DNA from: Protonemura montana
Lineage: Eukaryota; Arthropoda; Insecta; Plecoptera; Nemouridae
Direction: 5' to 3'
DNA length: 64,000 bases
Assembly (NCBI GenBank): GCA_947568835.1
Contig: OX387612.1
Coordinates: 11,038,001 to 11,102,000 of the forward strand
In this document: piece by piece, positions 1 to 64,000 of the stretch
How positions within the stretch are numbered: position 1 is the first letter of the stretch
Layout of the letters: each line of letters begins with the position of its first letter
Notes under the pieces: generated by a model
What the model saw: the letters and a program-made list of their open reading frames with translations, nothing else
Database searches by the model: none
Told to the model about the DNA's origin: nothing
Translations under genes and position numbers: made by a program

Positions 1-403
1 TTTTTATTTTTATTTTTTTTGGAACATGCATGACATGCAGATGGAAAACAGCAGGCTGCATTTCTAATACTATTAGTTAGAAGTAACTACTTTACTAAAT
101 GTATGTACAATATAATCTATCAATTAATTTACATGCATAATTGTCTAGCTCTGGGAGGAGCAGTTCCGTTAGAGTGTCCACATGCGAGCGCAATGGTCGT
201 GAAGTTAAAGGGCTATGCGGCGTCCGGTGCTTTATACCTGCAGCAGAAAAGCGTGTCAGCATGGTGAAATATATGGGAATTGGGTTGCTACCTGCCGTGC
301 TAGTCACGGTTCCTGGTCTGCCCTACCTAGCCTTACTGAATTTAAATTTATCTAGGAAATGTTACCGCTATTGCAAATGTAAGGGATAGAACAATGATAG
401 GAT
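1..403. other. Flank beyond the Helitron ORF, probable 3' end region
   Basis: No gene is visible. On the minus strand this is downstream of the Helitron stop codon, so the transposon 3' end (hairpin followed by CTRR) should lie here. Near 148-163 the minus strand has a short GCTC/GAGC hairpin followed by CTAG, but the next base is A, not the T expected of a Helitron insertion. I therefore do not fix the end. Confidence 0.4.
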
Positions 404-3400
404 TTAGGAGGAGGAGGTGTCCATTGGAACTTCTTCATCCGCATCCGATACAGCGAGTTGACTAAGCGACTGCTCAAGGGCCTGCTGGTCAGCCTCTTGA
501 TAGCCACTACGCGAGGAAGGATCCGCTGCCTGGTGGTTCGGCGCATGAATCTCGAGCACCTCCTGGTACACGATGTTCTTGGTGAAGGTGGTGTTGCTCG
601 AGACGATCAACTTGCCCTGCGCCTCGTTACCGGCGACTGCCACGAAGATCGAGTCCAAAGAGCGAGCCCGAGAAAGCGCCACGTATAGCTGACCGTGTCC
701 GAATACTGGTTTTTCTAAATGAATTCCCACCCTCTTTAAAGATTGACCCTGGGCTTTATTGATGGTCATGGCGAATGCCAGACGGATCGGAAACTGGCGC
801 CTTGTCATCGTAAAGGGCATGCCAATGTCCGAGGGAGTTAGGTTGACTCTACATAGGAAAGTGCGTCGTCCCGCACAGCGCCCTCCGATGATCCTGCAGT
901 CGATCACGTGCTCGTGGAGTGCAACAACGCTGAGTCGAGTCCCATTGCAAAGGCCGGCTCTCACGTTGACGTTCCTCATGAGCATCACGATTGCATGAAC
1001 TTTCAGACGAAGCTTGTGCGGTGGCATCCCGGATGGCGTTAATGAATTTAGATATTCTACGGGATAATCGGTAGCCAAAACGTCGCCATCTTCGCCTTCA
1101 CTGACATCGACAGTGTCGGCGCTGCAGTATTCGAACACGTCACCTTCGAGGCGCTCAAGAACGTTGTCATTGATGTTCAAAGACTCCACGTTCTTCGGGC
1201 AGAGGATGGCATGGTCTTGCATCACGGCCATCTCGGCAGCACTAATGCTCGTGCCGAAGACGGCGTCAATGACGCAGTCCACGACGCATTGGACAGGTAA
1301 TGCGATGGTGTCATCCGGGAGGTGGCAGTCATTCAAAATCTCGCCGTTTCCGACACGCAAGAGCCACTCGACGAACTCTACTTCGCCTGGGTTGGCGCGC
1401 ATGTTCGCGCGCAGCTCGAGGGTGCGGAACAACGACCAAAGCGCGCCACGCTTAATGCATTGCTCGACAATGGTCGTTCGGTTGCCATTTCGAACGACTG
1501 GGAGGCACTGCCTAAAATCCCCGCCGATAACGATCACCTTTCCGCCGAACGGACGCTCATCGTTGGTCACGTCTCTTAGCGTCCGCTCGATCACGTTCAG
1601 GGCCAGCAGAGGCGCCATGGGTCCTTCATCCAAGATGATGACCTTGGCCGCCCTCAGCGAAGCGCCCTCGGCGGAGTTGGGCTTCACGCCAGACGTGCTG
1701 TTTTCCACAATCGGAACAGGCAATCGAAATCGCGAGTGGCAGGTCCTCCCTCCCTTCAGTAACGTCGCCGCAATGCCCGTCCACGCGACGGCCACGGCTC
1801 GCTCGCCTCGGGCTCGCAGCGTGCTGATGAGGGTGTTGTATAGGAAGGTCTTCCCGCTGCCGCCCGGGCCGTCCAGGTAGAAGCACCTCTGCTCGGCGTT
1901 CGGGTCGTCGATTGCTGCCATCACCGCGTCGAATGCCACGCGCTGCCTGCCGTTGAGCTTCACCACGTTCTCCTCGGCCTCTTCCCTTTCGGCGGTCTGG
2001 TCGAACTGCTCGTCGACAGCAACGATGACTGGCACTCGAGGCGCCGGCAAACCGATTTCGGCGTTGGTCAGGCGGTGTAGGGCAAGGACGGACTGGATGG
2101 AATTCAGGGCCAACTGTTCTGCCTCGATGGGGTCGTGTTCTCGGGCGAAATCTTCGCAGAAATCGCCCTTGAAACGCTCCCATAGAGACAGCGGGTCAAG
2201 AGGCTGACAGAACGCGCAAATGATAGCAAACAGCTGACGAAGTTCGTTTGGCATCTTTATAGCAACCGCCTCCTGCAGACATTTCTGCCACTCGTCGTCG
2301 TCCATTAGCAGGTTGCGTGCGATGGCAGCTTCCTTGAAGGTAGCGTAAACCCTACCCTGGAACGTGCGCACGTCCTCGAATGAGGTGGCGCCGGCGACGT
2401 GTAGCAAAAGGAGACGAAGATGGTATCGCTCGATCTGCCGGGGCGTCACGGAGTACATTCGGCTGATGATGGAGCCGGCACCTCGCTTTCGTGGCTTCCA
2501 CGCTTTGCCCTCGAAACGGAAGTGGTACGGGATGTCGATGTACTTGTACTGCCGTGCCGCCGGGTTGCTACTATTCAGCGCAAACCATGCCGTCAGCGTA
2601 GTCAGCGCAGCCCTGCCGCGTTCTGCTGCGGCTTCCTCGTCTCCAGGACGGAACGTGACCATGTGGTCACCCTCGAGGTGGATCGCCAAACGGATGATAG
2701 TGTGCGACTTTTCGTGCATTTCAAATCCGAAAATTCTCCACGCAGCCTCTTGGGGACTCACGTAGCGAGAGTCGATGAACTGTGAGACCTCGTCCCACAC
2801 CAACTCTTGCTGGGCACCGTGCGCTGGACGTGGCTCATGATCGCCCTCCGCGGGGACAGAGACGCGGAGCTGGACCCTGGCACAGTCGTGACCTTTGTAC
2901 ACGTACTTGCACAGGTACTTGACCGTCTTCGCGGATCCACAGTGCTCGATGTTCAGGTGGCAGTCAAACTTGGAGCTTAAGTACTTGTTGTAAGGCACTA
3001 CGTCTCGGTTGTCGACCACTCTTCCTGAGATGGAATGCGTCTGCCCGCTCTCTCGACGGCGATAGACGGTGAAACCCCCCTCGTTGACCACAGTCACATC
3101 TGTGAACGACTTGGGGAACTTCTTCTTACACTTTCCGTCCTCCATGCACACAGAGGACATGTTCCGAGCGCCGCACGGGCCGTGGATCATCGACGACACG
3201 ATGACCTTGTGCAGTCTCTCCTCGGTCACCGGATCGGGCAACTCGGCACAGATAAGTGCGTCTACCTCCTCGGGAGTGCGGATCTTGTCCTCGTCGCGAA
3301 GGATTACCAGGATGTGAGCGTGAGGGAGTCCACGTTTTTGGAACTCGATCACGTGGAAGTGAGCCATGGGAACGCCCAGCACGTGCCTCTTGGTGAGATC

Positions 3401-6154
3401 AGACATGAGCTCCTTGAGTTTAAGTTGGAATACTCGCGCGGTGAGATCGGGTCGGTCTTCTGCCCTTTCGTACGCCGCTAGGCTCGTCTGAATCTCAGGC
3501 CACTTCGGATTACACGTCATAGTAAGGAAAAGATCGGGTTTTCCAAACTTGGTGACGATACTCATAGCGTCTTGATATAGCTGCTGGCAATGCCTGGGGC
3601 TTCCGATGAAACTGGAAGGCAGAATCACCATCTTCCCGACATTGCAGCCCTGCCGCTCAGCACGGTTCGCCAAGTGGTCCATGAGCCCACTGTAGAGTTC
3701 GGCGCGCAGCGTTTTCTGGTTCCTGATGACGAACTCAAGGCGATTGCCCTCAACCTTGATATAGGCGTCTACCATAAACTGCTGCGTCAGCTTGCCGGCG
3801 TGCAGCACTGGATGGAAGGCGCCGACACGCTCGTGGAGTCGATGGCTATAAAACTCCATTAGAGTGACGACGCTGTGCTTAGATTGCCTGGTGTGCGGCA
3901 TACCTCGTTGCCAGCCGGGTTCTCCACGCGGGAACAACAGCACGTAGCTGAGCGGATCCGTGTTGGGCGACAGGACAGACAGCTGCTCAATAAATCCGCC
4001 ACGAGTATGGATACGAATATCACGTCCTAGAGGAGGCATGCCACCGTCAACGCTCTGATAGACAACGGCCACCTCGTGGGCCGTAGGATTTTCGTACAGC
4101 CGCCGTCGGTCATCCACGAAACGCAGTTCGGCCATGACCTCGGGTCGCCTCTCGGCAGCTGCACGGATCCTGTCGTCGGCCTCCACCTGACCTAACGTTT
4201 TAAGCCCTTGGGCAAAAGGATTTATTTCGCGAACCAGCGCGTCCAGCTCATGAAGCAGGTTGGGTAGCAGATTAGCATTCTGGCGCCTGTCCATTCGATG
4301 CGTCTTCGCTTGTTCCGCGTCAAGAAAGTACAGGTGCGAATAGAGGGGCTTCTGCACCGCCTGCCCCATATGGCCGATCCTATGCTGGATGTTGCCATGG
4401 ACACGAAAACAGTATGTGCCTCGGCCCTGGGGAATGTCCGTCTTAACTCCGACTGAAGCGAAGGAGAGCGAACTGTTGTACGACCGGATGTTTTTGCGGA
4501 AGTTCTTAGACTCGCAATGATCTCCGGTCAGCAACGCATGCATTAAATCGGGATACGCGAGGAGAGGCTCAATGATTACGTTGCCCGAGTGACAACAGAG
4601 TTTATAAATTTTGTCAGAAGGACGCTCTCCTGCGAAGTACAGAGCGCCGCACACCCTGCATACTTCGTCCATGCTGCCGCAGTGAAAGAGGGCGACGTCA
4701 GCGACGTCTTGCCGTGCAGCCTCCAAGTGGAAAGGATGAAGGTTTACTGGAGCAAGATCAGGTTCGAACTGATCGTCTGCCACGTCAATAGCCTCGACCG
4801 CGACTCGCTGGCTTTGCTCTAGTTCAGCCTCTTGGGCGCGTTGAGATGCCTCCTCCTCAGCGCGCTGAGAGACTACCACTTCGAACGCCGCGAGCTTATC
4901 CCTGGTCTCGGCATTTCGACGCTGCTGAGATCGCTCCCGCGCGGCGACTAATCGGCTCTCGCGCGCCTCTGGAGTCTCATGCTGCCTTTCACACTGCGTT
5001 TGAACTGCCTTCTGGCTTAATCGCTGAAGGCGCTGTTCCTCAGATTCGTCACTCAAGCGATGACGCTCTGCCTCTGCCTTAAGGGCCAATCGCTGAAGGC
5101 GCTGTTCGTCAGCTTCGTCACTCAAGCGGCGACGCTTTGACTCTGCCTTAAGGGCTAGTCGCTGAAGGCGTTGTTCGTTAGCTTCGTCACTCAAGCGATG
5201 ACGCTCTGCCTCTGCCTTAAGGGCTAGTCGCTGAAGGCGCTGTTGGTCAGCTTCGTCACTTAAGCGGCGACGCTCTGCCTCTGCCTTAAGGGCCAATCGC
5301 TGAAGGCGCTGTTTGTCAGCTTCGTCACTCAAGCGGCGACGCTTTGACTCTGCCTTAAGGGCTAGTCGCTGAAGGCGTTGTTCGTTGGCTTCTTCACTCA
5401 ATCTATGACGCTCTGCCTCTGCCTTAAGGGCTAGTCGCTGAAGGCGCTGTTCGTCAGTTTCGTCACTCAGGCGGAGACGCTTTGACTCTGCCTTAAGGGC
5501 CAGTCGCTGAAGGCGCTGTTCTTCAGTACATTTTGCCAAGCGGAGGCGCTCAGACTCAGCCTTTTCAGCAAGAAGCTGTAGGCGTCGTCCCTCAGAAGCT
5601 TCGTCTAGTCGTCGACGCTTCGACTCGGCAACCTGGGCCAGACGCAGAAGACGCTGGGCCTCATCCTCAGCCTTTCTGCGCTGGCGAGCATTTCTAGCTT
5701 TTTCCGCTAGTCGGGCACTCCGTTCGTTTGCTACTATTTGCACGTTCTTATCCTCTTGGAGCTGGCCAACTGAATTTTCCAGGATCTGGGTCTGGTCAAG
5801 GGATGGGAGTACAGATGGCACTTTGTCGGGAAAGGAATGCATATAGCGGCTTGTAGAGGGTTGATCATAAAAAGCTGGAAGAGAAGCGGGGGCGGCCTGT
5901 TCTAATAATGAATCATGCTTTAAGACACTCACCGGGGCTTCTCTGAGAACAGCGGAAAGAAAAGGACGCTGCTCGTCGAGCGTCGACGTCGACGGGCTAG
6001 CAGTCGCCTGATGGTCGGCGTGCTCGGCCGTCTCTCTCGTCCTCGCTCTCTCGTCAGCAGCAGCCCTTTTCTTCGCCGCCGCGCTCTCTGCTCTTGCCGT
6101 TGCACCTTTCCCGCCTTTCCGAGACGTCAGATTTACACGCTTCTTGGGTGGCAT
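404..6154 (-). CDS. Helitron Rep-helicase transposase (intact single ORF, 1916 aa)
   Basis: This protein drives rolling-circle transposition: a HUH nickase joined to a PIF1-type SF1 helicase. It is a single uninterrupted ORF without introns. Order of parts: a basic, Arg/Lys/Glu-rich N-terminal half with coiled-coil 23-residue repeats (about residues 195-390); a Cys/His region (CRVCGALYF, about 515-560) typical of Helitron N-terminal zinc fingers; the HUH motif in GLPHAHILVIL (about 942-952); the two-tyrosine motif YLCKYVYKG (Tyr-x3-Tyr, about 1080); Walker A GPGGSGKT (about 1429-1436); Walker B ILDEGPMAP (about 1505); and C-terminal helicase motifs INKAQGQSL and YVALSRAR (about 1798 and 1822). 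All catalytic residues are present. The ORF is clearly richer in G+C than the AT-rich DNA on either side, which suits a fairly recent arrival. The start ATG is followed by a lysine-rich stretch (PPKKRVN) that could act as a nuclear signal. Confidence 0.95.
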   Translation of the reverse strand: MPPKKRVNLTSRKGGKGATARAESAAAKKRAAADERARTRETAEHADHQATASPSTSTLDEQRPFLSAVLREAPVSVLKHDSLLEQAAPASLPAFYDQPSTSRYMHSFPDKVPSVLPSLDQTQILENSVGQLQEDKNVQIVANERSARLAEKARNARQRRKAEDEAQRLLRLAQVAESKRRRLDEASEGRRLQLLAEKAESERLRLAKCTEEQRLQRLALKAESKRLRLSDETDEQRLQRLALKAEAERHRLSEEANEQRLQRLALKAESKRRRLSDEADKQRLQRLALKAEAERRRLSDEADQQRLQRLALKAEAERHRLSDEANEQRLQRLALKAESKRRRLSDEADEQRLQRLALKAEAERHRLSDESEEQRLQRLSQKAVQTQCERQHETPEARESRLVAARERSQQRRNAETRDKLAAFEVVVSQRAEEEASQRAQEAELEQSQRVAVEAIDVADDQFEPDLAPVNLHPFHLEAARQDVADVALFHCGSMDEVCRVCGALYFAGERPSDKIYKLCCHSGNVIIEPLLAYPDLMHALLTGDHCESKNFRKNIRSYNSSLSFASVGVKTDIPQGRGTYCFRVHGNIQHRIGHMGQAVQKPLYSHLYFLDAEQAKTHRMDRRQNANLLPNLLHELDALVREINPFAQGLKTLGQVEADDRIRAAAERRPEVMAELRFVDDRRRLYENPTAHEVAVVYQSVDGGMPPLGRDIRIHTRGGFIEQLSVLSPNTDPLSYVLLFPRGEPGWQRGMPHTRQSKHSVVTLMEFYSHRLHERVGAFHPVLHAGKLTQQFMVDAYIKVEGNRLEFVIRNQKTLRAELYSGLMDHLANRAERQGCNVGKMVILPSSFIGSPRHCQQLYQDAMSIVTKFGKPDLFLTMTCNPKWPEIQTSLAAYERAEDRPDLTARVFQLKLKELMSDLTKRHVLGVPMAHFHVIEFQKRGLPHAHILVILRDEDKIRTPEEVDALICAELPDPVTEERLHKVIVSSMIHGPCGARNMSSVCMEDGKCKKKFPKSFTDVTVVNEGGFTVYRRRESGQTHSISGRVVDNRDVVPYNKYLSSKFDCHLNIEHCGSAKTVKYLCKYVYKGHDCARVQLRVSVPAEGDHEPRPAHGAQQELVWDEVSQFIDSRYVSPQEAAWRIFGFEMHEKSHTIIRLAIHLEGDHMVTFRPGDEEAAAERGRAALTTLTAWFALNSSNPAARQYKYIDIPYHFRFEGKAWKPRKRGAGSIISRMYSVTPRQIERYHLRLLLLHVAGATSFEDVRTFQGRVYATFKEAAIARNLLMDDDEWQKCLQEAVAIKMPNELRQLFAIICAFCQPLDPLSLWERFKGDFCEDFAREHDPIEAEQLALNSIQSVLALHRLTNAEIGLPAPRVPVIVAVDEQFDQTAEREEAEENVVKLNGRQRVAFDAVMAAIDDPNAEQRCFYLDGPGGSGKTFLYNTLISTLRARGERAVAVAWTGIAATLLKGGRTCHSRFRLPVPIVENSTSGVKPNSAEGASLRAAKVIILDEGPMAPLLALNVIERTLRDVTNDERPFGGKVIVIGGDFRQCLPVVRNGNRTTIVEQCIKRGALWSLFRTLELRANMRANPGEVEFVEWLLRVGNGEILNDCHLPDDTIALPVQCVVDCVIDAVFGTSISAAEMAVMQDHAILCPKNVESLNINDNVLERLEGDVFEYCSADTVDVSEGEDGDVLATDYPVEYLNSLTPSGMPPHKLRLKVHAIVMLMRNVNVRAGLCNGTRLSVVALHEHVIDCRIIGGRCAGRRTFLCRVNLTPSDIGMPFTMTRRQFPIRLAFAMTINKAQGQSLKRVGIHLEKPVFGHGQLYVALSRARSLDSIFVAVAGNEAQGKLIVSSNTTFTKNIVYQEVLEIHAPNHQAADPSSRSGYQEADQQALEQSLSQLAVSDADEEVPMDTSSS
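4990..5570 (-). repeat. 69-bp in-frame tandem repeat inside the Helitron ORF
   Basis: About nine copies of a 69-bp unit encode a 23-residue repeat built around LSDEADEQRLQRLALKAE. Two versions alternate (AESKRRRL and AEAERHRL), which suggests growth by duplication of a two-unit block. The charged heptad-like pattern predicts a long coiled coil. Because 69 is a multiple of three, copy-number change would keep the frame. Confidence 0.9.
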
Positions 6155-7070
6155 CTGTGTAAAGAAAGCGAGGCTTTAGTTGCTTGCGTCGCCGAGCTGA
6201 AGCGGAGCGTGGCTGAGCACGAAGTTTCGTAAAATTGACCTCACGTAAATATTATGCCAGGCTAAATGTATGCTTTAATATGCACAACAATCACTTCAGT
6301 TTCTTTACAAAGAAATATGCTAATTTGCTTCGAATGCGAGCTTGGACGCCATGTTGAACACACTTCTAATTGTTGGAACGGTGGGCATGGGAGGGTTGGG
6401 AAGGGGGATGAGAATCGCGTCGAGCGATTGCATCACGTTACGTAAAAATGACGTCATGGAAATATCCACAAGACGGGCAAAATGTATGCTTTCCAGTCTT
6501 GATGATGACCGATAATTTTAATAATTAAGAAGCTAAACGCTATAAAATCACTATAAATAATTGAATTACTTGATGATATTAGTGGTTGACTATTACTGGA
6601 TATTGTGACATGCAAATTAAATCTGAAATAAGATTACCTTGAATAGCGACGAAATTCTTCCCCACAGAGTGTTTTGCCGTGTAGGTAATCCGCACTCTCA
6701 TGCTCGACTAACTGCTATAGCAAATGGCGGTTGGCGAGCTTTGGGAGTGTGACTAATTGCCGAGCGTGGATGCCGATCAAAAAGCGCTAAACCAACATCC
6801 CGATACGTAAAATGACGTCACGAAAATTCAAACTTTTACACCACGCGCGACGATTTAAATTACGTGCCATAAGAAGCTGTCGATGCTACACGCTGTAAAT
6901 GAATGAAGCCAGAAGTCAAATTATTGCGGACAGTGATCATAATAATGTGTCTTTAGAGGTTAGCTTATTAATTACGGGTTAAATCACTACTAAATATATC
7001 TGAAAACTCATGAAAGAAACACAATTGAACACAAAAAGTTCAATAAATATACAATTTTTACGCCTGTAAA
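6155..7070. other. Upstream region of the Helitron with TGACGTCA motifs
   Basis: This AT-rich stretch has no gene. It holds related blocks at about 6229-6250, 6438-6465 and 6800-6825, each with ACGTAAA followed by a CRE-like motif. Two of the three have a full TGACGTCA palindrome (near 6449 and 6812). It could be the Helitron promoter and 5' end, but no 5' TC terminus could be fixed. Confidence 0.35.
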
Positions 7071-7385
7071 AAACCATTGAATACCATAGAATACCATACT
7101 TTAGCTTGCAATACCATGCAATACCATATTATACCATATTATACCATAAAAAACCATCCAATTTCATATTATACCAAACAATACCATACAATACCATACA
7201 ATACCATAAAATATCATAGACTACCGTAAAATACCATACTTTACCATGCAATACCATAAAATACTGTACAATTCCATAGAATACCGTAAATAACCAAACA
7301 ATACCATATAATATCACGTAATAACACCAAAGAGTACTATACAATACCATACAATTCCATAGAAAACCATATTAAACCATAGATT
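7071..7385. repeat. Degenerate ATACCAT-type minisatellite
   Basis: Short units related to ATACCATA are repeated for about 310 bp with many substitutions. The minus-strand reading frame through it is a repeat artefact. Confidence 0.85.
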
Positions 7386-8565
7386 GCGTAATTGGATCAG
7401 ATTTTTTAAAGCTGCACTCTGTAATTAATGACGTTTTGAATTAAATACCTGTTGAAAGATCACGGCATTCTCGAAAATAAAATAATTATCCACGGCGTCC
7501 TGATTCGATGAAAGATATCTGTCAAATGTTTATCTTTGATCTGTCAGTGTCACTCTTAATCTAGTTTTGGTAAAATTATCAATAAAAAACAATTCAAGTG
7601 TGTTTTGTTTGTTTAAAAACCCTATTTAATGTCTTAAAGACCTGCAAAGAAAGTTCGGATTGTTATTGATTTACATAATTGTCACAAATATCAATGATCG
7701 CTTGGAATCAACTGTGTGATCTTGTCTAGGCTGTGGATGAAGAAAAATCGTCGTATTTTCACAAAATTTCTTGTCTTTCGTATACTATTTACAATAAATA
7801 TATTTAAATATACTTACAAAAGATTCCAATAGTTGTGTTAATAGATTGTTTAACTTTCCAAACCTTTTTGACGTGTAAATAACCTCCACAAGAATGCCAC
7901 GGGCTTGTCAAGTGGCTATTTTTCATATTGCTAGCCAAGACACCAACAATATTTTTGATACTTTACTATAATAATAATAATGCACTTTAAAATCACCGTG
8001 ACGTAGCCGGATGTAAAACTGTATTTGAACAATAGAAGCCAATTTCACACGTTTTTCCTTCAGATCTGGATATTTCGAAAATAATTTGACATTGACGTTG
8101 ACTTTGACGTTTGAATTTGACGTTTAATTTGGCCTGATAATCCACTGCTGAGAAGATACATTCACGATTTCGTACACCTTGCTGTGGTGTCAAAATAGCA
8201 AACATTTGATCAAAGCTGTCAGTTTATTAGCAAAATTAATTTTTTTCACGTAAAACGATCGCAATTGAATGTGTTTTCGCTCAATTACATCAACAACTTT
8301 AATAAGAATGCATGAAAAATCACCGAGAAGCTCCAGGCTAGAAAAACTTGAGTATTAAAATAGTTATAAAATCGAGCTGCATCGGCTGGCTCTGAGATAT
8401 CTTGCCGTCATATTTAGCAACTTTTCACCATAAAAACGATTTTAAACCGCTGTGAAAATGTCGCCTGCCAATGGAAAAGTTAATACTGAAAAATTCTAGC
8501 CCATTTTCGTACGTTTTGAGTCGCATTTCGCAATTTCCATAACCAGTAGAGCGGCCGGTTACATC
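7386..8565. other. AT-rich intergenic DNA, nothing recognised
   Basis: There are no convincing exons, repeats or RNA genes here. Only short chance ORFs without family features are present. Confidence 0.6.
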
Positions 8566-8646
8566 CCAGCCACCCATCCACCCAGCCAGCCACCCAGCCA
8601 CAAACTAAAAAGTTGAACATTGCATTTTAAAGCTTTTATATAAGGT

Positions 8647-8956
8647 TAATGGGTGGTTGAAACAAGGGTTGTCATGGCAATCTAAAACAAGTAACCCGTG
8701 CCCGGCATCGTGCAGTTCATCACAATGTAATAGTAATGTGTGGGTGAAACAAGGGTTGTCATGGCAATCTAAAACAAGTAACCCGTGCCCGGCATCGGGC
8801 AGTTCATCACAATGTAATAGTAATGGGTGGGTGAAACAAGGGTTGTCATGGCAATCTAAAACAAGTAACCCGTGCCCGGCATCGGGCAGTTCATCACAAT
8901 GTAATAGTAATGGGTGGGTGAAACAAGGGTTGCCATGACAATCTAAAACAAGGTTT
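8647..8956. repeat. 87-bp tandem repeat, about 3.5 copies
   Basis: The block starting AACAAGGGTTGTCATGG recurs at 8661, 8748, 8835 and 8922, giving a period of exactly 87 bp. Copies are nearly identical. Since 87 is a multiple of three and no stop falls in some frames, ORFs appear on both strands; these are not genes. It is preceded by a CCCAGCCAC-rich microsatellite at about 8567-8600. Confidence 0.95.
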
Positions 8957-8985
8957 TTGCTGACGAGCACACCTAGCAACTAAAT

Positions 8986-10508
8986 CTAGAAGGTCCAGCA
9001 AGGAATCTTGCGCACGCAGCTGAGTATCGGCTGCATTACACAGGTGCAGACTGCGCATGAGCCATCCTCTAACTCTGGAGTCATCAGGATGTCGAGCAAA
9101 CCAAGGTCGTTGTAGCCGAAGGAGCACTTGGTGGTTGGATCTGCAAAGCGGACAGAAAACAAACTCAAGGATAAAGATACAAATTGGTACCAACATTTAA
9201 AAATCAACGGGGCATTGGTTTGTAATCTGATATAAATTGAATACGTGTGGAGATGGATTGTCTCCGTTAAAGCATTCATTTGTGAGATTAAGTGTGTGAA
9301 CCTAATAATAAAACAACACCAAGTACCTATGTCGGGGAATTCGCTAAGGAGACTCATTGCTGGAATAAGTACATCGTCGTCCGAAGCTGTAAAGTGAAAT
9401 ACACATTTAATATCCACAAAAACAGGTTTAAAACACTTTGATTTTTCAAATGCTCTCTGTCCTTTTTCAATGAACCAGTTTTAACGGTTGACAAACGTTA
9501 TATGTCCCTGATATGTAATGTTTTTATCAATATGGTCATTCATTACTTTAATAGTATTGTTATAACTGTAAATTAAAAGATCACAGACATTTTTTTAAAT
9601 ATTTCATTTCATGAAATATAAGCACCCTTTCAGACAAACTCTTTCTTGACACCATTGTTATCGCAGATGTGATTGAAAAGTGTCCGACCTCCGAATAGTG
9701 TGACCTTTATGCGTGTAAACATAGGTGAGGCACTTAAAGCGGTCAGCTATATTGTCTGTCAAGATGTCACCGAGGTCAGCAAAAGTTCAGAAGTCCAGTA
9801 TTACAATTATCTTAACCCCAGGATAAAGTGGGAGTTAAATTAATTGTCATGGCAACAACGAAAGTTCTAAAAGTTCTAAAAGTTTTAAGTCTTTGATAAA
9901 TTGACAGGTTTAAGTCGCAAACGCCGCGAAAATCTGTCGTTTTACTAAGTGTTCAAAAGCCCAGTATTTAATTTCTTTTTTTCCTAATTTTAAATTGATT
10001 TTTGACTTACGACAATTCCAGGACATTGGACAGACGCTGAGCAGGTGACTTGAAAACTATACGATGAGTGAGTTCATCATTTCAATCGGTGGGCGAGAAG
10101 GGAAATCATACACCGGAGCAAAACCCAGGCCGATCGTGTTTCGATAGTTCAACTCGATGCCGCAGTCCACCTTCTGGCACCACTTGCCGTTCATCGTTCC
10201 TGAAGGAGGAACGAAATATTAACATTCAGGGAAACTGAAAGTCGTCATCTGGTAAAATACTAAAGATGGTAAAGTTTGCGAAGACAGTTGAACATGGGAA
10301 ACTGACTTAACCTGTAAATACCAGTTGGTCATTTTTTTTGTATTGATCTGTTTAGAAATTGAAGTATTGTAAAGGAAAGTGAAAGTTTTTGAGATCCCCA
10401 TAGAAACAACGTGTATTTTTATCTTGTGATACGAACCGTCGAATCCTTGGCAAATGGAACCGTCGAAGTTGTTGAAAACAGTCTCGCCATTTGCCGGCAA
10501 ACTTGCAG
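8986..10508 (-). CDS. Partial gene model: cysteine-rich protein, possibly VWC-like
   Basis: Exon-like blocks on the minus strand. A last exon (8986-9140) is preceded by TTTGCAG, encodes DPTTKCSFGYNDLG then DGSCAVCTC, and ends in a stop. It joins in phase to 9327-9386 (encoding SDDDVLIPAMSLLSEF, donor GTACTT). Further upstream, 10063-10199 (encoding MNGKWCQKVDCGIEL, acceptor TTCAG) joins in phase to about 10437-10508 (encoding PANGETVFNNFDG and ICQGFDG, donor GTTCGT). The two pairs do not join each other in phase, so an exon is missing between them or they are two genes. The Cys spacing (C, then DGxCxxCxC) resembles small von Willebrand C domains. I do not recognise the protein, and the 5' end is not found. 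Confidence 0.35.
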
Positions 10509-10625
10509 TTGTTTTCCTTTGGTTTTAGCGACTCAAGAACATGGCGGCAGCAAACATTGCTTTGTGCCTAAATTTAACAAAAGCACAGCAATAATTGCAA
10601 CATATTCCACTCTTGGAGAACTGTC
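10448..10625. repeat. Dispersed ~160-bp duplicate (copy 1; partner at 12705-12870)
   Basis: The block beginning GTTGAAAACAGTCTCGCC and continuing through AACATGGCGGCAGCAAAC is repeated at about 12705-12870 with scattered differences. It overlaps the putative upstream exon at 10437-10508, so that exon may belong to a mobile or duplicated sequence. Confidence 0.8.
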
Positions 10626-10787
10626 ATTCTCATCAAATAAACTAAAATCATCTCAAAAAGCCAGTGTCCAAGTAGCTCAATGGTTCAGAGCAACACCCGC
10701 GATAGGTGGAGATCGGGGTTCGAGTCCGCGTTTGGGCATCAGTTTTTGAGACGGTTATAGTGTTGTTAATAATAAAAAGAGCCAGAC
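10611..10787 (+). mobile_element. tRNA-derived SINE-like element, single core
   Basis: This is a tRNA-like core with box A (TAGCTCAATGG) and intact box B (GGTTCGAGTCC), followed by GTTTGGGCATCA. The core is flanked by GTCATTCTCATCAAATA...CATCTCAAAA on the left and TTTTTGAGACGGTTATAG...TTAATAATAA on the right, which are imperfect inverted repeats of each other. Confidence 0.85.
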
Positions 10788-11738
10788 TTTGTCTAATTTT
10801 ATTTTAGTCGATTCATGTGTCATTTAACAATGTTTTTGTTGGCAAGGTTTAAACAATTGAAACCTTGACAAACTTAGAGCATGTGAAATGCAGTTTGCAG
10901 ACTTCTTGAGATAAAATATCGAACCATTCATGAACACGGTTTTCCCTGGGCACTGATTTTTTCTAATTTTTTTTATTTTTTATTTTTTATTTTTTTGAGA
11001 GTAGTTATTGACTTTTAAAAGTCTGACCGTGTACGAGACTGCTTTCAAGAATAACTTTAAACAGCGTTTAGCAGTTATTTTGAAGTTTTTAATTTTTACT
11101 CATTCATGTCATAATTTGACTGCAGAATAAATTGTAGGTAATTAACATAATGCAAATCACGCGCAGCTTTGCACAGACCATGTTTAAAATTCCAGTAATA
11201 TTTGCTGTGCTAGACTAGTTGTAGTTCAAAAAGTTGTAATTTACTTCCAATGGAAATCAGAAAAAGTCTCATCACAAAAATACAACAATACTGCATCAAA
11301 ATTTGCATAACAGCAAAAATATTCAAGAATCGTTCACTTCATATTTTATAAAATTATAACGCTTGTATAGCTAATAAATAAATACCGCCCATTTCCCAGA
11401 ATTTCTTTGCGCGGTTTATAAATATGTCCCCATTATATATTTCGATATTGATAGCGGTTTTACGATATTGAACGCGACCAAAAGAGACATTAAGTGAACA
11501 AGTTGAGAAGAAATAGGAAGAAAGACTTAATAAGGTGACAAAGGAATTAAGGGACAAGAAGTTTATAAAGAAGAAAGCAGAAAAAAACGCTGAGAAGAAA
11601 GAAAATGTAAAGATAAAAAATTGTAAATAAGGGCAGCAATATTGTTTAGACTTTGAAACACATGTCTGTTAATTGTATTTCTATGAAAAACCGTACCTGA
11701 AAATAGAATTGCAATGCGAAACATTCGAAAAGCAGCCA
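10788..11738. other. AT-rich intergenic DNA, nothing recognised
   Basis: Poly-T runs and short ORFs only. No splice-bounded exon or repeat family was identified. Confidence 0.55.
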
Positions 11739-11751
11739 AATAAATCAATCG

Positions 11752-12477
11752 TTTTTTTTTATTATTTACAACACTATGACCGTCTCAAAAAGCCAGTGTC
11801 CAAGTAGCTCAATGGTTCAGAGCAACACCCGCGACAGGTGGAGATCGGGGTCCAAGTAGCTCAATGGTTCAGAGCAACACCCGTGACAGGTGGAGATCGG
11901 GGTTCGAGTAGCTCAATGGTTCAGAGCAACACCCGCGACAGGTGGAGATCGGAGTCCAAGTAGCTCAATGGTTCAGAGCAACACCCGTGACAGGTGGAGA
12001 TCGGAGTCCAAGTAGCTCAATGGTTCAGAGCAACACCCGTGACAGGTGGAGATCGGGGTCCAAGTAGCTCAATGGTTCAGAGCAACACCCGCGAAAGGTG
12101 GAGATCGGAGTCCAAGTAGCTCAATGGTTCAGAGCAACACCCGCGACAGGTGGAGATTGGGGTCCAAGTAGCTCAATGGTTCAGAGCAACACCCGTGACA
12201 GGTGGAGATCGGAGTCCAAGTAGTTCAATGGTTCAGAGCAACACCCGTGACAGGTGGAGATCGGAGTCCAAGTAGTTCAATGGTTCAGAGCAACACCCGT
12301 GACAGGTGGAGATCGGGGTTCGAGTAGCTCAATGGTTCAGAGCAACACCCGCGACAGGTGGAGATCGGGGTTCGAGTCAGCGTTTGGGCATCAATTTTTG
12401 AGACGGTTATAGTGTTGTTAATAATTAAAAAAAACCGCGCATTGCAAGCGTTTGCAATTTAAATAAGATTTCATCAT
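11752..12477 (+). mobile_element. tRNA-derived SINE-like element with ~11-unit 52-bp internal array
   Basis: The target-site duplication AATAAATCAATYG (13 bp, one mismatch) lies at 11739-11751 and 12478-12490. The left end reads ACAACACTATGACCGTCTC and the right end has the inverse (GAGACGGTTATAGTGTTG), followed by a tail with ATTGCAAGCGTTTGCAAT. Between them the 52-bp unit GTCCAAGTAGCTCAATGG... is repeated about 11 times from 11798. Junctions between units fall inside box B, so internal units keep box A but have a broken box B; only the final unit has a near-full one. Confidence 0.9.
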
Positions 12478-12490
12478 AATAAATCAATTG

Positions 12491-13053
12491 TTCTTTAGCA
12501 AATATAACAATTGACTTCTGAACATTGATCAATTTTTAAACACGATGCGTATTTAAAAAAAAAAAAAAATTACACCTAAACAACAAGTAGCTTTGTTAAA
12601 TACACAAATTGTTGAAATATCTTGAATTCATGGAACTGAATGTGGTTTTCTGAGCCGTAAGCATTTCAACACTAGATCTATGTCCGATTTCACTAACACA
12701 GTTTAAAATTGTTGAAAACAGTCTCGCCATTTGCCGGCAAACTTGCAGTTGTTTTCCTTCGGTGTTAGCAACTCAAGAACATGGCAGCAGCAAACATTGC
12801 TTTGTGCCCAAATTTAAGAAAAGCACAACAATAATTGCAAAATATTCCACATTTGCAGAGAGTTTGACGCGAGTGTTAAAGCTATTTAAGTTACACATCA
12901 TAAGTGAAAGATTAAAAAAAAAAAAGTATTTTGACTGCAAACAGTAAGAGTGAATATTAAAGAGTACACACGAGTTTTTGAAACAATTTTAAGGATATTT
13001 TCTTACTGCAGTTAACGTCAGGACAGCACTGCAGATGATTTTTGTATTGAAAC
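12491..13053. other. Intergenic DNA with second copy of the ~160-bp duplicate
   Basis: The block at about 12705-12870 matches 10448-10625. Otherwise AT-rich, with a poly-A run near 12555. No gene is seen. Confidence 0.6.
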
Positions 13054-13060
13054 CTATAAT

Positions 13061-13484
13061 CATTGTGTGTAGGTTCTAGGTAGAGATTCAACGTCAATGT
13101 TACAGTCTCTGCGTGAAAGATGGCCGCCAAATGACTACCTTACCGACAAAAATGCAGAGTACCGGAACATCACGTTAAGTGGAGCCACTGTCGTATGAAA
13201 TTTAATTTCGATATTTCTCGTAGGTTAACTCGCTTTTTAATATCGTTACGTGTTTATCAATCGTTGAGGTAAACATTAATGGAGATTTTTTTAAGCATGA
13301 AAAGTCACAAAAGCGATTAACCTACGAGAAATTTCGAAATTAAAATTCATACGACAGTGGCTCCACTGAACGTGATGTTCCGGTACTCTGCATTTTTGTC
13401 GGTAAGGTAGTCATTTGGCGGCCATCTTTCACGCAGAGACTGTAACATTGACGTTGAAACTCTACCTAGAACCTACACTCAACG
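13061..13484. mobile_element. Foldback DNA transposon, 424 bp, compact copy
   Basis: Long inverted repeats (about 200 bp each) begin with a CGTTGAGTGTAGGTTC-like terminus and meet at a short centre around ATCGTTGAGGTAAAC. Flanks CTATAAT (13054-13060) and CTATAAC (13485-13491) fit a 7-bp target duplication with one mismatch. It has the same length as the copy at 59800-60223. There is no coding capacity, so it is non-autonomous. Confidence 0.88.
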
Positions 13485-13491
13485 CTATAAC

Positions 13492-14034
13492 ACTCCTTTC
13501 TTCCGTGCCAGACACTCTTGCGTTTTGCAAACAAATCCAGCAACACTTGAAAACCAGAACACCATCTGGTTAGTTTTGTTCACTCAGCTTAGCGGTGAAA
13601 TCAAAGTCCCAGCTACAACATAAAATGTCCTGCCATTGAACTTTTGAGTCCAAACTTTAAAAAAACGCGAGGCTCTGACGTCCATGGTGTCAGCTAATCA
13701 CAAAGACTAGAATGGTTTCATTGACGACGAACATTTACTTGTTTATGCCAAATTTCTACTTTCTACATTAATAGAAATTAGTGAAAAACTAAAACTAGAG
13801 ACGGTGAGAGTGAGGTTTATATAGCTGGAAGTAGGGTTGTTTTTATTTTACGGTACAAAAGCAGTTTTTTTTTTAAGGTGATTTTAGTCTAAAGACAGAC
13901 TTCGATGTCTAAAGATTCGGCAGAGTTCGCCCCGCCATCTTCAGGTTCAACCGAAATAACATTTTTTTTCTTTTTCGGTACAGAAAATGAGTGATGATGA
14001 TCTCAGTGTGATGATGATCCCAGTGTGATGATGG
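13492..14034. other. 3' flank / 3' UTR region of the elongase gene
   Basis: This is downstream of the elongase stop on the minus strand. A minus-strand AATAAA lies at 13842-13847, about 190 bp past the stop codon, and is a plausible polyadenylation signal. No other gene is seen. Confidence 0.5.
13842..13847 (-). promoter_or_regulatory. Candidate polyadenylation signal AATAAA (elongase)
   Basis: AATAAA on the minus strand about 190 bp beyond the stop codon. It is a position-based inference only. Confidence 0.45.
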
Positions 14035-17000
14035 TCACTGTTTGCATGACTTCAGATAAGCTTTGCCGTAAAAGTCCGTGAACATGAACAGCATGAACGC
14101 GTTTTGTGGGATGATAAAAGCGATCGAATACATCTTCGGATATCCGCATCCAGGGAGCAGCACCATCTGCACGTTGTGCACGAGCAGAAGCAAGAACTGC
14201 ACCTGCACATTAATTATTTTGTATTAAATCCTATTAAACCGTTCAGTGTGCAGGTTCTAGGTAGCGACAGAACGTTAATGTTAAACCGTTGAGTGTGCAG
14301 GTTCTAGGTAGAGGCAGAAGGTTAATGTTAAGCCGTTGAGTGTGCAGGTTCTAGGTAGAGACAGAACGTTAATGTTAAACCATCGAGTGTGCAGGTTCAA
14401 GGTAGAGACAGAACGTTAATGTTAAACCGTTGAGTGTGCAGGTTCTAGGTAGAGGCAGAAGGTTAATGTTAAGCCGTTGAGTGTGCAGGTTCTAGGTAGA
14501 GACAGAACGTTAATGTTAAACCATCGAGTGTGCAGGTTCAAGGTAGAGAGAGGACATTCATGGTATAGTTTCCGCGTGGAAGATGGCTGCTAAATGACTA
14601 CCTAATCGACAAAAATGCAGAGTACCAGAACACCCCGTTCTGCCTCTATCTAGAACCTGCACACTCAACGGTTTAACATCAACGTACTGCATTAACCTAA
14701 AACCTGCTTACCCAACGGTTTAAGATTAACGTTCTGTCTCTACCTAGAACCTACACACTCAACGGTTTAACATTTACGTTCTGTCTCTACATATAACCAG
14801 CACACTCAACGATTTGGCAATAACGTCCTGTCTCTACCTAGAACCTGCACACTGTACGGTTAAACATTAATGTACTGTCTCTACCTAGAACCTGCACACT
14901 CAACGGTTTAACATTAACGTTCTGTCTCTACCTAAAACCTGCACACTCAACGGTTTAAAATTAACGTTCTGTCTCCACCTAGAACCTGCACACTCAACGG
15001 TTTAACATTAACGTTCTGTCTCCACCTAGAACCAGCACACTCAACGGTTTAACATTAACGTTCTGTCTCTACCTAGAACCTACACACTCAACGGTTTAAC
15101 ATTAACGTTCTGTCTCTACCTAGAACCTGCACACTCAACGGTTTAACATTAACGTTCTGTATCTACCTAGAACCTGAACACTCAACGGTTTAACATTAAC
15201 GTTCTGTCTCTACCTAGAACCTGCACACTCAACGGTTTAACATTAACGTTCTGTATCTACCTAGAACCTGCACACTCAACGATTTAACATAAACGTTCTG
15301 TCTCTATCTAAAACCTGCACACTCAACGGTCTAATATTTGTGTATTTACCATCTGCACATGCGTGATATGCTTCTTCCAAGTCAAGTTGCCCTTGTGTTG
15401 CGGGTAGAGTGACGTCACTAGATAGTACGCATACATCACAGCATGCACTGCCGAGTTGAGCGTCCCGACCATCGTGTGGTGCCCTCCTGCGGCAAAAACA
15501 TCAACTTCACATACTAGATACACTTTCAAAGTGCCACCGAAGCTAATGTTAAACTGTACTGCCATAGCACTTATGTTAAACTGTACCACCATAGCGCTAA
15601 TGCTAAACTGTACTACCATAGCGCTAATGTTAAACTGTACTACCATAGCGCTAATGTTCAACTGTACTTTCATAGCGCTAATGTTAAACTGTACTACCAT
15701 AGCGCTAATGTTAAACTGTACTACCATATCGCTTATGTTAAACTGTACTACCATAGAGCTAATGTTGAACTGTACTACCATAGCGCAAATGTTTAACTGT
15801 ACTACCATAGCGCTTATGTTAAACTGTACTACCATAGCGCTAATTCTAAACTGTACTACCATAGCGCTTATGTTAAACTGTACTACCATAGCGCTAATGT
15901 TAAACTGTACTAGCATAGCGCTAATGTTAAACTGTACTGCCATAGCGCTAATGTTAAACTGTACTACCATAGCGCTAATGTTAAACTGTACAACCATAGC
16001 GCTAATGTTAAACTGTACTAGCATAGTGCTAATGCTAAACTGAACTAGCATAGCGCTTATGTTAAACTGTACTACCATAGCGCTAATGTTAAACTGTACT
16101 AGCATAGCGCTAATGTTAAAATGTACTAGCATAGCGCTAATGTTAAACTGTACTACCATAGCGCAAATGTTAAACTAGACTAGCATAGCGCTAATGTTAA
16201 ACTGTACTACCATAGCGCTTATGTTGAACTATACTACCATAGCGCTAATGTTAAACTGTACTACCATAGCGCTAATGTTAAACTGTACTAGCATAGCGCT
16301 AATGTTAAACTGTACTACCATAGCGCTAATGTTAAACTGTACTACCATAGCGCTAATGTTAAACTGTATTACCATAGCGCTAATGTTAAACTGTACTACC
16401 ATAGCGCTAATGTTAAACTGTACTGCCATAGCGCTAATGTTAAACTGTATTACCATAGCGCTAATGTTAAACTGTACTACCATAGCGCTAATGTTAAACT
16501 GTACTACCATAGCGCTAATGTTAAACTGTACTACCAGAGCGCTAATGTTAAACTGTACTACCATAGCGCTAATGTTAAACTGTACTGCCATAGCGCTAAT
16601 GTTAAACTGTACTGCCATAGCGCTAATGTTAAACTGTACTGCCATAGCGCTAATGTTAAACTGTACTAGCATAGCGCTAATGTTGAACTGTACTACCATA
16701 GCGCTAATGTTGAACTGTAGGTACTACCATAGCGCTAATGTTAAACTGTAGGTACTACCATAGCGCTAATTTTAAACTGTACTACCATAGCGCTAATGTT
16801 AAACTGTAGGTACTACCATAGCGCTAGAATTAAACTGTACTGCCATAGCGCTAATGTTAAACTGTACTGCCATAGCGCTAATGTTAAACTGTACTACCAT
16901 AGCGCTAATGTTAAACTGTACTACCATAGCGCTAATGTTAAACTGTACTAGCATAGCGCTAATGTTAAACTGTACTACCATAGCGCTAATGTTAAACTGT

Positions 17001-20000
17001 ACTACCATAGCGCTAATGTTAAACTGTACTACCATAGCGCTAATGTTAAACTGTTCTGCCATAGCGCTAATGTTAAACTGTACTGCCATAGCGCTAATGT
17101 TAAACTGTACTACCATAGTGCTTATGTTAAACTGTACTACCATAGCGCTAATGTTAAACTGTACTACCATAGCGCTAATGTTAAACTGTACTACCATAGC
17201 GCTAATGTTAAACTGTACTGCCATAGCGCTAATGTTAAACTGTAGTAGCATAGCGCTAATGTTGAACTGTATTACCATAGCGCTAATGTTAAACTGTACT
17301 ACCATAGCGCTAATGTTAAACTGTACTGCCATAGCGCTAATGTTAAACTGTACTACCATAGCGCTAATGTTAAACTGTACTACCATAGCGCTAATGTTAA
17401 ACTGTACTGCCATAGCGCTAATGTTAAACTGTACTGCCATAGCGCTAATGTTAAACTGTAGTACCATAGCGCTAATGTTAAACTGTACTGCCATAGCGCT
17501 AATGTTAAACTGTACTGCCATAGCGCTAATGTTAAACTGTAGTACCATAGCGCTAATGTTAAACTGTACTACCATAGCGCTAATGTTGAACTGTACTACC
17601 ATAGCGCTAATGTTAAACTGTACTACCATAGCGCTAATGTTAAACTGTACTAGCATAGCGCGAATGTTAAACTGTACTACCATAGCGCTAATGTTAAACT
17701 GTACTACCATTGCGCTAATGTTGAACTGTACTACCATAGCGCTAATGTTAAACTGTACTACCATAGCGCTAATGTTGAACTGTACTAGCATAGCGCTAAT
17801 GTTAAACTGTACTACCATAGCGCTAATGTTAAACTGTACTACCATAGCGCTTATGTTAAACTGTACTACCATAGCGCTAATGTTAAACTGTACTACCATA
17901 GCGCTAATGTTGAACTGTACTACCATAGCGCTAATGTTAAACTGTACTACCATAGCGCTAATGTTAAACTGTACTAGCATAGCGCTTATGTTAAACTGTA
18001 CTACCATAGCGCTAATGTTAAACTGTACTACCATTGCGCTAATGTTGAACTGTACTACCATAGCGCTAATGTTAAACTGTACTACTAAGCGCTAATGTTG
18101 AACTGTACTAGCATAGCGCTAATGTTAAACTGTACTACCATAGCGCTAATGTTAAACTGTACTACCATAGCGCTAATGTTGAACTGTACTAGCATAGCGC
18201 TAATGTTGAACTGTACTGCCATAGCGCTAATGTTAAACTGTACTACCATAGCGCTAATGCTTAACTGTACTGCCATAGCGCTAATGTTAAACTGTATTAC
18301 CATAGTGCTAATGTTAAACTGTACTACCATAGCGCTAATGTTAAACTGTACTGCCATAGCGCTAATGTTAAACTGTAGTACCATAGCGCTAATGCTTAAC
18401 TGTACTGCCATAGCGCTAATGTTAAACTATACTACCATAGCGCTAATGTTAAACTGTACTACCATAGCGCTAATGTTAAACTGTACTGCCATAGCGCTAA
18501 TGTTAAACTGTACTACCATAGCGCTTATGTTCAACTGTACTGCCATAGCGCTAATGTTAAACTGTACTACCATAGCGCTAATGTTAAACTGTACTACCAT
18601 AGCGCTAATGTTAAACTGTACTGCCATAGCGCTAATGTTAAACTGTACTACCATAGCGCTAATGTTAAACTGTACTGCCATAGCGCTAATGTTAAACTGT
18701 ATTACCATAGCGCTAATGTTAAACTGAACAGCCATAGCGCTAATGTTAAACTGTACTAGCATAGCGCTAATGTTAAACTGTACAACCATAGCGCTAATGT
18801 TAAACTGTACAACCATAGCGCTAATGTTAAACTGTACTGCCATAGCGCTAATGTTAAACTGTACTAGCATAGCGCTAATGTTAAACTGTACTACCATAGC
18901 GCTAATGTTAAACTGTACTACCATATTGCTAATGTTGAACTGTACTACCATAGCGCTAATGTTGAACTGTACTACCATAGCGCTAATGTTAAACTGTACT
19001 AACATAGCTCTAATGTTAAACTGTACTACCATAGCGATAATGTGAAACCGTACTACCATAGCGCTAATGCTAATGTTTATGTTTCTACCTGCCATGTACT
19101 TCGCTATGCCCCACAAAGCAATGGCGGTCATAGTGTGATGATACACGTGAAGAAATGACTTCTGCGCATCTCTCTTGCGCAGCACGATGAACACCTGCAA
19201 CGTTCAAAGTGGTTCCTGATTCTGGTTGGTTGGTAATTTATGTTATAATTAGCCAATCACATTGCAAAATTGTTGTGAGTCTGATAAGTAAAGTAAGGTT
19301 TGTTTAGGTTTGATTAGGTTAGGTTAGGTTAGGTTAAGTTTGGTTTGTGTAGGAAAGGTTAGGTTTGCTACGGTTTGCTTAGGCTATGTTTGGTTTATTT
19401 AGGTTAGGTTAGGTTAGGTTAGGTTAGGTTAGGTTCGGTTTGTGTGGGTAAGGTAAGGTTTGCTAAGGTTTGCTTAGGCTAAGTTTGGTTTATTTAGGTT
19501 TGGTTTGTGTAGGTAAGGTAAGGTTTGCTAAGGTTCGCTTAGGCTTTGTTTGGTTTATTTTGTTCGCTTTGTTCAGTTAATGTTATCTTGTCAATTTAAG
19601 TGTAGTATTAACGTTGGTCAACAGTGGTTCTTTCAGGAAAGGTGCGTGTCTTAGTATTACCGTGTCGGCCATGTCCAGAATCTTCGTCAGGAAAAACATG
19701 TAGGTCGCCGTGCCCACCTGAAAGTAGAACAATACTTGTTGATCTTCATCATTGTTTGCATTCCATCAAACATAATTTAACACAATTCTTGTAGTTGTTC
19801 AATACCAAGCAAAGGCTATCGAATTGAATTGACAATATACTCGTGGTTCATGACCTTCATTATAGTAGACTTGACCTACCTGTAATGAAGTATGGTTCAT
19901 CGAGTAGTCTAGCGGCTGGCACTGCAAGCTGTAGTCGTTGAACCAGGCTAGAGTCAGACTCTAAAAATAAAACAAACAATAAATAAATGGCTTATCAAAA

Positions 20001-23000
20001 CAAACAACCGAAAAATTAAAGAAACAAATTTAGTAAATTTTTATTGACAACAACTTTGTGTGTGCAGGTTCTAGGTAGAGGCAGAAAGTTAATGTGAAAC
20101 CGTTGAGTGTTCAGGTTCTAGGTAGAGACAGAACGTTAATGTTAAACCGTTGAGTGTGCAGGTTCTAGGTAGAGACAGAACGTTAATGTTAAACCGTTGA
20201 GTGTGCAGGCTCTAGGTAGAGACAGAACGTTAATGTTAAACCGTTGAGTGTGCAGGTTCTAGGTGGAGACAGCACGTTAATGATAAACCATTGAGTGTGC
20301 AGGTTCTAGGTAGAGACAGAACGTTAATATTAAACCGTTGAGTGTGCAGGTTCTAGGTAGAGACAGAACGTTAATATTAAACCGTTGAGTGTGCAGGTTC
20401 TGGGTAGAGACAGAACGTTAATGTTAAACCGTTGAGTGTGCAGGTCCTAGGTAGAGACAGAACGTTAATGATAAACCATTGAGTGTGCAGGTTCTAGGTA
20501 GAGGCAGAACGTTAATGTAAAACTGTTGAGTGTGCGGGTTCTAGGTAGAGACAGAACGTTAATGTTAAACCGTTGAGTGTGCAGGTTCTAGGTAGAGGCA
20601 GAACGTTAATGTTAAACCGTTGAGTGTGCAGGTTCTACGTAGAGACAGAATATTAATGTAAAACCGTTGAGTGTGCAGGTTCTAGGTAGAGACAGAACGT
20701 TAATGTTAAACCGTTGAGTGTGCAGGTTCTAGGTAGAGACAGAACGTTAATGTTAAACCGTTGAGTGTGCAGGTTCTAGGTAGAGACAGAACGTTAATGT
20801 TAAACTGTTGAGTGTGCAGGTTCTAGGTAGAGACAGAACGTTAATGTTAAACCGTTGAGTGTGCAGGTTCTAGGTAGAGACAGAACGTTAATGTTAAACC
20901 GTTGAGTGTGCAGGTTCTAGGTAGAGACAGAACGTTAATGTTAAACCGTTGAGTGTGCAGGTTCTAGGTAGAGACAGAACGTTAATGTTAAACTGTTGAG
21001 TGTGCAGGTTCTAGGTAGAGACAGAACGTTAATGTTAAACCGTTGAGTGTGCAGGTTCTAGGTAGAGACAGAACGTTAATGTTAAACCGTTGAGTGTGCA
21101 GGTTCTAGGTAGAGACAGAACGTTAATGTTAAACCGTTGAGTGTGCAGGTTCTAGGTAGAGACAGAACGTTAATGTTAAACCGTTGAGTGTGCAGGTTCT
21201 AGGTAGAGACAGAACGTTAATGTTAAACCGTTGAGTGTGCAGGTTCTAGGTAGAGACAGAACGTTAATGTTAAACCGTTGAGTGTGCAGGTTCTAGGTAG
21301 AGACAGAACGTTAATGTTAAACCGTTGAGTGTGCAGGTTCTACGTAGAGACAGAATATTAATGTAAAACCGTTGAGTGTGCAGGTTCTAGGTAGAGACAG
21401 AACGTTAATGTTAAACCGTTGAGTGTGCAGGTTCTAGGTAGACAGAACGTTAATGTTAAACCGTTGAGTGTGCAGGTTTTAGGTAGAGACAGAACGTTAA
21501 TGTTAAACCGTTGAGTGTGTAGGTTCTAGGTAGAGACAGAACGTGAATGTTAAACCGTTGAGTGTGCAGGTTCTAGGTAGAGGCAGAACGTTAATGTTAA
21601 ACCGTTGAGTGTGCAGGTTCTAGGTAGAGGCAGAACGTTAATGTTAAACCGTTGAGTGTGCAGGTTCTACGTAGAGACAGAATATTAATGTAAAACCGTT
21701 GAGTGTGCAGGTTCTAGGTAGAGACAGAACGTTAATGTTAAACCGTTGAGTGTGCAGGTTCTAGGTAGAGACAGAACGTTAATGTTAAACCGTTGAGTGT
21801 GCAGGTTCTAGGTAGAGACAGAACGTTAATGTTAAACTGTTGAGTGTGCAGGTTCTAGGTAGAGACAGAACGTTAATGTTAAACCGTTGAGTGTGCAGGT
21901 TCTAGGTAGAGACAGAACGTTAATGTTAAACCGTTGAGTGTGCAGGTTCTAGGTAGAGACAGAACGTTAATGTTAAACCGTTGAGTGTGCAGGTTCTAGG
22001 TAGAGACAGAACGTTAATGTTAAACTGTTGAGTGTGCAGGTTCTAGGTAGAGACAGAACGTTAATGTTATACCGTTGAGTGTGCAGGTTCTAGGTAGAGA
22101 AAGAACGTTAATGTTAAACCGTTGAGTGTGCAGGTTCTAGGTAGACAGAACGTTAATGTTAAACCGTTGAGTGTGCAGGTTTTAGGTAGAGACAGAACGT
22201 TTATGTTAAACCGTTGAGTGTGTAGGTTCTAGGTAGAGACAGAACGTGAATGTTAAACCGTTGAGTGTGCAGGTTCTAGGTAGAGGCAGAACGTTCCTGT
22301 TTAACCGTTGAGTGTGCAGGTTCTAGGTAGAGACAGAACGTTAATGTTAAACCGTTGAGTGTGCAGGTTCTAGGTAGAGACAGAACTTTAATGTTAAACC
22401 TTTGAGTGTGCTGGTTCTAGGTAGACAGAACGTTAATGTTAAACCGTTGAGTGTGCAGGTTTTAGGTAGAGACAGAACGTTAATGTTAAACCGTTGAGTG
22501 TGTAGGTTCTAGGTAGAGACAGAACGTGAATGTTAAACCGTTGAGTGTGCAGGTTCTAGGTAGAGGCAGAACGTTCCTGTTTAACCGTTGAGTGTGCAGG
22601 TTCTAGGTAGAGACAGAACGTTAATGTTAAACCGTTGAGTGTGCAGGTTCTAGGTAGAGACAGAACTTTAATGTTAAACCGTTGAGTTTGCAGGTTCTAG
22701 GTAGAGACAGAACGTTTATGTTAAACTGTTGAGTGTGCAGGTTCTAGGTAGAGACAGAACTTTGATGTTAAACCGTTGAGTGTGCAGGTTTTAGGTAGAG
22801 ACAGAACGTTAATTTTAAACCGTTGAGTGTGCAGGTTCCAGGTATAGACAGAACATAAATGTTAAACCGTTGAGTGTGCAGGTTCTGGGTAGAGGCAGAA
22901 CGTTAATGTTAAACCGTTGAGTCTGCAGGTTCTAGGTAGAGACAGAACGTTATTGTTAAACCGTTAAGTGTGCAGGTTCTAGGTAGAGACAGAACGTTAA

Positions 23001-24607
23001 TGATAAACCGTTGAGTGTGCAGGTTATAGGTAGAGACAGAACGTTAATGATAAACCATTGAGTGTGCAGGTTCTAGGTAGAGACAGAACGTTGTGAACGT
23101 ATTGGCACGTAAACAATGTCGGGATGTTCCGAAGTAAATATTAATGAAACGTGACGTCACCTACCCTCTCGCACAGATATACGTTGATGATGATCTGTAT
23201 GACGTCATATATCTGAATGACGCGCTCGAGTTTAAATGGCGGTCGGTTGCGCATGAAACGCGGCCCGAGTGACATCACAAAGTACAGGTATGACGTAACA
23301 ATGCCCACGATCCACAACGGCGACCCGAGCAGAGGGTAGTCACGGTAACGAGCATCTAAAATAATTTTTATTGTTATCATATTGCCATGTAGTTTTAAAT
23401 GCAGTGACCATGTCACACAACTCCTTTGGGTTCTTAGGTCAAAAATCTGCCACAGCTCATGTTAACTTTTCGCTCGTCTATTCGATTGAAATCCAGATAA
23501 ACTCACAAATTAAATCAATTTCACCGAATGAAACCAATGCACTATTCTCACTGACTGAGTTATTGTGTTTAACGACGTTCTGTTTTGACAACGAGCCATG
23601 CCACACTGGTCTTATGGCGTCGGTGAATTAGCATAACTTAGCCGAGAAACCCGGTGCCGGCACGTAGCCTACTCCTGTCGAAGAGCACCACGGGGACCAC
23701 CGGCTTAACGTCCCTTCCGAAGGACGGTACAACGCGAACAAAAGGATTCCTCCACAAATCCATGCTGTCGAGAGGTTGATAAGTAAGGCGAGTGAAGTTG
23801 CTGTACTAACTTTCATCCCTCCAACCTCTCTCCCGTACAGAACTGGTCATGTGAATGATGGTCACCCAACCAATACCTGACCCAGCGCAGTGTTGTTTAA
23901 CTTTCATCCCTCCAACCTCTCTCCCGAACAGAACTGGTCATGTGTATGATGGTCACCCAACCAATACCTGACCCAGCAGTGTTGCTTAACTTTCATCCCT
24001 CCAGCCTCTCTCCCGAACAGAACTGGTCATGTGTATGATGGTCACCCAACCAATACCTGACCCAGTGCAGTGTTGCTTAACTTTCATCCCTCCAACCTCT
24101 CTCCCGAACAGAACTGGTCATGTGTATGATGGTCACCCATCCAATACCTGACCCAGTGCAGTGTTGCTTAACTTTCATCCCTCCAGCCTCTCTCCCGAAC
24201 AGAACTGGTCATGTGTATGATGGTCACCCAACCAATACCTGACCCAGTGCAGTGTTGCTTAACTTTCATCCCTCCAACCTCTCTCCCGAACAGAACTGGT
24301 CATGTGTATGATGGTCACCCAACCAATACCTGACCCAGTGCAGTGTTGCTTAACTTTCATCCCTCCAACCTCTCTCCCGAACAGAACTGGTCATGTGTAT
24401 GATGGTCACCCAACCAATACCTGACCCAGCACAGTGTTGCTCAACTTTCATCCCTCCAACCTCTCTCCCGAACAGAACTGGTCATGTGTATGATGGTCAC
24501 CCAACCAATACCTGACCCAGTGCAGTGTTGCTTAACTTTCCGTTACCTGCGAGATTGTAGAAAATATGGTGGTACCAATGCACCAGTTCGCTTAGGACAA
24601 ACATCAT
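14035..24607 (-). CDS. ELOVL very-long-chain fatty-acid elongase (7 exons, 266 aa)
   Basis: ELO-family condensing enzyme of the ER membrane: adds malonyl-CoA-derived C2 units to long acyl-CoAs. Exons: 24547-24607, 23165-23355, 19880-19960, 19661-19717, 19089-19194, 15350-15486, 14035-14202. All junctions are GT-AG with matching phases; total 801 bp. Diagnostic motifs: DYPLLGSPLW and YFVMSLGPRFM (exon 2), QCQPLDYS (exon 3), TKILDMADT/VFIVLRK (exons 4-5), the histidine box HVYHH (residues 146-150), NSAVHAVMYAYY (exon 6) and HVQMVQFLLLL (exons 6-7). Several hydrophobic segments suit seven membrane spans. The LGSPL and SLGPRFM signature is closest to the ELOVL1/ELOVL7 group. The ATGATG start is preceded in frame by TGA; a good acceptor (CTTGTTTCCAG) at about 24660 suggests a further 5' UTR exon. 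Exons are intact despite introns packed with satellite DNA. Confidence 0.94.
14240..15328. mobile_element. Foldback element with 47-bp arrays at both ends (elongase intron 6)
   Basis: Seven forward copies of the 47-bp unit (CGTTGAGTGTGCAGGTTC...) run from 14240. A short remnant of the foldback interior follows at about 14545-14640 (GAAGATGGCTGCTAAATG), then about 15 inverted copies up to 15328. This is the layout of the 13061 element with expanded termini and a mostly deleted centre. It fills elongase intron 6, stopping about 37 bp from the exon 7 acceptor and 15 bp from the exon 6 donor. Confidence 0.88.
15545..19066. repeat. 27-bp minisatellite, ~130 copies (elongase intron 5)
   Basis: The unit CGCTAATGTTAAACTGTA plus CTACCATAG totals 27 bp. 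Most variation is at two adjacent sites in ACTxxCATAG (AC, GC or AG), with rarer changes. Because 27 is a multiple of three and stops are absent, long frames open on both strands (repeats MLNCTTIAL and MVVQFNISA). These are not genes: they sit inside an intron and are pure repeat. Three neighbouring units near 16715-16815 share a 4-bp insertion (GTAGGTAC). Confidence 0.97.
19300..19560. repeat. TTAGG-rich degenerate repeat (elongase intron 4)
   Basis: There are runs of TTAGG (about six perfect copies near 19400-19435) embedded in a longer repeat with GGTTTGTGTAGG and GGTTTGCTTAGGCT blocks. Only a short part is perfect TTAGG. Confidence 0.8.
20063..23094. repeat. 47-bp satellite array, ~64 copies (elongase intron 2)
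   Basis: Forward-oriented units of CGTTGAGTGTGCAGGTTC...AACGTTAATGTTAAAC, 47 bp each, match the outer terminus of the foldback element. Variants recur at a distance: a TACGTAGAGACAGAATATT variant at 20636, 21343 and 21668; a 4-bp-shorter unit near 21440, 22140 and 22425; and a GTTCCTGTTTAACC variant near 22293 and 22573. This shows block duplication within the array. No foldback centre is present. Confidence 0.97.
23562..24540 (-). mobile_element. 5S-rRNA-derived SINE with 8-unit array (elongase intron 1)
   Basis: Read on the minus strand: 5S-like 91-bp units (GTTAAGCAACACTG...GGATGGGTGACC) about eight times, then the body (CCGTCCTTCGGAAGGGACG...GTGCCGGCACCGG) and a tail with GTTAAACAC. The 5' 5S head is missing. 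The last unit abuts the donor of elongase exon 1, leaving only the six donor bases between repeat and exon. Confidence 0.9.
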
Positions 24608-24756
24608 CGTTCAGCGCTCACTGAGCGATCTAGCGTAAGCGCTTTTCTCGCCGCTCACTGGAAACAAGACAATGTCAGTATATTTTCTTGTAAGGATCGA
24701 ATTGGTTTAGCAAAACTTGACCTCGCTCATGTTAAGTATTTTATTGTTAGAAACAC

Positions 24757-25086
24757 TTTAACGGTCTCAAATATTGATGCCCAAACGGAGACTCGAACCC
24801 CGATCTCCATCTGTCGTAGGTGTTGCTCTAACCAATTCAGCTATCTGGACCACGATCTCCACCTGTCAAGGGTGCTGCTCTAACCAATTGACATTCTTGG
24901 ACACATCATTTGTTTAGATGATTTCAGTGCATTTGATGAGAATGACAGTTCTCCAAGGAGTAGAACCATGAGGCTGTAAATACTCACAGTCACTCTGATT
25001 CTAGTGACGCCATATCACGTCACAACCTGTCAATCTTCAGAAATAATAAAAAACCTCGCTCATTGCAAGTGTTTGAAATTTAAATC
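24757..25086 (-). mobile_element. tRNA-derived SINE-like element (upstream of elongase)
   Basis: Minus-oriented, with GACTCGAACCCCGATCTCC (box B) and one extra partial core, then the conserved flank TCACAGTCACTCTGATTC and a tail with AATAATAAAAAACC. Confidence 0.85.
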
Positions 25087-25705
25087 AGTTTTTACACAAT
25101 TAAATGTATTTTACCAGCAATCACCTCACAGCCTCGACCATCACTCCCAGATAAATAGCAATGCTTACCCCAGAAAGTTGGTTTATCGCAAGAATAATTC
25201 CTTAAGTAATTTCAACGCTTACAGAAAGTGTTAAGTCTTGTTCGAGGTCCCAACTATAACTTAGACGCACTGTCTGACCGCAAAGGTTCCATCATTATTT
25301 TTGTTCGATTAACATTCTTACGCACATATGCGTTTAATTCGTTGCTATTTCTCACGATCCCAGCTTGCATTTATGTTAATTGCAAGAAGTGTGTCTATTG
25401 TCTTTGGTTTAACTATTTTAACATTGAAAGAGGTCAAGTCATCCGCCAAACGACAATGTTGGCGATCGACGAAACACTTTAACGGTTGGTTAAAAAAATA
25501 GTTTCACATGCTAATGTTTTCCTATTGTTTGGTGGCGATCTTAGCAATGCCAGCTCCATCTTTTTATATTGTTAATACGCAGAAGGCCGTGCAGTCCGAT
25601 GTGCTGGGTGCTTGGGGTCAGGCATCAAAAGTGAAAAAAGAGAAGTACTGTTTTCAGGACAGATTTTCAATCATGAGAGAATATTTTGTTGTAAAGTAAA
25701 AATAC
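25087..25705. other. Intergenic DNA between elongase and foldback copy
   Basis: Short ORFs only. No family features or splice-bounded exons recognised. Confidence 0.5.
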
Positions 25706-26694
25706 CGTTGAGTGTGCAGGTTATAGGTAGAGGCAGAACAATAATGTTATAGTTTCCACGTGAAAGATGGCCGCCAAATGACTACCTTACCGACAAAAAT
25801 GCAGAGTACCGGAACTCGCCGTGAAGTGGAACTACTGTCGCCTGAAATTTAATTTTGATATTTCTCGTAGGTTACTCGCTTTTGAATATCGTTACGTGTT
25901 TATCAATCGTTGAGGTAAACATTGATGGAAATTTTTTGAGCATGAAAAGTCTCAAAAGCGAGTTCACCTACGAGAAATATCGAAATTAAATTTCGTACGA
26001 CAGTGGCTCCACTTAACGTGATGTTCCGGTACTCTGCATTTTTGTCGGTAAGGTAGTCATTTGACGGTCATCTTTCACGCAGAGACTGTAACATTGACGT
26101 TCTGTCTCCACCTAGAACCTGCACACACAACGGTTTAACATTAACGTTCTGTCTCTACCTAGAACCTGCACACTCAACGGTTTAACATTAATGTCTGTCT
26201 CTACCTAGAACCTGCACACTCAACGGTTTAACATTAATGTCTGTCTCTACCTAGAACCTGCACACTCAACGGTTTAACATTAACGTTCTGCCTCTACCTA
26301 GAACCTGCACACTCAACGGTTTAACATTAACGTTCTGTCTCTACCTAGAACCTGCACACTCGACAGTTTAACATTAACGTTATGCCTCTACCTAGAACCT
26401 GTACACTCAACGGTTTAACATTAACGTTCTGTCTCTACCTAGAACCTGCACACTCAACGGTTTAACATTAACGTTCTGTCTCAACCTAGAACCTGCACAC
26501 TCAACGGTTTAACATTAACGTTCTGTCTCTACCTAGAACCTGCACACTCAACGGTTTAACATTAACGTTCTGTCTCTACCTAGAACCTGCAGACACAACG
26601 GTTTAACATTAACGTTCTGTCTCTACCTAGAACCTGCAGACTCAACGGTTTAACATAAACGTTCTGTCTCTACCTAGAACCTGCACACTCAACA
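25706..26694. mobile_element. Foldback element, one arm expanded to ~14 units
   Basis: The left end has a single 47-bp terminus, followed by the full interior palindrome (GATGGCCGCCAAATGACTAC...). On the right about 14 inverted 47-bp units run to 26694. The difference, 1 against 14, shows that the two termini expand independently. Flanking 7-mers do not match clearly. Confidence 0.9.
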
Positions 26695-26902
26695 GCTATA
26701 CGTCACAGTTTTTTCAGCCACTATTTTCTTTGAACTCGAAGAGTGGTTAACAATTTCAACCTCCGTTGATCTTAGTTCAAATGATAAACGCAGCTGTCAA
26801 AAATATTGACAGATGGTAAATAGTTTTTGTTTGATGTGACTGGACAGAGCCTTTTTTTATCAATGCCACCTTCCAATGTCAATTTTCATCTTGATTTTCA
26901 AG

Positions 26903-26908
26903 TTTATT
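26903..26908 (-). promoter_or_regulatory. Candidate polyadenylation signal AATAAA (lipase)
   Basis: Minus-strand AATAAA about 45 bp beyond the lipase stop codon. It is a position-based inference. Confidence 0.5.
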
Positions 26909-26952
26909 TGGAATTTTCCTCTTTTAAACATGCGTTACAAGATGGCGGCCAG

Positions 26953-29900
26953 TCAGTAGAGCTGCAAGATGGCGGCCAGTTGGTTGTACACGAGTTGCTT
27001 GACGTTCTTGGCGATGATAAAACCCGAATGACTGAATCCATGAAGAGGCACGAGGTATTTGCCCACAGGGTTGGCCAACCTGGCGTGGAGCAGGTCAATG
27101 TCCTGGGCACAAAACACAAACATAGGTCACGTAATTCGTTGTGTTCTTTACACAAATCCAGTGATTAATTTGTAACGGAAAAGGTGGGTAAGCTCTCATT
27201 TGAATTCAGGTGCTGTTCTAGATCGTGTGTTTTCTTGGGGAGGGGGGGGGGGGGGAGGAAGCCGTGCTAAAAGGCGAAAAACATTGAAACAATTTCTATA
27301 CTCTCGCTTTGCTTTGTTGGCGCTGCCTGACAAAGGCTAGCGTTGCCTGAGCTTCGCTGAGCCTTGCTATCGCTTTGCGTAGTCATAATTACGAGCTAGT
27401 GTATTTAGCATTTATTTTTAAAATGATAAGATTCTATGAATGTACCTACGTTCTGCTGAATGCCATTTCCAAATAAAATTTTCACCAACACGTAAAAATA
27501 ACATGTATTTCTTGAATTTAAATTTAGAGTAGACCAAACTTTTCCCGGAATAAGTGATCGACGTGCACTATTGCAAGAAAAGATCGACTTATGACTTAAT
27601 CTGGACTGCTAACCTGTATGTCAGTGAAGCTGTCAGCTGCGCAGTAATGTATCGAGGTCGGCACGCGCACCTTCGTCACGTTATACGAGGGTGGGGAGCT
27701 TCGACCGTACACCGCCATGTTGCCGGCAGCGCGGTAGTCGTATCTATAAAAACATGGGCCATAAACAACCACTACAACAGTCTTACACTAAACATTAGTG
27801 CTGTGACAATGACAAATTATAGATTCAATCATTGACAGTGGCGGACATACTTCCTGAACTTGCCGCTATAGAGCAGCTGCAAGTAGTGCAGACGCTGCTT
27901 CGTGGAGCCGCCCTCAAAATGGCCGATCACCCCCGGAAGTTGGGTCTGTGGTCAAAGCGGAAGTTGATGGGTCCCTTTTTACCGCTCTTATCCCAATACA
28001 TCTATGCTCGATCGTCATTTTATATCGGAAAAAGAATGCCAAGAAGAAATCGAACAATGAAAAAATTGAAAACGCCATCTCCGTAACCGTAAACATATCT
28101 AATCATATTCGAAACCAACACGGGTTCACGAGAAGTAAATTTACTACGACTGCACTGGCAAGGTTCATTAACCTGTAATAATTGCACGCAGCAAAAAATT
28201 GTTTGTTGCTAGTGTATTTTATGACTTAGCGATGGCCTTCAATTCGGTGCATCACGAGTTATTGCTGTGTAAATTAAATCAATTGAGAATAACTGGCGTA
28301 GCAAACAAACTGATACGCTCTTACCTCGAAAATCGTGAGCAGGTAGTGAGCATTAAATGCCGGGGTGTGGAATACAGATCTCAGGAATTAACATCGAATG
28401 TGGGCGTACTCCAAGGCTCGGTCATCGATCCACTAATTTTCAATTTGTTTACTAACGGTTTACCAACCAAGGTAACTAGGGGTGCTTTAACACTCTTTGC
28501 CGACGATACAACTCACTTGATTATATCAGAGAGCTTAGATAGACTCACACAAGAGACAAACCTGGCAATATCGCAACTAAATTAATGGTGCCAATCAAAT
28601 TATCTTTTACCAAACCAAAGAAAAACTGACTTCATGGCATTCCAGCTAAGCGGCGAAATGGGAAGCAATTTTTTTAATCTGTTTGAATGCTAAAAGCCTG
28701 GTGGTACAAGAGAAAACGAAATTTCTAGGACTATACAAACTCTATGCAAAGAGACGTTTTGTACTCCAAAAAAACAAACAATCAGGTCAATGGTTCGGGC
28801 CAGCTAGGATCCATGTAATGAAATCTTTTACAAGAACTCGTGTATTAAATATTTGATCAAACTGAACATTTTAACCTTGCCATGTCTCTAAATTTATTGT
28901 ACTGTTGATTTTTTAATCAAAAGTCAGGCTAGTTTACAAACTACTGACAAAGTCCATGACAATGATGTAAAAAACGAAAAAGATATCCGAATTGAATTGT
29001 GTTAAACTGATCAATGTTCTCGAAGACCGCTAATCATGGGCTCAAGAATTTATAGTAAAATTCCTAGCTAATTTTTAAACCACAATGACAAGTATTAAGA
29101 CGATTGTATTTCATAAATATGTATTATCGACAATGATCATAAAGTACCTACCTATGTCAACCTATGTTCTTGTTATTCTAACTTAACTTATAATTTACTT
29201 ATGTACGTACTTTATTTGTATGATTTTATTATGTGAATTTCCTTATATCATGAAATATGATCAATCATTTAAAAAAAAAATTAAAAAAATTAAACACAAA
29301 ATATTCATATTTTGGTTTTCTCACCACGTTCAGTTGTGCACAGTCGAACGAGGCCTGCGCACACCACCACTGCGCACACAGCGCCTGCGTGATGCTGCCA
29401 TCTCCACACAGCCTAGAAGCGAGGTCTATTTGTTCCCGGGTCCCCGCCTTCTCTTCTCGTACCTCGACAAATTGCTCGGCCTAGAATGACAAGAAGACGT
29501 CAACTAAACTCATTCAATACCTGACCCAGACCCAGACCCAGACCTAGACCCAGACCCAGACCCAGACCCAGGCCCAGACCCAGACCTAGACCCAGACCCA
29601 GACCTAGACCCAGACCCAGATCCAGACCGAGACCCAGACCCAGACCCAGACCCAGACCCAGACCCAAACCTAGACCCAGACCCAGACCCAGACCCAGACC
29701 CAGACCCAGACCCAGACCCAGACCTAGACCCAGACCCAGACCTAGACCCAGACCCAGACCCAGACCTAGACCCAGACCTAGACCCAGACCCAGACCCAGA
29801 CCCAGACCCAGATCCAGACCCAGACCCAGATCCAGACCCAGACCTAGACCCAGACCCAGACCCAGACCCAGACCCAGACCCAGACCCAGACCCAGACCCA

Positions 29901-31202
29901 GACCTAGACCCAGACCCAGACCTAGACCCAGACCCAGACCCAGACCCAGACCCAGGCCCAGACCCAGACCCAGACCCAGACCCAGACCCAGACCCAGACC
30001 CAGACCCAGACCCAGACCCAGACCCAGACCCAGACCCAGACCCAGACCCAGACCCAGACCCAGACCCAGACCCAGACCCAGACCCAGACTAAGAGCAGTG
30101 TTGCTGAATATTTTATCATTATGACAACTATAACCGTCTCAAAAATTGATGCCCGAACGGGGACTCGAACCCCGATCTCTACCTTTCACGAGTTTTGCTC
30201 TAACCAATTGTGCTACTTGGACCCCGATCTCTACCTGTCGCGGGTGTTGCTCTAACCAATTGAGCTACTTGGACCCCGATCTCTACCTGTCGCGGGTGTT
30301 GCTCTAACCAAGTGAGCTACTTGGACCCCAATCTCCACCTGTCACGGGTGTTGCTCTAACCAATTGAGCTTTTTGGACCCCGATCTCCACCTGTCACGGG
30401 TGTTACTCTAACCCATTGAGCTACTTGGACCCCGATCTCTACCTGTCGCGGGTGTTGCTCTAACCAAGTGAGCTACTTGGACCCCAATCTCCACCTGTCA
30501 CGGGTGTTGCTCTAACCAATTGAGCTTTTTGGACCCCGATCTCCACCTGTCACGGGTGTTGCTCTAACCAATTGAGCTACTTGGACCCCAATCTCCACCT
30601 GTCACGGGTGTTGCTCTAACCAATTGAGCTTTTTGGACCCCGATCTCCACCTGTCACGGGTGTTACTCTAACCCATTGAGCTACTTGGACCTCGATCTCC
30701 ACCTGTCGCGGGTGTTGCTCTAGCCAATTGAGCTACTTGGACCTCGATATCCACCTGTCACGGGTGTTGCTCTAACCCATTTAGCTACTTGAACACTGAT
30801 TTCTTGAGACGATTTTAGTGTATTTGTTGAGAATGACGGTTATAGTGTTCATAATAATAAAATACCCCGCGCATTGCAAGCGTTTGCAATTGAAATCTTT
30901 ATTTCATCTAGTGTTGCTGAACTTCGGGGCTTGCCAACTCACCCATCTCGTATCCTTGGTAACCGCCACCAGGAGCTTGTAGGTGATCGGGGGCGCCGTG
31001 GAGAAGACAAGTGGCGCCATCAGCAGCAGGACTCTGAACTTGTCGTTGTACTCTGTCCGCTCGGACAGCAGGGCTAACAGCTGGGTTGCACCTGTGCACA
31101 TATCGACTCAAATTAAAAACACGAAAATCACTGATGGCCAACAAAGGATTTATGATGTGAGAAAAATTCCCCAAATCGGAGATGTTTATGTGATTTCAAT
31201 GC

Positions 31203-31234
<32 letters not shown>

Positions 31235-34200
31235 TGTGGTGTTTAACGACGCACTGTTTTGACAACTGGCCTGCGGCACTGGTCTAATGGCGTCGGTGAA
31301 TGAGTGGATGATGATGAGGATGATGATGAACCTAACCTAGGCTAGAAAGGAGGAGGGGAAACCCGGTGTCGGCACGTAGCCTACTCCTGTCGAAGAGCAC
31401 CAAGGGGACCACCGGCTTAACGTCCCTTCCGAAGGACGGCACAACTCGAACAGCAGGATTCCTCCACAAATCCATGCTGTCGAGAGGTTGATAAGCAAGG
31501 CGAGTGAAGTTGCTGTACTAACTTTCATCCCTCCAACCTCTCTCCCGAACAGAACTGGTCATGTGTATGATGGTCACCCATCCAATACCTGACCCAGCGC
31601 AGTGTTGCTTAACTTTCATCCCTCCAACCTCTCTCCCGAACAGAACTGGTCATGTGTATGATGGTCACCCATCCAATACCTGACCCAGCGCAGTGTTGCT
31701 TAACTTTCATCCCTCCAACCTCTCTCCCGAACAGAACTGGTCATGTGTATGATGGTCACCCATCCAATACCTGACCCAGCGCAGTGTTGCTTAACTTTCA
31801 TCCCTCCAACCTCTCTCCCGAACAGAACTGGTCATGTGTATGATGGTCACCTATCCAATACCTGACCCAGCGCAGTGTTGCTTAACTTTCATCCCTCCAA
31901 CCTCTCTCCCGAACAGAACTGGTCATGTGTATGATGGTCACCCATCCAATACCCGACTCAGCGCAGTGTTGCTTAACTTCGGTGATCTAACGAGAACCGG
32001 TGTTTCCAACACGCCAAACCGTTCGGTTTTTCAATGCTAATTTAGACGTTTTTCTAACATGTTTTTAGCCAATTTTTGGCCATTTTTGTTTTATAAATGA
32101 CGAACACGAAGAAAAATCTTGATTAAAATGCTTGAAAAAGCACGGCCTCTTCTAGAGAAGTGAAAATCAGGGACTCTCAAGATGGCGACCTTCGTTTGAA
32201 AGTCTTTCTATGGCAATCGCTATCCAGGCTATTTGAAGTCAGTGACCTATCCTTGGGATTGATCCACGCTACGAAACGCCTGTATTGACAAGGCATTGTT
32301 GTAGACAAGTTTTTTTTTTTTTTTTGTTTGTTTAATGAACATTGATGGCAGTGAGAAGTGATCAAATGATCGATCAGGCCGATGACTGCAGATTCTCTGT
32401 TATAGCTGTATTCTATTGTTTGGTTCAAATGAGACCGGTTTACACTCAATTGAACTTTGCCAAATAACGCTCTTAATTGCGTTAAAAGATGGATGTTAGG
32501 AGGAAACAATTGATTAAATATAAAGTAAAATACGCTTGAAAAATGCGAATTACTCTGGGATATATCGTCATAATACATCGTAATGTAGTCAAAATATTTG
32601 CAAAATCTAGTTAAATTTTGATAAGTTTTTAACCATTCATTACGGTGTCAAATTTGGCAAAGTCTTTTGGCAAACCTAATAATTACAAACTAAAAACAAA
32701 TTTTCCTAACAATTGTTGTAAAAAAATGCAGCAGATATTTAAAACAGCTGTCCCGAAAATTCCCTTCGAGACCGTGTGGCAACGCTCGCTACGCTCATCC
32801 AGAGTTTTGTTTATCTCAACGTTCAATTCTTGTTTTAATTTTTTAATCTTGTTAAGTATTTTTCCATGCCGATGCAAGCGCCGTCAGGTGGCACCTTCCA
32901 CTCAGATCCGCCCTGATGTCAGAAACGTACTAACGAGGTTTCTAGCCCTGGTCTCCTTCACCTTGCGAGTAGCCCACCCCTAGCAAGCTAGTTTCCCCGG
33001 TCGCCGCCAGGATGTAGTCGATCTGTGCCGGGGAGTCGAACTCAGCCATCTCCTGCCAGCTGAAGTTCCAGAACGGTCCGCGCTCGTCGCTAGCGTCGAG
33101 CGTCACGTGGCCCCGAGAGTAGACGTTACCCCTGGAGTTAGGCATCCAGACATCGTACCCGAGCGAAGCCAGCACGAAACCTGGAGTCGGAAATATAGCA
33201 TCCAGTCAGCTGATCTCAAATTATCTGGATAGAGCATAGGATCCAGTCAGCTGATCTCAAATAACCTGGATAGAGCATAGGATCCAGTCAGCTGATCTCA
33301 AATAACCTGGATAGAGCATAGGATCCAGTCAGCTGATCTCAAATAACCTGGATAGAGCATAGGATCCAGTCAGCTGATCTCAAATAACCTGGATAAAGCA
33401 TAGGATTCAGCCAGCTGATCTCAAATAACCTGGATAGAGCATAGGATCCAGTCAGCTGATCTCAAATAACCTGGATAGAGCATAGGATCCAGCCAGCTGA
33501 TCTCAAATAACCTGGATAGACCATAGGATCCAGCCAGCTGATCTAAAATAACCTGGATAGAGCATAGGATCCAGTCAGCTGATCTCAAATAACCTGGATA
33601 GAGCATAGGATCTAGTCAGCTGATCTCAAATAACCTGGATAGAGCATAGGATCTAGCCAGATGATCTCAAATAACCTGGATAGAGCATAGAATCCAGCCA
33701 GCTGATCTCAAATAACCTGGATAGAGCTTAGGATCCAGCCAGCTGATCTCAAATAACCTGGATAGAGCATGGGATCCAGCCAGCTGATTTCAAATAACCT
33801 GGATAGAGCATAGAATTTAGCTAGCTGACCAAAATTTAAGACAATACTTTGTTGGCAACAAGTAGAAGTCCCTAAATCCGAGGCGTCTCTACGATTTTAC
33901 TGCTAATTTTTGAGTTTTTGAAACACGTTTTCAACCAATTTTGACGATAAAAACCGTAAAAACCACAAAAACTTATGATGAAAACACTCGAAATAGCAGG
34001 GAACTTTCAGAAAAATCATATTCCGGATGTATCCAGCATGGCTCTCCAAATTACGGCCTTGGCTTCATATTTTATATATTGTTTATTGTTTATTGTTTAT
34101 TGGCTGCTGACAAATACATTGTAGTTGTATGTACCTATTCTAATATCGATGGTATTATATCTATTACAATTACAATTATATAATTGTACCGTTTATAACA

Positions 34201-36830
34201 TGAAAAAGTAAATAAAGGTGATAAAATAGTAATAATGGTCAAGTTGTTTGATCACCGCTACATTTATAACTGTGTTAAATTTGTTAAAAATCATATGCCC
34301 CTGACCCCGGACACGTCAAGGCGACATGAACCCAGAAATACGGTCAACTACGATCTGGCAAAACATCAACTAACATTGTTCACTAAAGGTTTAACGCTCT
34401 ACCCAAACAAATCAAGACCGCCAGTAAAATATGTTTTAATGCTAATTTGAAAGGGATTTGAATGCTTAGTAAAGGGCTACTAAAATTTCCCGACGTTTCG
34501 CAACATATACTAGTTACTTCTTAACTAGTTAAGCTTAACTAGTGCTAAGGATAAATCAAGTAGACATGAGTCTAAAAACCATCATGTAATACATAATATT
34601 TGTAATTTAATCTGACTGTCTATAAATCAAGGCTTGATCGTGCTGACAAAAAACTATTATTATTATTATTATTATTACTCAGGTATTCTGCGATGAGTAC
34701 TATTTGGCAGGAATTGGAAGGTTTTGACCACAATGGCACTTATTTCGACGAATAAAGTGATGAAAATAAATGGTTAAAAGTAACAGAGTTTTGTTGACAT
34801 ACCCAGCCCTTGGTCTGGCCCCAGCATTAGCCATTGCAGTGAACTGCTACCAGCCCCGTGTTGCAATAACACCACTGGTCGGTTCCTTCCAGTGGCGTCA
34901 CCTTTAAGGTAGTTTGTGTTGTGACCGCCGCGGCGCTGCGGCTCCAAGCGAGCTTGGGGTATGCGATGCATTTCCAGCACGTAGCCGTCATTCGTCGTTA
35001 CCACGTGTTTCTCCACGGGGTAGCCGTACTTCTCAGCCATTTCCATCTTAAATACAAATATTATATTATTTTGTGGTGTTTAACGATGCGCTGTTTTGAC
35101 AACGTGCCATGCGGTACTGGTCTAATGGCGTCGGCGAATGAGTGGATGATGATGAGGATGATGATGAACCTAACCAAGATGAAAAGGGAGGAGGGTGAAC
35201 CCGGTGCCGGCACGTAGCCTACTCTTGTCGAACAGAATCAAGGGGATCACCGGCTTAACGTCCCTTCCGAAGGACGTTACAACGCGAACAACAGGAATCC
35301 TTCACAAATCCATGCTGTCGAGAGGTTGATAAGCAAGGCGAGTGAAGTTGCTGTACTAACTTTCATCCCTCCAACCTCTCTCCCGAACAGAACTGGTCAT
35401 GTGTATGATAGTCACCCATCCAATACCTGACCCAGCGCAGTGTTGCTTAACTTTCATCCCTCCAACCTCTCTCCCGAACAGAACTAGTCATGTGTATGAT
35501 AGTCACCCATCCAATACCTGACCCAGTGCAGTGTTGCTTAACTTTCATCCCTCCAACCTCTCTCCTGAACAGAACTGGTCATGTGTATGATGGTCACCCA
35601 TCCAATACCTGACCCAGCGCAGTGTTGCTTAACTTTCATCCCTCCAACCTCTCTCCTAAACAGAACTGGTCATGTGTATGATGGTCACCCATCCAATACC
35701 TGACCCAGCGCAGTGTTGCTTAACTTTCATCCCTCCAACCTTTCTCCCGAACAGAACTGGTCATGTGTATGATGGTCACCCATCCAATACCTGACCCAGC
35801 GCAGTGTTGCTTAACTTTCATCCCTCCAACCTCTCTCCCGAACAGAACTGGTCATGTGTATGATGGTCACCCATCCAATACCTGACCCAGTGCAGTGTTG
35901 CTTAACTTTCATCCCTCCAACCTCTCTCCTGAACAGAACTGGTCATGTGTATGATGGTCACCCATCCAATACCTGACCCAGTGCAGTGTTGCTTAACTTT
36001 CATCCCTCAAACCTCTCTCCTGAACAGAACTGGTCATGTGTATGATGGTCACCCATCCAATACCTGACTCAGTGCAGTGTTGCTTAACTGCTTAACTGAC
36101 ACTAGAAATAAGAACGTGGCAAAACCTATTAGACGTGTACATACGTACTACACTAGGACCCCAGAATTTGCTGGCATTAAGTTTTATAACTCTTTACCAG
36201 AGGTAATTAAAATAGACAAGAGAAATTTTAAACATTCAATAAAACGACACTTAATGGATCAATTTTTTTATGCTGTGGATAAATATCTACAATAGCATAG
36301 CAGATAAGAGAATTATCCGTGCATTCTATTGCATTATATTGTAAAACCGAAATATGTATGTACTTTCCGATGCAATCTTTTAAAATCACATTCTTAATTT
36401 TAAGCCACGACAAGTTCATATCATGTACTATGACCAAACCGAACAATAAAATCAAATTATTATTATTATTATGGATAAACCTGGTCATTTGCCTTATTTT
36501 CCTCAAGCCGACTTACTTTTCATACTCTGTTATCTTTGCGATTCTTAGCTCCTTGCAGGTTTAACGTTAACAAGGGATATATCCTGTTGTAAAGATGGTA
36601 GCAGCTAGAACGTGCCCCCCCCCCCCCCTCCCCAGTCATGGCTATGTTTCAAAGAGGCGACAGGTTTTCTTTAGCTATTCTGTGCAACTCACTGTGGTCA
36701 TCTGGAACTCCGGGTTCGGTGCCGGGAAGAGTGAGTTGAACGGTATCTGCCAAATACATTCCGTCCCATCCAAGAGCATGGTTGCCGTTGTCAGAGCAAC
36801 CAGAATCCAAGCAGATCGACGTGATGCCAT
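26953..36830 (-). CDS. Secreted acid lipase, lysosomal/gastric lipase family (8 exons, 426 aa)
   Basis: AB-hydrolase lipase that cleaves triglycerides and cholesteryl esters in lysosomes or the gut lumen. Exons: 36693-36830, 34803-35046, 32962-33180, 30943-31091, 29325-29480, 27851-27945, 27614-27743, 26953-27102. All have GT-AG borders and consistent phases, 1281 bp in total. A signal peptide (MASRRSAWILVALTTATM, cleaved near Cys25) is followed by EKYGYPVEKHVVTTNDGYVL, typical of the family's N-terminus. The oxyanion segment is VVLLQHGAGSSS. The nucleophile elbow GYSQG contains Ser199. Asp371 lies in CAADSFTD and His402 in FSHSGFI, so the triad is complete. HFEGGSTKQRLHYLQL matches the conserved H-x-x-GGTS-x-Q-N region. 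Length is slightly above the usual ~400 aa. The lipase type (lysosomal or digestive) cannot be decided from sequence. Confidence 0.94.
28085..28760 (+). mobile_element. LINE fragment, reverse transcriptase (lipase intron 5)
   Basis: The plus strand encodes non-LTR retrotransposon reverse transcriptase: QHGFTRSKFTTTAL, FYDLAMAFNSVHHELLLCKL, GVLQGSVIDPLIFNLF and the catalytic FADDTTHLI, then WCQSNYLLPNQRKTDFM. There are frame breaks near 28175 and 28580, and both ends are missing. The motif order suggests a Jockey/CR1-type element. It lies antisense inside the lipase intron. Confidence 0.88.
29517..30090. repeat. CAGACC hexamer satellite, ~95 copies (lipase intron 4)
   Basis: (CCCAGA)n with occasional CCTAGA and TCCAGA variants over about 570 bp. 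On the minus strand, which is the sense strand of the lipase transcript, it reads GGGTCTGGGTCT, i.e. continuous GGG runs with three-base loops. Confidence 0.97.
30109..30909 (-). mobile_element. tRNA-derived SINE-like element with ~12-unit array (lipase intron 4)
   Basis: A perfect 12-bp target duplication, AGTGTTGCTGAA, lies at 30097-30108 and 30910-30921. The left end has AACTATAACCGTCTC and the right end has GAATGACGGTTATAGTGTT, its inverse. Inside are about twelve 52-bp units with CTCGAACCCCGATCTC in the first and GACCCCGATCTC in the others. Repeated two- and three-unit blocks show recent expansion. The insertion lies just 15 bp downstream of the donor of lipase exon 4. Confidence 0.92.
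31204..32028 (-). mobile_element. 5S-rRNA-derived SINE, full length, 5 units (lipase intron 3)
   Basis: The target duplication TTTCAATGCT lies at 31194-31203 and 32029-32038. On the minus strand: head with CCGAACGGTTTGGCGTGTTGG, ACCGGTTCTCGTTAGATCACC and then the 5S promoter, five 91-bp units, the body, and an (ATT)n 3' tail at 31204-31234. The tail is consistent with LINE-driven retroposition. Confidence 0.93.
32039..32961. other. Lipase intron 3 remainder, nothing recognised
   Basis: AT-rich DNA with short chance ORFs. No repeat family recognised between the SINE and exon 3. Confidence 0.5.
33195..33835. repeat. 41-bp minisatellite, ~16 copies (lipase intron 2)
   Basis: The unit CTGATCTCAAATAACCTGG plus ATAGAGCATAGGATCCAGTCAG totals 41 bp. 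The array starts about 14 bp from the exon 3 acceptor. On the sense strand each unit contains TGCTCTATCCAGGTT, which looks like a 3' splice site. Confidence 0.95.
34235..34450 (+). mobile_element. LINE fragment, C-terminal part of reverse transcriptase ORF (lipase intron 2)
   Basis: The frame reads YIYNCVKFVKNHMPL, then TSRRHEPRNTVNYDL, matching the conserved LYIYNCLIYVKNN...HxHxTRN segment that follows the reverse transcriptase in CR1/L2/Jockey-type LINEs. Truncated at both ends. Confidence 0.65.
34455..34600. mobile_element. Fossil fragment of a Penelope-like terminal repeat
   Basis: Shares CCCGACGTTTCGCAACATAT and the downstream GATAAATCAAGTAGACATG block with the palindromic element at 45172-45420. 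Broken and short. Confidence 0.6.
35060..36090 (-). mobile_element. 5S-rRNA-derived SINE, 8 units, no head (lipase intron 1)
   Basis: The tail at about 35060 (TTGTGGTGTTTAACG) is followed by the body and about eight 91-bp units up to 36090. The 5S head is absent. The tail side lies only about 15-25 bp from the acceptor of lipase exon 2. Confidence 0.9.
36091..36475 (+). mobile_element. LINE 3' end fragment (lipase intron 1)
   Basis: Encodes HTYYTRTPEFAGIKFYNSLP, then KIDKRNFKHSIKRHLM, the typical last part of a LINE reverse-transcriptase ORF (trait: Y/FNSLP, then FKxxLKxxL), ending at TAG. It is followed by a short AT-rich 3' UTR and an ATTATTATT tail near 36458. Confidence 0.78.
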
Positions 36831-36839
36831 TTTGTAAAC

Positions 36840-37700
36840 TCTGCAACATTCAGTCCAGAGTTAAAAAAAATATATTTAAAAATATATGTATATTATAAAA
36901 GTCTAAAAAAAATCAGTTTTACTGATTTTACCACGTACTGCTGGTTTACTCAAGTGATATGAATAAAAACTAGATCACCACTCGTTTCATTTATCATAGC
37001 TAAGTGATCATAATTACAATTGGTAGTCTCACCTGCTACGCATCTCTCTGCTCTCGGGTGATATTTTCACTGCAACCCCAATGATGACTTCTCTAACTTG
37101 TGTTGTCTCCAGCAAAACCCGAGGTGGAAATCTATAAACTTTGCTCCATGGAAACACACAGCTGATCTGTCTTGTCAAACAAGTGCGACAACCTATTTGT
37201 ATGTTTTTCTTGCGTCTCTTGCGATGTGTGCGTACCTATGTGTTTTTTTTTTTTTGTTTGTTTTAATAAGATGTGACTTTTTTTTGTTTTGCTTCGCAGC
37301 GTTGCGTTGTCTGAAGAAATCTCAACCAACAAAACACCGCTCGTCTTTTTTCGCGTCAATTGTCTTTGAATTTGTTATCAATTGTTTAAAAGTTGGTTAG
37401 GTGTTCGTCGAAATGTTCGCTGGCTTGGCTAACTTTTTGATATCACGCTTTTTCGAGGCTGAATCATTTTTTTAAAGTTGATTTGGCTGCTGTTTTTACG
37501 TGTGAGTGTTTTTTGTTAGGAAAACAATAATTTTTTTAGTTATGCCTCTAAGTAATATCAATGATAATAAATGTTTAAAAAAAATAGCTCACTCAAATTA
37601 GTGTGCGCATTTTTAAGTTTTTGTCATGCACTTGGATTGGCTGCATACGCACACTTAACGTTATTTCTCTTAATCTGAGGGTGATTATTAAATAATACTT
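36840..37700. other. Upstream region of the lipase gene
   Basis: No gene. AT-rich TATA-like sequence lies at about 36868-36900 (minus-strand ATACATATATTTTTAAATAT), 40-70 bp upstream of the lipase ATG. ATGTTGCAG just before the start codon could be an acceptor for a 5' UTR exon. Confidence 0.4.
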
Positions 37701-37701
37701 G

Positions 37702-37968
37702 CATTTAAATCCATCTTGCAGCAGCATTATTAATGTTTGCTTTCCTAAATTGTTCCCACCTCAAATCGAGATTGGTTTCATACCTGGCTCTGGATTGAGT
37801 TCTCTCGAGGTCTAGATTTCTTTGGTATTTGAACTTTGACTGAGCTCTATTTTGAATATCGTTTGCTTTGTGTATCAACAGCATTCTTTGACGCTGCTGC
37901 TCAGGGTTTACTTGATCGGCCAAACGCATTTTCTTTCGTCTGCCTCCAGACTTAATGTCTGTTGCGAC
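37702..37968 (-). pseudogene. Basic repetitive ORF remnant, unrecognised
   Basis: The minus strand encodes about 88 residues rich in Arg/Gln/Asn with an internal near-repeat (YQRNLDLERTQSRARYETN, LDLRWEQF). The start is lost where the 5S SINE inserted at 37983. The style resembles the basic repeat regions of transposon-encoded proteins such as Helitron N-termini. No catalytic motif is present and the function is unknown. Confidence 0.35.
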
Positions 37969-37982
37969 ATCTGATGGTTCGC

Positions 37983-39501
37983 ACCGAACGGTTCGGCGTG
38001 TTGGAAACACTGGTTCTCATGAGATCACCGAAGTTAAGCAGCAATGCGCTGGGTCAGGTATTGGATGGGTGACCATCATACACATGACCAGTTCTGTTTG
38101 TGAGAGAGGTTGGAGGGATGAAAGTTAAGCAACACTGCGCTGGGTCAGGTATTGGATGGATGACCATCATACACATGACCAGTTCTGTTCGGGAGAGAGG
38201 TTGGAGGGATGAAAGTTAAGCAACACTGCTCTGGGTCAGGTATTGGATGGATGACCATCATACACATGACCAGTTCTGTTCGGGAGAGAGGTTGGAGGGA
38301 TGAAAGTTAAGCAACACTGCGCTGGGTCAGGTATTTGATGGGTGACCATCATACACATGACCAGTTCTGTTTGTGAGAGAGGTTGGAGGGATGAAAGTTA
38401 AGCAACACTGCGCTGGGTCAGGTATTGGATGGATGACCATCATACACATGACCAGTTCTGTTCGGGAGAGAGGTTGGAGGGATGAAAGTTAAGCAACACT
38501 GCTCTGGGTCAGGTATTGGATGGATGACCATCATACACATGACCAGTTCTGTTCGGGAGAGAGGTTGGAGGGATGAAAGTTAAGCAACACTGCGCTGGGT
38601 CAGGTATTGGATGGGTGACCATCATACACATGACCGGTTCTGTTCGGGAGAGAGGTTGGAGGGATGAAAGTTAAGCAACACTGCGCTGGGTCAGGTATTG
38701 GATGGGTGACCATCATACACATGACCAGTTCTGTTCGGGAGAGAGGTTGGAGGGATGAAAGTTAAGCAACACTGCGCTGGGTCAGGTATTGGATGGGTGA
38801 CCATCATACACATGACCAGTTCTGTTTGTGAGAGAGGTTGGAGGGATGAAAGTTAAGCAACACTGCGCTGGGTCAGGTATTGGATGGATGACCATCATAC
38901 ACATGACCAGTTCTGTTCGGGAGAGAGGTTGGAGGGATGAAAGTTAAGCAACACTGCTCTGGGTCAGGTATTGGATGGATGACCATCATACACAAGACCA
39001 GTTCTGTTCGGGAGAGAGGTTGGAGGGATGAAAGTTAAGCAACACTGCGCTGGGTCAGGTATTGGATGGGTGACTATCATACACATGACCAGTTCTGTTC
39101 GGGAGAGAGGTTGGAGGGATGAAAGTTAAGCAACACTGCGCTCGGTCAGGTATTGGATGGGTGACCATCATACACATGACCAGTTCTGTTCGGGAGAGAG
39201 GTTGGAGGGATGGAAGTTAGTACAGCAACTTCACTCGCCTTGCTTATCAACCTCTCGACAGCATGGATTTGTGGAGGAATCCTGCTGTTCTAGTTGTACC
39301 GTCCTTCGGAAGGGACGTTAAGCCGGTGGTCCCCTTGGTGCTCTTCGACAGGAGTAGGCTACGTGCCGGCACCGGGTTCCCCCTCCTCTCTTCTAGGCTA
39401 GGTTAGGTTCATCATCATCCACTCATTCACCGACGCCATTAGACCAGTGCCGCATGGCCAGATGTCAAAACAGTGCGTCGTTAAACACCACAAAATATAA
39501 A
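37983..39501 (+). mobile_element. 5S-rRNA-derived SINE, full length, 13 units
   Basis: The target duplication ATCTGATGKTTCGC (14 bp, one mismatch) lies at 37969-37982 and 39502-39515. The head ACCGAACGGTTCGGCGTG is followed by GAGATCACCGAAGTTAAGCA, which matches the 5S rRNA interior. The 91-bp unit then repeats 13 times from 38033 (next at 38124 and 38215). The body includes CCGTCCTTCGGAAGGGACG, and the tail has GTTAAACACCACAAAATAT. Variants TTTGTGAG and GCTCTGGG recur every 273 bp, a three-unit higher-order repeat. Confidence 0.95.
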
Positions 39502-39515
39502 ATCTGATGTTTCGC

Positions 39516-41699
39516 GAACCTCGTGAGAGCATTTGACTGCAAGGGTGTCCGATGCACACTCACGAGTATTCTTCTCTTTTCTCTCTTCGTACGATTCTTG
39601 TTAACCGCATGGTTTTATATCAGAAGTGTTTGACTAAAGAAACAAATAGCTAACATCGAAGTGCGAAGCTAATGAGCGTTTTCCACAGGGCAGTGCTAAT
39701 GTGTTTGGTTGGTTAAGGTGTGCAGTGATTTTTCACGGTCTTCATATATTTCTATTATGTGATTGCCGGTTCTAAAAGTTTGGTTATTTAATTTTGATCT
39801 ATAAATCTCGCTTGCGGTCGAAACTATCGGAATGTTGATCGGCACTGAATCAAGTATTACTTGTGGAAATTTCATGAAAAACGATTAAACCGTTCCGAAA
39901 AGAGGCATTTTTTAAAGATTTTCAGTGCTCTAATTAAGATCTAAAAATGGTGAGATGAAATAAAAATGCTAACAATAAGCACTCTCATTGTACAAAGTAT
40001 TTTTGATGAAAGTATCATGAAAATCTGTTGTACCGTTTAGGCGTAGTAACTAATTTGAAGAGTTTTTCATGTTTTCTTTCAAAAATGGCGGTTTGAAGAT
40101 GGCCGCTGCAAATCAAAAACCCAAAAGGCAGATCTAGAATTGTTTTCTGATTTTTCAGATCAAGGTTCATCAAAATCGGTCGAGGCGTTTGGGGTGTAAA
40201 GCGTTTACAAGATCTTGGACAGAAAACCGTCGTTAGCCTATTTTTTGAGATGTTATATCTTTTAAACGGCTGAACCGATTTTAATGAAACTTGGCACGCT
40301 TCGTTGGATTGGTATTAACCCAACATTAAGATACTTTCTAGCAATGTGGACCATCCCATTGTTTGGATCCAGGAGGCTGAAAACTTCAGTTTGAACTTTC
40401 ATATAAAAGATGAAGTACGACCTTCAACAAGTATTTGTGCAGGTGTTTTGCAGTGAAATTGGCTGCGATGGACGGCCGTCCATCTTGATCATTCTGCAAC
40501 CGTCAGCGCCTGGGATTGAAAACAAATATTGAACAGTTTAACGTGAGACATGTAATTGCGATGCGAAGTCGAGCCCCATATACCATCGAGACTGCGTTCC
40601 AGCTCAGATGTATTGTAACCATAGTAACGCTCAAACTCAGTTATAAACTCGGTGTTTTTATATAAAAACCTTTTTGCTTCCACTCGGTTACCAAACGTCC
40701 CCTTAAAACACAGTTAGGGTGAACGACAAGAAATCGTGGGAAAGCGTATGGGAAATTGTGTTAAGTTTTGTAATTTTCAGTGAATTAGTCCGTCTATAAT
40801 GGATGTCAGTGGGAATATTTAGGTAGCGTTCAATGCAAGATTTTATTCAAAGGCGTTCTTTGGTTTAAATTGACTTTTTAATCTTGAAATTTGAATAAAA
40901 AACATGTGCGCTAACACTCTAGGACATTGTTGTACAACAGCGAAACAACAGCGCAAGAGACATCTAGTAACAAAATAATAAACTACAATAAAAGTATGTT
41001 AATTTGCTACTAGATGGCAGATATCGTGGACCTCGAGATAGCCGAGACGGTTAGCGATCCGGTATTAAAAATATTGTATTATTTTTATTTTTCAACTGTA
41101 CGTTTGGATATATTTGAGATCAGTGGTTTGGATCTGTTGAGAGACTGTTCATCAGTGTCCACGTGGTGGTCAGTGATGGCGCTCGTGATGACGTTTTGTA
41201 AGTATAATCATTGGGTTTGTGATTTAGCTGTAGAGTGGTATGGATTCTTCATCGCCGTCTCACCTCGTTATTCCTAGGTACTTTGATGTGACGTCAGGGG
41301 TAGTAATTACTGGTGTAATTACCATAGACCGGTTCGATGAGCTGTGGGTATGAGCATCGTTCTCAGTCGCAGCTTGGGTTATTAGCGATATTACCATGGA
41401 TTGCGGTGGTTGTGCAGCAAATTTGGCGGAGTTTGTTTTAATTTTCAGTGTTGAGAAGTTGTCGGAATGGTTGAAAGGACATGTGACGTTGAGGACAGGG
41501 TTGCGGCGTGAGGGGTGTTGGTTGGCTATCGTGTGAGATTGAAGATTTGAAAAGGTAATGCAACTTTAGCTTGGCTGCACGGAGCGGAACGTGGTTCGCT
41601 CTGTAGGATATTAGTTTGAAGAAAATATGTTCATTTTCTATGCATTTTGCGGTTTTTGCGGCTGGCGCGGAGTTTTTAATATTTTTCCCGCCTATCATG
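39516..41699. other. Intergenic DNA between lipase and NF-kappaB
   Basis: No convincing gene. A minus-strand frame at about 40489-40690 (NTEFITEFERYYGYN) has no recognised family. The 39.7-40.4 kb part reads like decayed transposon UTR. Short ORFs near 41.0-41.3 and 41.4-41.7 kb lack support. Confidence 0.45.
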
Positions 41700-41700
41700 A

Positions 41701-41816
41701 TCAGGGGTAGTTCAGGAGTAGTTCAGGGGTAGTTCAGGGGTAGTTCAGGGGTAGTTCAGGGGTAGTTCAGGGGTAGTTCAGGGGTAGTTCAGGGGTAGTT
41801 CAGGGGTAGTTCAGGG
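41701..41816 (+). repeat. 11-bp G-rich tandem repeat upstream of NF-kappaB
   Basis: AGGGGTAGTTC is repeated about ten times, one unit with AGGAG. It gives regularly spaced GGGG blocks about 755 bp before the NF-kappaB start codon, and could form a G-quadruplex on the plus strand. Confidence 0.95.
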
Positions 41817-42227
41817 GTGCAAACTACTCCTTAGGCCCGTGGTTTGTTCATGGTTTTTTTCCGATCTTACAAAGAAAGACCCGAGTGACGAATACCCGAG
41901 TGAGTGACCCACAAAAGGTGTTCATTGGAGAAAAGATTTCGAGGAAAATCGAATGCAAACCCACTTCTTTTTCGATCACTTATTTTCGGTCAGTTGATAA
42001 GTCTCATCTCAGAACAAAAATAAATTTGCTTGAAACCGTTCGGTATCCAACTGCTTTTACCCAGACAGAACTCTGACTAATTTACTGACTATGGTCATTA
42101 TGTGATAGCCAAGAGTCGTTATCAACGCACTGTACTGACACGTGAATGTTTATTTAGCAATATCTCATAACCCTAGTGCCAATTTATATCTTTTAAATTA
42201 CACAGCACCGCGTAGGTAACCTAAAAC

Positions 42228-42240
42228 AAAGAGATTCCCC
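42228..42240 (-). promoter_or_regulatory. Possible kappaB-like site
   Basis: The minus strand reads GGGGGAATCTC, one mismatch from the GGGRNWYYCC consensus, about 330 bp upstream of the NF-kappaB ATG. Autoregulation by NF-kappaB is common in animals, but a single near-match may be chance. Confidence 0.3.
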
Positions 42241-42570
42241 CAAAATGTAACTCTTTTGTGCTGTCTGAGAGACTTTTGAAATGCTCCCGCCAGTAGTTAG
42301 TTTAAATCGCGTTAGGCACAACAGAAACGTGATCGTGGGTGGGATCGTTGCTTGAAACTTGTTGGGTGTTGGAGAGCGGACGTCATCGTTGTGATGATGA
42401 GATAGTAAATCCCATCACAATCTTATTTGTTTGTGTAAGTATATCGTATGAGTCACACCTTGTCTGGCTTGTCACCTTGACGCTCTGATTTGCATGTGGA
42501 TTTGTCAACGAACCAACGCTCCAAATTAGCACCGACCAAACGAAACATAACCAATTGTGTTGCCTGCACG

Positions 42571-45500
42571 ATGGACATCAATGATGTTCATAGGTTAATG
42601 GATTACAGGTCGCATTTTGGTAAGACGCATTTTTTATTTTGCACTATCTGGAGAATCTGATAGTGGTTCCAGGAATTGTGGAGACTTTAATCTAAATTCA
42701 GGAAGTCGAGTACTTGGTTAGGATGTCTGGATGTTGAAACTATGTAGGCAACGTATCTTTGATCTCGTTTTAACTTTTAAGCCCCGGTTATTTTAGACTC
42801 TCATCGAAAGCTCAGTGATCTGCTTGACTTGTATGTGTCATTGGCGTAGTGCAGTATTTCTTTGTGTTACTAATGGCAGGTTAGTTAAAAAATGCTATGC
42901 AAAACACTTCAAACTTCATTGTTTTCAATGGTCCAATCTTTCTTTAGCAACTATCGAAAGCTGGTTTTGTACAAAGCTTGGGCTACTTAACTAACTTAAC
43001 TAATTGAAAGTGCAGGTGTGTAGGCCCGTGCCATGTTTCCGTGCCGATGTCTGTGTTTTGTTGACAGATGGCATGGACTCGGACCTAAGCCCATGCTCTC
43101 GCGACTCCAACGAAACAACTAGCTCGTCTTCTCCCCCGCAGTCAGTAACGTTGTCGCCTGGAACGTTCCTTCAGCTCGGAATCATGGACTGCGCTCAAAT
43201 GCGTGAGCACCGCTTTTGTATTTAAAAAAATACCTACTAAATGTCAACTTAGCGTCAACTTAGCAGCAAAAACATTAGCGAAATCATTGACACTATCATA
43301 AACTTCGATATTATTGTTGGTAATGAGTGGATTATTGGAGAGAAAACAGTCACGACTTAGAAATCAAAATGCTTTCATGTTAAAAGTACATTGTCCTGTA
43401 GATAAGAATTACTGACTCTTTTATATATTTTGTTTAGCAGTGACAAACCTACTTGTGTTGATTCAAGCTGCAAAAACTGAAGTTGGTTTAATCTTTGAGT
43501 TTGTTCCACAATCTCAAGCCAAAATTAAACAATCACAAATCTTTAAAAGTGTCTTCTATGTGTTTTAAATGAATTTATGTTTGTGGCCCATCGGTAATTT
43601 GTGATGCTATCATTTAACTGATTGTACAAACTTAACCTGATCTAACCTAACATATCATCATGTTTAAATGATCATATAGTCATATATATCTTAAGATAAA
43701 AGAAATAGATGTGTGATGATCTGCTGGTTTTTTAAAACATAATCACAGCAGGAAGTTGATTTTGTTTGCGCAGTGGAAGAGCCGTTCCCGAACTCGTTCG
43801 CGTTCTCAGAGCCTTGCCTTCGCGTCGTTGAGCAGCCTGTCGAGATTTTCCGGTTCCGTTATCTCTCGGAGACAACAGGTGTCCACGGTGCTATCACCGG
43901 GAGAACTCACTCGAAGACCAATAAGACCTACCCAGCAGTGCAGGTAAGTGAATTTAACATGGGCTATATTTCCATCCAGTACCTGGGTTCAACCAATGCC
44001 TGATCCAGCGAAGTGGTGCTTAACTTTCATCCCTCCAACCACTCTCCCGAACAGGACTGGTCATGTGTATGATGGTCACCCTTCCAATACCTGACCCAGC
44101 GCAGTGTTGCTTAACTTTCATCTCTCCAACCACTCTCCCGAACAGGACTGGTCATGTGTATGATGGTCACCCTTCCAATACCTGACCCAGCGCAGTGTTG
44201 CTTAACTTTCATCTCTCCAACCACTCTCCCGAATAGGACTGGTCATGTGCATAATGGTCACCCATCCAATAACTGACCAAGAGTAGTGTTGCTTAACTTC
44301 AGGGACACCTGATTGAACTTTCAGCTGCTAAATTGGAGTCGGCTTGCACACATTCGCTGTTCCCTGTTCACTGGCCAATCAGACGAGACAGAACGTACTC
44401 CCAGCTGTCATCAGCTCGTAGTGAAGGGAGCTCAAGAAAACAAAGGAACACATATCAAGACCGTCAACGATGGAATTACAGGGGATATAGCAAGGTAAGG
44501 TTAGGTAGTATTATCACTATCACTACTATAACCTAAACTGAGCTCATACAAATACCGTGTACTTGTCCTCAGCACAATAAAATAATATACAATATACAGT
44601 CCTCATCGATACACAAGCACTGGCTTGGCATGGACGCTATAGCCGGAGAATGTGTCGCGATGTCGTCATCGATACACAAGCACTGGCTTGGCATGGACGC
44701 TATAGCCGGAGAATGTGTCGCGATGTCGTCATCGATACACAAGCACTGGCTTGGCATGGACGCTATAGCCGGAGAATGTGTCGCGATGTCGTCATCGATA
44801 CACAAGCACTGGCTTGGCATGGCAGTGCTACCTGACCTCATTCTTTGTCGTTTCTAGTTTTGACAGAATGGCTATCATCAACACGTCCAACAAGGATAAG
44901 TTGACAGAACTGAGAAGCAAACTTCAGATCCGAATGCTAGAAGAGAAGCAAAGAACTGATGGACCAAGAGCACATCTTACTCTCATTGAAAAAGATCGGG
45001 TGAGTGTTTGTCTCAAACTTTGTTTCCTTTATTCAACACATTTGAAGATTTTTGTACTTTTATAATTAGATGAGAATCTGAATGAAAAATTCTAATTATA
45101 AACACGTGTTTTTTGAAGCAGTATAGCAAGCTGTGATAAGAAATTAGTGTTTTAATTTAATAAAAACTATTTCAACTGGGTTTTGAATGCTAAGTAAAGG
45201 GCTACTCAATTTCCCGACGTTTCGCAACATATACTAGTTACTTCTTCAGAGGTTTGAGCAGAGGCTCTAAACCTCTGAAGAAGTAACTAGTATATGTTAC
45301 GAAACATCGGGAAATTGAGTATCCCTTTACTTAGCATTCAAAACCCAGTTGAAATAGTTTTTCTTAAAACTAGTGCTAAGAATAAATCAAGTAGACATGA
45401 GTCTAAAAACCATCATAAGTGTTTTAATTGTCTTTGTATTTTTTATATGGATAAATAAAGGAATATGAAAACAAAATGGTATGCAATATAAAAATGAGAC

Positions 45501-48500
45501 TGATCTGAGTAGCTCACATCAATCAGATTTGGAAATTGTAGTTCAACATAGCATTGAAAACACATTTGTAACTAGTTTTTGTAAAAAACATTGCTAAAAA
45601 AGCCTATAAATTAGGCTTTAATGACAGCCTACTTTGTCTTCCTGGGACAGATTGAACAAGAAGCGAAGAAGCAAGCTAAAGACGCAAACTTAAGCAACAC
45701 TGCTTCATTGTTGTTTGAGTGTTTTGACGAGGAAATGCTACCGATCTGCAGCGTCTTCTCCGGGATCATCAGCAACCAAAGTGAGTTACGATTCATCCGC
45801 TCGATAAAGTTGTACCTACTCAGTTCAATGGTAGAACACTTGCCAACAGGGGAAAGAGATGGAGGATAGACTGAACATGACTAACTTAACAGGTAAACAA
45901 GGACATGAATATAACAGAATCGAATGGAAAGGAAGTTAGGAAATAGGAAGAGGTGTTGAAGAGGGGGAATTGGATTATTGGGATGAAGAATGGATTAAGT
46001 TTCAGGAAACGGGTTTTGTTCCTCGAGCTTTTTCTTCAATGTAACGCAGTTATTATGAATTCTGGCCTCTAAAATCAAGACTGAAATTCTCTCCACGAGT
46101 TGGTATCAATGCAGGGCCATCTTCTTTCGCAGAATAGATGCCAGGTCTTGTTCTTTATCACAAACTTGCATCTTCCTAGAAGTTGTCATTTATATTAGTA
46201 TTCCTAATGTCTATTGCCTATTTGTTAATAATCTATCTCTGAATGTTAAATTCTTATTTCTTGTTGTGGCAGAAAATGCTTTGACCAACGAGCTAAAGAT
46301 ATCGAGGATCGACAAGCACGCAAGCTCTTGTCTTGGCAAGGAAGAAGTCTTCATGTTGGTGGAGAAAGTTAACAAAAGTAAGTAAATTCATGCTTTAGTG
46401 GTCCATTTTATGCAGCAATTATTGTGATTTTTGATAATACCTTTTTTGACAGCAAGAATTGCAATACGGTTGTCAATACAATAATTAAATACACCCCAAG
46501 TGTTGCAAATATTTGTATAATATTTGTCTTCAATAATTCTGTTTCATCTACGACGGGATGAAATGTAGATCTAAGTTCGATTTCCGAAAAACATTTTCAT
46601 ATTTATGTACAAATATTTTTTTTGTCATAAGGCTAACTAAAAAAAAATTTAGCCTCATAAGCAGAAATATGTCATGTGTATTCTGTTTGTTTTGACACAG
46701 AACTTTCGTAGCAAGCTTTGCAAATGTTTTCCAACTTCCCAAGTTCTTATTCGAATCAGTGGTCATCCGTATACCTTGCTATACCCACTACTTTTTATAC
46801 TCTAACTTACCCTATTCAGGTCTGGTTTTATCATAATCTTGGCTTCTAGTTGGAGTGTAAGTTGAAACTGTTGCCATGACGACTTCCAATCACATGCAGT
46901 GAAATTCAGATGTTTCTGTGAGCTAGAGATCCAACTTATAGTAGAACATTTTGTTGAAACTGTTGCCATGACGACTTCCAATCACATGCAGTGAAATTCA
47001 GATGTTTCTGTGAGCTAGAGATCCAACTTATAGTTGAACATTTTGTTGAAACTGTTGCCATGACGACTTCCAATCACATGCAGTGAAATTCAGATGTTTC
47101 TGTGAGCTAGAGATCCAACTTATAGTTGAACATTTTTTTCAAACTGTTGCCATGACGACCTCCAATCACATGCAGTGAAATTCAGATGTTTCTGTGAGCT
47201 AGAGATCCAACTTATAGTTGAACATTTTGTTGAAACTGTTGCCATGGCGACTTCCAATCACATGCAGTGAAATTCAGATGTTTCTGTGAGCTAGAGATCC
47301 AACTTATAGTTGAACATTTTGTTGAAACTGTTGCCATGACGACTTTCAATCACATGCAGTGAAATTCAGATGTTTCTGTGAGTTAGAGATCCAACATAAA
47401 GTTAAACATTTAGGTAGATCCTGACCTAAGCAGTTCAGTCACAATACAATTTTTTTGCAGACCCAGCTTATGTTTGTAATAAAGATGAAAGCTAAGTTGT
47501 TAATACCTTCCTAGTTTGGCTGACTTTCTTGAATCGAATTAAGGTGGTCGTTGTACGTTACTGATACCACCTGTTACTTGCCGCTTACAGTCTTTTCAAG
47601 ACCAACGTGATGATAAATATTTGTTATTTATCTTGACTTAAAGAACGAACACATAAAAAAATGTCATACTAGAATCACAACCAACTTGACAGTCTAGGTC
47701 TTCTAGTGTCTAGGTTATAGGGGAGAAAACATTCAATGCAGCAAGATATCTGACTTAATATATCTGGCTGTAGCTTTAGCCTGTGGTTATTGCTTTGTCA
47801 ATTGTGGACCTTTCTGCCATTGAAAATCCGACAGGATGTGAATTATCAAACTCAACGTCAGTAGCTATTCAGCTTTAACACCCCGAACCTAACCTCAAAA
47901 CGTGTTGACTTTGCAGAACACATTCAGGTTCGTTTTTTCGAGGTGGACGACGACGACACGGAAGTCTGGTACGATTACGCCACGTTTACCGAGCTCGACG
48001 TTCACCACCAGTTTGCCATCGTGTTCAAAACACCGCCGTATCGGTGAGTTTTTCGCCGTACAATGCAATCCATTGATGTCTAATGCAAGGCTAAACATGC
48101 CAACGAGTTTCCTCACTTAACCTGTCTTTGCTTCTTGTTTACCAACGATGGTTTCCATGGTTTCAGCCGCTTGGACATAGCACATGCCGTCAACGTGTTC
48201 GTTGAGCTGAGAAGACCGATTGATAACCAACACAGCGAACCAATCAAATTCCAGTACCATCCGTGTGAGAAGCAAGGTCAGTCGAAGGTGCTTATCACGT
48301 GTCTGGAATAGCTAATTGCTCGACGAGCTAATTGCTGGAAAGTAATTAAAATTCTGGACAGTATTTTAACAGCCTGTTTAGGAAAAGTGATTATTTGAAG
48401 TTAGTTTATTTTGGTGCATGCCTAGAAAGCCTCAAGTAAATAATTAATTCAAAGAATTCATTTTGTTACCTGTTGCCATGGCTTTTTGAGACAATTTTAG

Positions 48501-51500
48501 TGTTTTTGATGAGAATGACGGAACTTCAAGGAGATCTCAAAATCGGTTCAAAAAGCCAGTGTCCAAGTAGCTCAATGGCCGGGCTAGAGCAACACTCGCG
48601 ATAGGTGGAGATCGGGGTTCGAGTCCCCGTTTGGGCATCAATTTTTTAGACGGTTATAGTGTTGATAATAATAAAATGTCGTACACTTTTCTTGAGGGTC
48701 TTCATGTTGCATTCTTTATGTTTTGAACTCTAATTTATTATAAATAAATAGAAAATACTTAAACAAAACTGTTATCTCTGAAGTTCCCCACAATATCGCT
48801 GTGTTTACGCTGTGTTTTGCCTCCTACTCCAGCATCTCGCCTGCGGAAAAAGCCTCGACGGGACTCGTTCCAGGAAGCCTCTTCGTCCACCGACCCGATG
48901 AACGGGTCAGAACCAATGCCTTCATCCTCTACCGACCCGATGCTTACCAATGGGTTCACGGAGGAGGCTTTCGTGTCCAACACGCAGTCGATCGAAGCCG
49001 TGATCAATGCACCGTTGTTGACCGAAGCTGCGTTGGCCGCACTTTACTTCGACGAAGGTAGTAAGAATCACACACGAGATCTCTTTACGAGTCGAACCGT
49101 CTTTAACTGGGACCTTGGCGGGCGCAAAACCAAACCAACCAGCAACGGACCTTTTATATTTGTTTTTTGAACGCACTTAAATCTCTCAACAAATGCCAGA
49201 TGTCCAAGTAGCTCAATTGGTTAGAGCAACACCCGCGACAGGTGGAGATCGGGGTCCAAGTAGCTCAATTGGTTAGAGAAACACTAGCGACAGGTGGAGA
49301 TCAGGGTCGAAGTAGCTCAATTGGTTAGAGAAAAATTTGCGACAGGTGGAGATTAGGGTCCAAGTAGCTCAATTGGTTAGAGAAACACCCGTGACAGATG
49401 GAGATCGGGGTCCAAGTAGCTCAATTGGTTAGAGCAACACCCGCGACAGGTGGAGATCGGGGTTCGAGTAGCTCAATTGGTTAGAGCAACACCCGCGACA
49501 GGTGGAGATCAATTTTTGAGAGGTTATTAGTGTCCCTAATAACAAAAAAACTGCTCTGCGTTTCTTTCCAATTCATTCATCGTTTCCAATAAATGGAAAA
49601 ATTTGAACACCGAAACAAATTCGACTCAAATCCCATTTCAATCCAGTTTGGGTCCAATTTGTGGGTGCTTGGACGATACATTTCAGGGGTATTAAAAGAA
49701 CGGATTTACCAATCATTGTTGCAAATGTTTATAAAATGTTTGTAATTAAAAATGATTCCCTGTGCTATTTAAGATCAGTGTACGTATATCCCACCTGATA
49801 AGAGGGACTTGTATTTATGTTATGCCAGCTAAAGTGAGAAATGTTGAACTGTCTTTTGTTAATAACTTTTAAATAAGTGAAGAAATATTACAACGCTGGT
49901 GAAATGCATTCTAGGAACAGGAAGTGTCGTTTTAATAAAACTTTGTACAAAAAAAAACTAAAGAATCGGTTGTTTATTTGTCTTCGCTTGTTGTTGGTTG
50001 AATTTTTGTGCTTGCCCTTGTCTTTGTTTCGGATGATCGATTGTTTGTGGTGATTTAATCCAAGTCAATTGTTGTCTGGTATTCACTCATTGTTGTGTTT
50101 AAATTGCTTGCCGTGAATTGCAATCAATCACATTCTTTGAAATCATTTATCGACGTGGTTAATCTTAATAACCAGATTAAAGTGTAATAATGTGGTTGGC
50201 TGAAAATCTCTCCAAACAATAATCTCTGTGATGAAAAGACTTGCAGCTGTGAAACAGTTTGGCATGATGCAGCTCAATGCAGTCAACAGATTTTCAAGAT
50301 TTCATTCAGTTTTGTCAAGTGTTTTTTGTTAAAATCAAATTAAAAAAACTGTCTTGCTCTGTGTTTTAAAAAACATAGCAGATCTAAGTCCAGAGATTTT
50401 AAAAGTTGAATTTGTTCCCGGGGAAGTGAAATCGAGTCGTTACTCATTGGAATAAATAACTTAAGTTTCAATTGAGAAATCTTTTTAAATTTGAAACCAT
50501 TTTTTTTTTTTTTTTTTAAGAAAATAATGAACACATATTTTTTTATTTTTTTTTTAAATTCAATTTTGAATAAAATATCTCTGTTTAAAATGTTTGCGTT
50601 TGAATCTCGTACAAAAACGAGGGTCGACATTTTTTCTGACATGAAGTGAAATCTGACGTCAGTATGACGTCAAGAAACAGAAGCGAACGCAAAGGATACA
50701 AGAAAATGACGTCAGAACTACGTGTAGTTAATCACAGCCCGTTTTAATCCCGCCACGAGAATTCATATTTTAGCCATTCTTAAAACAAATAGAAATAGAA
50801 AAGTTATGATCGGATTATAAAAAGAAAAAAATACACCAGATTTTATTTTAAACGCGTATTTGAACACAATGATAATAATTCAATAATTATCTTAATGAGA
50901 TTTCCCTGTTGAAAGATGCATCAGTTTCAAGCATCTGGATTTTGTTGAAAATAATTCTTTGTTAGCCAAGTAAAAGAATCATCACTGCAACATTTCGCTG
51001 GTAAAACTTTCTTAATCTCGGTCTCCGCTCCCGGTCTTCGCTCCCGGTCTCCGCTCCCGGTCTCCGCTCCCGGTCTTCGCAGCATGGAATACGCTAACGG
51101 AAGTGAATTCAGTTCCAGATTTCACGTGGGTCAACCTGGACGTGGAAACTGATTCCGCCGGCAGTAAGTTGATTCTGTCTTGTTTCAAGTTTCATTGCAC
51201 CTTCTATCATTGTTTCCCTTTCTAATAATATCACCCGTTCTGTGCTTGTGTGGATAATAGACCAGGATATCAGATGGTTTCAAGACTCATCTCTACTTAC
51301 TACTAAATTAGATAGGTACCTACTAAGTCCACTAATATTAATAACCCGACCACAAAGAAGAACCAACTCTATTGATGAGGTACTCTACTGATCTTTGTCT
51401 TAATCACTATTATTATTATTATATTTTACATAACCGCTTACATTTCCATATTTAAACTTATTTTTTAAGGCCCATACAATTACTATGTAACTTGTCAGTA

Positions 51501-54500
51501 GCCAAACAAAATAATTAAATATATATAACGTAATTTATCTAAACTTAGTTTGACAAAATCTATTTCAACTGGGTTTCAATTCTAAGTAAAGAACAACTAG
51601 TTTGTCCAAAAAACATTATTTAAAGACTAAAACGTTTGTGAACTCTAAAGAAAGAGTTTCAAGATCTGGGTCAAATTTTGTTACCCTTTGACATTTTCAG
51701 TGGTCAGTGGGAATAAGTTATCCTACTTTTCAAATCACCCATCCAATACCTGACTCAGCACAGTGTTGCTAAACTTTCATCCCTCCAACCTCTCTCCCAA
51801 ACAGAACTGGTCATGTGTATGATGGTCACCCATCCAATACCTGACCCAGCGCAGTTTTGCTTAAATTTCATTCCTCCAACCTCTCTCCCAAACAGAACTG
51901 GTCATGTGTATGATGGTCACCCATCCAATACCTGACCCAGCATAGTGTTGCTAAACTTTCATCCCTCCAACCTCTCACCCAAACAGAACTGGTCATGTGT
52001 ATGATGGTCACCCATCCAATACCTGACCCAGCGCAGTTTTGCTTAAATTTCATTCCTCCAACCTCTCTCCCAAACAGAACTGGTCATGTGTATGATGGTC
52101 ACCCATCCAATACCTGACCCAGCATAGTGTTGCTAAACTTTCATCCCTCCAACCTCTCTCCCAAACAGAACTGGTCATGTGTATGATGGTCACCCATCCA
52201 ATACCTGACTCAGCACAGTGTTGCTAAACTTTCATCCCTCCAACCTCTCTCCCAAACAGAACTGGTCATGTGTATGATGGTCACCCATCCAATACCTGAC
52301 CCAGCGCAGTTTTGCTTAAATTTCATTCCTCCAACCTCTCTCCCAAACAGAACTGGTCTTGTGTATGATGATCACCCATCCAATACCTGACCCAGTGCAT
52401 GTTACTTAACCTGGACATGTTTATGATTGAATTTTGTTGTTTCAGCCGCTCAAGGACGGAAGCATTCGTCGCGTGTGTCAGCGGAAGCCAAGGAACGGGA
52501 CCAAGTGGTGGTAAACGGGGACGAGCTGCTGCGGGAAGTAATGCAAGGTATTGCCCACTAGCGTTGACCAACAAGCTCTCATAACCTCACTTTATTCTAG
52601 CGACATTTGGTTCAAACTTTGATCAAATCGATGTTTTTATTCGAACAAAGTTTGCCAATCATTGATTTACCAAAGAAGTAAAAGTATTTTTTAGCCATTG
52701 ACAACTAGTCAGGCATTTTTTTTTTTTTTTTCATCTATTTTACTACTTTTTTTTACGCTTTAGTAGTGTTTTAATTGTGGTTGAGTCTCAAGATTTGATG
52801 TTCTCCGAATCTACGACATTTTACAAATGTCGAGTAAGTGAATTCAGACATCAAACGTGAAATAAGAGAATTATAGAACAGTATTTTATTTTATTCTGGA
52901 ATGATTAACACATTTCATTAAAAACCTCAATTTTTTTTAGTTTATTTGTATTTTTAAACTTTTTAAAATGTCAGAAAAGCAGTAAAACAAATTAGAATTT
53001 TAAATTGAGTTTTAACCAATTGTGCTCAATTTTGCTGCAATCGGCTTCAATTAGAGTTTTTTTTTATTATTTTTTTATTTTTAATATTTTTGTAAGAATC
53101 TAAGGCGTGATAATTATGTTCTTCGTTTGCGACACAATGCAGTCATCTTCAAAGCTTTGATTGACAGATGATTGCCAGGTACAAACCAATGTGCCCCCAA
53201 ACAAAACTCTACTCTCACACATTCACAATCGTAGAACTAACACGAATAAAAGCCGGATTCTAGAGTTGGACATTTCCAAACCCATTCAAACATCTTGAAC
53301 TTTAGGATGAAATCTTAATAAATTGCAAACGCTTGCAATGCGCGGGGTATTTTATTATTAACAACACTATAACCGTCTCAAAAATTGATGCCCAAACGCG
53401 GACTCGAACCCCGATCTCCACCTGTTGCGGGTGTTGCTCTGAACCATTGAGCTACTTGGACCCCGATCTCCACCTGTCGCGGGTGTTGCTCTGAACCATT
53501 GAGCTACTTGAACACTGGCTTTTTGAGACAATTTCAGTGTATTTGATGAGAATGACAGATCTCCAAGGAGTAGAACCAAGAGACTGTGAATACTCACAGT
53601 CACTCTGATTCTAGTGACGCTATATCACGTCACAACCTGTCAAACTCGAATAACTCCAATTTGAAGTTGGATTCATTGCTGTATTATATTTTATATTTTA
53701 TATCCAATGTCAAATTGGAGTTATTCGAGTTTGACAGGTTGTGACGTTATATGGCGTCACTAGAATCAGAGTGACTGTGAGTATTCACAGCCTCTTGATT
53801 CTACTCCTTGGAGATCTGTCATTCTCATCAAATACACTCAAATCGTCTCAAAAAGCCAGTGTCCAGATAGCTCAATGGTTCAGAGCAACACCCACGAAAG
53901 GTGGAGATCGGGGTTCGAGTCCGCGTTTGGGCATCAATTTTTGAGACGGTTATAGTGTTGTTAATAATAAAATCTTGAACTTTGGTTGAGTGGTTATTTG
54001 CAGAGCCATGGTTTGATGTTATGATGTGTTTTTCGGTTTTGGTCTGCGTTGAAGAGGTTTGCAGCCCTCGAAAGAGTCTCATTATTCTTAAATTCTCAAC
54101 AACATCATTCTCCTAAAGATGACGAGCCGTGCCTCGTGGAAACTTTGAGACGTGAGACCCTTTCTAGGGCTGCAAACCTCTTCAACACAGAGCAAAACCA
54201 AAAAACATATAATAATAATTTCATTTATTCAATGTGAACAATATTACAATTGTTATTTGAACGTGTCAAAGCTTCCAAACCATTTTCTTATTTATGCAAA
54301 GGTTCATATATGCATTTTAGACATGTTGAATATGTTGAATCATAACATGTTGAACTTTTTGCTTTTAATGCAAAAAAATGCACTAAAAATGTGTGTGAGT
54401 TTGGTTGTAGTTGGGCGTTGGTTTACTGCCGTTGCATAATGTTCCTGGCCGACACATAGGTTTGAAAAGGGGACAAACCGTCCAACTCAAAACATCCCTT

Positions 54501-57500
54501 TACATTACCATTACTTAATGATATTTTTTATTTTTATTTTTGCAAGTACTTTCCTTTAGTATTAAAAGTAATTGAAGGTGCTGTAGTTTTAGTAAAGTAC
54601 TCAAGTGTACGGAGCATTACAGTTTCGTAAACATAGTTATGTTTCAAACAAATTCTTGTTGAATATTTTATGTCCAAACATCCTTCAATCCACCCCCCCC
54701 CCCCCCCCCCTCAACCCAACCCAACCAACCCACCCACCATTGCCCTGTAATAAATCTGCATCAAATCCTGGCTTATAACTGACCTGGAAGAAATTAAACA
54801 CAAATGCAAAACAGAAAACCAGAATTTCATTTTTATTTATTAATAAAAATAGATATAGCCTTGCAAACATTGATGCCCAAACGGGGACTCGAACCCCGAT
54901 CTCCACCTGTCGCGGGAGTTGCTTTAACCAATTGAGCTACTTGGACCTCGATCTCCACCTGTTGCGGGTGTTGCTCCAACTATTATTCAAATCTATTGCC
55001 TCCAAACTAACCTAGGCATATAAGACCAAGTCCGATGACTTTGCAGATTTGATCCCCCCCACCCGACCCTCACCCTTCCATCGCCACTAAACCTAGACGA
55101 TGTTGGCTGCCCTTTACGCAGGGTGCTCGGAAACAAAGCTACGAAGAAACGCAATCAACGAAATCCTGGAGTCATTCCGAAGACTTTGCAGCCAACGAAC
55201 CGAAGAAGGAAACACGTATGTTCACAATTATACATTGCCCCATTGGAATATCTGTGCAAGCTTTATCTGTGGTAGTCTTTGTCTCATCAGGATGGAATAT
55301 CTGTGCAAGCTTTATCTGTGCTAGTCTTTGCCTCATAAGGATGGAATATCTGTGCAAGCTTTATCTGTGCTAGTCTTTACCTCATAAGGATGTAATATCT
55401 GTGCAAGCTTTATCTGTGTCAGTCTTTGTCTCATAAGGATGGAATATCTGTACAAGCTTTATCTGTGGTAGTCTTTGCCTCATAAGGATGGAATATCTGT
55501 ACAAGCTTTATCTGTGGTAGTCTTTGCCTCATAATGATGGAATATCTGTGCAAGCTTAATCTGTGATAGTCTTTGCCTCATAAGGATGGGATATCTGTGC
55601 AAGTTTTATCTGTGGTAGTCTTTGCCCCATAAGGATGGAATATCTATGCAAGTTTTATCTGTGGTAGTCTTTGCCCCATAAGGATGGAATATCTGTGCAA
55701 GCTTCATCTGTGGTAGTCTTAACCTCATAAGGATGTAGAATCTGTGCAAGCTTTATCTGTGTACGCCTGATTATCGAAGTCTTATATTTGTCTGTTTCAG
55801 GGCCGTACATCTGATTGTTGACAACGAGGACCTTGCTTCATTGAAGACGCTGACGGAAGAAATGGCTACCCTTCGATGTTCAGACCTTCTCAACGTCGCT
55901 AATGACAGCGGAGAGGTTAGGAAACAAATGCAGGGTTTATGTCATCTTATAATCGTCCGTGCAAAGTGTTTAAGTGCAACAAACAATTTGAGTTGCTAAG
56001 GGATAGATATTTATGTCCAGACCAATTAACAGAGAACACAAATTAACCGTCAAATATCCAGGAGCTCGGCTTCGGTTAATTTAGCAGCATGTTAATGAAG
56101 CTTTTGTCGGGGAAAAGTTGGGCCACTAACTGAAAAATACAATGCCTAAAAGGAAGAATAAATGGGACAATTTACAATTATAGAACTAGAGAAAGTAGTA
56201 TTGGACTTATAGGAAATAGGACTGGGAAATTGTTATGGATATTAACAGTAACGTTATGCCTCTATCTAAAACCTTCACACTCAACGAAATAAGTAAAGCA
56301 AAGGGACTTTAGGCTGCAAAGTTATCTGGATTATCAAGTGTTTACTTAGCCAATGTTCATGTAACATTATTAGATGTGTTTTCAATGTTCAGACGGCCCT
56401 GCACCTGGCCACCTGCCTGAATGCACCTGACATGGCGGCCATCTTGCTTGTGGGCGGGGCCAGCTCGGCGCCGACCAATCAAGAGGGACGTACCGCAGCC
56501 CACCTCGCTGCTGAGCTCGGTCACGACGCGTGCCTTGCCGTGTTACTGGACGCGACGCAACGACCAGGAGACTGGATCCAGACAAGAGACAAACACGGTG
56601 AGACAAATTCACTGGGAGGCGTCAGACTGATTTCAAGTGGATTGTACCGAACGGTTTAGCGTGTTGGAAACACCGGTCCTCGCGAGATCACCAAAGTTAA
56701 ACAACACTGCGCTGGGTCAGGTATTGGATGGGTGACCATCATACACATGACCAGTTCTGTTAGGGAGAGAGGTTGGAGGGATGCAAGTTAAGCAACACTG
56801 CGCTGAGTCAGGTATTGAACGGATGACCATCATATACATGACCAGTTCTGTTCGGGAGAGAGGTTGGAGGGATGAAAGTTAAGCAACACTGCGCTGGGTC
56901 AGGTATTGGATGGGTGACCATCATAGACATGACCAGTTCTGTTCGGGAGAGTGGTTGGAGGGATGAAAGTTAAGCAACACTGAGCTGAGTCAGGTATTGG
57001 ATGGGTGACCATCATAGACATGACCAGTTCTGTTCGGGAGAGAGGTTGGAGGGATGCAAGTTAAGCAACACTGCGCTGAGTCAGGTATTGAACGGATGAC
57101 CATCATATACATGACCAGTTCTGTTCGGGAGAGAGGTTGGAGGGATGAAAGTTAAGCAACACTGCGCTGGGTCAGGTATTGGATGGGTGACCGTCATACA
57201 CATGACCAGTTCTGTTCGGGAGAGAGGTTGGAGAGATGAAAGTTAGTACAACAACTTCACTCGCCTTGCTTATCAACCTCTCGACAGCATAGATTTGTGG
57301 AGGAATCCTGCTGTTCGCGTTGTACCGTCCTTCGGAAGGGACGTTAAGCCGGTGGTCCCCTTGGTGCTCTCCGACAGGAGTAGGCTACGTGCCGGCACCG
57401 GGTTTCCCCTCATCCCTTCTAGGCTAGGTTAGGTTTATCATCATCCACTCATTCACCGACGCCATTAGACCAGTGCCGCATGGCCAGATGTCAAAACAGT

Positions 57501-60500
57501 GCGTCGTTAAACACCACAAAAATCAAGTGGATTGTCTTAAAATCCACAGCCGGTCTAAGTCTAGCGGTTTCAAATGTTTTTTGCAAAGTTGTTCTTTGTC
57601 GGTCCAAAAGTTTGTCTGGTAGAGGATCATTCGGTCTAACTGCTCTCTTCTGGAAACTGGGAGCGAAATCATTCAGCTCTTTCCTTTAGAACAAAACTCT
57701 ACAATTAAATAATTACGACTCGAAATATTGATACATGTTTATCAATCGTTGAGGTTAGCATTATTAAAGATTGTTTGAACGTGAACTTATTCTCAACCTG
57801 TGCTTGTTGTCTCCGGGTTTGCAGGCCTGACTGTCCTCCACGTTGCGGTTATCCGGGGGAACCTAGATGCAGTACGCAAGCTTTGCTCCGCCGGAGCCGA
57901 GCCGGGCGTGCCAGGACGGAACGGTGAAACAGCTCTGCATGCCGCGTGCCAAGAACAACAAATCGGTGCGTATCAAAACAAGTTACAAAAAGATAACGAG
58001 ATTCGATGCTGTATCTTGTAGAGAATCGTCATGGAAACTCGATCAGCTACAGAGTATCAGTGGGAAGTATATATGTTCAACTACAGAGCATCAGTGGGAA
58101 GTATATATGTTCAACTACAGAGCATCAGTGGGAAGTATATATGTTCAACTACAGAGCATCAGTGGGAAGTATATATGTTCAACTACAGAGCATCAGTGGG
58201 AAGTATATATGTTCAACTACAGAGCATCAGTGGGAAGTATATATGTTCAACTACAGAGCATCAGTGGGAAGTATATATGTTCAACTACAGAGCATCAGTG
58301 GGAAGTATATATGTTCAACTACAGAGCATCAGTGGGAAGTATATATGTTCAACTACAGAGCATCAGTGGGAAGTATATATGTTCAACTACAGAGCATCAG
58401 TGGGAAGTATATATGTTCAACTACAGAGCTTCAGTGGGAAGTATATATGTTCAACTACAGAGCATCAGTGGGAAGTATATATGTTCAACTACAGAGCATC
58501 AGTGGGAAGTATATATGTTCAACTACAGAGCATCAGTGGGAAGTATATATGTTCAACTACAGAGCATCAGTGGGAAGTATATATGTTCAACTACAGAGCA
58601 TCAGTGGGAAGTATATATGTTCAACTACAGAGCATCAGTGGGAAGTATATATGTTCAACTACAGAGCTTCAGTGGGAAGTATATATGTTCAACTACAGAG
58701 CATCAGTGGGAAGTATATATGTTCAACTACAGAGCATCAGTGGGAAGTATATATGTTCAACTACAGAGCATCAGTGGGAAGTATATATGTTCAACTACAG
58801 AGCATCAGTGGGAAGTATATATGTTCAACTACAGAGCATCAGTGGGAAGTATATATGTTCAACTACAGAGCATCAGTGGGAAGTATATATGTTCAACTAC
58901 AGAGCATCAGTGGGAAGTATATATGTTCAACTACAGAGCATCAGTGGGAAGTATATATGTTCAACTACAGAGCTTCAGTGGGAAGTATATATGTTCAACT
59001 ACAGAGCATCAGTGGGAAGTATATATGTTCAACTACAGAGCATCAGTGGGAAGTATATATGTTCAACTACAGAGCATCAGTGGGAAGTATATATGTTCAA
59101 CTACAGAGCATCAGTGGGAAGTATATATGTTCAACTACAGAGCATCAGTGGGAAGTATATATGTTCAACTACAGAGCATCAGTGGGAAGTATATATGTTC
59201 AACTACAGAGCTTCAGTGGGAAGTATATATGTTCAACTACAGAGCATCAGTGGGAAGTATATATGTTCAACTACAGAGCATCAGTGGGAAGTATATATGT
59301 TCAACTACAGAGCATCAGTGGGAAGTATATATGTTCAACTACAGAGCATCAGTGGGAAGTATATATGTTCAACTACAGAGCATCAGTGGGAAGTATATAT
59401 GTTCAACTACAGAGCATCATTGGGAAGTAAATATCCCACTATTTTTGGATTCAAATTTAAAAAAATATATATATATATATCCATGAAAGGATTCTTAAAT
59501 GTTTAATTAGCTACCTAGGAGTTTTTAGGTACATAACATTTTTTTTTAACTTTGTTTAATTTTTAATTTTTTTCTAATTCACACTTAATTTTTGTTTGCA
59601 CCTGTTTCTTTCTTTCTATTATCACTTATTCCATTACATTTTCTTGCAGTCAAGTTAGGTCATATTCCACATCAAACAAAATCAAAAAAATGTCATCAAA
59701 ATGTGATCAAATGTGATCAAATGTGAAATGTCAGCAGTGTGTGAGATATGACGTTCCAAAGTTGCACTCTTTTAGCGATCCGCACTTGCACAGTTCCGCC
59801 GTTGAGTGTAGGTTCTAGGTAGAGAAACAACGTCAATGTTACAGTCTCTGCGTGAAAGATGGCCGCCAAATGACTACCTTACCGACAAAAATGCAGAGTA
59901 CCGGAACATCACGTTAAGTGGAGCCACTGTCGTATGAAATTTAATTTCGATATTTCTCGTAGGTTAACTCGCTTTTGAAACTTTTCATGCTCAAAAAATC
60001 TCCATCAATGTTTACCTCAACGATTGATATACACGTAACGATATTAAAAAGCGAGTTAACCTACGAGAAATATCGAAATTAAATTTCATACGACAGTAGC
60101 TCCACTTAACGTGATGTTCCGGTACTCTGCATTTTTGTCGGTAAGGTAGTCATTTGGCGGCCATTTTTCACGCAGAGACTGTAACATTGACGTTGAAACT
60201 CTACCTAGAACCTACACTCAACGGTTCCGCATTATCACCGATATCTTAAAAACAATTCAAGTTACAGACCTGCAGTTTACAGCGTTGGAACAAACATAAA
60301 AAACTGAGTTGACAGAGGTCACGAAGCTTGGGAATAATCCTAACAGATTTTTACATACCTACACTTTTAACATCTGTGCTCTTCTGAAACAACCATAGCT
60401 AAAATATCTTCCCTCGAAAACAATCAAAATAATAAAAAAACATAGTTAAAAGATCTATGTTGACTGCTGCAACATTTGATCATTAGCATTCCACAAGCTC

Positions 60501-62927
60501 ATTAGAGAAAAAAATAATTGATCCAAAAATAATTCTTATCCTTAAAAAGTATAATGATTTTTATCAGATGTGACATTTTAGAAGCTCTTGACTTGAGTTA
60601 TTCTACCAACAAACTGAATATCACAGTAAAGTTGACCTTGTTTGACTCTCGCCTGGTTGCAAAATTGTGTTTGGCACGCTGCAAGTTTAAAAGAGAGAAA
60701 AAAAACACGTTTCCAACAACGTCTCGACTTCTTGTGTTTGTGTTTCCGACAGAAATCGTACGATTCCTCGTGGAAGAGATGGCGGTGGACGTCGACATCG
60801 AGGATATTGCAGGCAAGACTGCGATGGACGTTGCTATGGCAACCGGTTGTCAGGACGTGATCCAGATCCTGACAACAGCTGGGGTGAGTCAAACCACTCA
60901 ATTCTGTTGTGCGATCCTGCATTTACTTTGCAGCCACTTGCAATTCCCTACAACCGATAACTCACACAATTTGTAGTTGCTATTTTAATTATAAAATATT
61001 CACATTATCTTTTAGCTTTGGACACTGGTAAAAGTGATAAGAAATATATTTAATTATTCTAAAAAATTATATTCTTCTAGTTGTATTCTTTAATTTAAAA
61101 AAAAACTTTGTATATATAAATAAATATATATATGTGTGAATTTATGCATTTAGGAAGCTTGAACTTGGTAATTGTTATAATTTTATGGGTTTTTTTTTTG
61201 TTATTGGAAAATTGTCAGGACTGCTTAACCCTTGATAAAGTAACAGGTACAAGTTACGAAACGTTGGGAAATTCAGTTGTTCTTCACTTAGCATTTCAAT
61301 AGTTTTTTCCACAACTTTGTTTCTTTCCGGTTGCCAGGGCCGACCAACTGCGGCTGCCGACTCAAGCTGTGAATCCGATTCAGATGCTGACTTTGAGGAC
61401 GCCGAGTCTGGCTCAGAAATGGAGCTCAACGTCTCAAAAGTAGAGAACTCTGACTCTGTCTCGAGTCTTTCGGAGGCTGTAATGCAGCGGCTGTGCAGCT
61501 TCCTGGACTCGGCCGCGAGGTGGAAATCGCTGGCCGCAGAACTTGACTTTGCGTTTCTCATCGGCGGGATCGACGCGGAGAACGTCGGCAGTCCCGGAAA
61601 GACGCTCGTCAACTTTGCAGACGTGAGGCACTCGACGGTTCTTTCACAACTTGGGAGACAGATGCTGGTTTTGTATCTAAATTTAAGAAGACGTACAGAG
61701 ATTACGATGAAATCTTATTTAAATTGCAAACGCTTGCAATGCACGGGGTATTTTAGTATCAACAACACTATAACCGTATCAAAAATTGATGCCCAAACGC
61801 GGACTCAACCCCGATCTCCACCTGTCCACCATTGAGCTATTTGGACACTGGCTTTTTGAGACGATTTTAGTGTTTTTGATGAGAATGACAGTTCTCCAAG
61901 GAGTAGAACAAAGAGGCTGTGAATACTCACAGTCACTCTGATTCTAGTGACGCTATATCACGTCACAACCTGTCAAACTCGAATAACTCCAATTTGACGT
62001 TGGATGCGTTGCTGTATTACGATGAAATCTTATTTAAATTGCAAACGCTAAATTGCAAACGCTAGTCTGCGTTTGGGCATCAATTTTTGAGACGGTTATA
62101 GTGTTGTTAATAATAACGTACAGGGATCTTTACAGTCCCATGCAAAACATCAAGATAAACTTGGTTTTAAGTTTAGTTTATCCTAACTCTGTGTAAACTA
62201 GACATTTCTTGTGAAATCTGATTTAAATTGTAAATGCTTGTGATATGCAGAGCATTGTTTTATGTGTGTTGGCTTCATTGACTTATCCAAGTGCCAAGTC
62301 AGGTATAGATGTGGTTTTCCCTGGGCTAATGTTAAAACGGGAAGCTCAGCTTCATTTTGTCTGTTTCCCTTGCTTCCGATTTGTCAATATTGTCGATTTA
62401 TTGGCCCTTGCGTCAGTGCAACTTATCTCTGCAAGTTTATAAGGGCTATAACTGAATTAGTTGAGTCAGTCTGGGCGTAGATTGATCAAAATATAGCGTC
62501 GTAAATGCAATTAAATTGGGGAAAAATACAGAATGAAAGTTCTCAGAAATCAGTAAGATGGTGGGCTAGTAACAGAAAATGAAACCCTTTTGGTCAGCTT
62601 AGAGGCTGAACTCTAGGCTTTGCAACAGACCAAAAGACAAGGCTGGAGACTAAAAGCCCTGCTTTGCAATGTACTGATTAATGAGCCCTCAATCAAGGTA
62701 TTTTCAAATGTTTTTAACAAATGCTTAAAATGGTTTTGTGCAAAATCTTCAACCCATAGCTATGCACCACCAATGAGTGTGTAATAGACACCAATGTAAC
62801 TGAGATTATTTCCCGACGATTGATTTTGTTTTGCTTCCAGATGAATGGGGTAGGTGTGGACAAACTACGTGCATCACTGACGAAGATCTCGAGCCCTGAG
62901 AACTTGGCGGACATCTTTGATTCTTAG
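42571..62927 (+). CDS. NF-kappaB p105/p100/Relish-type transcription factor (19 exons, 867 aa)
   Basis: Inducible transcription factor with its own IkappaB-like half. Exons: 42571-42619, 43068-43202, 43774-43943, 44325-44494, 44858-44999, 45651-45780, 46273-46377, 47917-48043, 48167-48276, 48833-49057, 51083-51163, 52446-52547, 55122-55215, 55801-55915, 56393-56597, 57825-57965, 60753-60883, 61338-61622, 62841-62927; all phases agree, 2604 bp. Rel homology domain, residues ~72-378: CLRVVEQP, DNA loop RFRYLSETTG, then HHQFAIVFKTPPYR and VFVELRRP in the dimerisation half. Nuclear signal RLRKKPRRDS (382-391). Ser/Thr-rich linker 392-545 with no glycine-rich region. About six ankyrin repeats, 547-744 (TALHLATCLNAPDM, TAAHLAAELGHD, TALHAACQEQQ). 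An acidic serine cluster (750-785), then a death domain (about 790-855: LCSFLDSAARWKSLAAELD, PGKTLVNFAD). The start exon is the least certain part. Confidence 0.94.
43985..44305 (-). repeat. Solo 5S-SINE-derived array, ~3.5 units (NF-kappaB intron 3)
   Basis: Minus-oriented 91-bp units without SINE body or tail. They end about 20 bp before the exon 4 acceptor (TGAACTTTCAG). Confidence 0.9.
44601..44822. repeat. 63-bp tandem repeat, ~3.5 copies (NF-kappaB intron 4)
   Basis: TCATCGATACACAAGCACTGG recurs every 63 bp (44603, 44666 and on). Copies are nearly identical, with frames open on both strands as an artefact. It ends 36 bp before exon 5. Confidence 0.95.
45172..45420. mobile_element. Palindromic Penelope-like fossil with hammerhead-like core (NF-kappaB intron 5)
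   Basis: Two arms of about 92 bp (from AACTATTTCAACTGGG inward to CTTCAGAGGTTT, and the inverse) form a near-perfect palindrome around GAGCAGAGGCTC. Each arm carries CTGAAGAAGTAAC, a loop, GTTRC and CGAAAC. This follows the hammerhead core order CUGANGA, stem II, GAAA. Hammerheads and inverted terminal repeats are known from Penelope-like elements. A linked block (GATAAATCAAGTAGACATG) follows, as at 34555. No coding part remains, so it is a broken fossil. Confidence 0.65.
46861..47410. repeat. 92-bp tandem repeat, 6 copies (NF-kappaB intron 7)
   Basis: GTTGAAACTGTTGCCATGACG recurs at 46861, 46953, 47045 and onward, with few differences. Confidence 0.95.
48486..48678 (+). mobile_element. tRNA-derived SINE-like element (NF-kappaB intron 9)
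   Basis: Left flank CTTTTTGAGACAATTTTAG, then the tRNA-like core with box A and box B (GGTTCGAGTCCCCG), then GACGGTTATAGTGTTGATAAT. Single core. Confidence 0.85.
49199..49515 (+). mobile_element. tRNA-derived SINE-like array, ~6 units (NF-kappaB intron 10)
   Basis: 52-bp units, here with the box A form CAATTGGTTAGAGCA (closer to a true tRNA than the CAATGGTTCAGAGCA form elsewhere). No complete box B at the end of the array; AATTTTTGAGAGGTTATTAG follows. Confidence 0.85.
49560..51018. other. NF-kappaB intron 10 remainder
   Basis: AT-rich, with poly-T/A runs near 50500. No exon or repeat family recognised. Confidence 0.5.
51019..51082 (+). repeat. 13-bp pyrimidine-rich repeat forming the exon 11 acceptor tract
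   Basis: CGGTCTCCGCTCC is repeated five times (CT or TT variant in the middle), the last unit running into CGCAG at the exon 11 acceptor. The tandem repeat therefore serves as the polypyrimidine tract. Confidence 0.9.
51735..52415 (-). repeat. Solo 5S-SINE-derived array, ~7.5 units (NF-kappaB intron 11)
   Basis: 91-bp units without SINE body or tail. Two unit types (AGTGTTGCTAAACTTTC and AGTTTTGCTTAAATTTC on the plus strand) mostly alternate, giving a 182-bp higher-order repeat. The array ends about 30 bp before exon 12. Confidence 0.92.
53304..53971. mobile_element. Palindromic double tRNA-SINE-like element with one 12-bp target duplication
   Basis: ATCTTGAACTTT flanks the whole unit at 53292-53303 and 53972-53983. 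The left half is minus-oriented (two cores) and the right half plus-oriented (one core). The halves meet at an AT-rich centre (53680-53710) with matching arms: TTCTAGTGACGC/GCGTCACTAGAA, CAAACTCGAATAACTCC and its inverse. Both ends show ACACTATAACCGTCTC or its inverse. Lies in NF-kappaB intron 12. Confidence 0.92.
54026..54212. repeat. Hairpin (MITE-like) with ~50-bp arms (NF-kappaB intron 12)
   Basis: GTTGAAGAGGTTTGCAGCCC at about 54042 is inverted as GGGCTGCAAACCTCTTC at about 54168, with GGTTTTGGTCTG / CAGAGCAAAACC outside. No coding capacity and no named family. Confidence 0.75.
54866..54980 (-). mobile_element. tRNA-derived SINE-like fragment (NF-kappaB intron 12)
   Basis: Minus-oriented ATTGATGCCCAAACGGGG, box B complement GACTCGAACCCCG, one full and one partial core; truncated. 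Confidence 0.85.
55243..55765. repeat. 49-bp tandem repeat, ~11 copies (NF-kappaB intron 13)
   Basis: GGAATATCTGTGCAAGC recurs every ~49 bp with substitutions. It fills the intron from 27 bp after exon 13 to about 35 bp before exon 14. Confidence 0.93.
56243..56290. repeat. Single 47-bp foldback terminus remnant (NF-kappaB intron 14)
   Basis: ATCTAAAACCTTCACACTCAACG matches the inverse of the 47-bp unit with several changes. An isolated relic. Confidence 0.6.
56646..57522 (+). mobile_element. 5S-rRNA-derived SINE, full length, 6 units (NF-kappaB intron 15)
   Basis: A perfect 13-bp target duplication, TCAAGTGGATTGT, lies at 56633-56645 and 57523-57535. Head ACCGAACGGTTTAGCGTG, then GAGATCACCAAAGTTAAACA (5S interior), six 91-bp units, the body, and a tail ending in GTTAAACACCACAAAAA. 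It inserted within the ankyrin-coding part of the gene without disturbing splicing signals. Confidence 0.95.
57728..57785. repeat. Fragment of the foldback interior (NF-kappaB intron 15)
   Basis: TGTTTATCAATCGTTGAGGTT and the following AT-rich stretch match the centre of the 424-bp foldback element. No termini present. Confidence 0.6.
58050..59427. repeat. 34-bp minisatellite, ~40 copies (NF-kappaB intron 16)
   Basis: CATCAGTGGGAAGTATATAT plus GTTCAACTACAGAG totals 34 bp, with nearly identical copies. A CTTCAG variant occurs at about 58427, 58664, 58970 and 59208, i.e. 7, 9 and 7 units apart. All three plus-strand frames are open because the unit has no stop. These are not genes. Confidence 0.97.
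59800..60223. mobile_element. Foldback DNA transposon, 424 bp, compact copy (NF-kappaB intron 16)
   Basis: A perfect 7-bp target duplication, GTTCCGC, lies at 59793-59799 and 60224-60230. Termini CGTTGAGTGTAGGTTCTAGG and its inverse; arms of about 200 bp include GATGGCCGCCAAATGAC and TTTCTCGTAGGTTAACTCGC. Non-autonomous. The transposase family is unknown; a 7-bp duplication argues against Tc1 (2 bp), hAT (8) and Mutator (9-11). Confidence 0.92.
61228..61300 (+). mobile_element. Second hammerhead-like Penelope-type fossil (NF-kappaB intron 17)
   Basis: TTGATAAAGTAAC, a different loop (AGGTACAA), GTTACGAAACGTTGGG, then CTTAGCATTTCAATAG. It shares the order and the GTAAC/GTTAC stem with the 45172 element. 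Short and broken. Confidence 0.55.
61703..62115 (-). mobile_element. tRNA-derived SINE-like element, partial palindrome (NF-kappaB intron 18)
   Basis: ACGTACAGRGAT (12 bp, one mismatch) lies at 61691-61702 and 62116-62127. The left half is the full minus-oriented element and the right half is mostly deleted, but the inverted end GAGACGGTTATAGTGTTG remains. It has the same architecture as 53304-53971. Confidence 0.9.
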
Positions 62928-64000
62928 CTGGCTGAATATCGACAGGAAGTTTGATGAAAAGCCCGTAAAAAGGTTTTAGTCATGTCAATTAAGTTGAATT
63001 TACAAGTTGAACACCCTTGATGACAGATCAGCTGTTTCATCAGCTGTTTCATCAGCTGTGTGGGTGATTCCACTCATCTGCTCTTGAACTATCGTGTTAA
63101 TGCCCTCGACTGTTTTTCAGTGTGGTTTCATTCCTGGCAAAGGAATGCTATTTGCAGCCCACAGCAAACAAAGCAATGCACACGATATTTTAGTGCAAAG
63201 GATGTGCAAAGATCCACACCAAGGTTACTCATCAACTTCAAGCGTTCATTTAAGAAATGTTTGTTTTCATCAACAAAAACTTAGGCTCAATTCCTCCAGC
63301 CATCAGCAATGTGCATGACAGAAGAGAGTACATTCTTTATTTAAGTTAAGTACCAAACTGGCGAGGTAGATAAGAGAAGATTCACCAACTTTACAAGAGT
63401 TGCGACTTATTTGAGAAGAAATTCACTTTCTTCCTACTTTGATAGTGTAATTCGGTGTGATGTGAGTTATTGTTAGGGATGTGATTATTGGTAGCTTTTT
63501 TTGTTAAGACTTTTCAATTTATATTTACTAATGAGAAACTTAAGTGGAAAAAAACTTGAGGAAATTTTCAAATGCACTTGGGTTTGTTTCGATTTTTAGA
63601 TAAGTGCTAAAGATTTTGTGATAAACTAAAATTATTTAAATGTGTACTTACCTAGATGAGGACATAGCTCCATGAGCTTCTTTCAAGCTGCTGTAATCTT
63701 CGCTTTAAAGAAGACAAGTACTTGTGACAATATGGGATCATCGTTGCAATTAGCGGTATTAGTATCGCAAGAGTTGACAAACTTGTTTAGTTTTTGATAA
63801 TTTTTTAGAACTAATTGAATTTGCATTCAAAATGCTTCAGTTAGTTAGTGGCTTTCAGTGTCGCATGACAGGAATATGACAGCGTGACAGCAAAAATGGA
63901 AATATTTTTAATAAATACTCGACGTCTATTGGTTCAAAATGTCAATGATTGCTGAACAGGCTGATTTAAGTTCAGTGTTGCATTATATAATCATCTTCAT
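62928..64000 (+). other. NF-kappaB 3' UTR and downstream DNA
   Basis: No further gene is seen. AATAAA at 63910-63915 is the first clear plus-strand polyadenylation hexamer after the stop, implying a 3' UTR of about 1 kb if used. ATCAGCTGTTTC is directly repeated near 63028-63055. Confidence 0.45.
63910..63915 (+). promoter_or_regulatory. Candidate polyadenylation signal AATAAA (NF-kappaB)
   Basis: Plus-strand AATAAA, about 980 bp past the NF-kappaB stop. Inferred from position. Confidence 0.4.

What the first reader, a model, noticed from the sequence alone, without database searches (positions are those of the whole stretch)
53304..53971. tRNA-SINE-like element that moved as a palindrome with one target duplication
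Seen: two oppositely oriented tRNA-like halves form one near-palindrome bounded by a single 12-bp duplication (ATCTTGAACTTT). Copies at 11752-12477, 30109-30909 and 61703-62115 also have inverted ends (GAGACGGTTATAGTGTT and its inverse) and 12-13-bp duplications. Known: SINEs lack terminal inverted repeats and have a 3' tail. Inference: this family combines a tRNA-derived pol III core with inverted termini, so it may be an inverted SINE dimer fixed as a mobile unit, or a new hybrid class. The recurrence in four copies argues against a one-off.
Basis: partly seen in the sequence, partly recalled or inferred. Interest (0 to 1): 0.78.

Follow-up and report, generated by a model that had tools for sequence, protein, structure and literature searches.

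The report
tRNA-bearing element with Penelope-style inverted ends
A small tRNA-containing jumping element, probably from an insect, appears to be rebuilt as a head-to-head double copy when it inserts, as if copied onto both cut DNA strands from two fixed start points, which resembles Penelope-type retrotransposons more than ordinary tRNA-derived SINEs.

Summary
The copies at 11752, 30109 and 61703 also have inverted ends and 12-bp duplications.

I found nine loci in the window. One old copy (24736-25092) probably is. Four end at one site without a tail.

In the four clear copies the outer ends are fixed: one is the A-rich point after module X; the other carries a further ~45-nt tail, on that side only. 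The head-to-head join in the middle is different in each. So the palindrome was not moved as a unit; each insertion made its own. E9 also holds a partial tandem.

Two fixed start points, a one-sided tail, head-to-head halves, one TSD and a partial tandem match published descriptions of Penelope-like elements (PLEs), one of which was shown to cut and extend both target strands and to start reverse transcription at two adjacent internal RNA sites.

Best reading: a non-autonomous tRNA-bearing element mobilised by PLE-type machinery. No PLE gene or hammerhead ribozyme was found and no genome is held, so this rests on architecture. LINE-driven twin priming is the main rival.

The parts
53292..53303 (.). 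E7 target site duplication, copy 1 (ATCTTGAACTTT)
53304..53349 (-). E7 tail Y' (ends GATTTCATC + CT; holds ATTGCAA-GCGT-TTGCAAT), present on this side only
53350..53388 (-). E7 module X, tail side (TTTTTGAGACGGTTATAGTGTTGTTAATAATAAAA)
53389..53513 (-). E7 tRNA-like head, tail-side half: full tRNA-like 53389-53461 plus one extra 52-bp unit
53514..53685 (-). E7 body, tail-side half
53686..53701 (.). E7 16-nt AT-rich filler at the head-to-head junction
53702..53860 (+). E7 body, other half
53861..53933 (+). E7 tRNA-like head, other half (one unit)
53934..53971 (+). E7 module X, tail-less end
53972..53983 (.). E7 target site duplication, copy 2
11751..12477 (+). E2 two-ended copy: X inverted 11756-11791, 11 tandem 52-bp tRNA units to 12390, X 12391-12430, tail 12435-12477; TSD 11739-11750 / 12478-12489 (11/12)
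30109..30909 (+). E4 two-ended copy: X inverted 30111-30149, 12-unit tRNA array inverted 30150-30794, end of body inverted to 30841, X from 30835, tail from 30863; TSD 30097-30108 / 30910-30921 (12/12)
61703..62115 (-). E9 two-ended copy with partial tandem: X and tRNA 3' end inverted (about 53 nt), tail fragment, full body, partly deleted tRNA, X, tail; TSD 61691-61702 / 62116-62127 (11/12)
24736..25092 (+). E3 old, probable two-ended copy: X, two tRNA units and body inverted to 25036, then about 11 nt of X end 25042-25052 and tail 25053-25092; TSD not resolved; 22 nt (18/22) of its tail start recur directly at 24720-24741
10604..10777 (+). E1 one-orientation copy: end of body, tRNA, X; no tail, no TSD found
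48479..48677 (+). E5 tail-less copy ending at X, with a short inverted body piece at its other end; no TSD found
49174..49547 (+). E6 one-orientation copy, about 6-unit tRNA array, X, no tail, no TSD found
54836..54976 (-). E8 one-orientation fragment, tRNA and degenerate X, no tail, no TSD found

Best explanation
A non-autonomous retroelement whose unit reads: body (about 170 nt) / tRNA-like pol III-type head (73 nt, its inner 52 bp expanded 1 to 12 times) / X / tail Y'. It is inserted by a Penelope-type enzyme supplied in trans. SHOWN: constant outer ends, a one-sided ~45-nt tail, head-to-head halves, a different central join and one ~12-bp duplication in 4 of 4 clear two-ended copies (an old fifth, E3, probably belongs), and a partial tandem in E9. 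INFERRED: the enzyme makes a staggered cut and uses both target 3' ends as primers. On one strand reverse transcription starts at the outer RNA site (just after AUUUCAUC, keeping the tail). On the other it starts at the inner site (after AAUAAUAAAA, no tail). The two cDNAs run inward for variable distances and are joined by end-joining, microhomology or filler. A near-complete palindrome (E7) results when both cDNAs reach the body; short inverted ends (E2, E9) or a mostly inverted copy (E4, probably E3) when one stops early.
For: Module map. Similarity stops at the A-rich end of X in all 9 loci, give or take a few A/T (E8's X is degenerate). The tail ends at ATTTCATC + 1-3 nt before the TSD in 4 of 4 clear copies. 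Exactly one tailed end in 4 of 4. Different junctions in 4 of 4: E2 11-nt homology, E4 3-nt GAC overlap, E7 16-nt filler, E9 join into an upstream tail (read). TSDs. E9 reads past its own unit into an upstream tail fragment, so its template was longer than one unit. Published PLE behaviour. Main text of PMC11167929: the protein cleaves and extends both strands, and reverse transcription starts at two adjacent internal sites whose interval is the 30-40 bp tail, without homology to the target. Passages of PMC3846280: inverted pLTRs, a 31-bp tail optionally at one of them, TSDs of 8-10 bp (none in some copies), a host gene moved between pLTRs in trans. Internal control: no inverted self-match in 7 of 7 loci of the 5S-derived family, against clear ones in E2, E4, E7, E9.
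Against: No PLE ORF was found; only 26 of 111 listed ORFs plus the Helitron ORF were scanned against Pfam. No hammerhead: none at E up to 5 in E7 and E9, none by core pattern. No match to a known PLE sequence could be tested. The tail is 45 nt, longer than the published 30-40. Targets are not clearly AT-rich (E4, E9). The hairpin in the tail folds no better than shuffles (z -0.67). A run of five or more T directly after the tRNA in 8 of 10 tRNA-X junctions should end a pol III transcript before X, so how a template containing X and Y' is made is unexplained. For four copies no TSD was found. E3 is ambiguous: its inverted part and its tail overlap too little to score as an inverted repeat, and 22 nt of its tail start recur directly at its inverted end, so it might be a one-orientation copy inserted in an older tail.
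Confidence: 0.55

Rival explanations
1. A LINE-dependent SINE: target-primed reverse transcription starts at the tail end, and twin priming on the second target strand starts at the A-rich point 45 nt inside, giving an inverted 5' part.
For: Twin priming also gives one tail, one TSD and head-to-head pieces (recalled). TSDs of 12 bp lie within the 10-14 bp range of the 5S-derived SINE copies in the same window. The inner start is A-rich.
Against: The outer end of the inverted part is the same in 4 of 4 clear copies with little or no match between target end and RNA (read). E7 holds almost the whole unit on both sides, which needs two template passes. Tail-less copies ending at the inner site (4 of 9) need a second unusual start.
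Confidence: 0.25
2. A palindromic (inverted-dimer) element that became fixed and moves as a unit, for example as a DNA element with inverted ends.
For: Inverted ends and one TSD in four copies. E7 and E9 share the body start.
Against: Central junctions differ in 4 of 4. Inverted repeats are not terminal on the tail side. The tRNA part points toward the tail in E2 and E9, away from it in E4 (and E3), both ways in E7.
Confidence: 0.07
3. Self-primed (snap-back) cDNA: one cDNA folds on itself through the short inverted repeat around the tRNA and copies itself back to near the target.
For: The sequence before the tRNA and X are imperfect inverted repeats of each other (76% and 73% over 33 nt), and E2 joins across that homology. 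Self-priming has been proposed for PLE palindromes (PMC3846280 Discussion). E7 arms share a derived GATCTG.
Against: The arms of E7 differ in tRNA unit number (2 against 1), and in the body the arms differ from each other at 8 of 159 sites, no less than from E9 (8 of 159 and 7 of 160). Snap-back does not explain why copying stops at the same inner point in every copy.
Confidence: 0.13

Closest known systems
Penelope-like elements, Penelope/Poseidon type (D. virilis Penelope, A. carolinensis PAc, A. vaga Pen2a)
   Same: Head-to-head inverted terminal copies, tail of a few tens of nt on one end only, single TSD, partial tandems, two fixed end points attributed to internal RT start sites.
   Different: No RT/GIY-YIG ORF; carries a tRNA-like sequence; no hammerhead found; tail about 45 nt instead of 30-40.
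Metazoan (non-LTR) retrozymes
   Same: Small non-autonomous units in tandem whose mobility is attributed to PLEs (PMC7761336, passages).
   Different: Retrozymes carry type I hammerhead ribozymes; none found here; no tRNA-like head is mentioned in the passages seen.
tRNA-derived SINEs
   Same: tRNA-like head with A and B boxes, short, non-coding, TSDs.
   Different: In two-ended copies both ends derive from the same X region in opposite orientation; tRNA lies next to the X end, not at the 5' end; a T run lies directly after the tRNA.
Short non-autonomous Penelope elements of heliconiine butterflies
   Same: Non-autonomous PLE-related repeats in insects (PMC6685494, passages).
   Different: No tRNA head or end structure is described for them in the passages seen.
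Helenus and Ajax (PMC10886601; search listing and start of abstract only)
   Same: Small-RNA-gene-derived mobile elements outside the classical SINE definition.
   Different: They are LTR retrotransposons.

Membership tests
Penelope-like element (non-autonomous) | Inverted, head-to-head terminal copies of one end region | tested here: met
   4 of 9 copies clearly, E3 probably
Penelope-like element (non-autonomous) | Short 3' extension (tail) at only one of the inverted ends | tested here: met
   4 of 4 clear two-ended copies, about 45 nt; E3 ambiguous
Penelope-like element (non-autonomous) | Partial tandem / pLTR arrangement | tested here: met
   E9 only, 1 of 9
Penelope-like element (non-autonomous) | RT plus GIY-YIG coding sequence, own or of a partner | tested here: inconclusive
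   none in 26 of 111 ORFs scanned; the one RVT_1 hit (28172-28582) is not assigned to PLE; genome not held
Penelope-like element (non-autonomous) | Hammerhead ribozyme in the pLTR | tested here: not met
   E7 and E9 only; core pattern, all nine loci and the window; whether every PLE has one was not tested here
Penelope-like element (non-autonomous) | Sequence match of X-Y' to a PLE of the same genome | not testable with these tools
   no genome held
tRNA-derived SINE | tRNA-related pol III promoter (A and B box) | tested here: met
   Rfam tRNA at 6 places in 5 loci; GGTTCGAGTC invariant in 8 of 8 aligned terminal tRNA copies, E6 and E9 not included; transcription itself not tested
tRNA-derived SINE | Promoter head at the 5' end, single orientation with one-sided 3' tail | tested here: not met
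   two-ended inverted structure in 4 clear copies of 9; body lies upstream of the tRNA and X next to it
tRNA-derived SINE | 3' end shared with a partner LINE | not testable with these tools
   Y' matches only loci of this family in the window at E up to 0.01; no genome
TIR DNA transposon / MITE | Inverted repeats at both termini with a fixed interior | tested here: not met
   about 45 nt lie outside one repeat; interior junction differs in 4 of 4

The most novel reading that the evidence does not exclude
A SINE-like class that is mobilised by Penelope-type reverse transcriptase instead of a LINE: a tRNA-headed RNA carries two fixed RT start sites about 45 nt apart, and each insertion is built from two convergent cDNAs, one from each site, one on each target strand. 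The tRNA-like module (with its T run, and perhaps cleavable by RNase P and tRNase Z) may stand in for the hammerhead ribozyme of other PLE-dependent elements.
Probability: 0.37. Interest if true: 0.68.

Novelty: new variant of a known kind. Interest (0 to 1): 0.5.

Why it matters
SINEs are usually defined by dependence on LINEs. A tRNA-headed element with PLE ends would widen that definition and give PLE biology a short, coding-free substrate. The rule seen here, one tailed and one tail-less end in 4 of 4 clear copies, gives a simple testable prediction: one start site per target strand, perhaps set by an enzyme dimer on one RNA. It also warns that annotators may misread such copies as inverted SINE pairs or MITEs.

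Tried and rejected
Whole-genome copy collection: no genome is held. Exact patterns: X in viral contigs and genome contigs, the 52-bp tRNA unit junction in viral contigs: no match. A 5S-unit pattern was mistyped and is not a window sequence, so its empty answer says nothing.

Helitron: a Helitron helicase ORF is in the window (404-6175), but Helitrons make no TSD (recalled) and the ends here do not fit. Hammerhead search: negative. The microRNA-family matches are below gathering scores and are what a long palindrome would give. Tail hairpin as RT start signal: present but not significant by folding.

TSDs for E1, E5, E6, E8: none found. E1 abuts a repeat also found at about 12706-12860: no clear empty site. 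E3 was first counted as a clear fifth two-ended copy; the check made it ambiguous, and I lowered the PLE confidence from 0.6 to 0.55 and the novel case from 0.4 to 0.37 for that reason. In E2, 10 nt matching the inverted tail lie in the flank outside the TSD (score 20); unexplained.

Arms of E7 as evidence for one or two templates: ambiguous.

Literature for a SINE mobilised by a PLE: five searches listed none; short non-autonomous Penelope elements in butterflies turned up. Sequence strings of the family in papers: none. Only listed papers were seen, and the library holds only open-licence PMC papers.

Full report
WHAT IS THERE. The window is very probably eukaryotic. No genome is held for it, and it contains a Helitron ORF, lipase-like and ankyrin ORFs, 5S rRNA matches and 5S-derived arrays and an (AGGTT)-type array. 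The last suggests an insect (recalled; not proven).

THE FAMILY. blastn with E7, single-sequence nhmmer and module mapping give nine loci. In the sense of the tRNA the unit is: body of about 170 nt; tRNA-like sequence of 73 nt; X = TTTTTGAGACGGTTATAGTGTTGTTAATAATAAAA; tail Y' = TACCCCGCGCATTGCAAGCGTTTGCAATTTAAATAAGATTTCATC. The inner 52 bp of the tRNA, A box to the start of the B box, is tandemly expanded: one unit in E1, E5, E9 (partly deleted) and one arm of E7; two, or one and part of another, in E3, E8 and the other arm of E7; about 6, 11 and 12 in E6, E2 and E4. The terminal tRNA copy keeps GGTTCGAGTC unchanged in 8 of 8 aligned copies (E6 and E9 were not put in).

TWO KINDS OF COPIES. 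E1, E6 and E8 are one-orientation copies that end at X and lack the tail; E5 also ends at X without a tail but carries a short inverted piece of body at its other end. No TSD was found for these four. Four copies (E2, E4, E7, E9) are clearly two-ended: in the orientation with the tail on the right, the left end is the reverse complement of X, beginning at its A-rich end, and the right end is X followed by the tail. The tail is on one side only in 4 of 4. TSDs: E7 12/12, E4 12/12, E2 11/12 (or 17/19 over a longer match), E9 11/12.

THE AMBIGUOUS FIFTH. E3 is old. Its X, two tRNA units and body lie inverted relative to a tail on its right, as in E4. But only about 11 nt of X lie beside that tail, so no inverted repeat is scored, and 22 nt of the tail start recur in direct orientation (18/22, first 11 exact) at 24720-24741, across its inverted end. 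It may be a two-ended copy with an extra tail fragment, or a one-orientation copy inserted in an older tail with a duplicated target. I do not count it.

THE KEY CONTRAST. Outer ends are constant and central joins are private. E2 joins inverted X to the sequence before the tRNA across 11 nt of homology. E4 joins inverted body to X at GAC. E7 joins body to body with 16 nt of AT-rich filler. E9 joins an inverted tRNA 3' end into an upstream tail fragment (read). A palindrome moving as a unit would keep its centre. Independent nearby insertions should leave more than one TSD and scattered ends. The data fit a structure built at each insertion from two convergent copies with fixed start points.

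WHY PENELOPE-LIKE. PMC11167929 (abstract and main text read) reports that the PLE protein PAc cuts and extends both target strands and starts reverse transcription at two adjacent internal RNA sites, and that the interval between them is the optional 30-40 bp genomic tail. PMC3846280 (passages and Discussion read) describes inverted pLTRs, a 31-bp tail optionally at one of them, TSDs of 8-10 bp (and copies without), partial tandems, head-to-head order, and a host gene moved between pLTRs in trans. PMC8969392 (passages) mentions tandem pLTRs, inverted pLTRs and short 3' extensions. The inverted ends, one-sided tail, single TSD, head-to-head order and partial tandem are met here; the partial tandem only in E9 (tail fragment, GTAAT, body, tRNA, X, tail).

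WHAT DOES NOT FIT OR IS MISSING. No PLE gene was seen: 26 of 111 ORFs of at least 70 aa outside arrays, plus the Helitron ORF, were scanned, and the only reverse transcriptase match (28172-28582) is unassigned. No hammerhead. The tail is longer than published ones. Targets are not clearly AT-rich. A run of at least five T follows the tRNA in 8 of 10 junctions examined, so an ordinary pol III transcript should stop before X; the template must come from read-through or another promoter. The tail hairpin is not significant by folding.

CONTROL. The 5S-derived SINE-like family in the same window shows no inverted self-match in 7 of 7 loci, by the same search that finds end-to-end inverted matches in E2, E4, E7 and E9 (short or self-overlapping ones in E5, E6 and E8; none in E1 and E3). 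Of five 5S copies examined for TSDs, four have 10, 13, 14 and 14 bp and one none. So the inverted ends belong to the tRNA family and not to the region as a whole. It also shows that a 12-bp TSD alone does not separate PLE from LINE insertion.

ONE OR TWO TEMPLATES. The arms of E7 differ in tRNA unit number. In the shared body they differ from each other at 8 of 159 sites and from E9 at 8 of 159 and 7 of 160. They share one derived base. This neither proves nor excludes snap-back.

NOVELTY. Five literature searches on SINEs or non-autonomous elements with Penelope listed no tRNA-headed element tied to PLEs. Short non-autonomous Penelope elements in butterflies (PMC6685494, passages) and PLE-attributed retrozymes (PMC7761336, passages) are the nearest seen. 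I rate it a new variant of a known kind, with the PLE link resting on architecture.

Noticed in passing
23807-24540, 31519-32027, 35357-36089, 37984-39219, 43993-44299, 51735-52395, 56646-57245: 5S rRNA-derived SINE-like copies whose inner 91 bp are tandemly expanded (about 3 to 13 units), a parallel to the 52-bp expansion of the tRNA head; TSDs of 10-14 bp in four of five copies examined.
   Followed up: partly
13063-13492, 25704-26140, 59800-60225; arrays 14234-15338, 20056-23092, 26089-26693: A second palindromic family of about 430 bp with ends made of 47-bp units (CCGTTGAGTGTGCAGGTTCTAGGTAGAG...), in places expanded to long minisatellites; looks like a foldback DNA element.
   Followed up: partly
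404-6175 (-): Open 1923-aa Helitron Rep/helicase frame with an N-terminal block of 23-aa (69-bp) repeats matching Pfam STPRs.
   Followed up: partly
24720-24741 and 25053-25074: 22-nt direct repeat (18/22) of the tail start on both sides of E3, unexplained.
   Followed up: partly
62205-62238: A weak match (76%) to the start of the inverted tail without X or tRNA next to E9, perhaps a relic of another element with the same tail; not reported at E 0.01.
   Followed up: no
30908-31195 (-): E4 lies at the end of an open frame (...GGYQGYEMGELASPEVQQH) where the first bases of the element complete the stop codon; no Pfam match.
   Followed up: partly
15542-19073 and 58043-59434: Long minisatellites of 27 bp (130 copies) and 34 bp (41 copies, 99% alike).
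   Followed up: no
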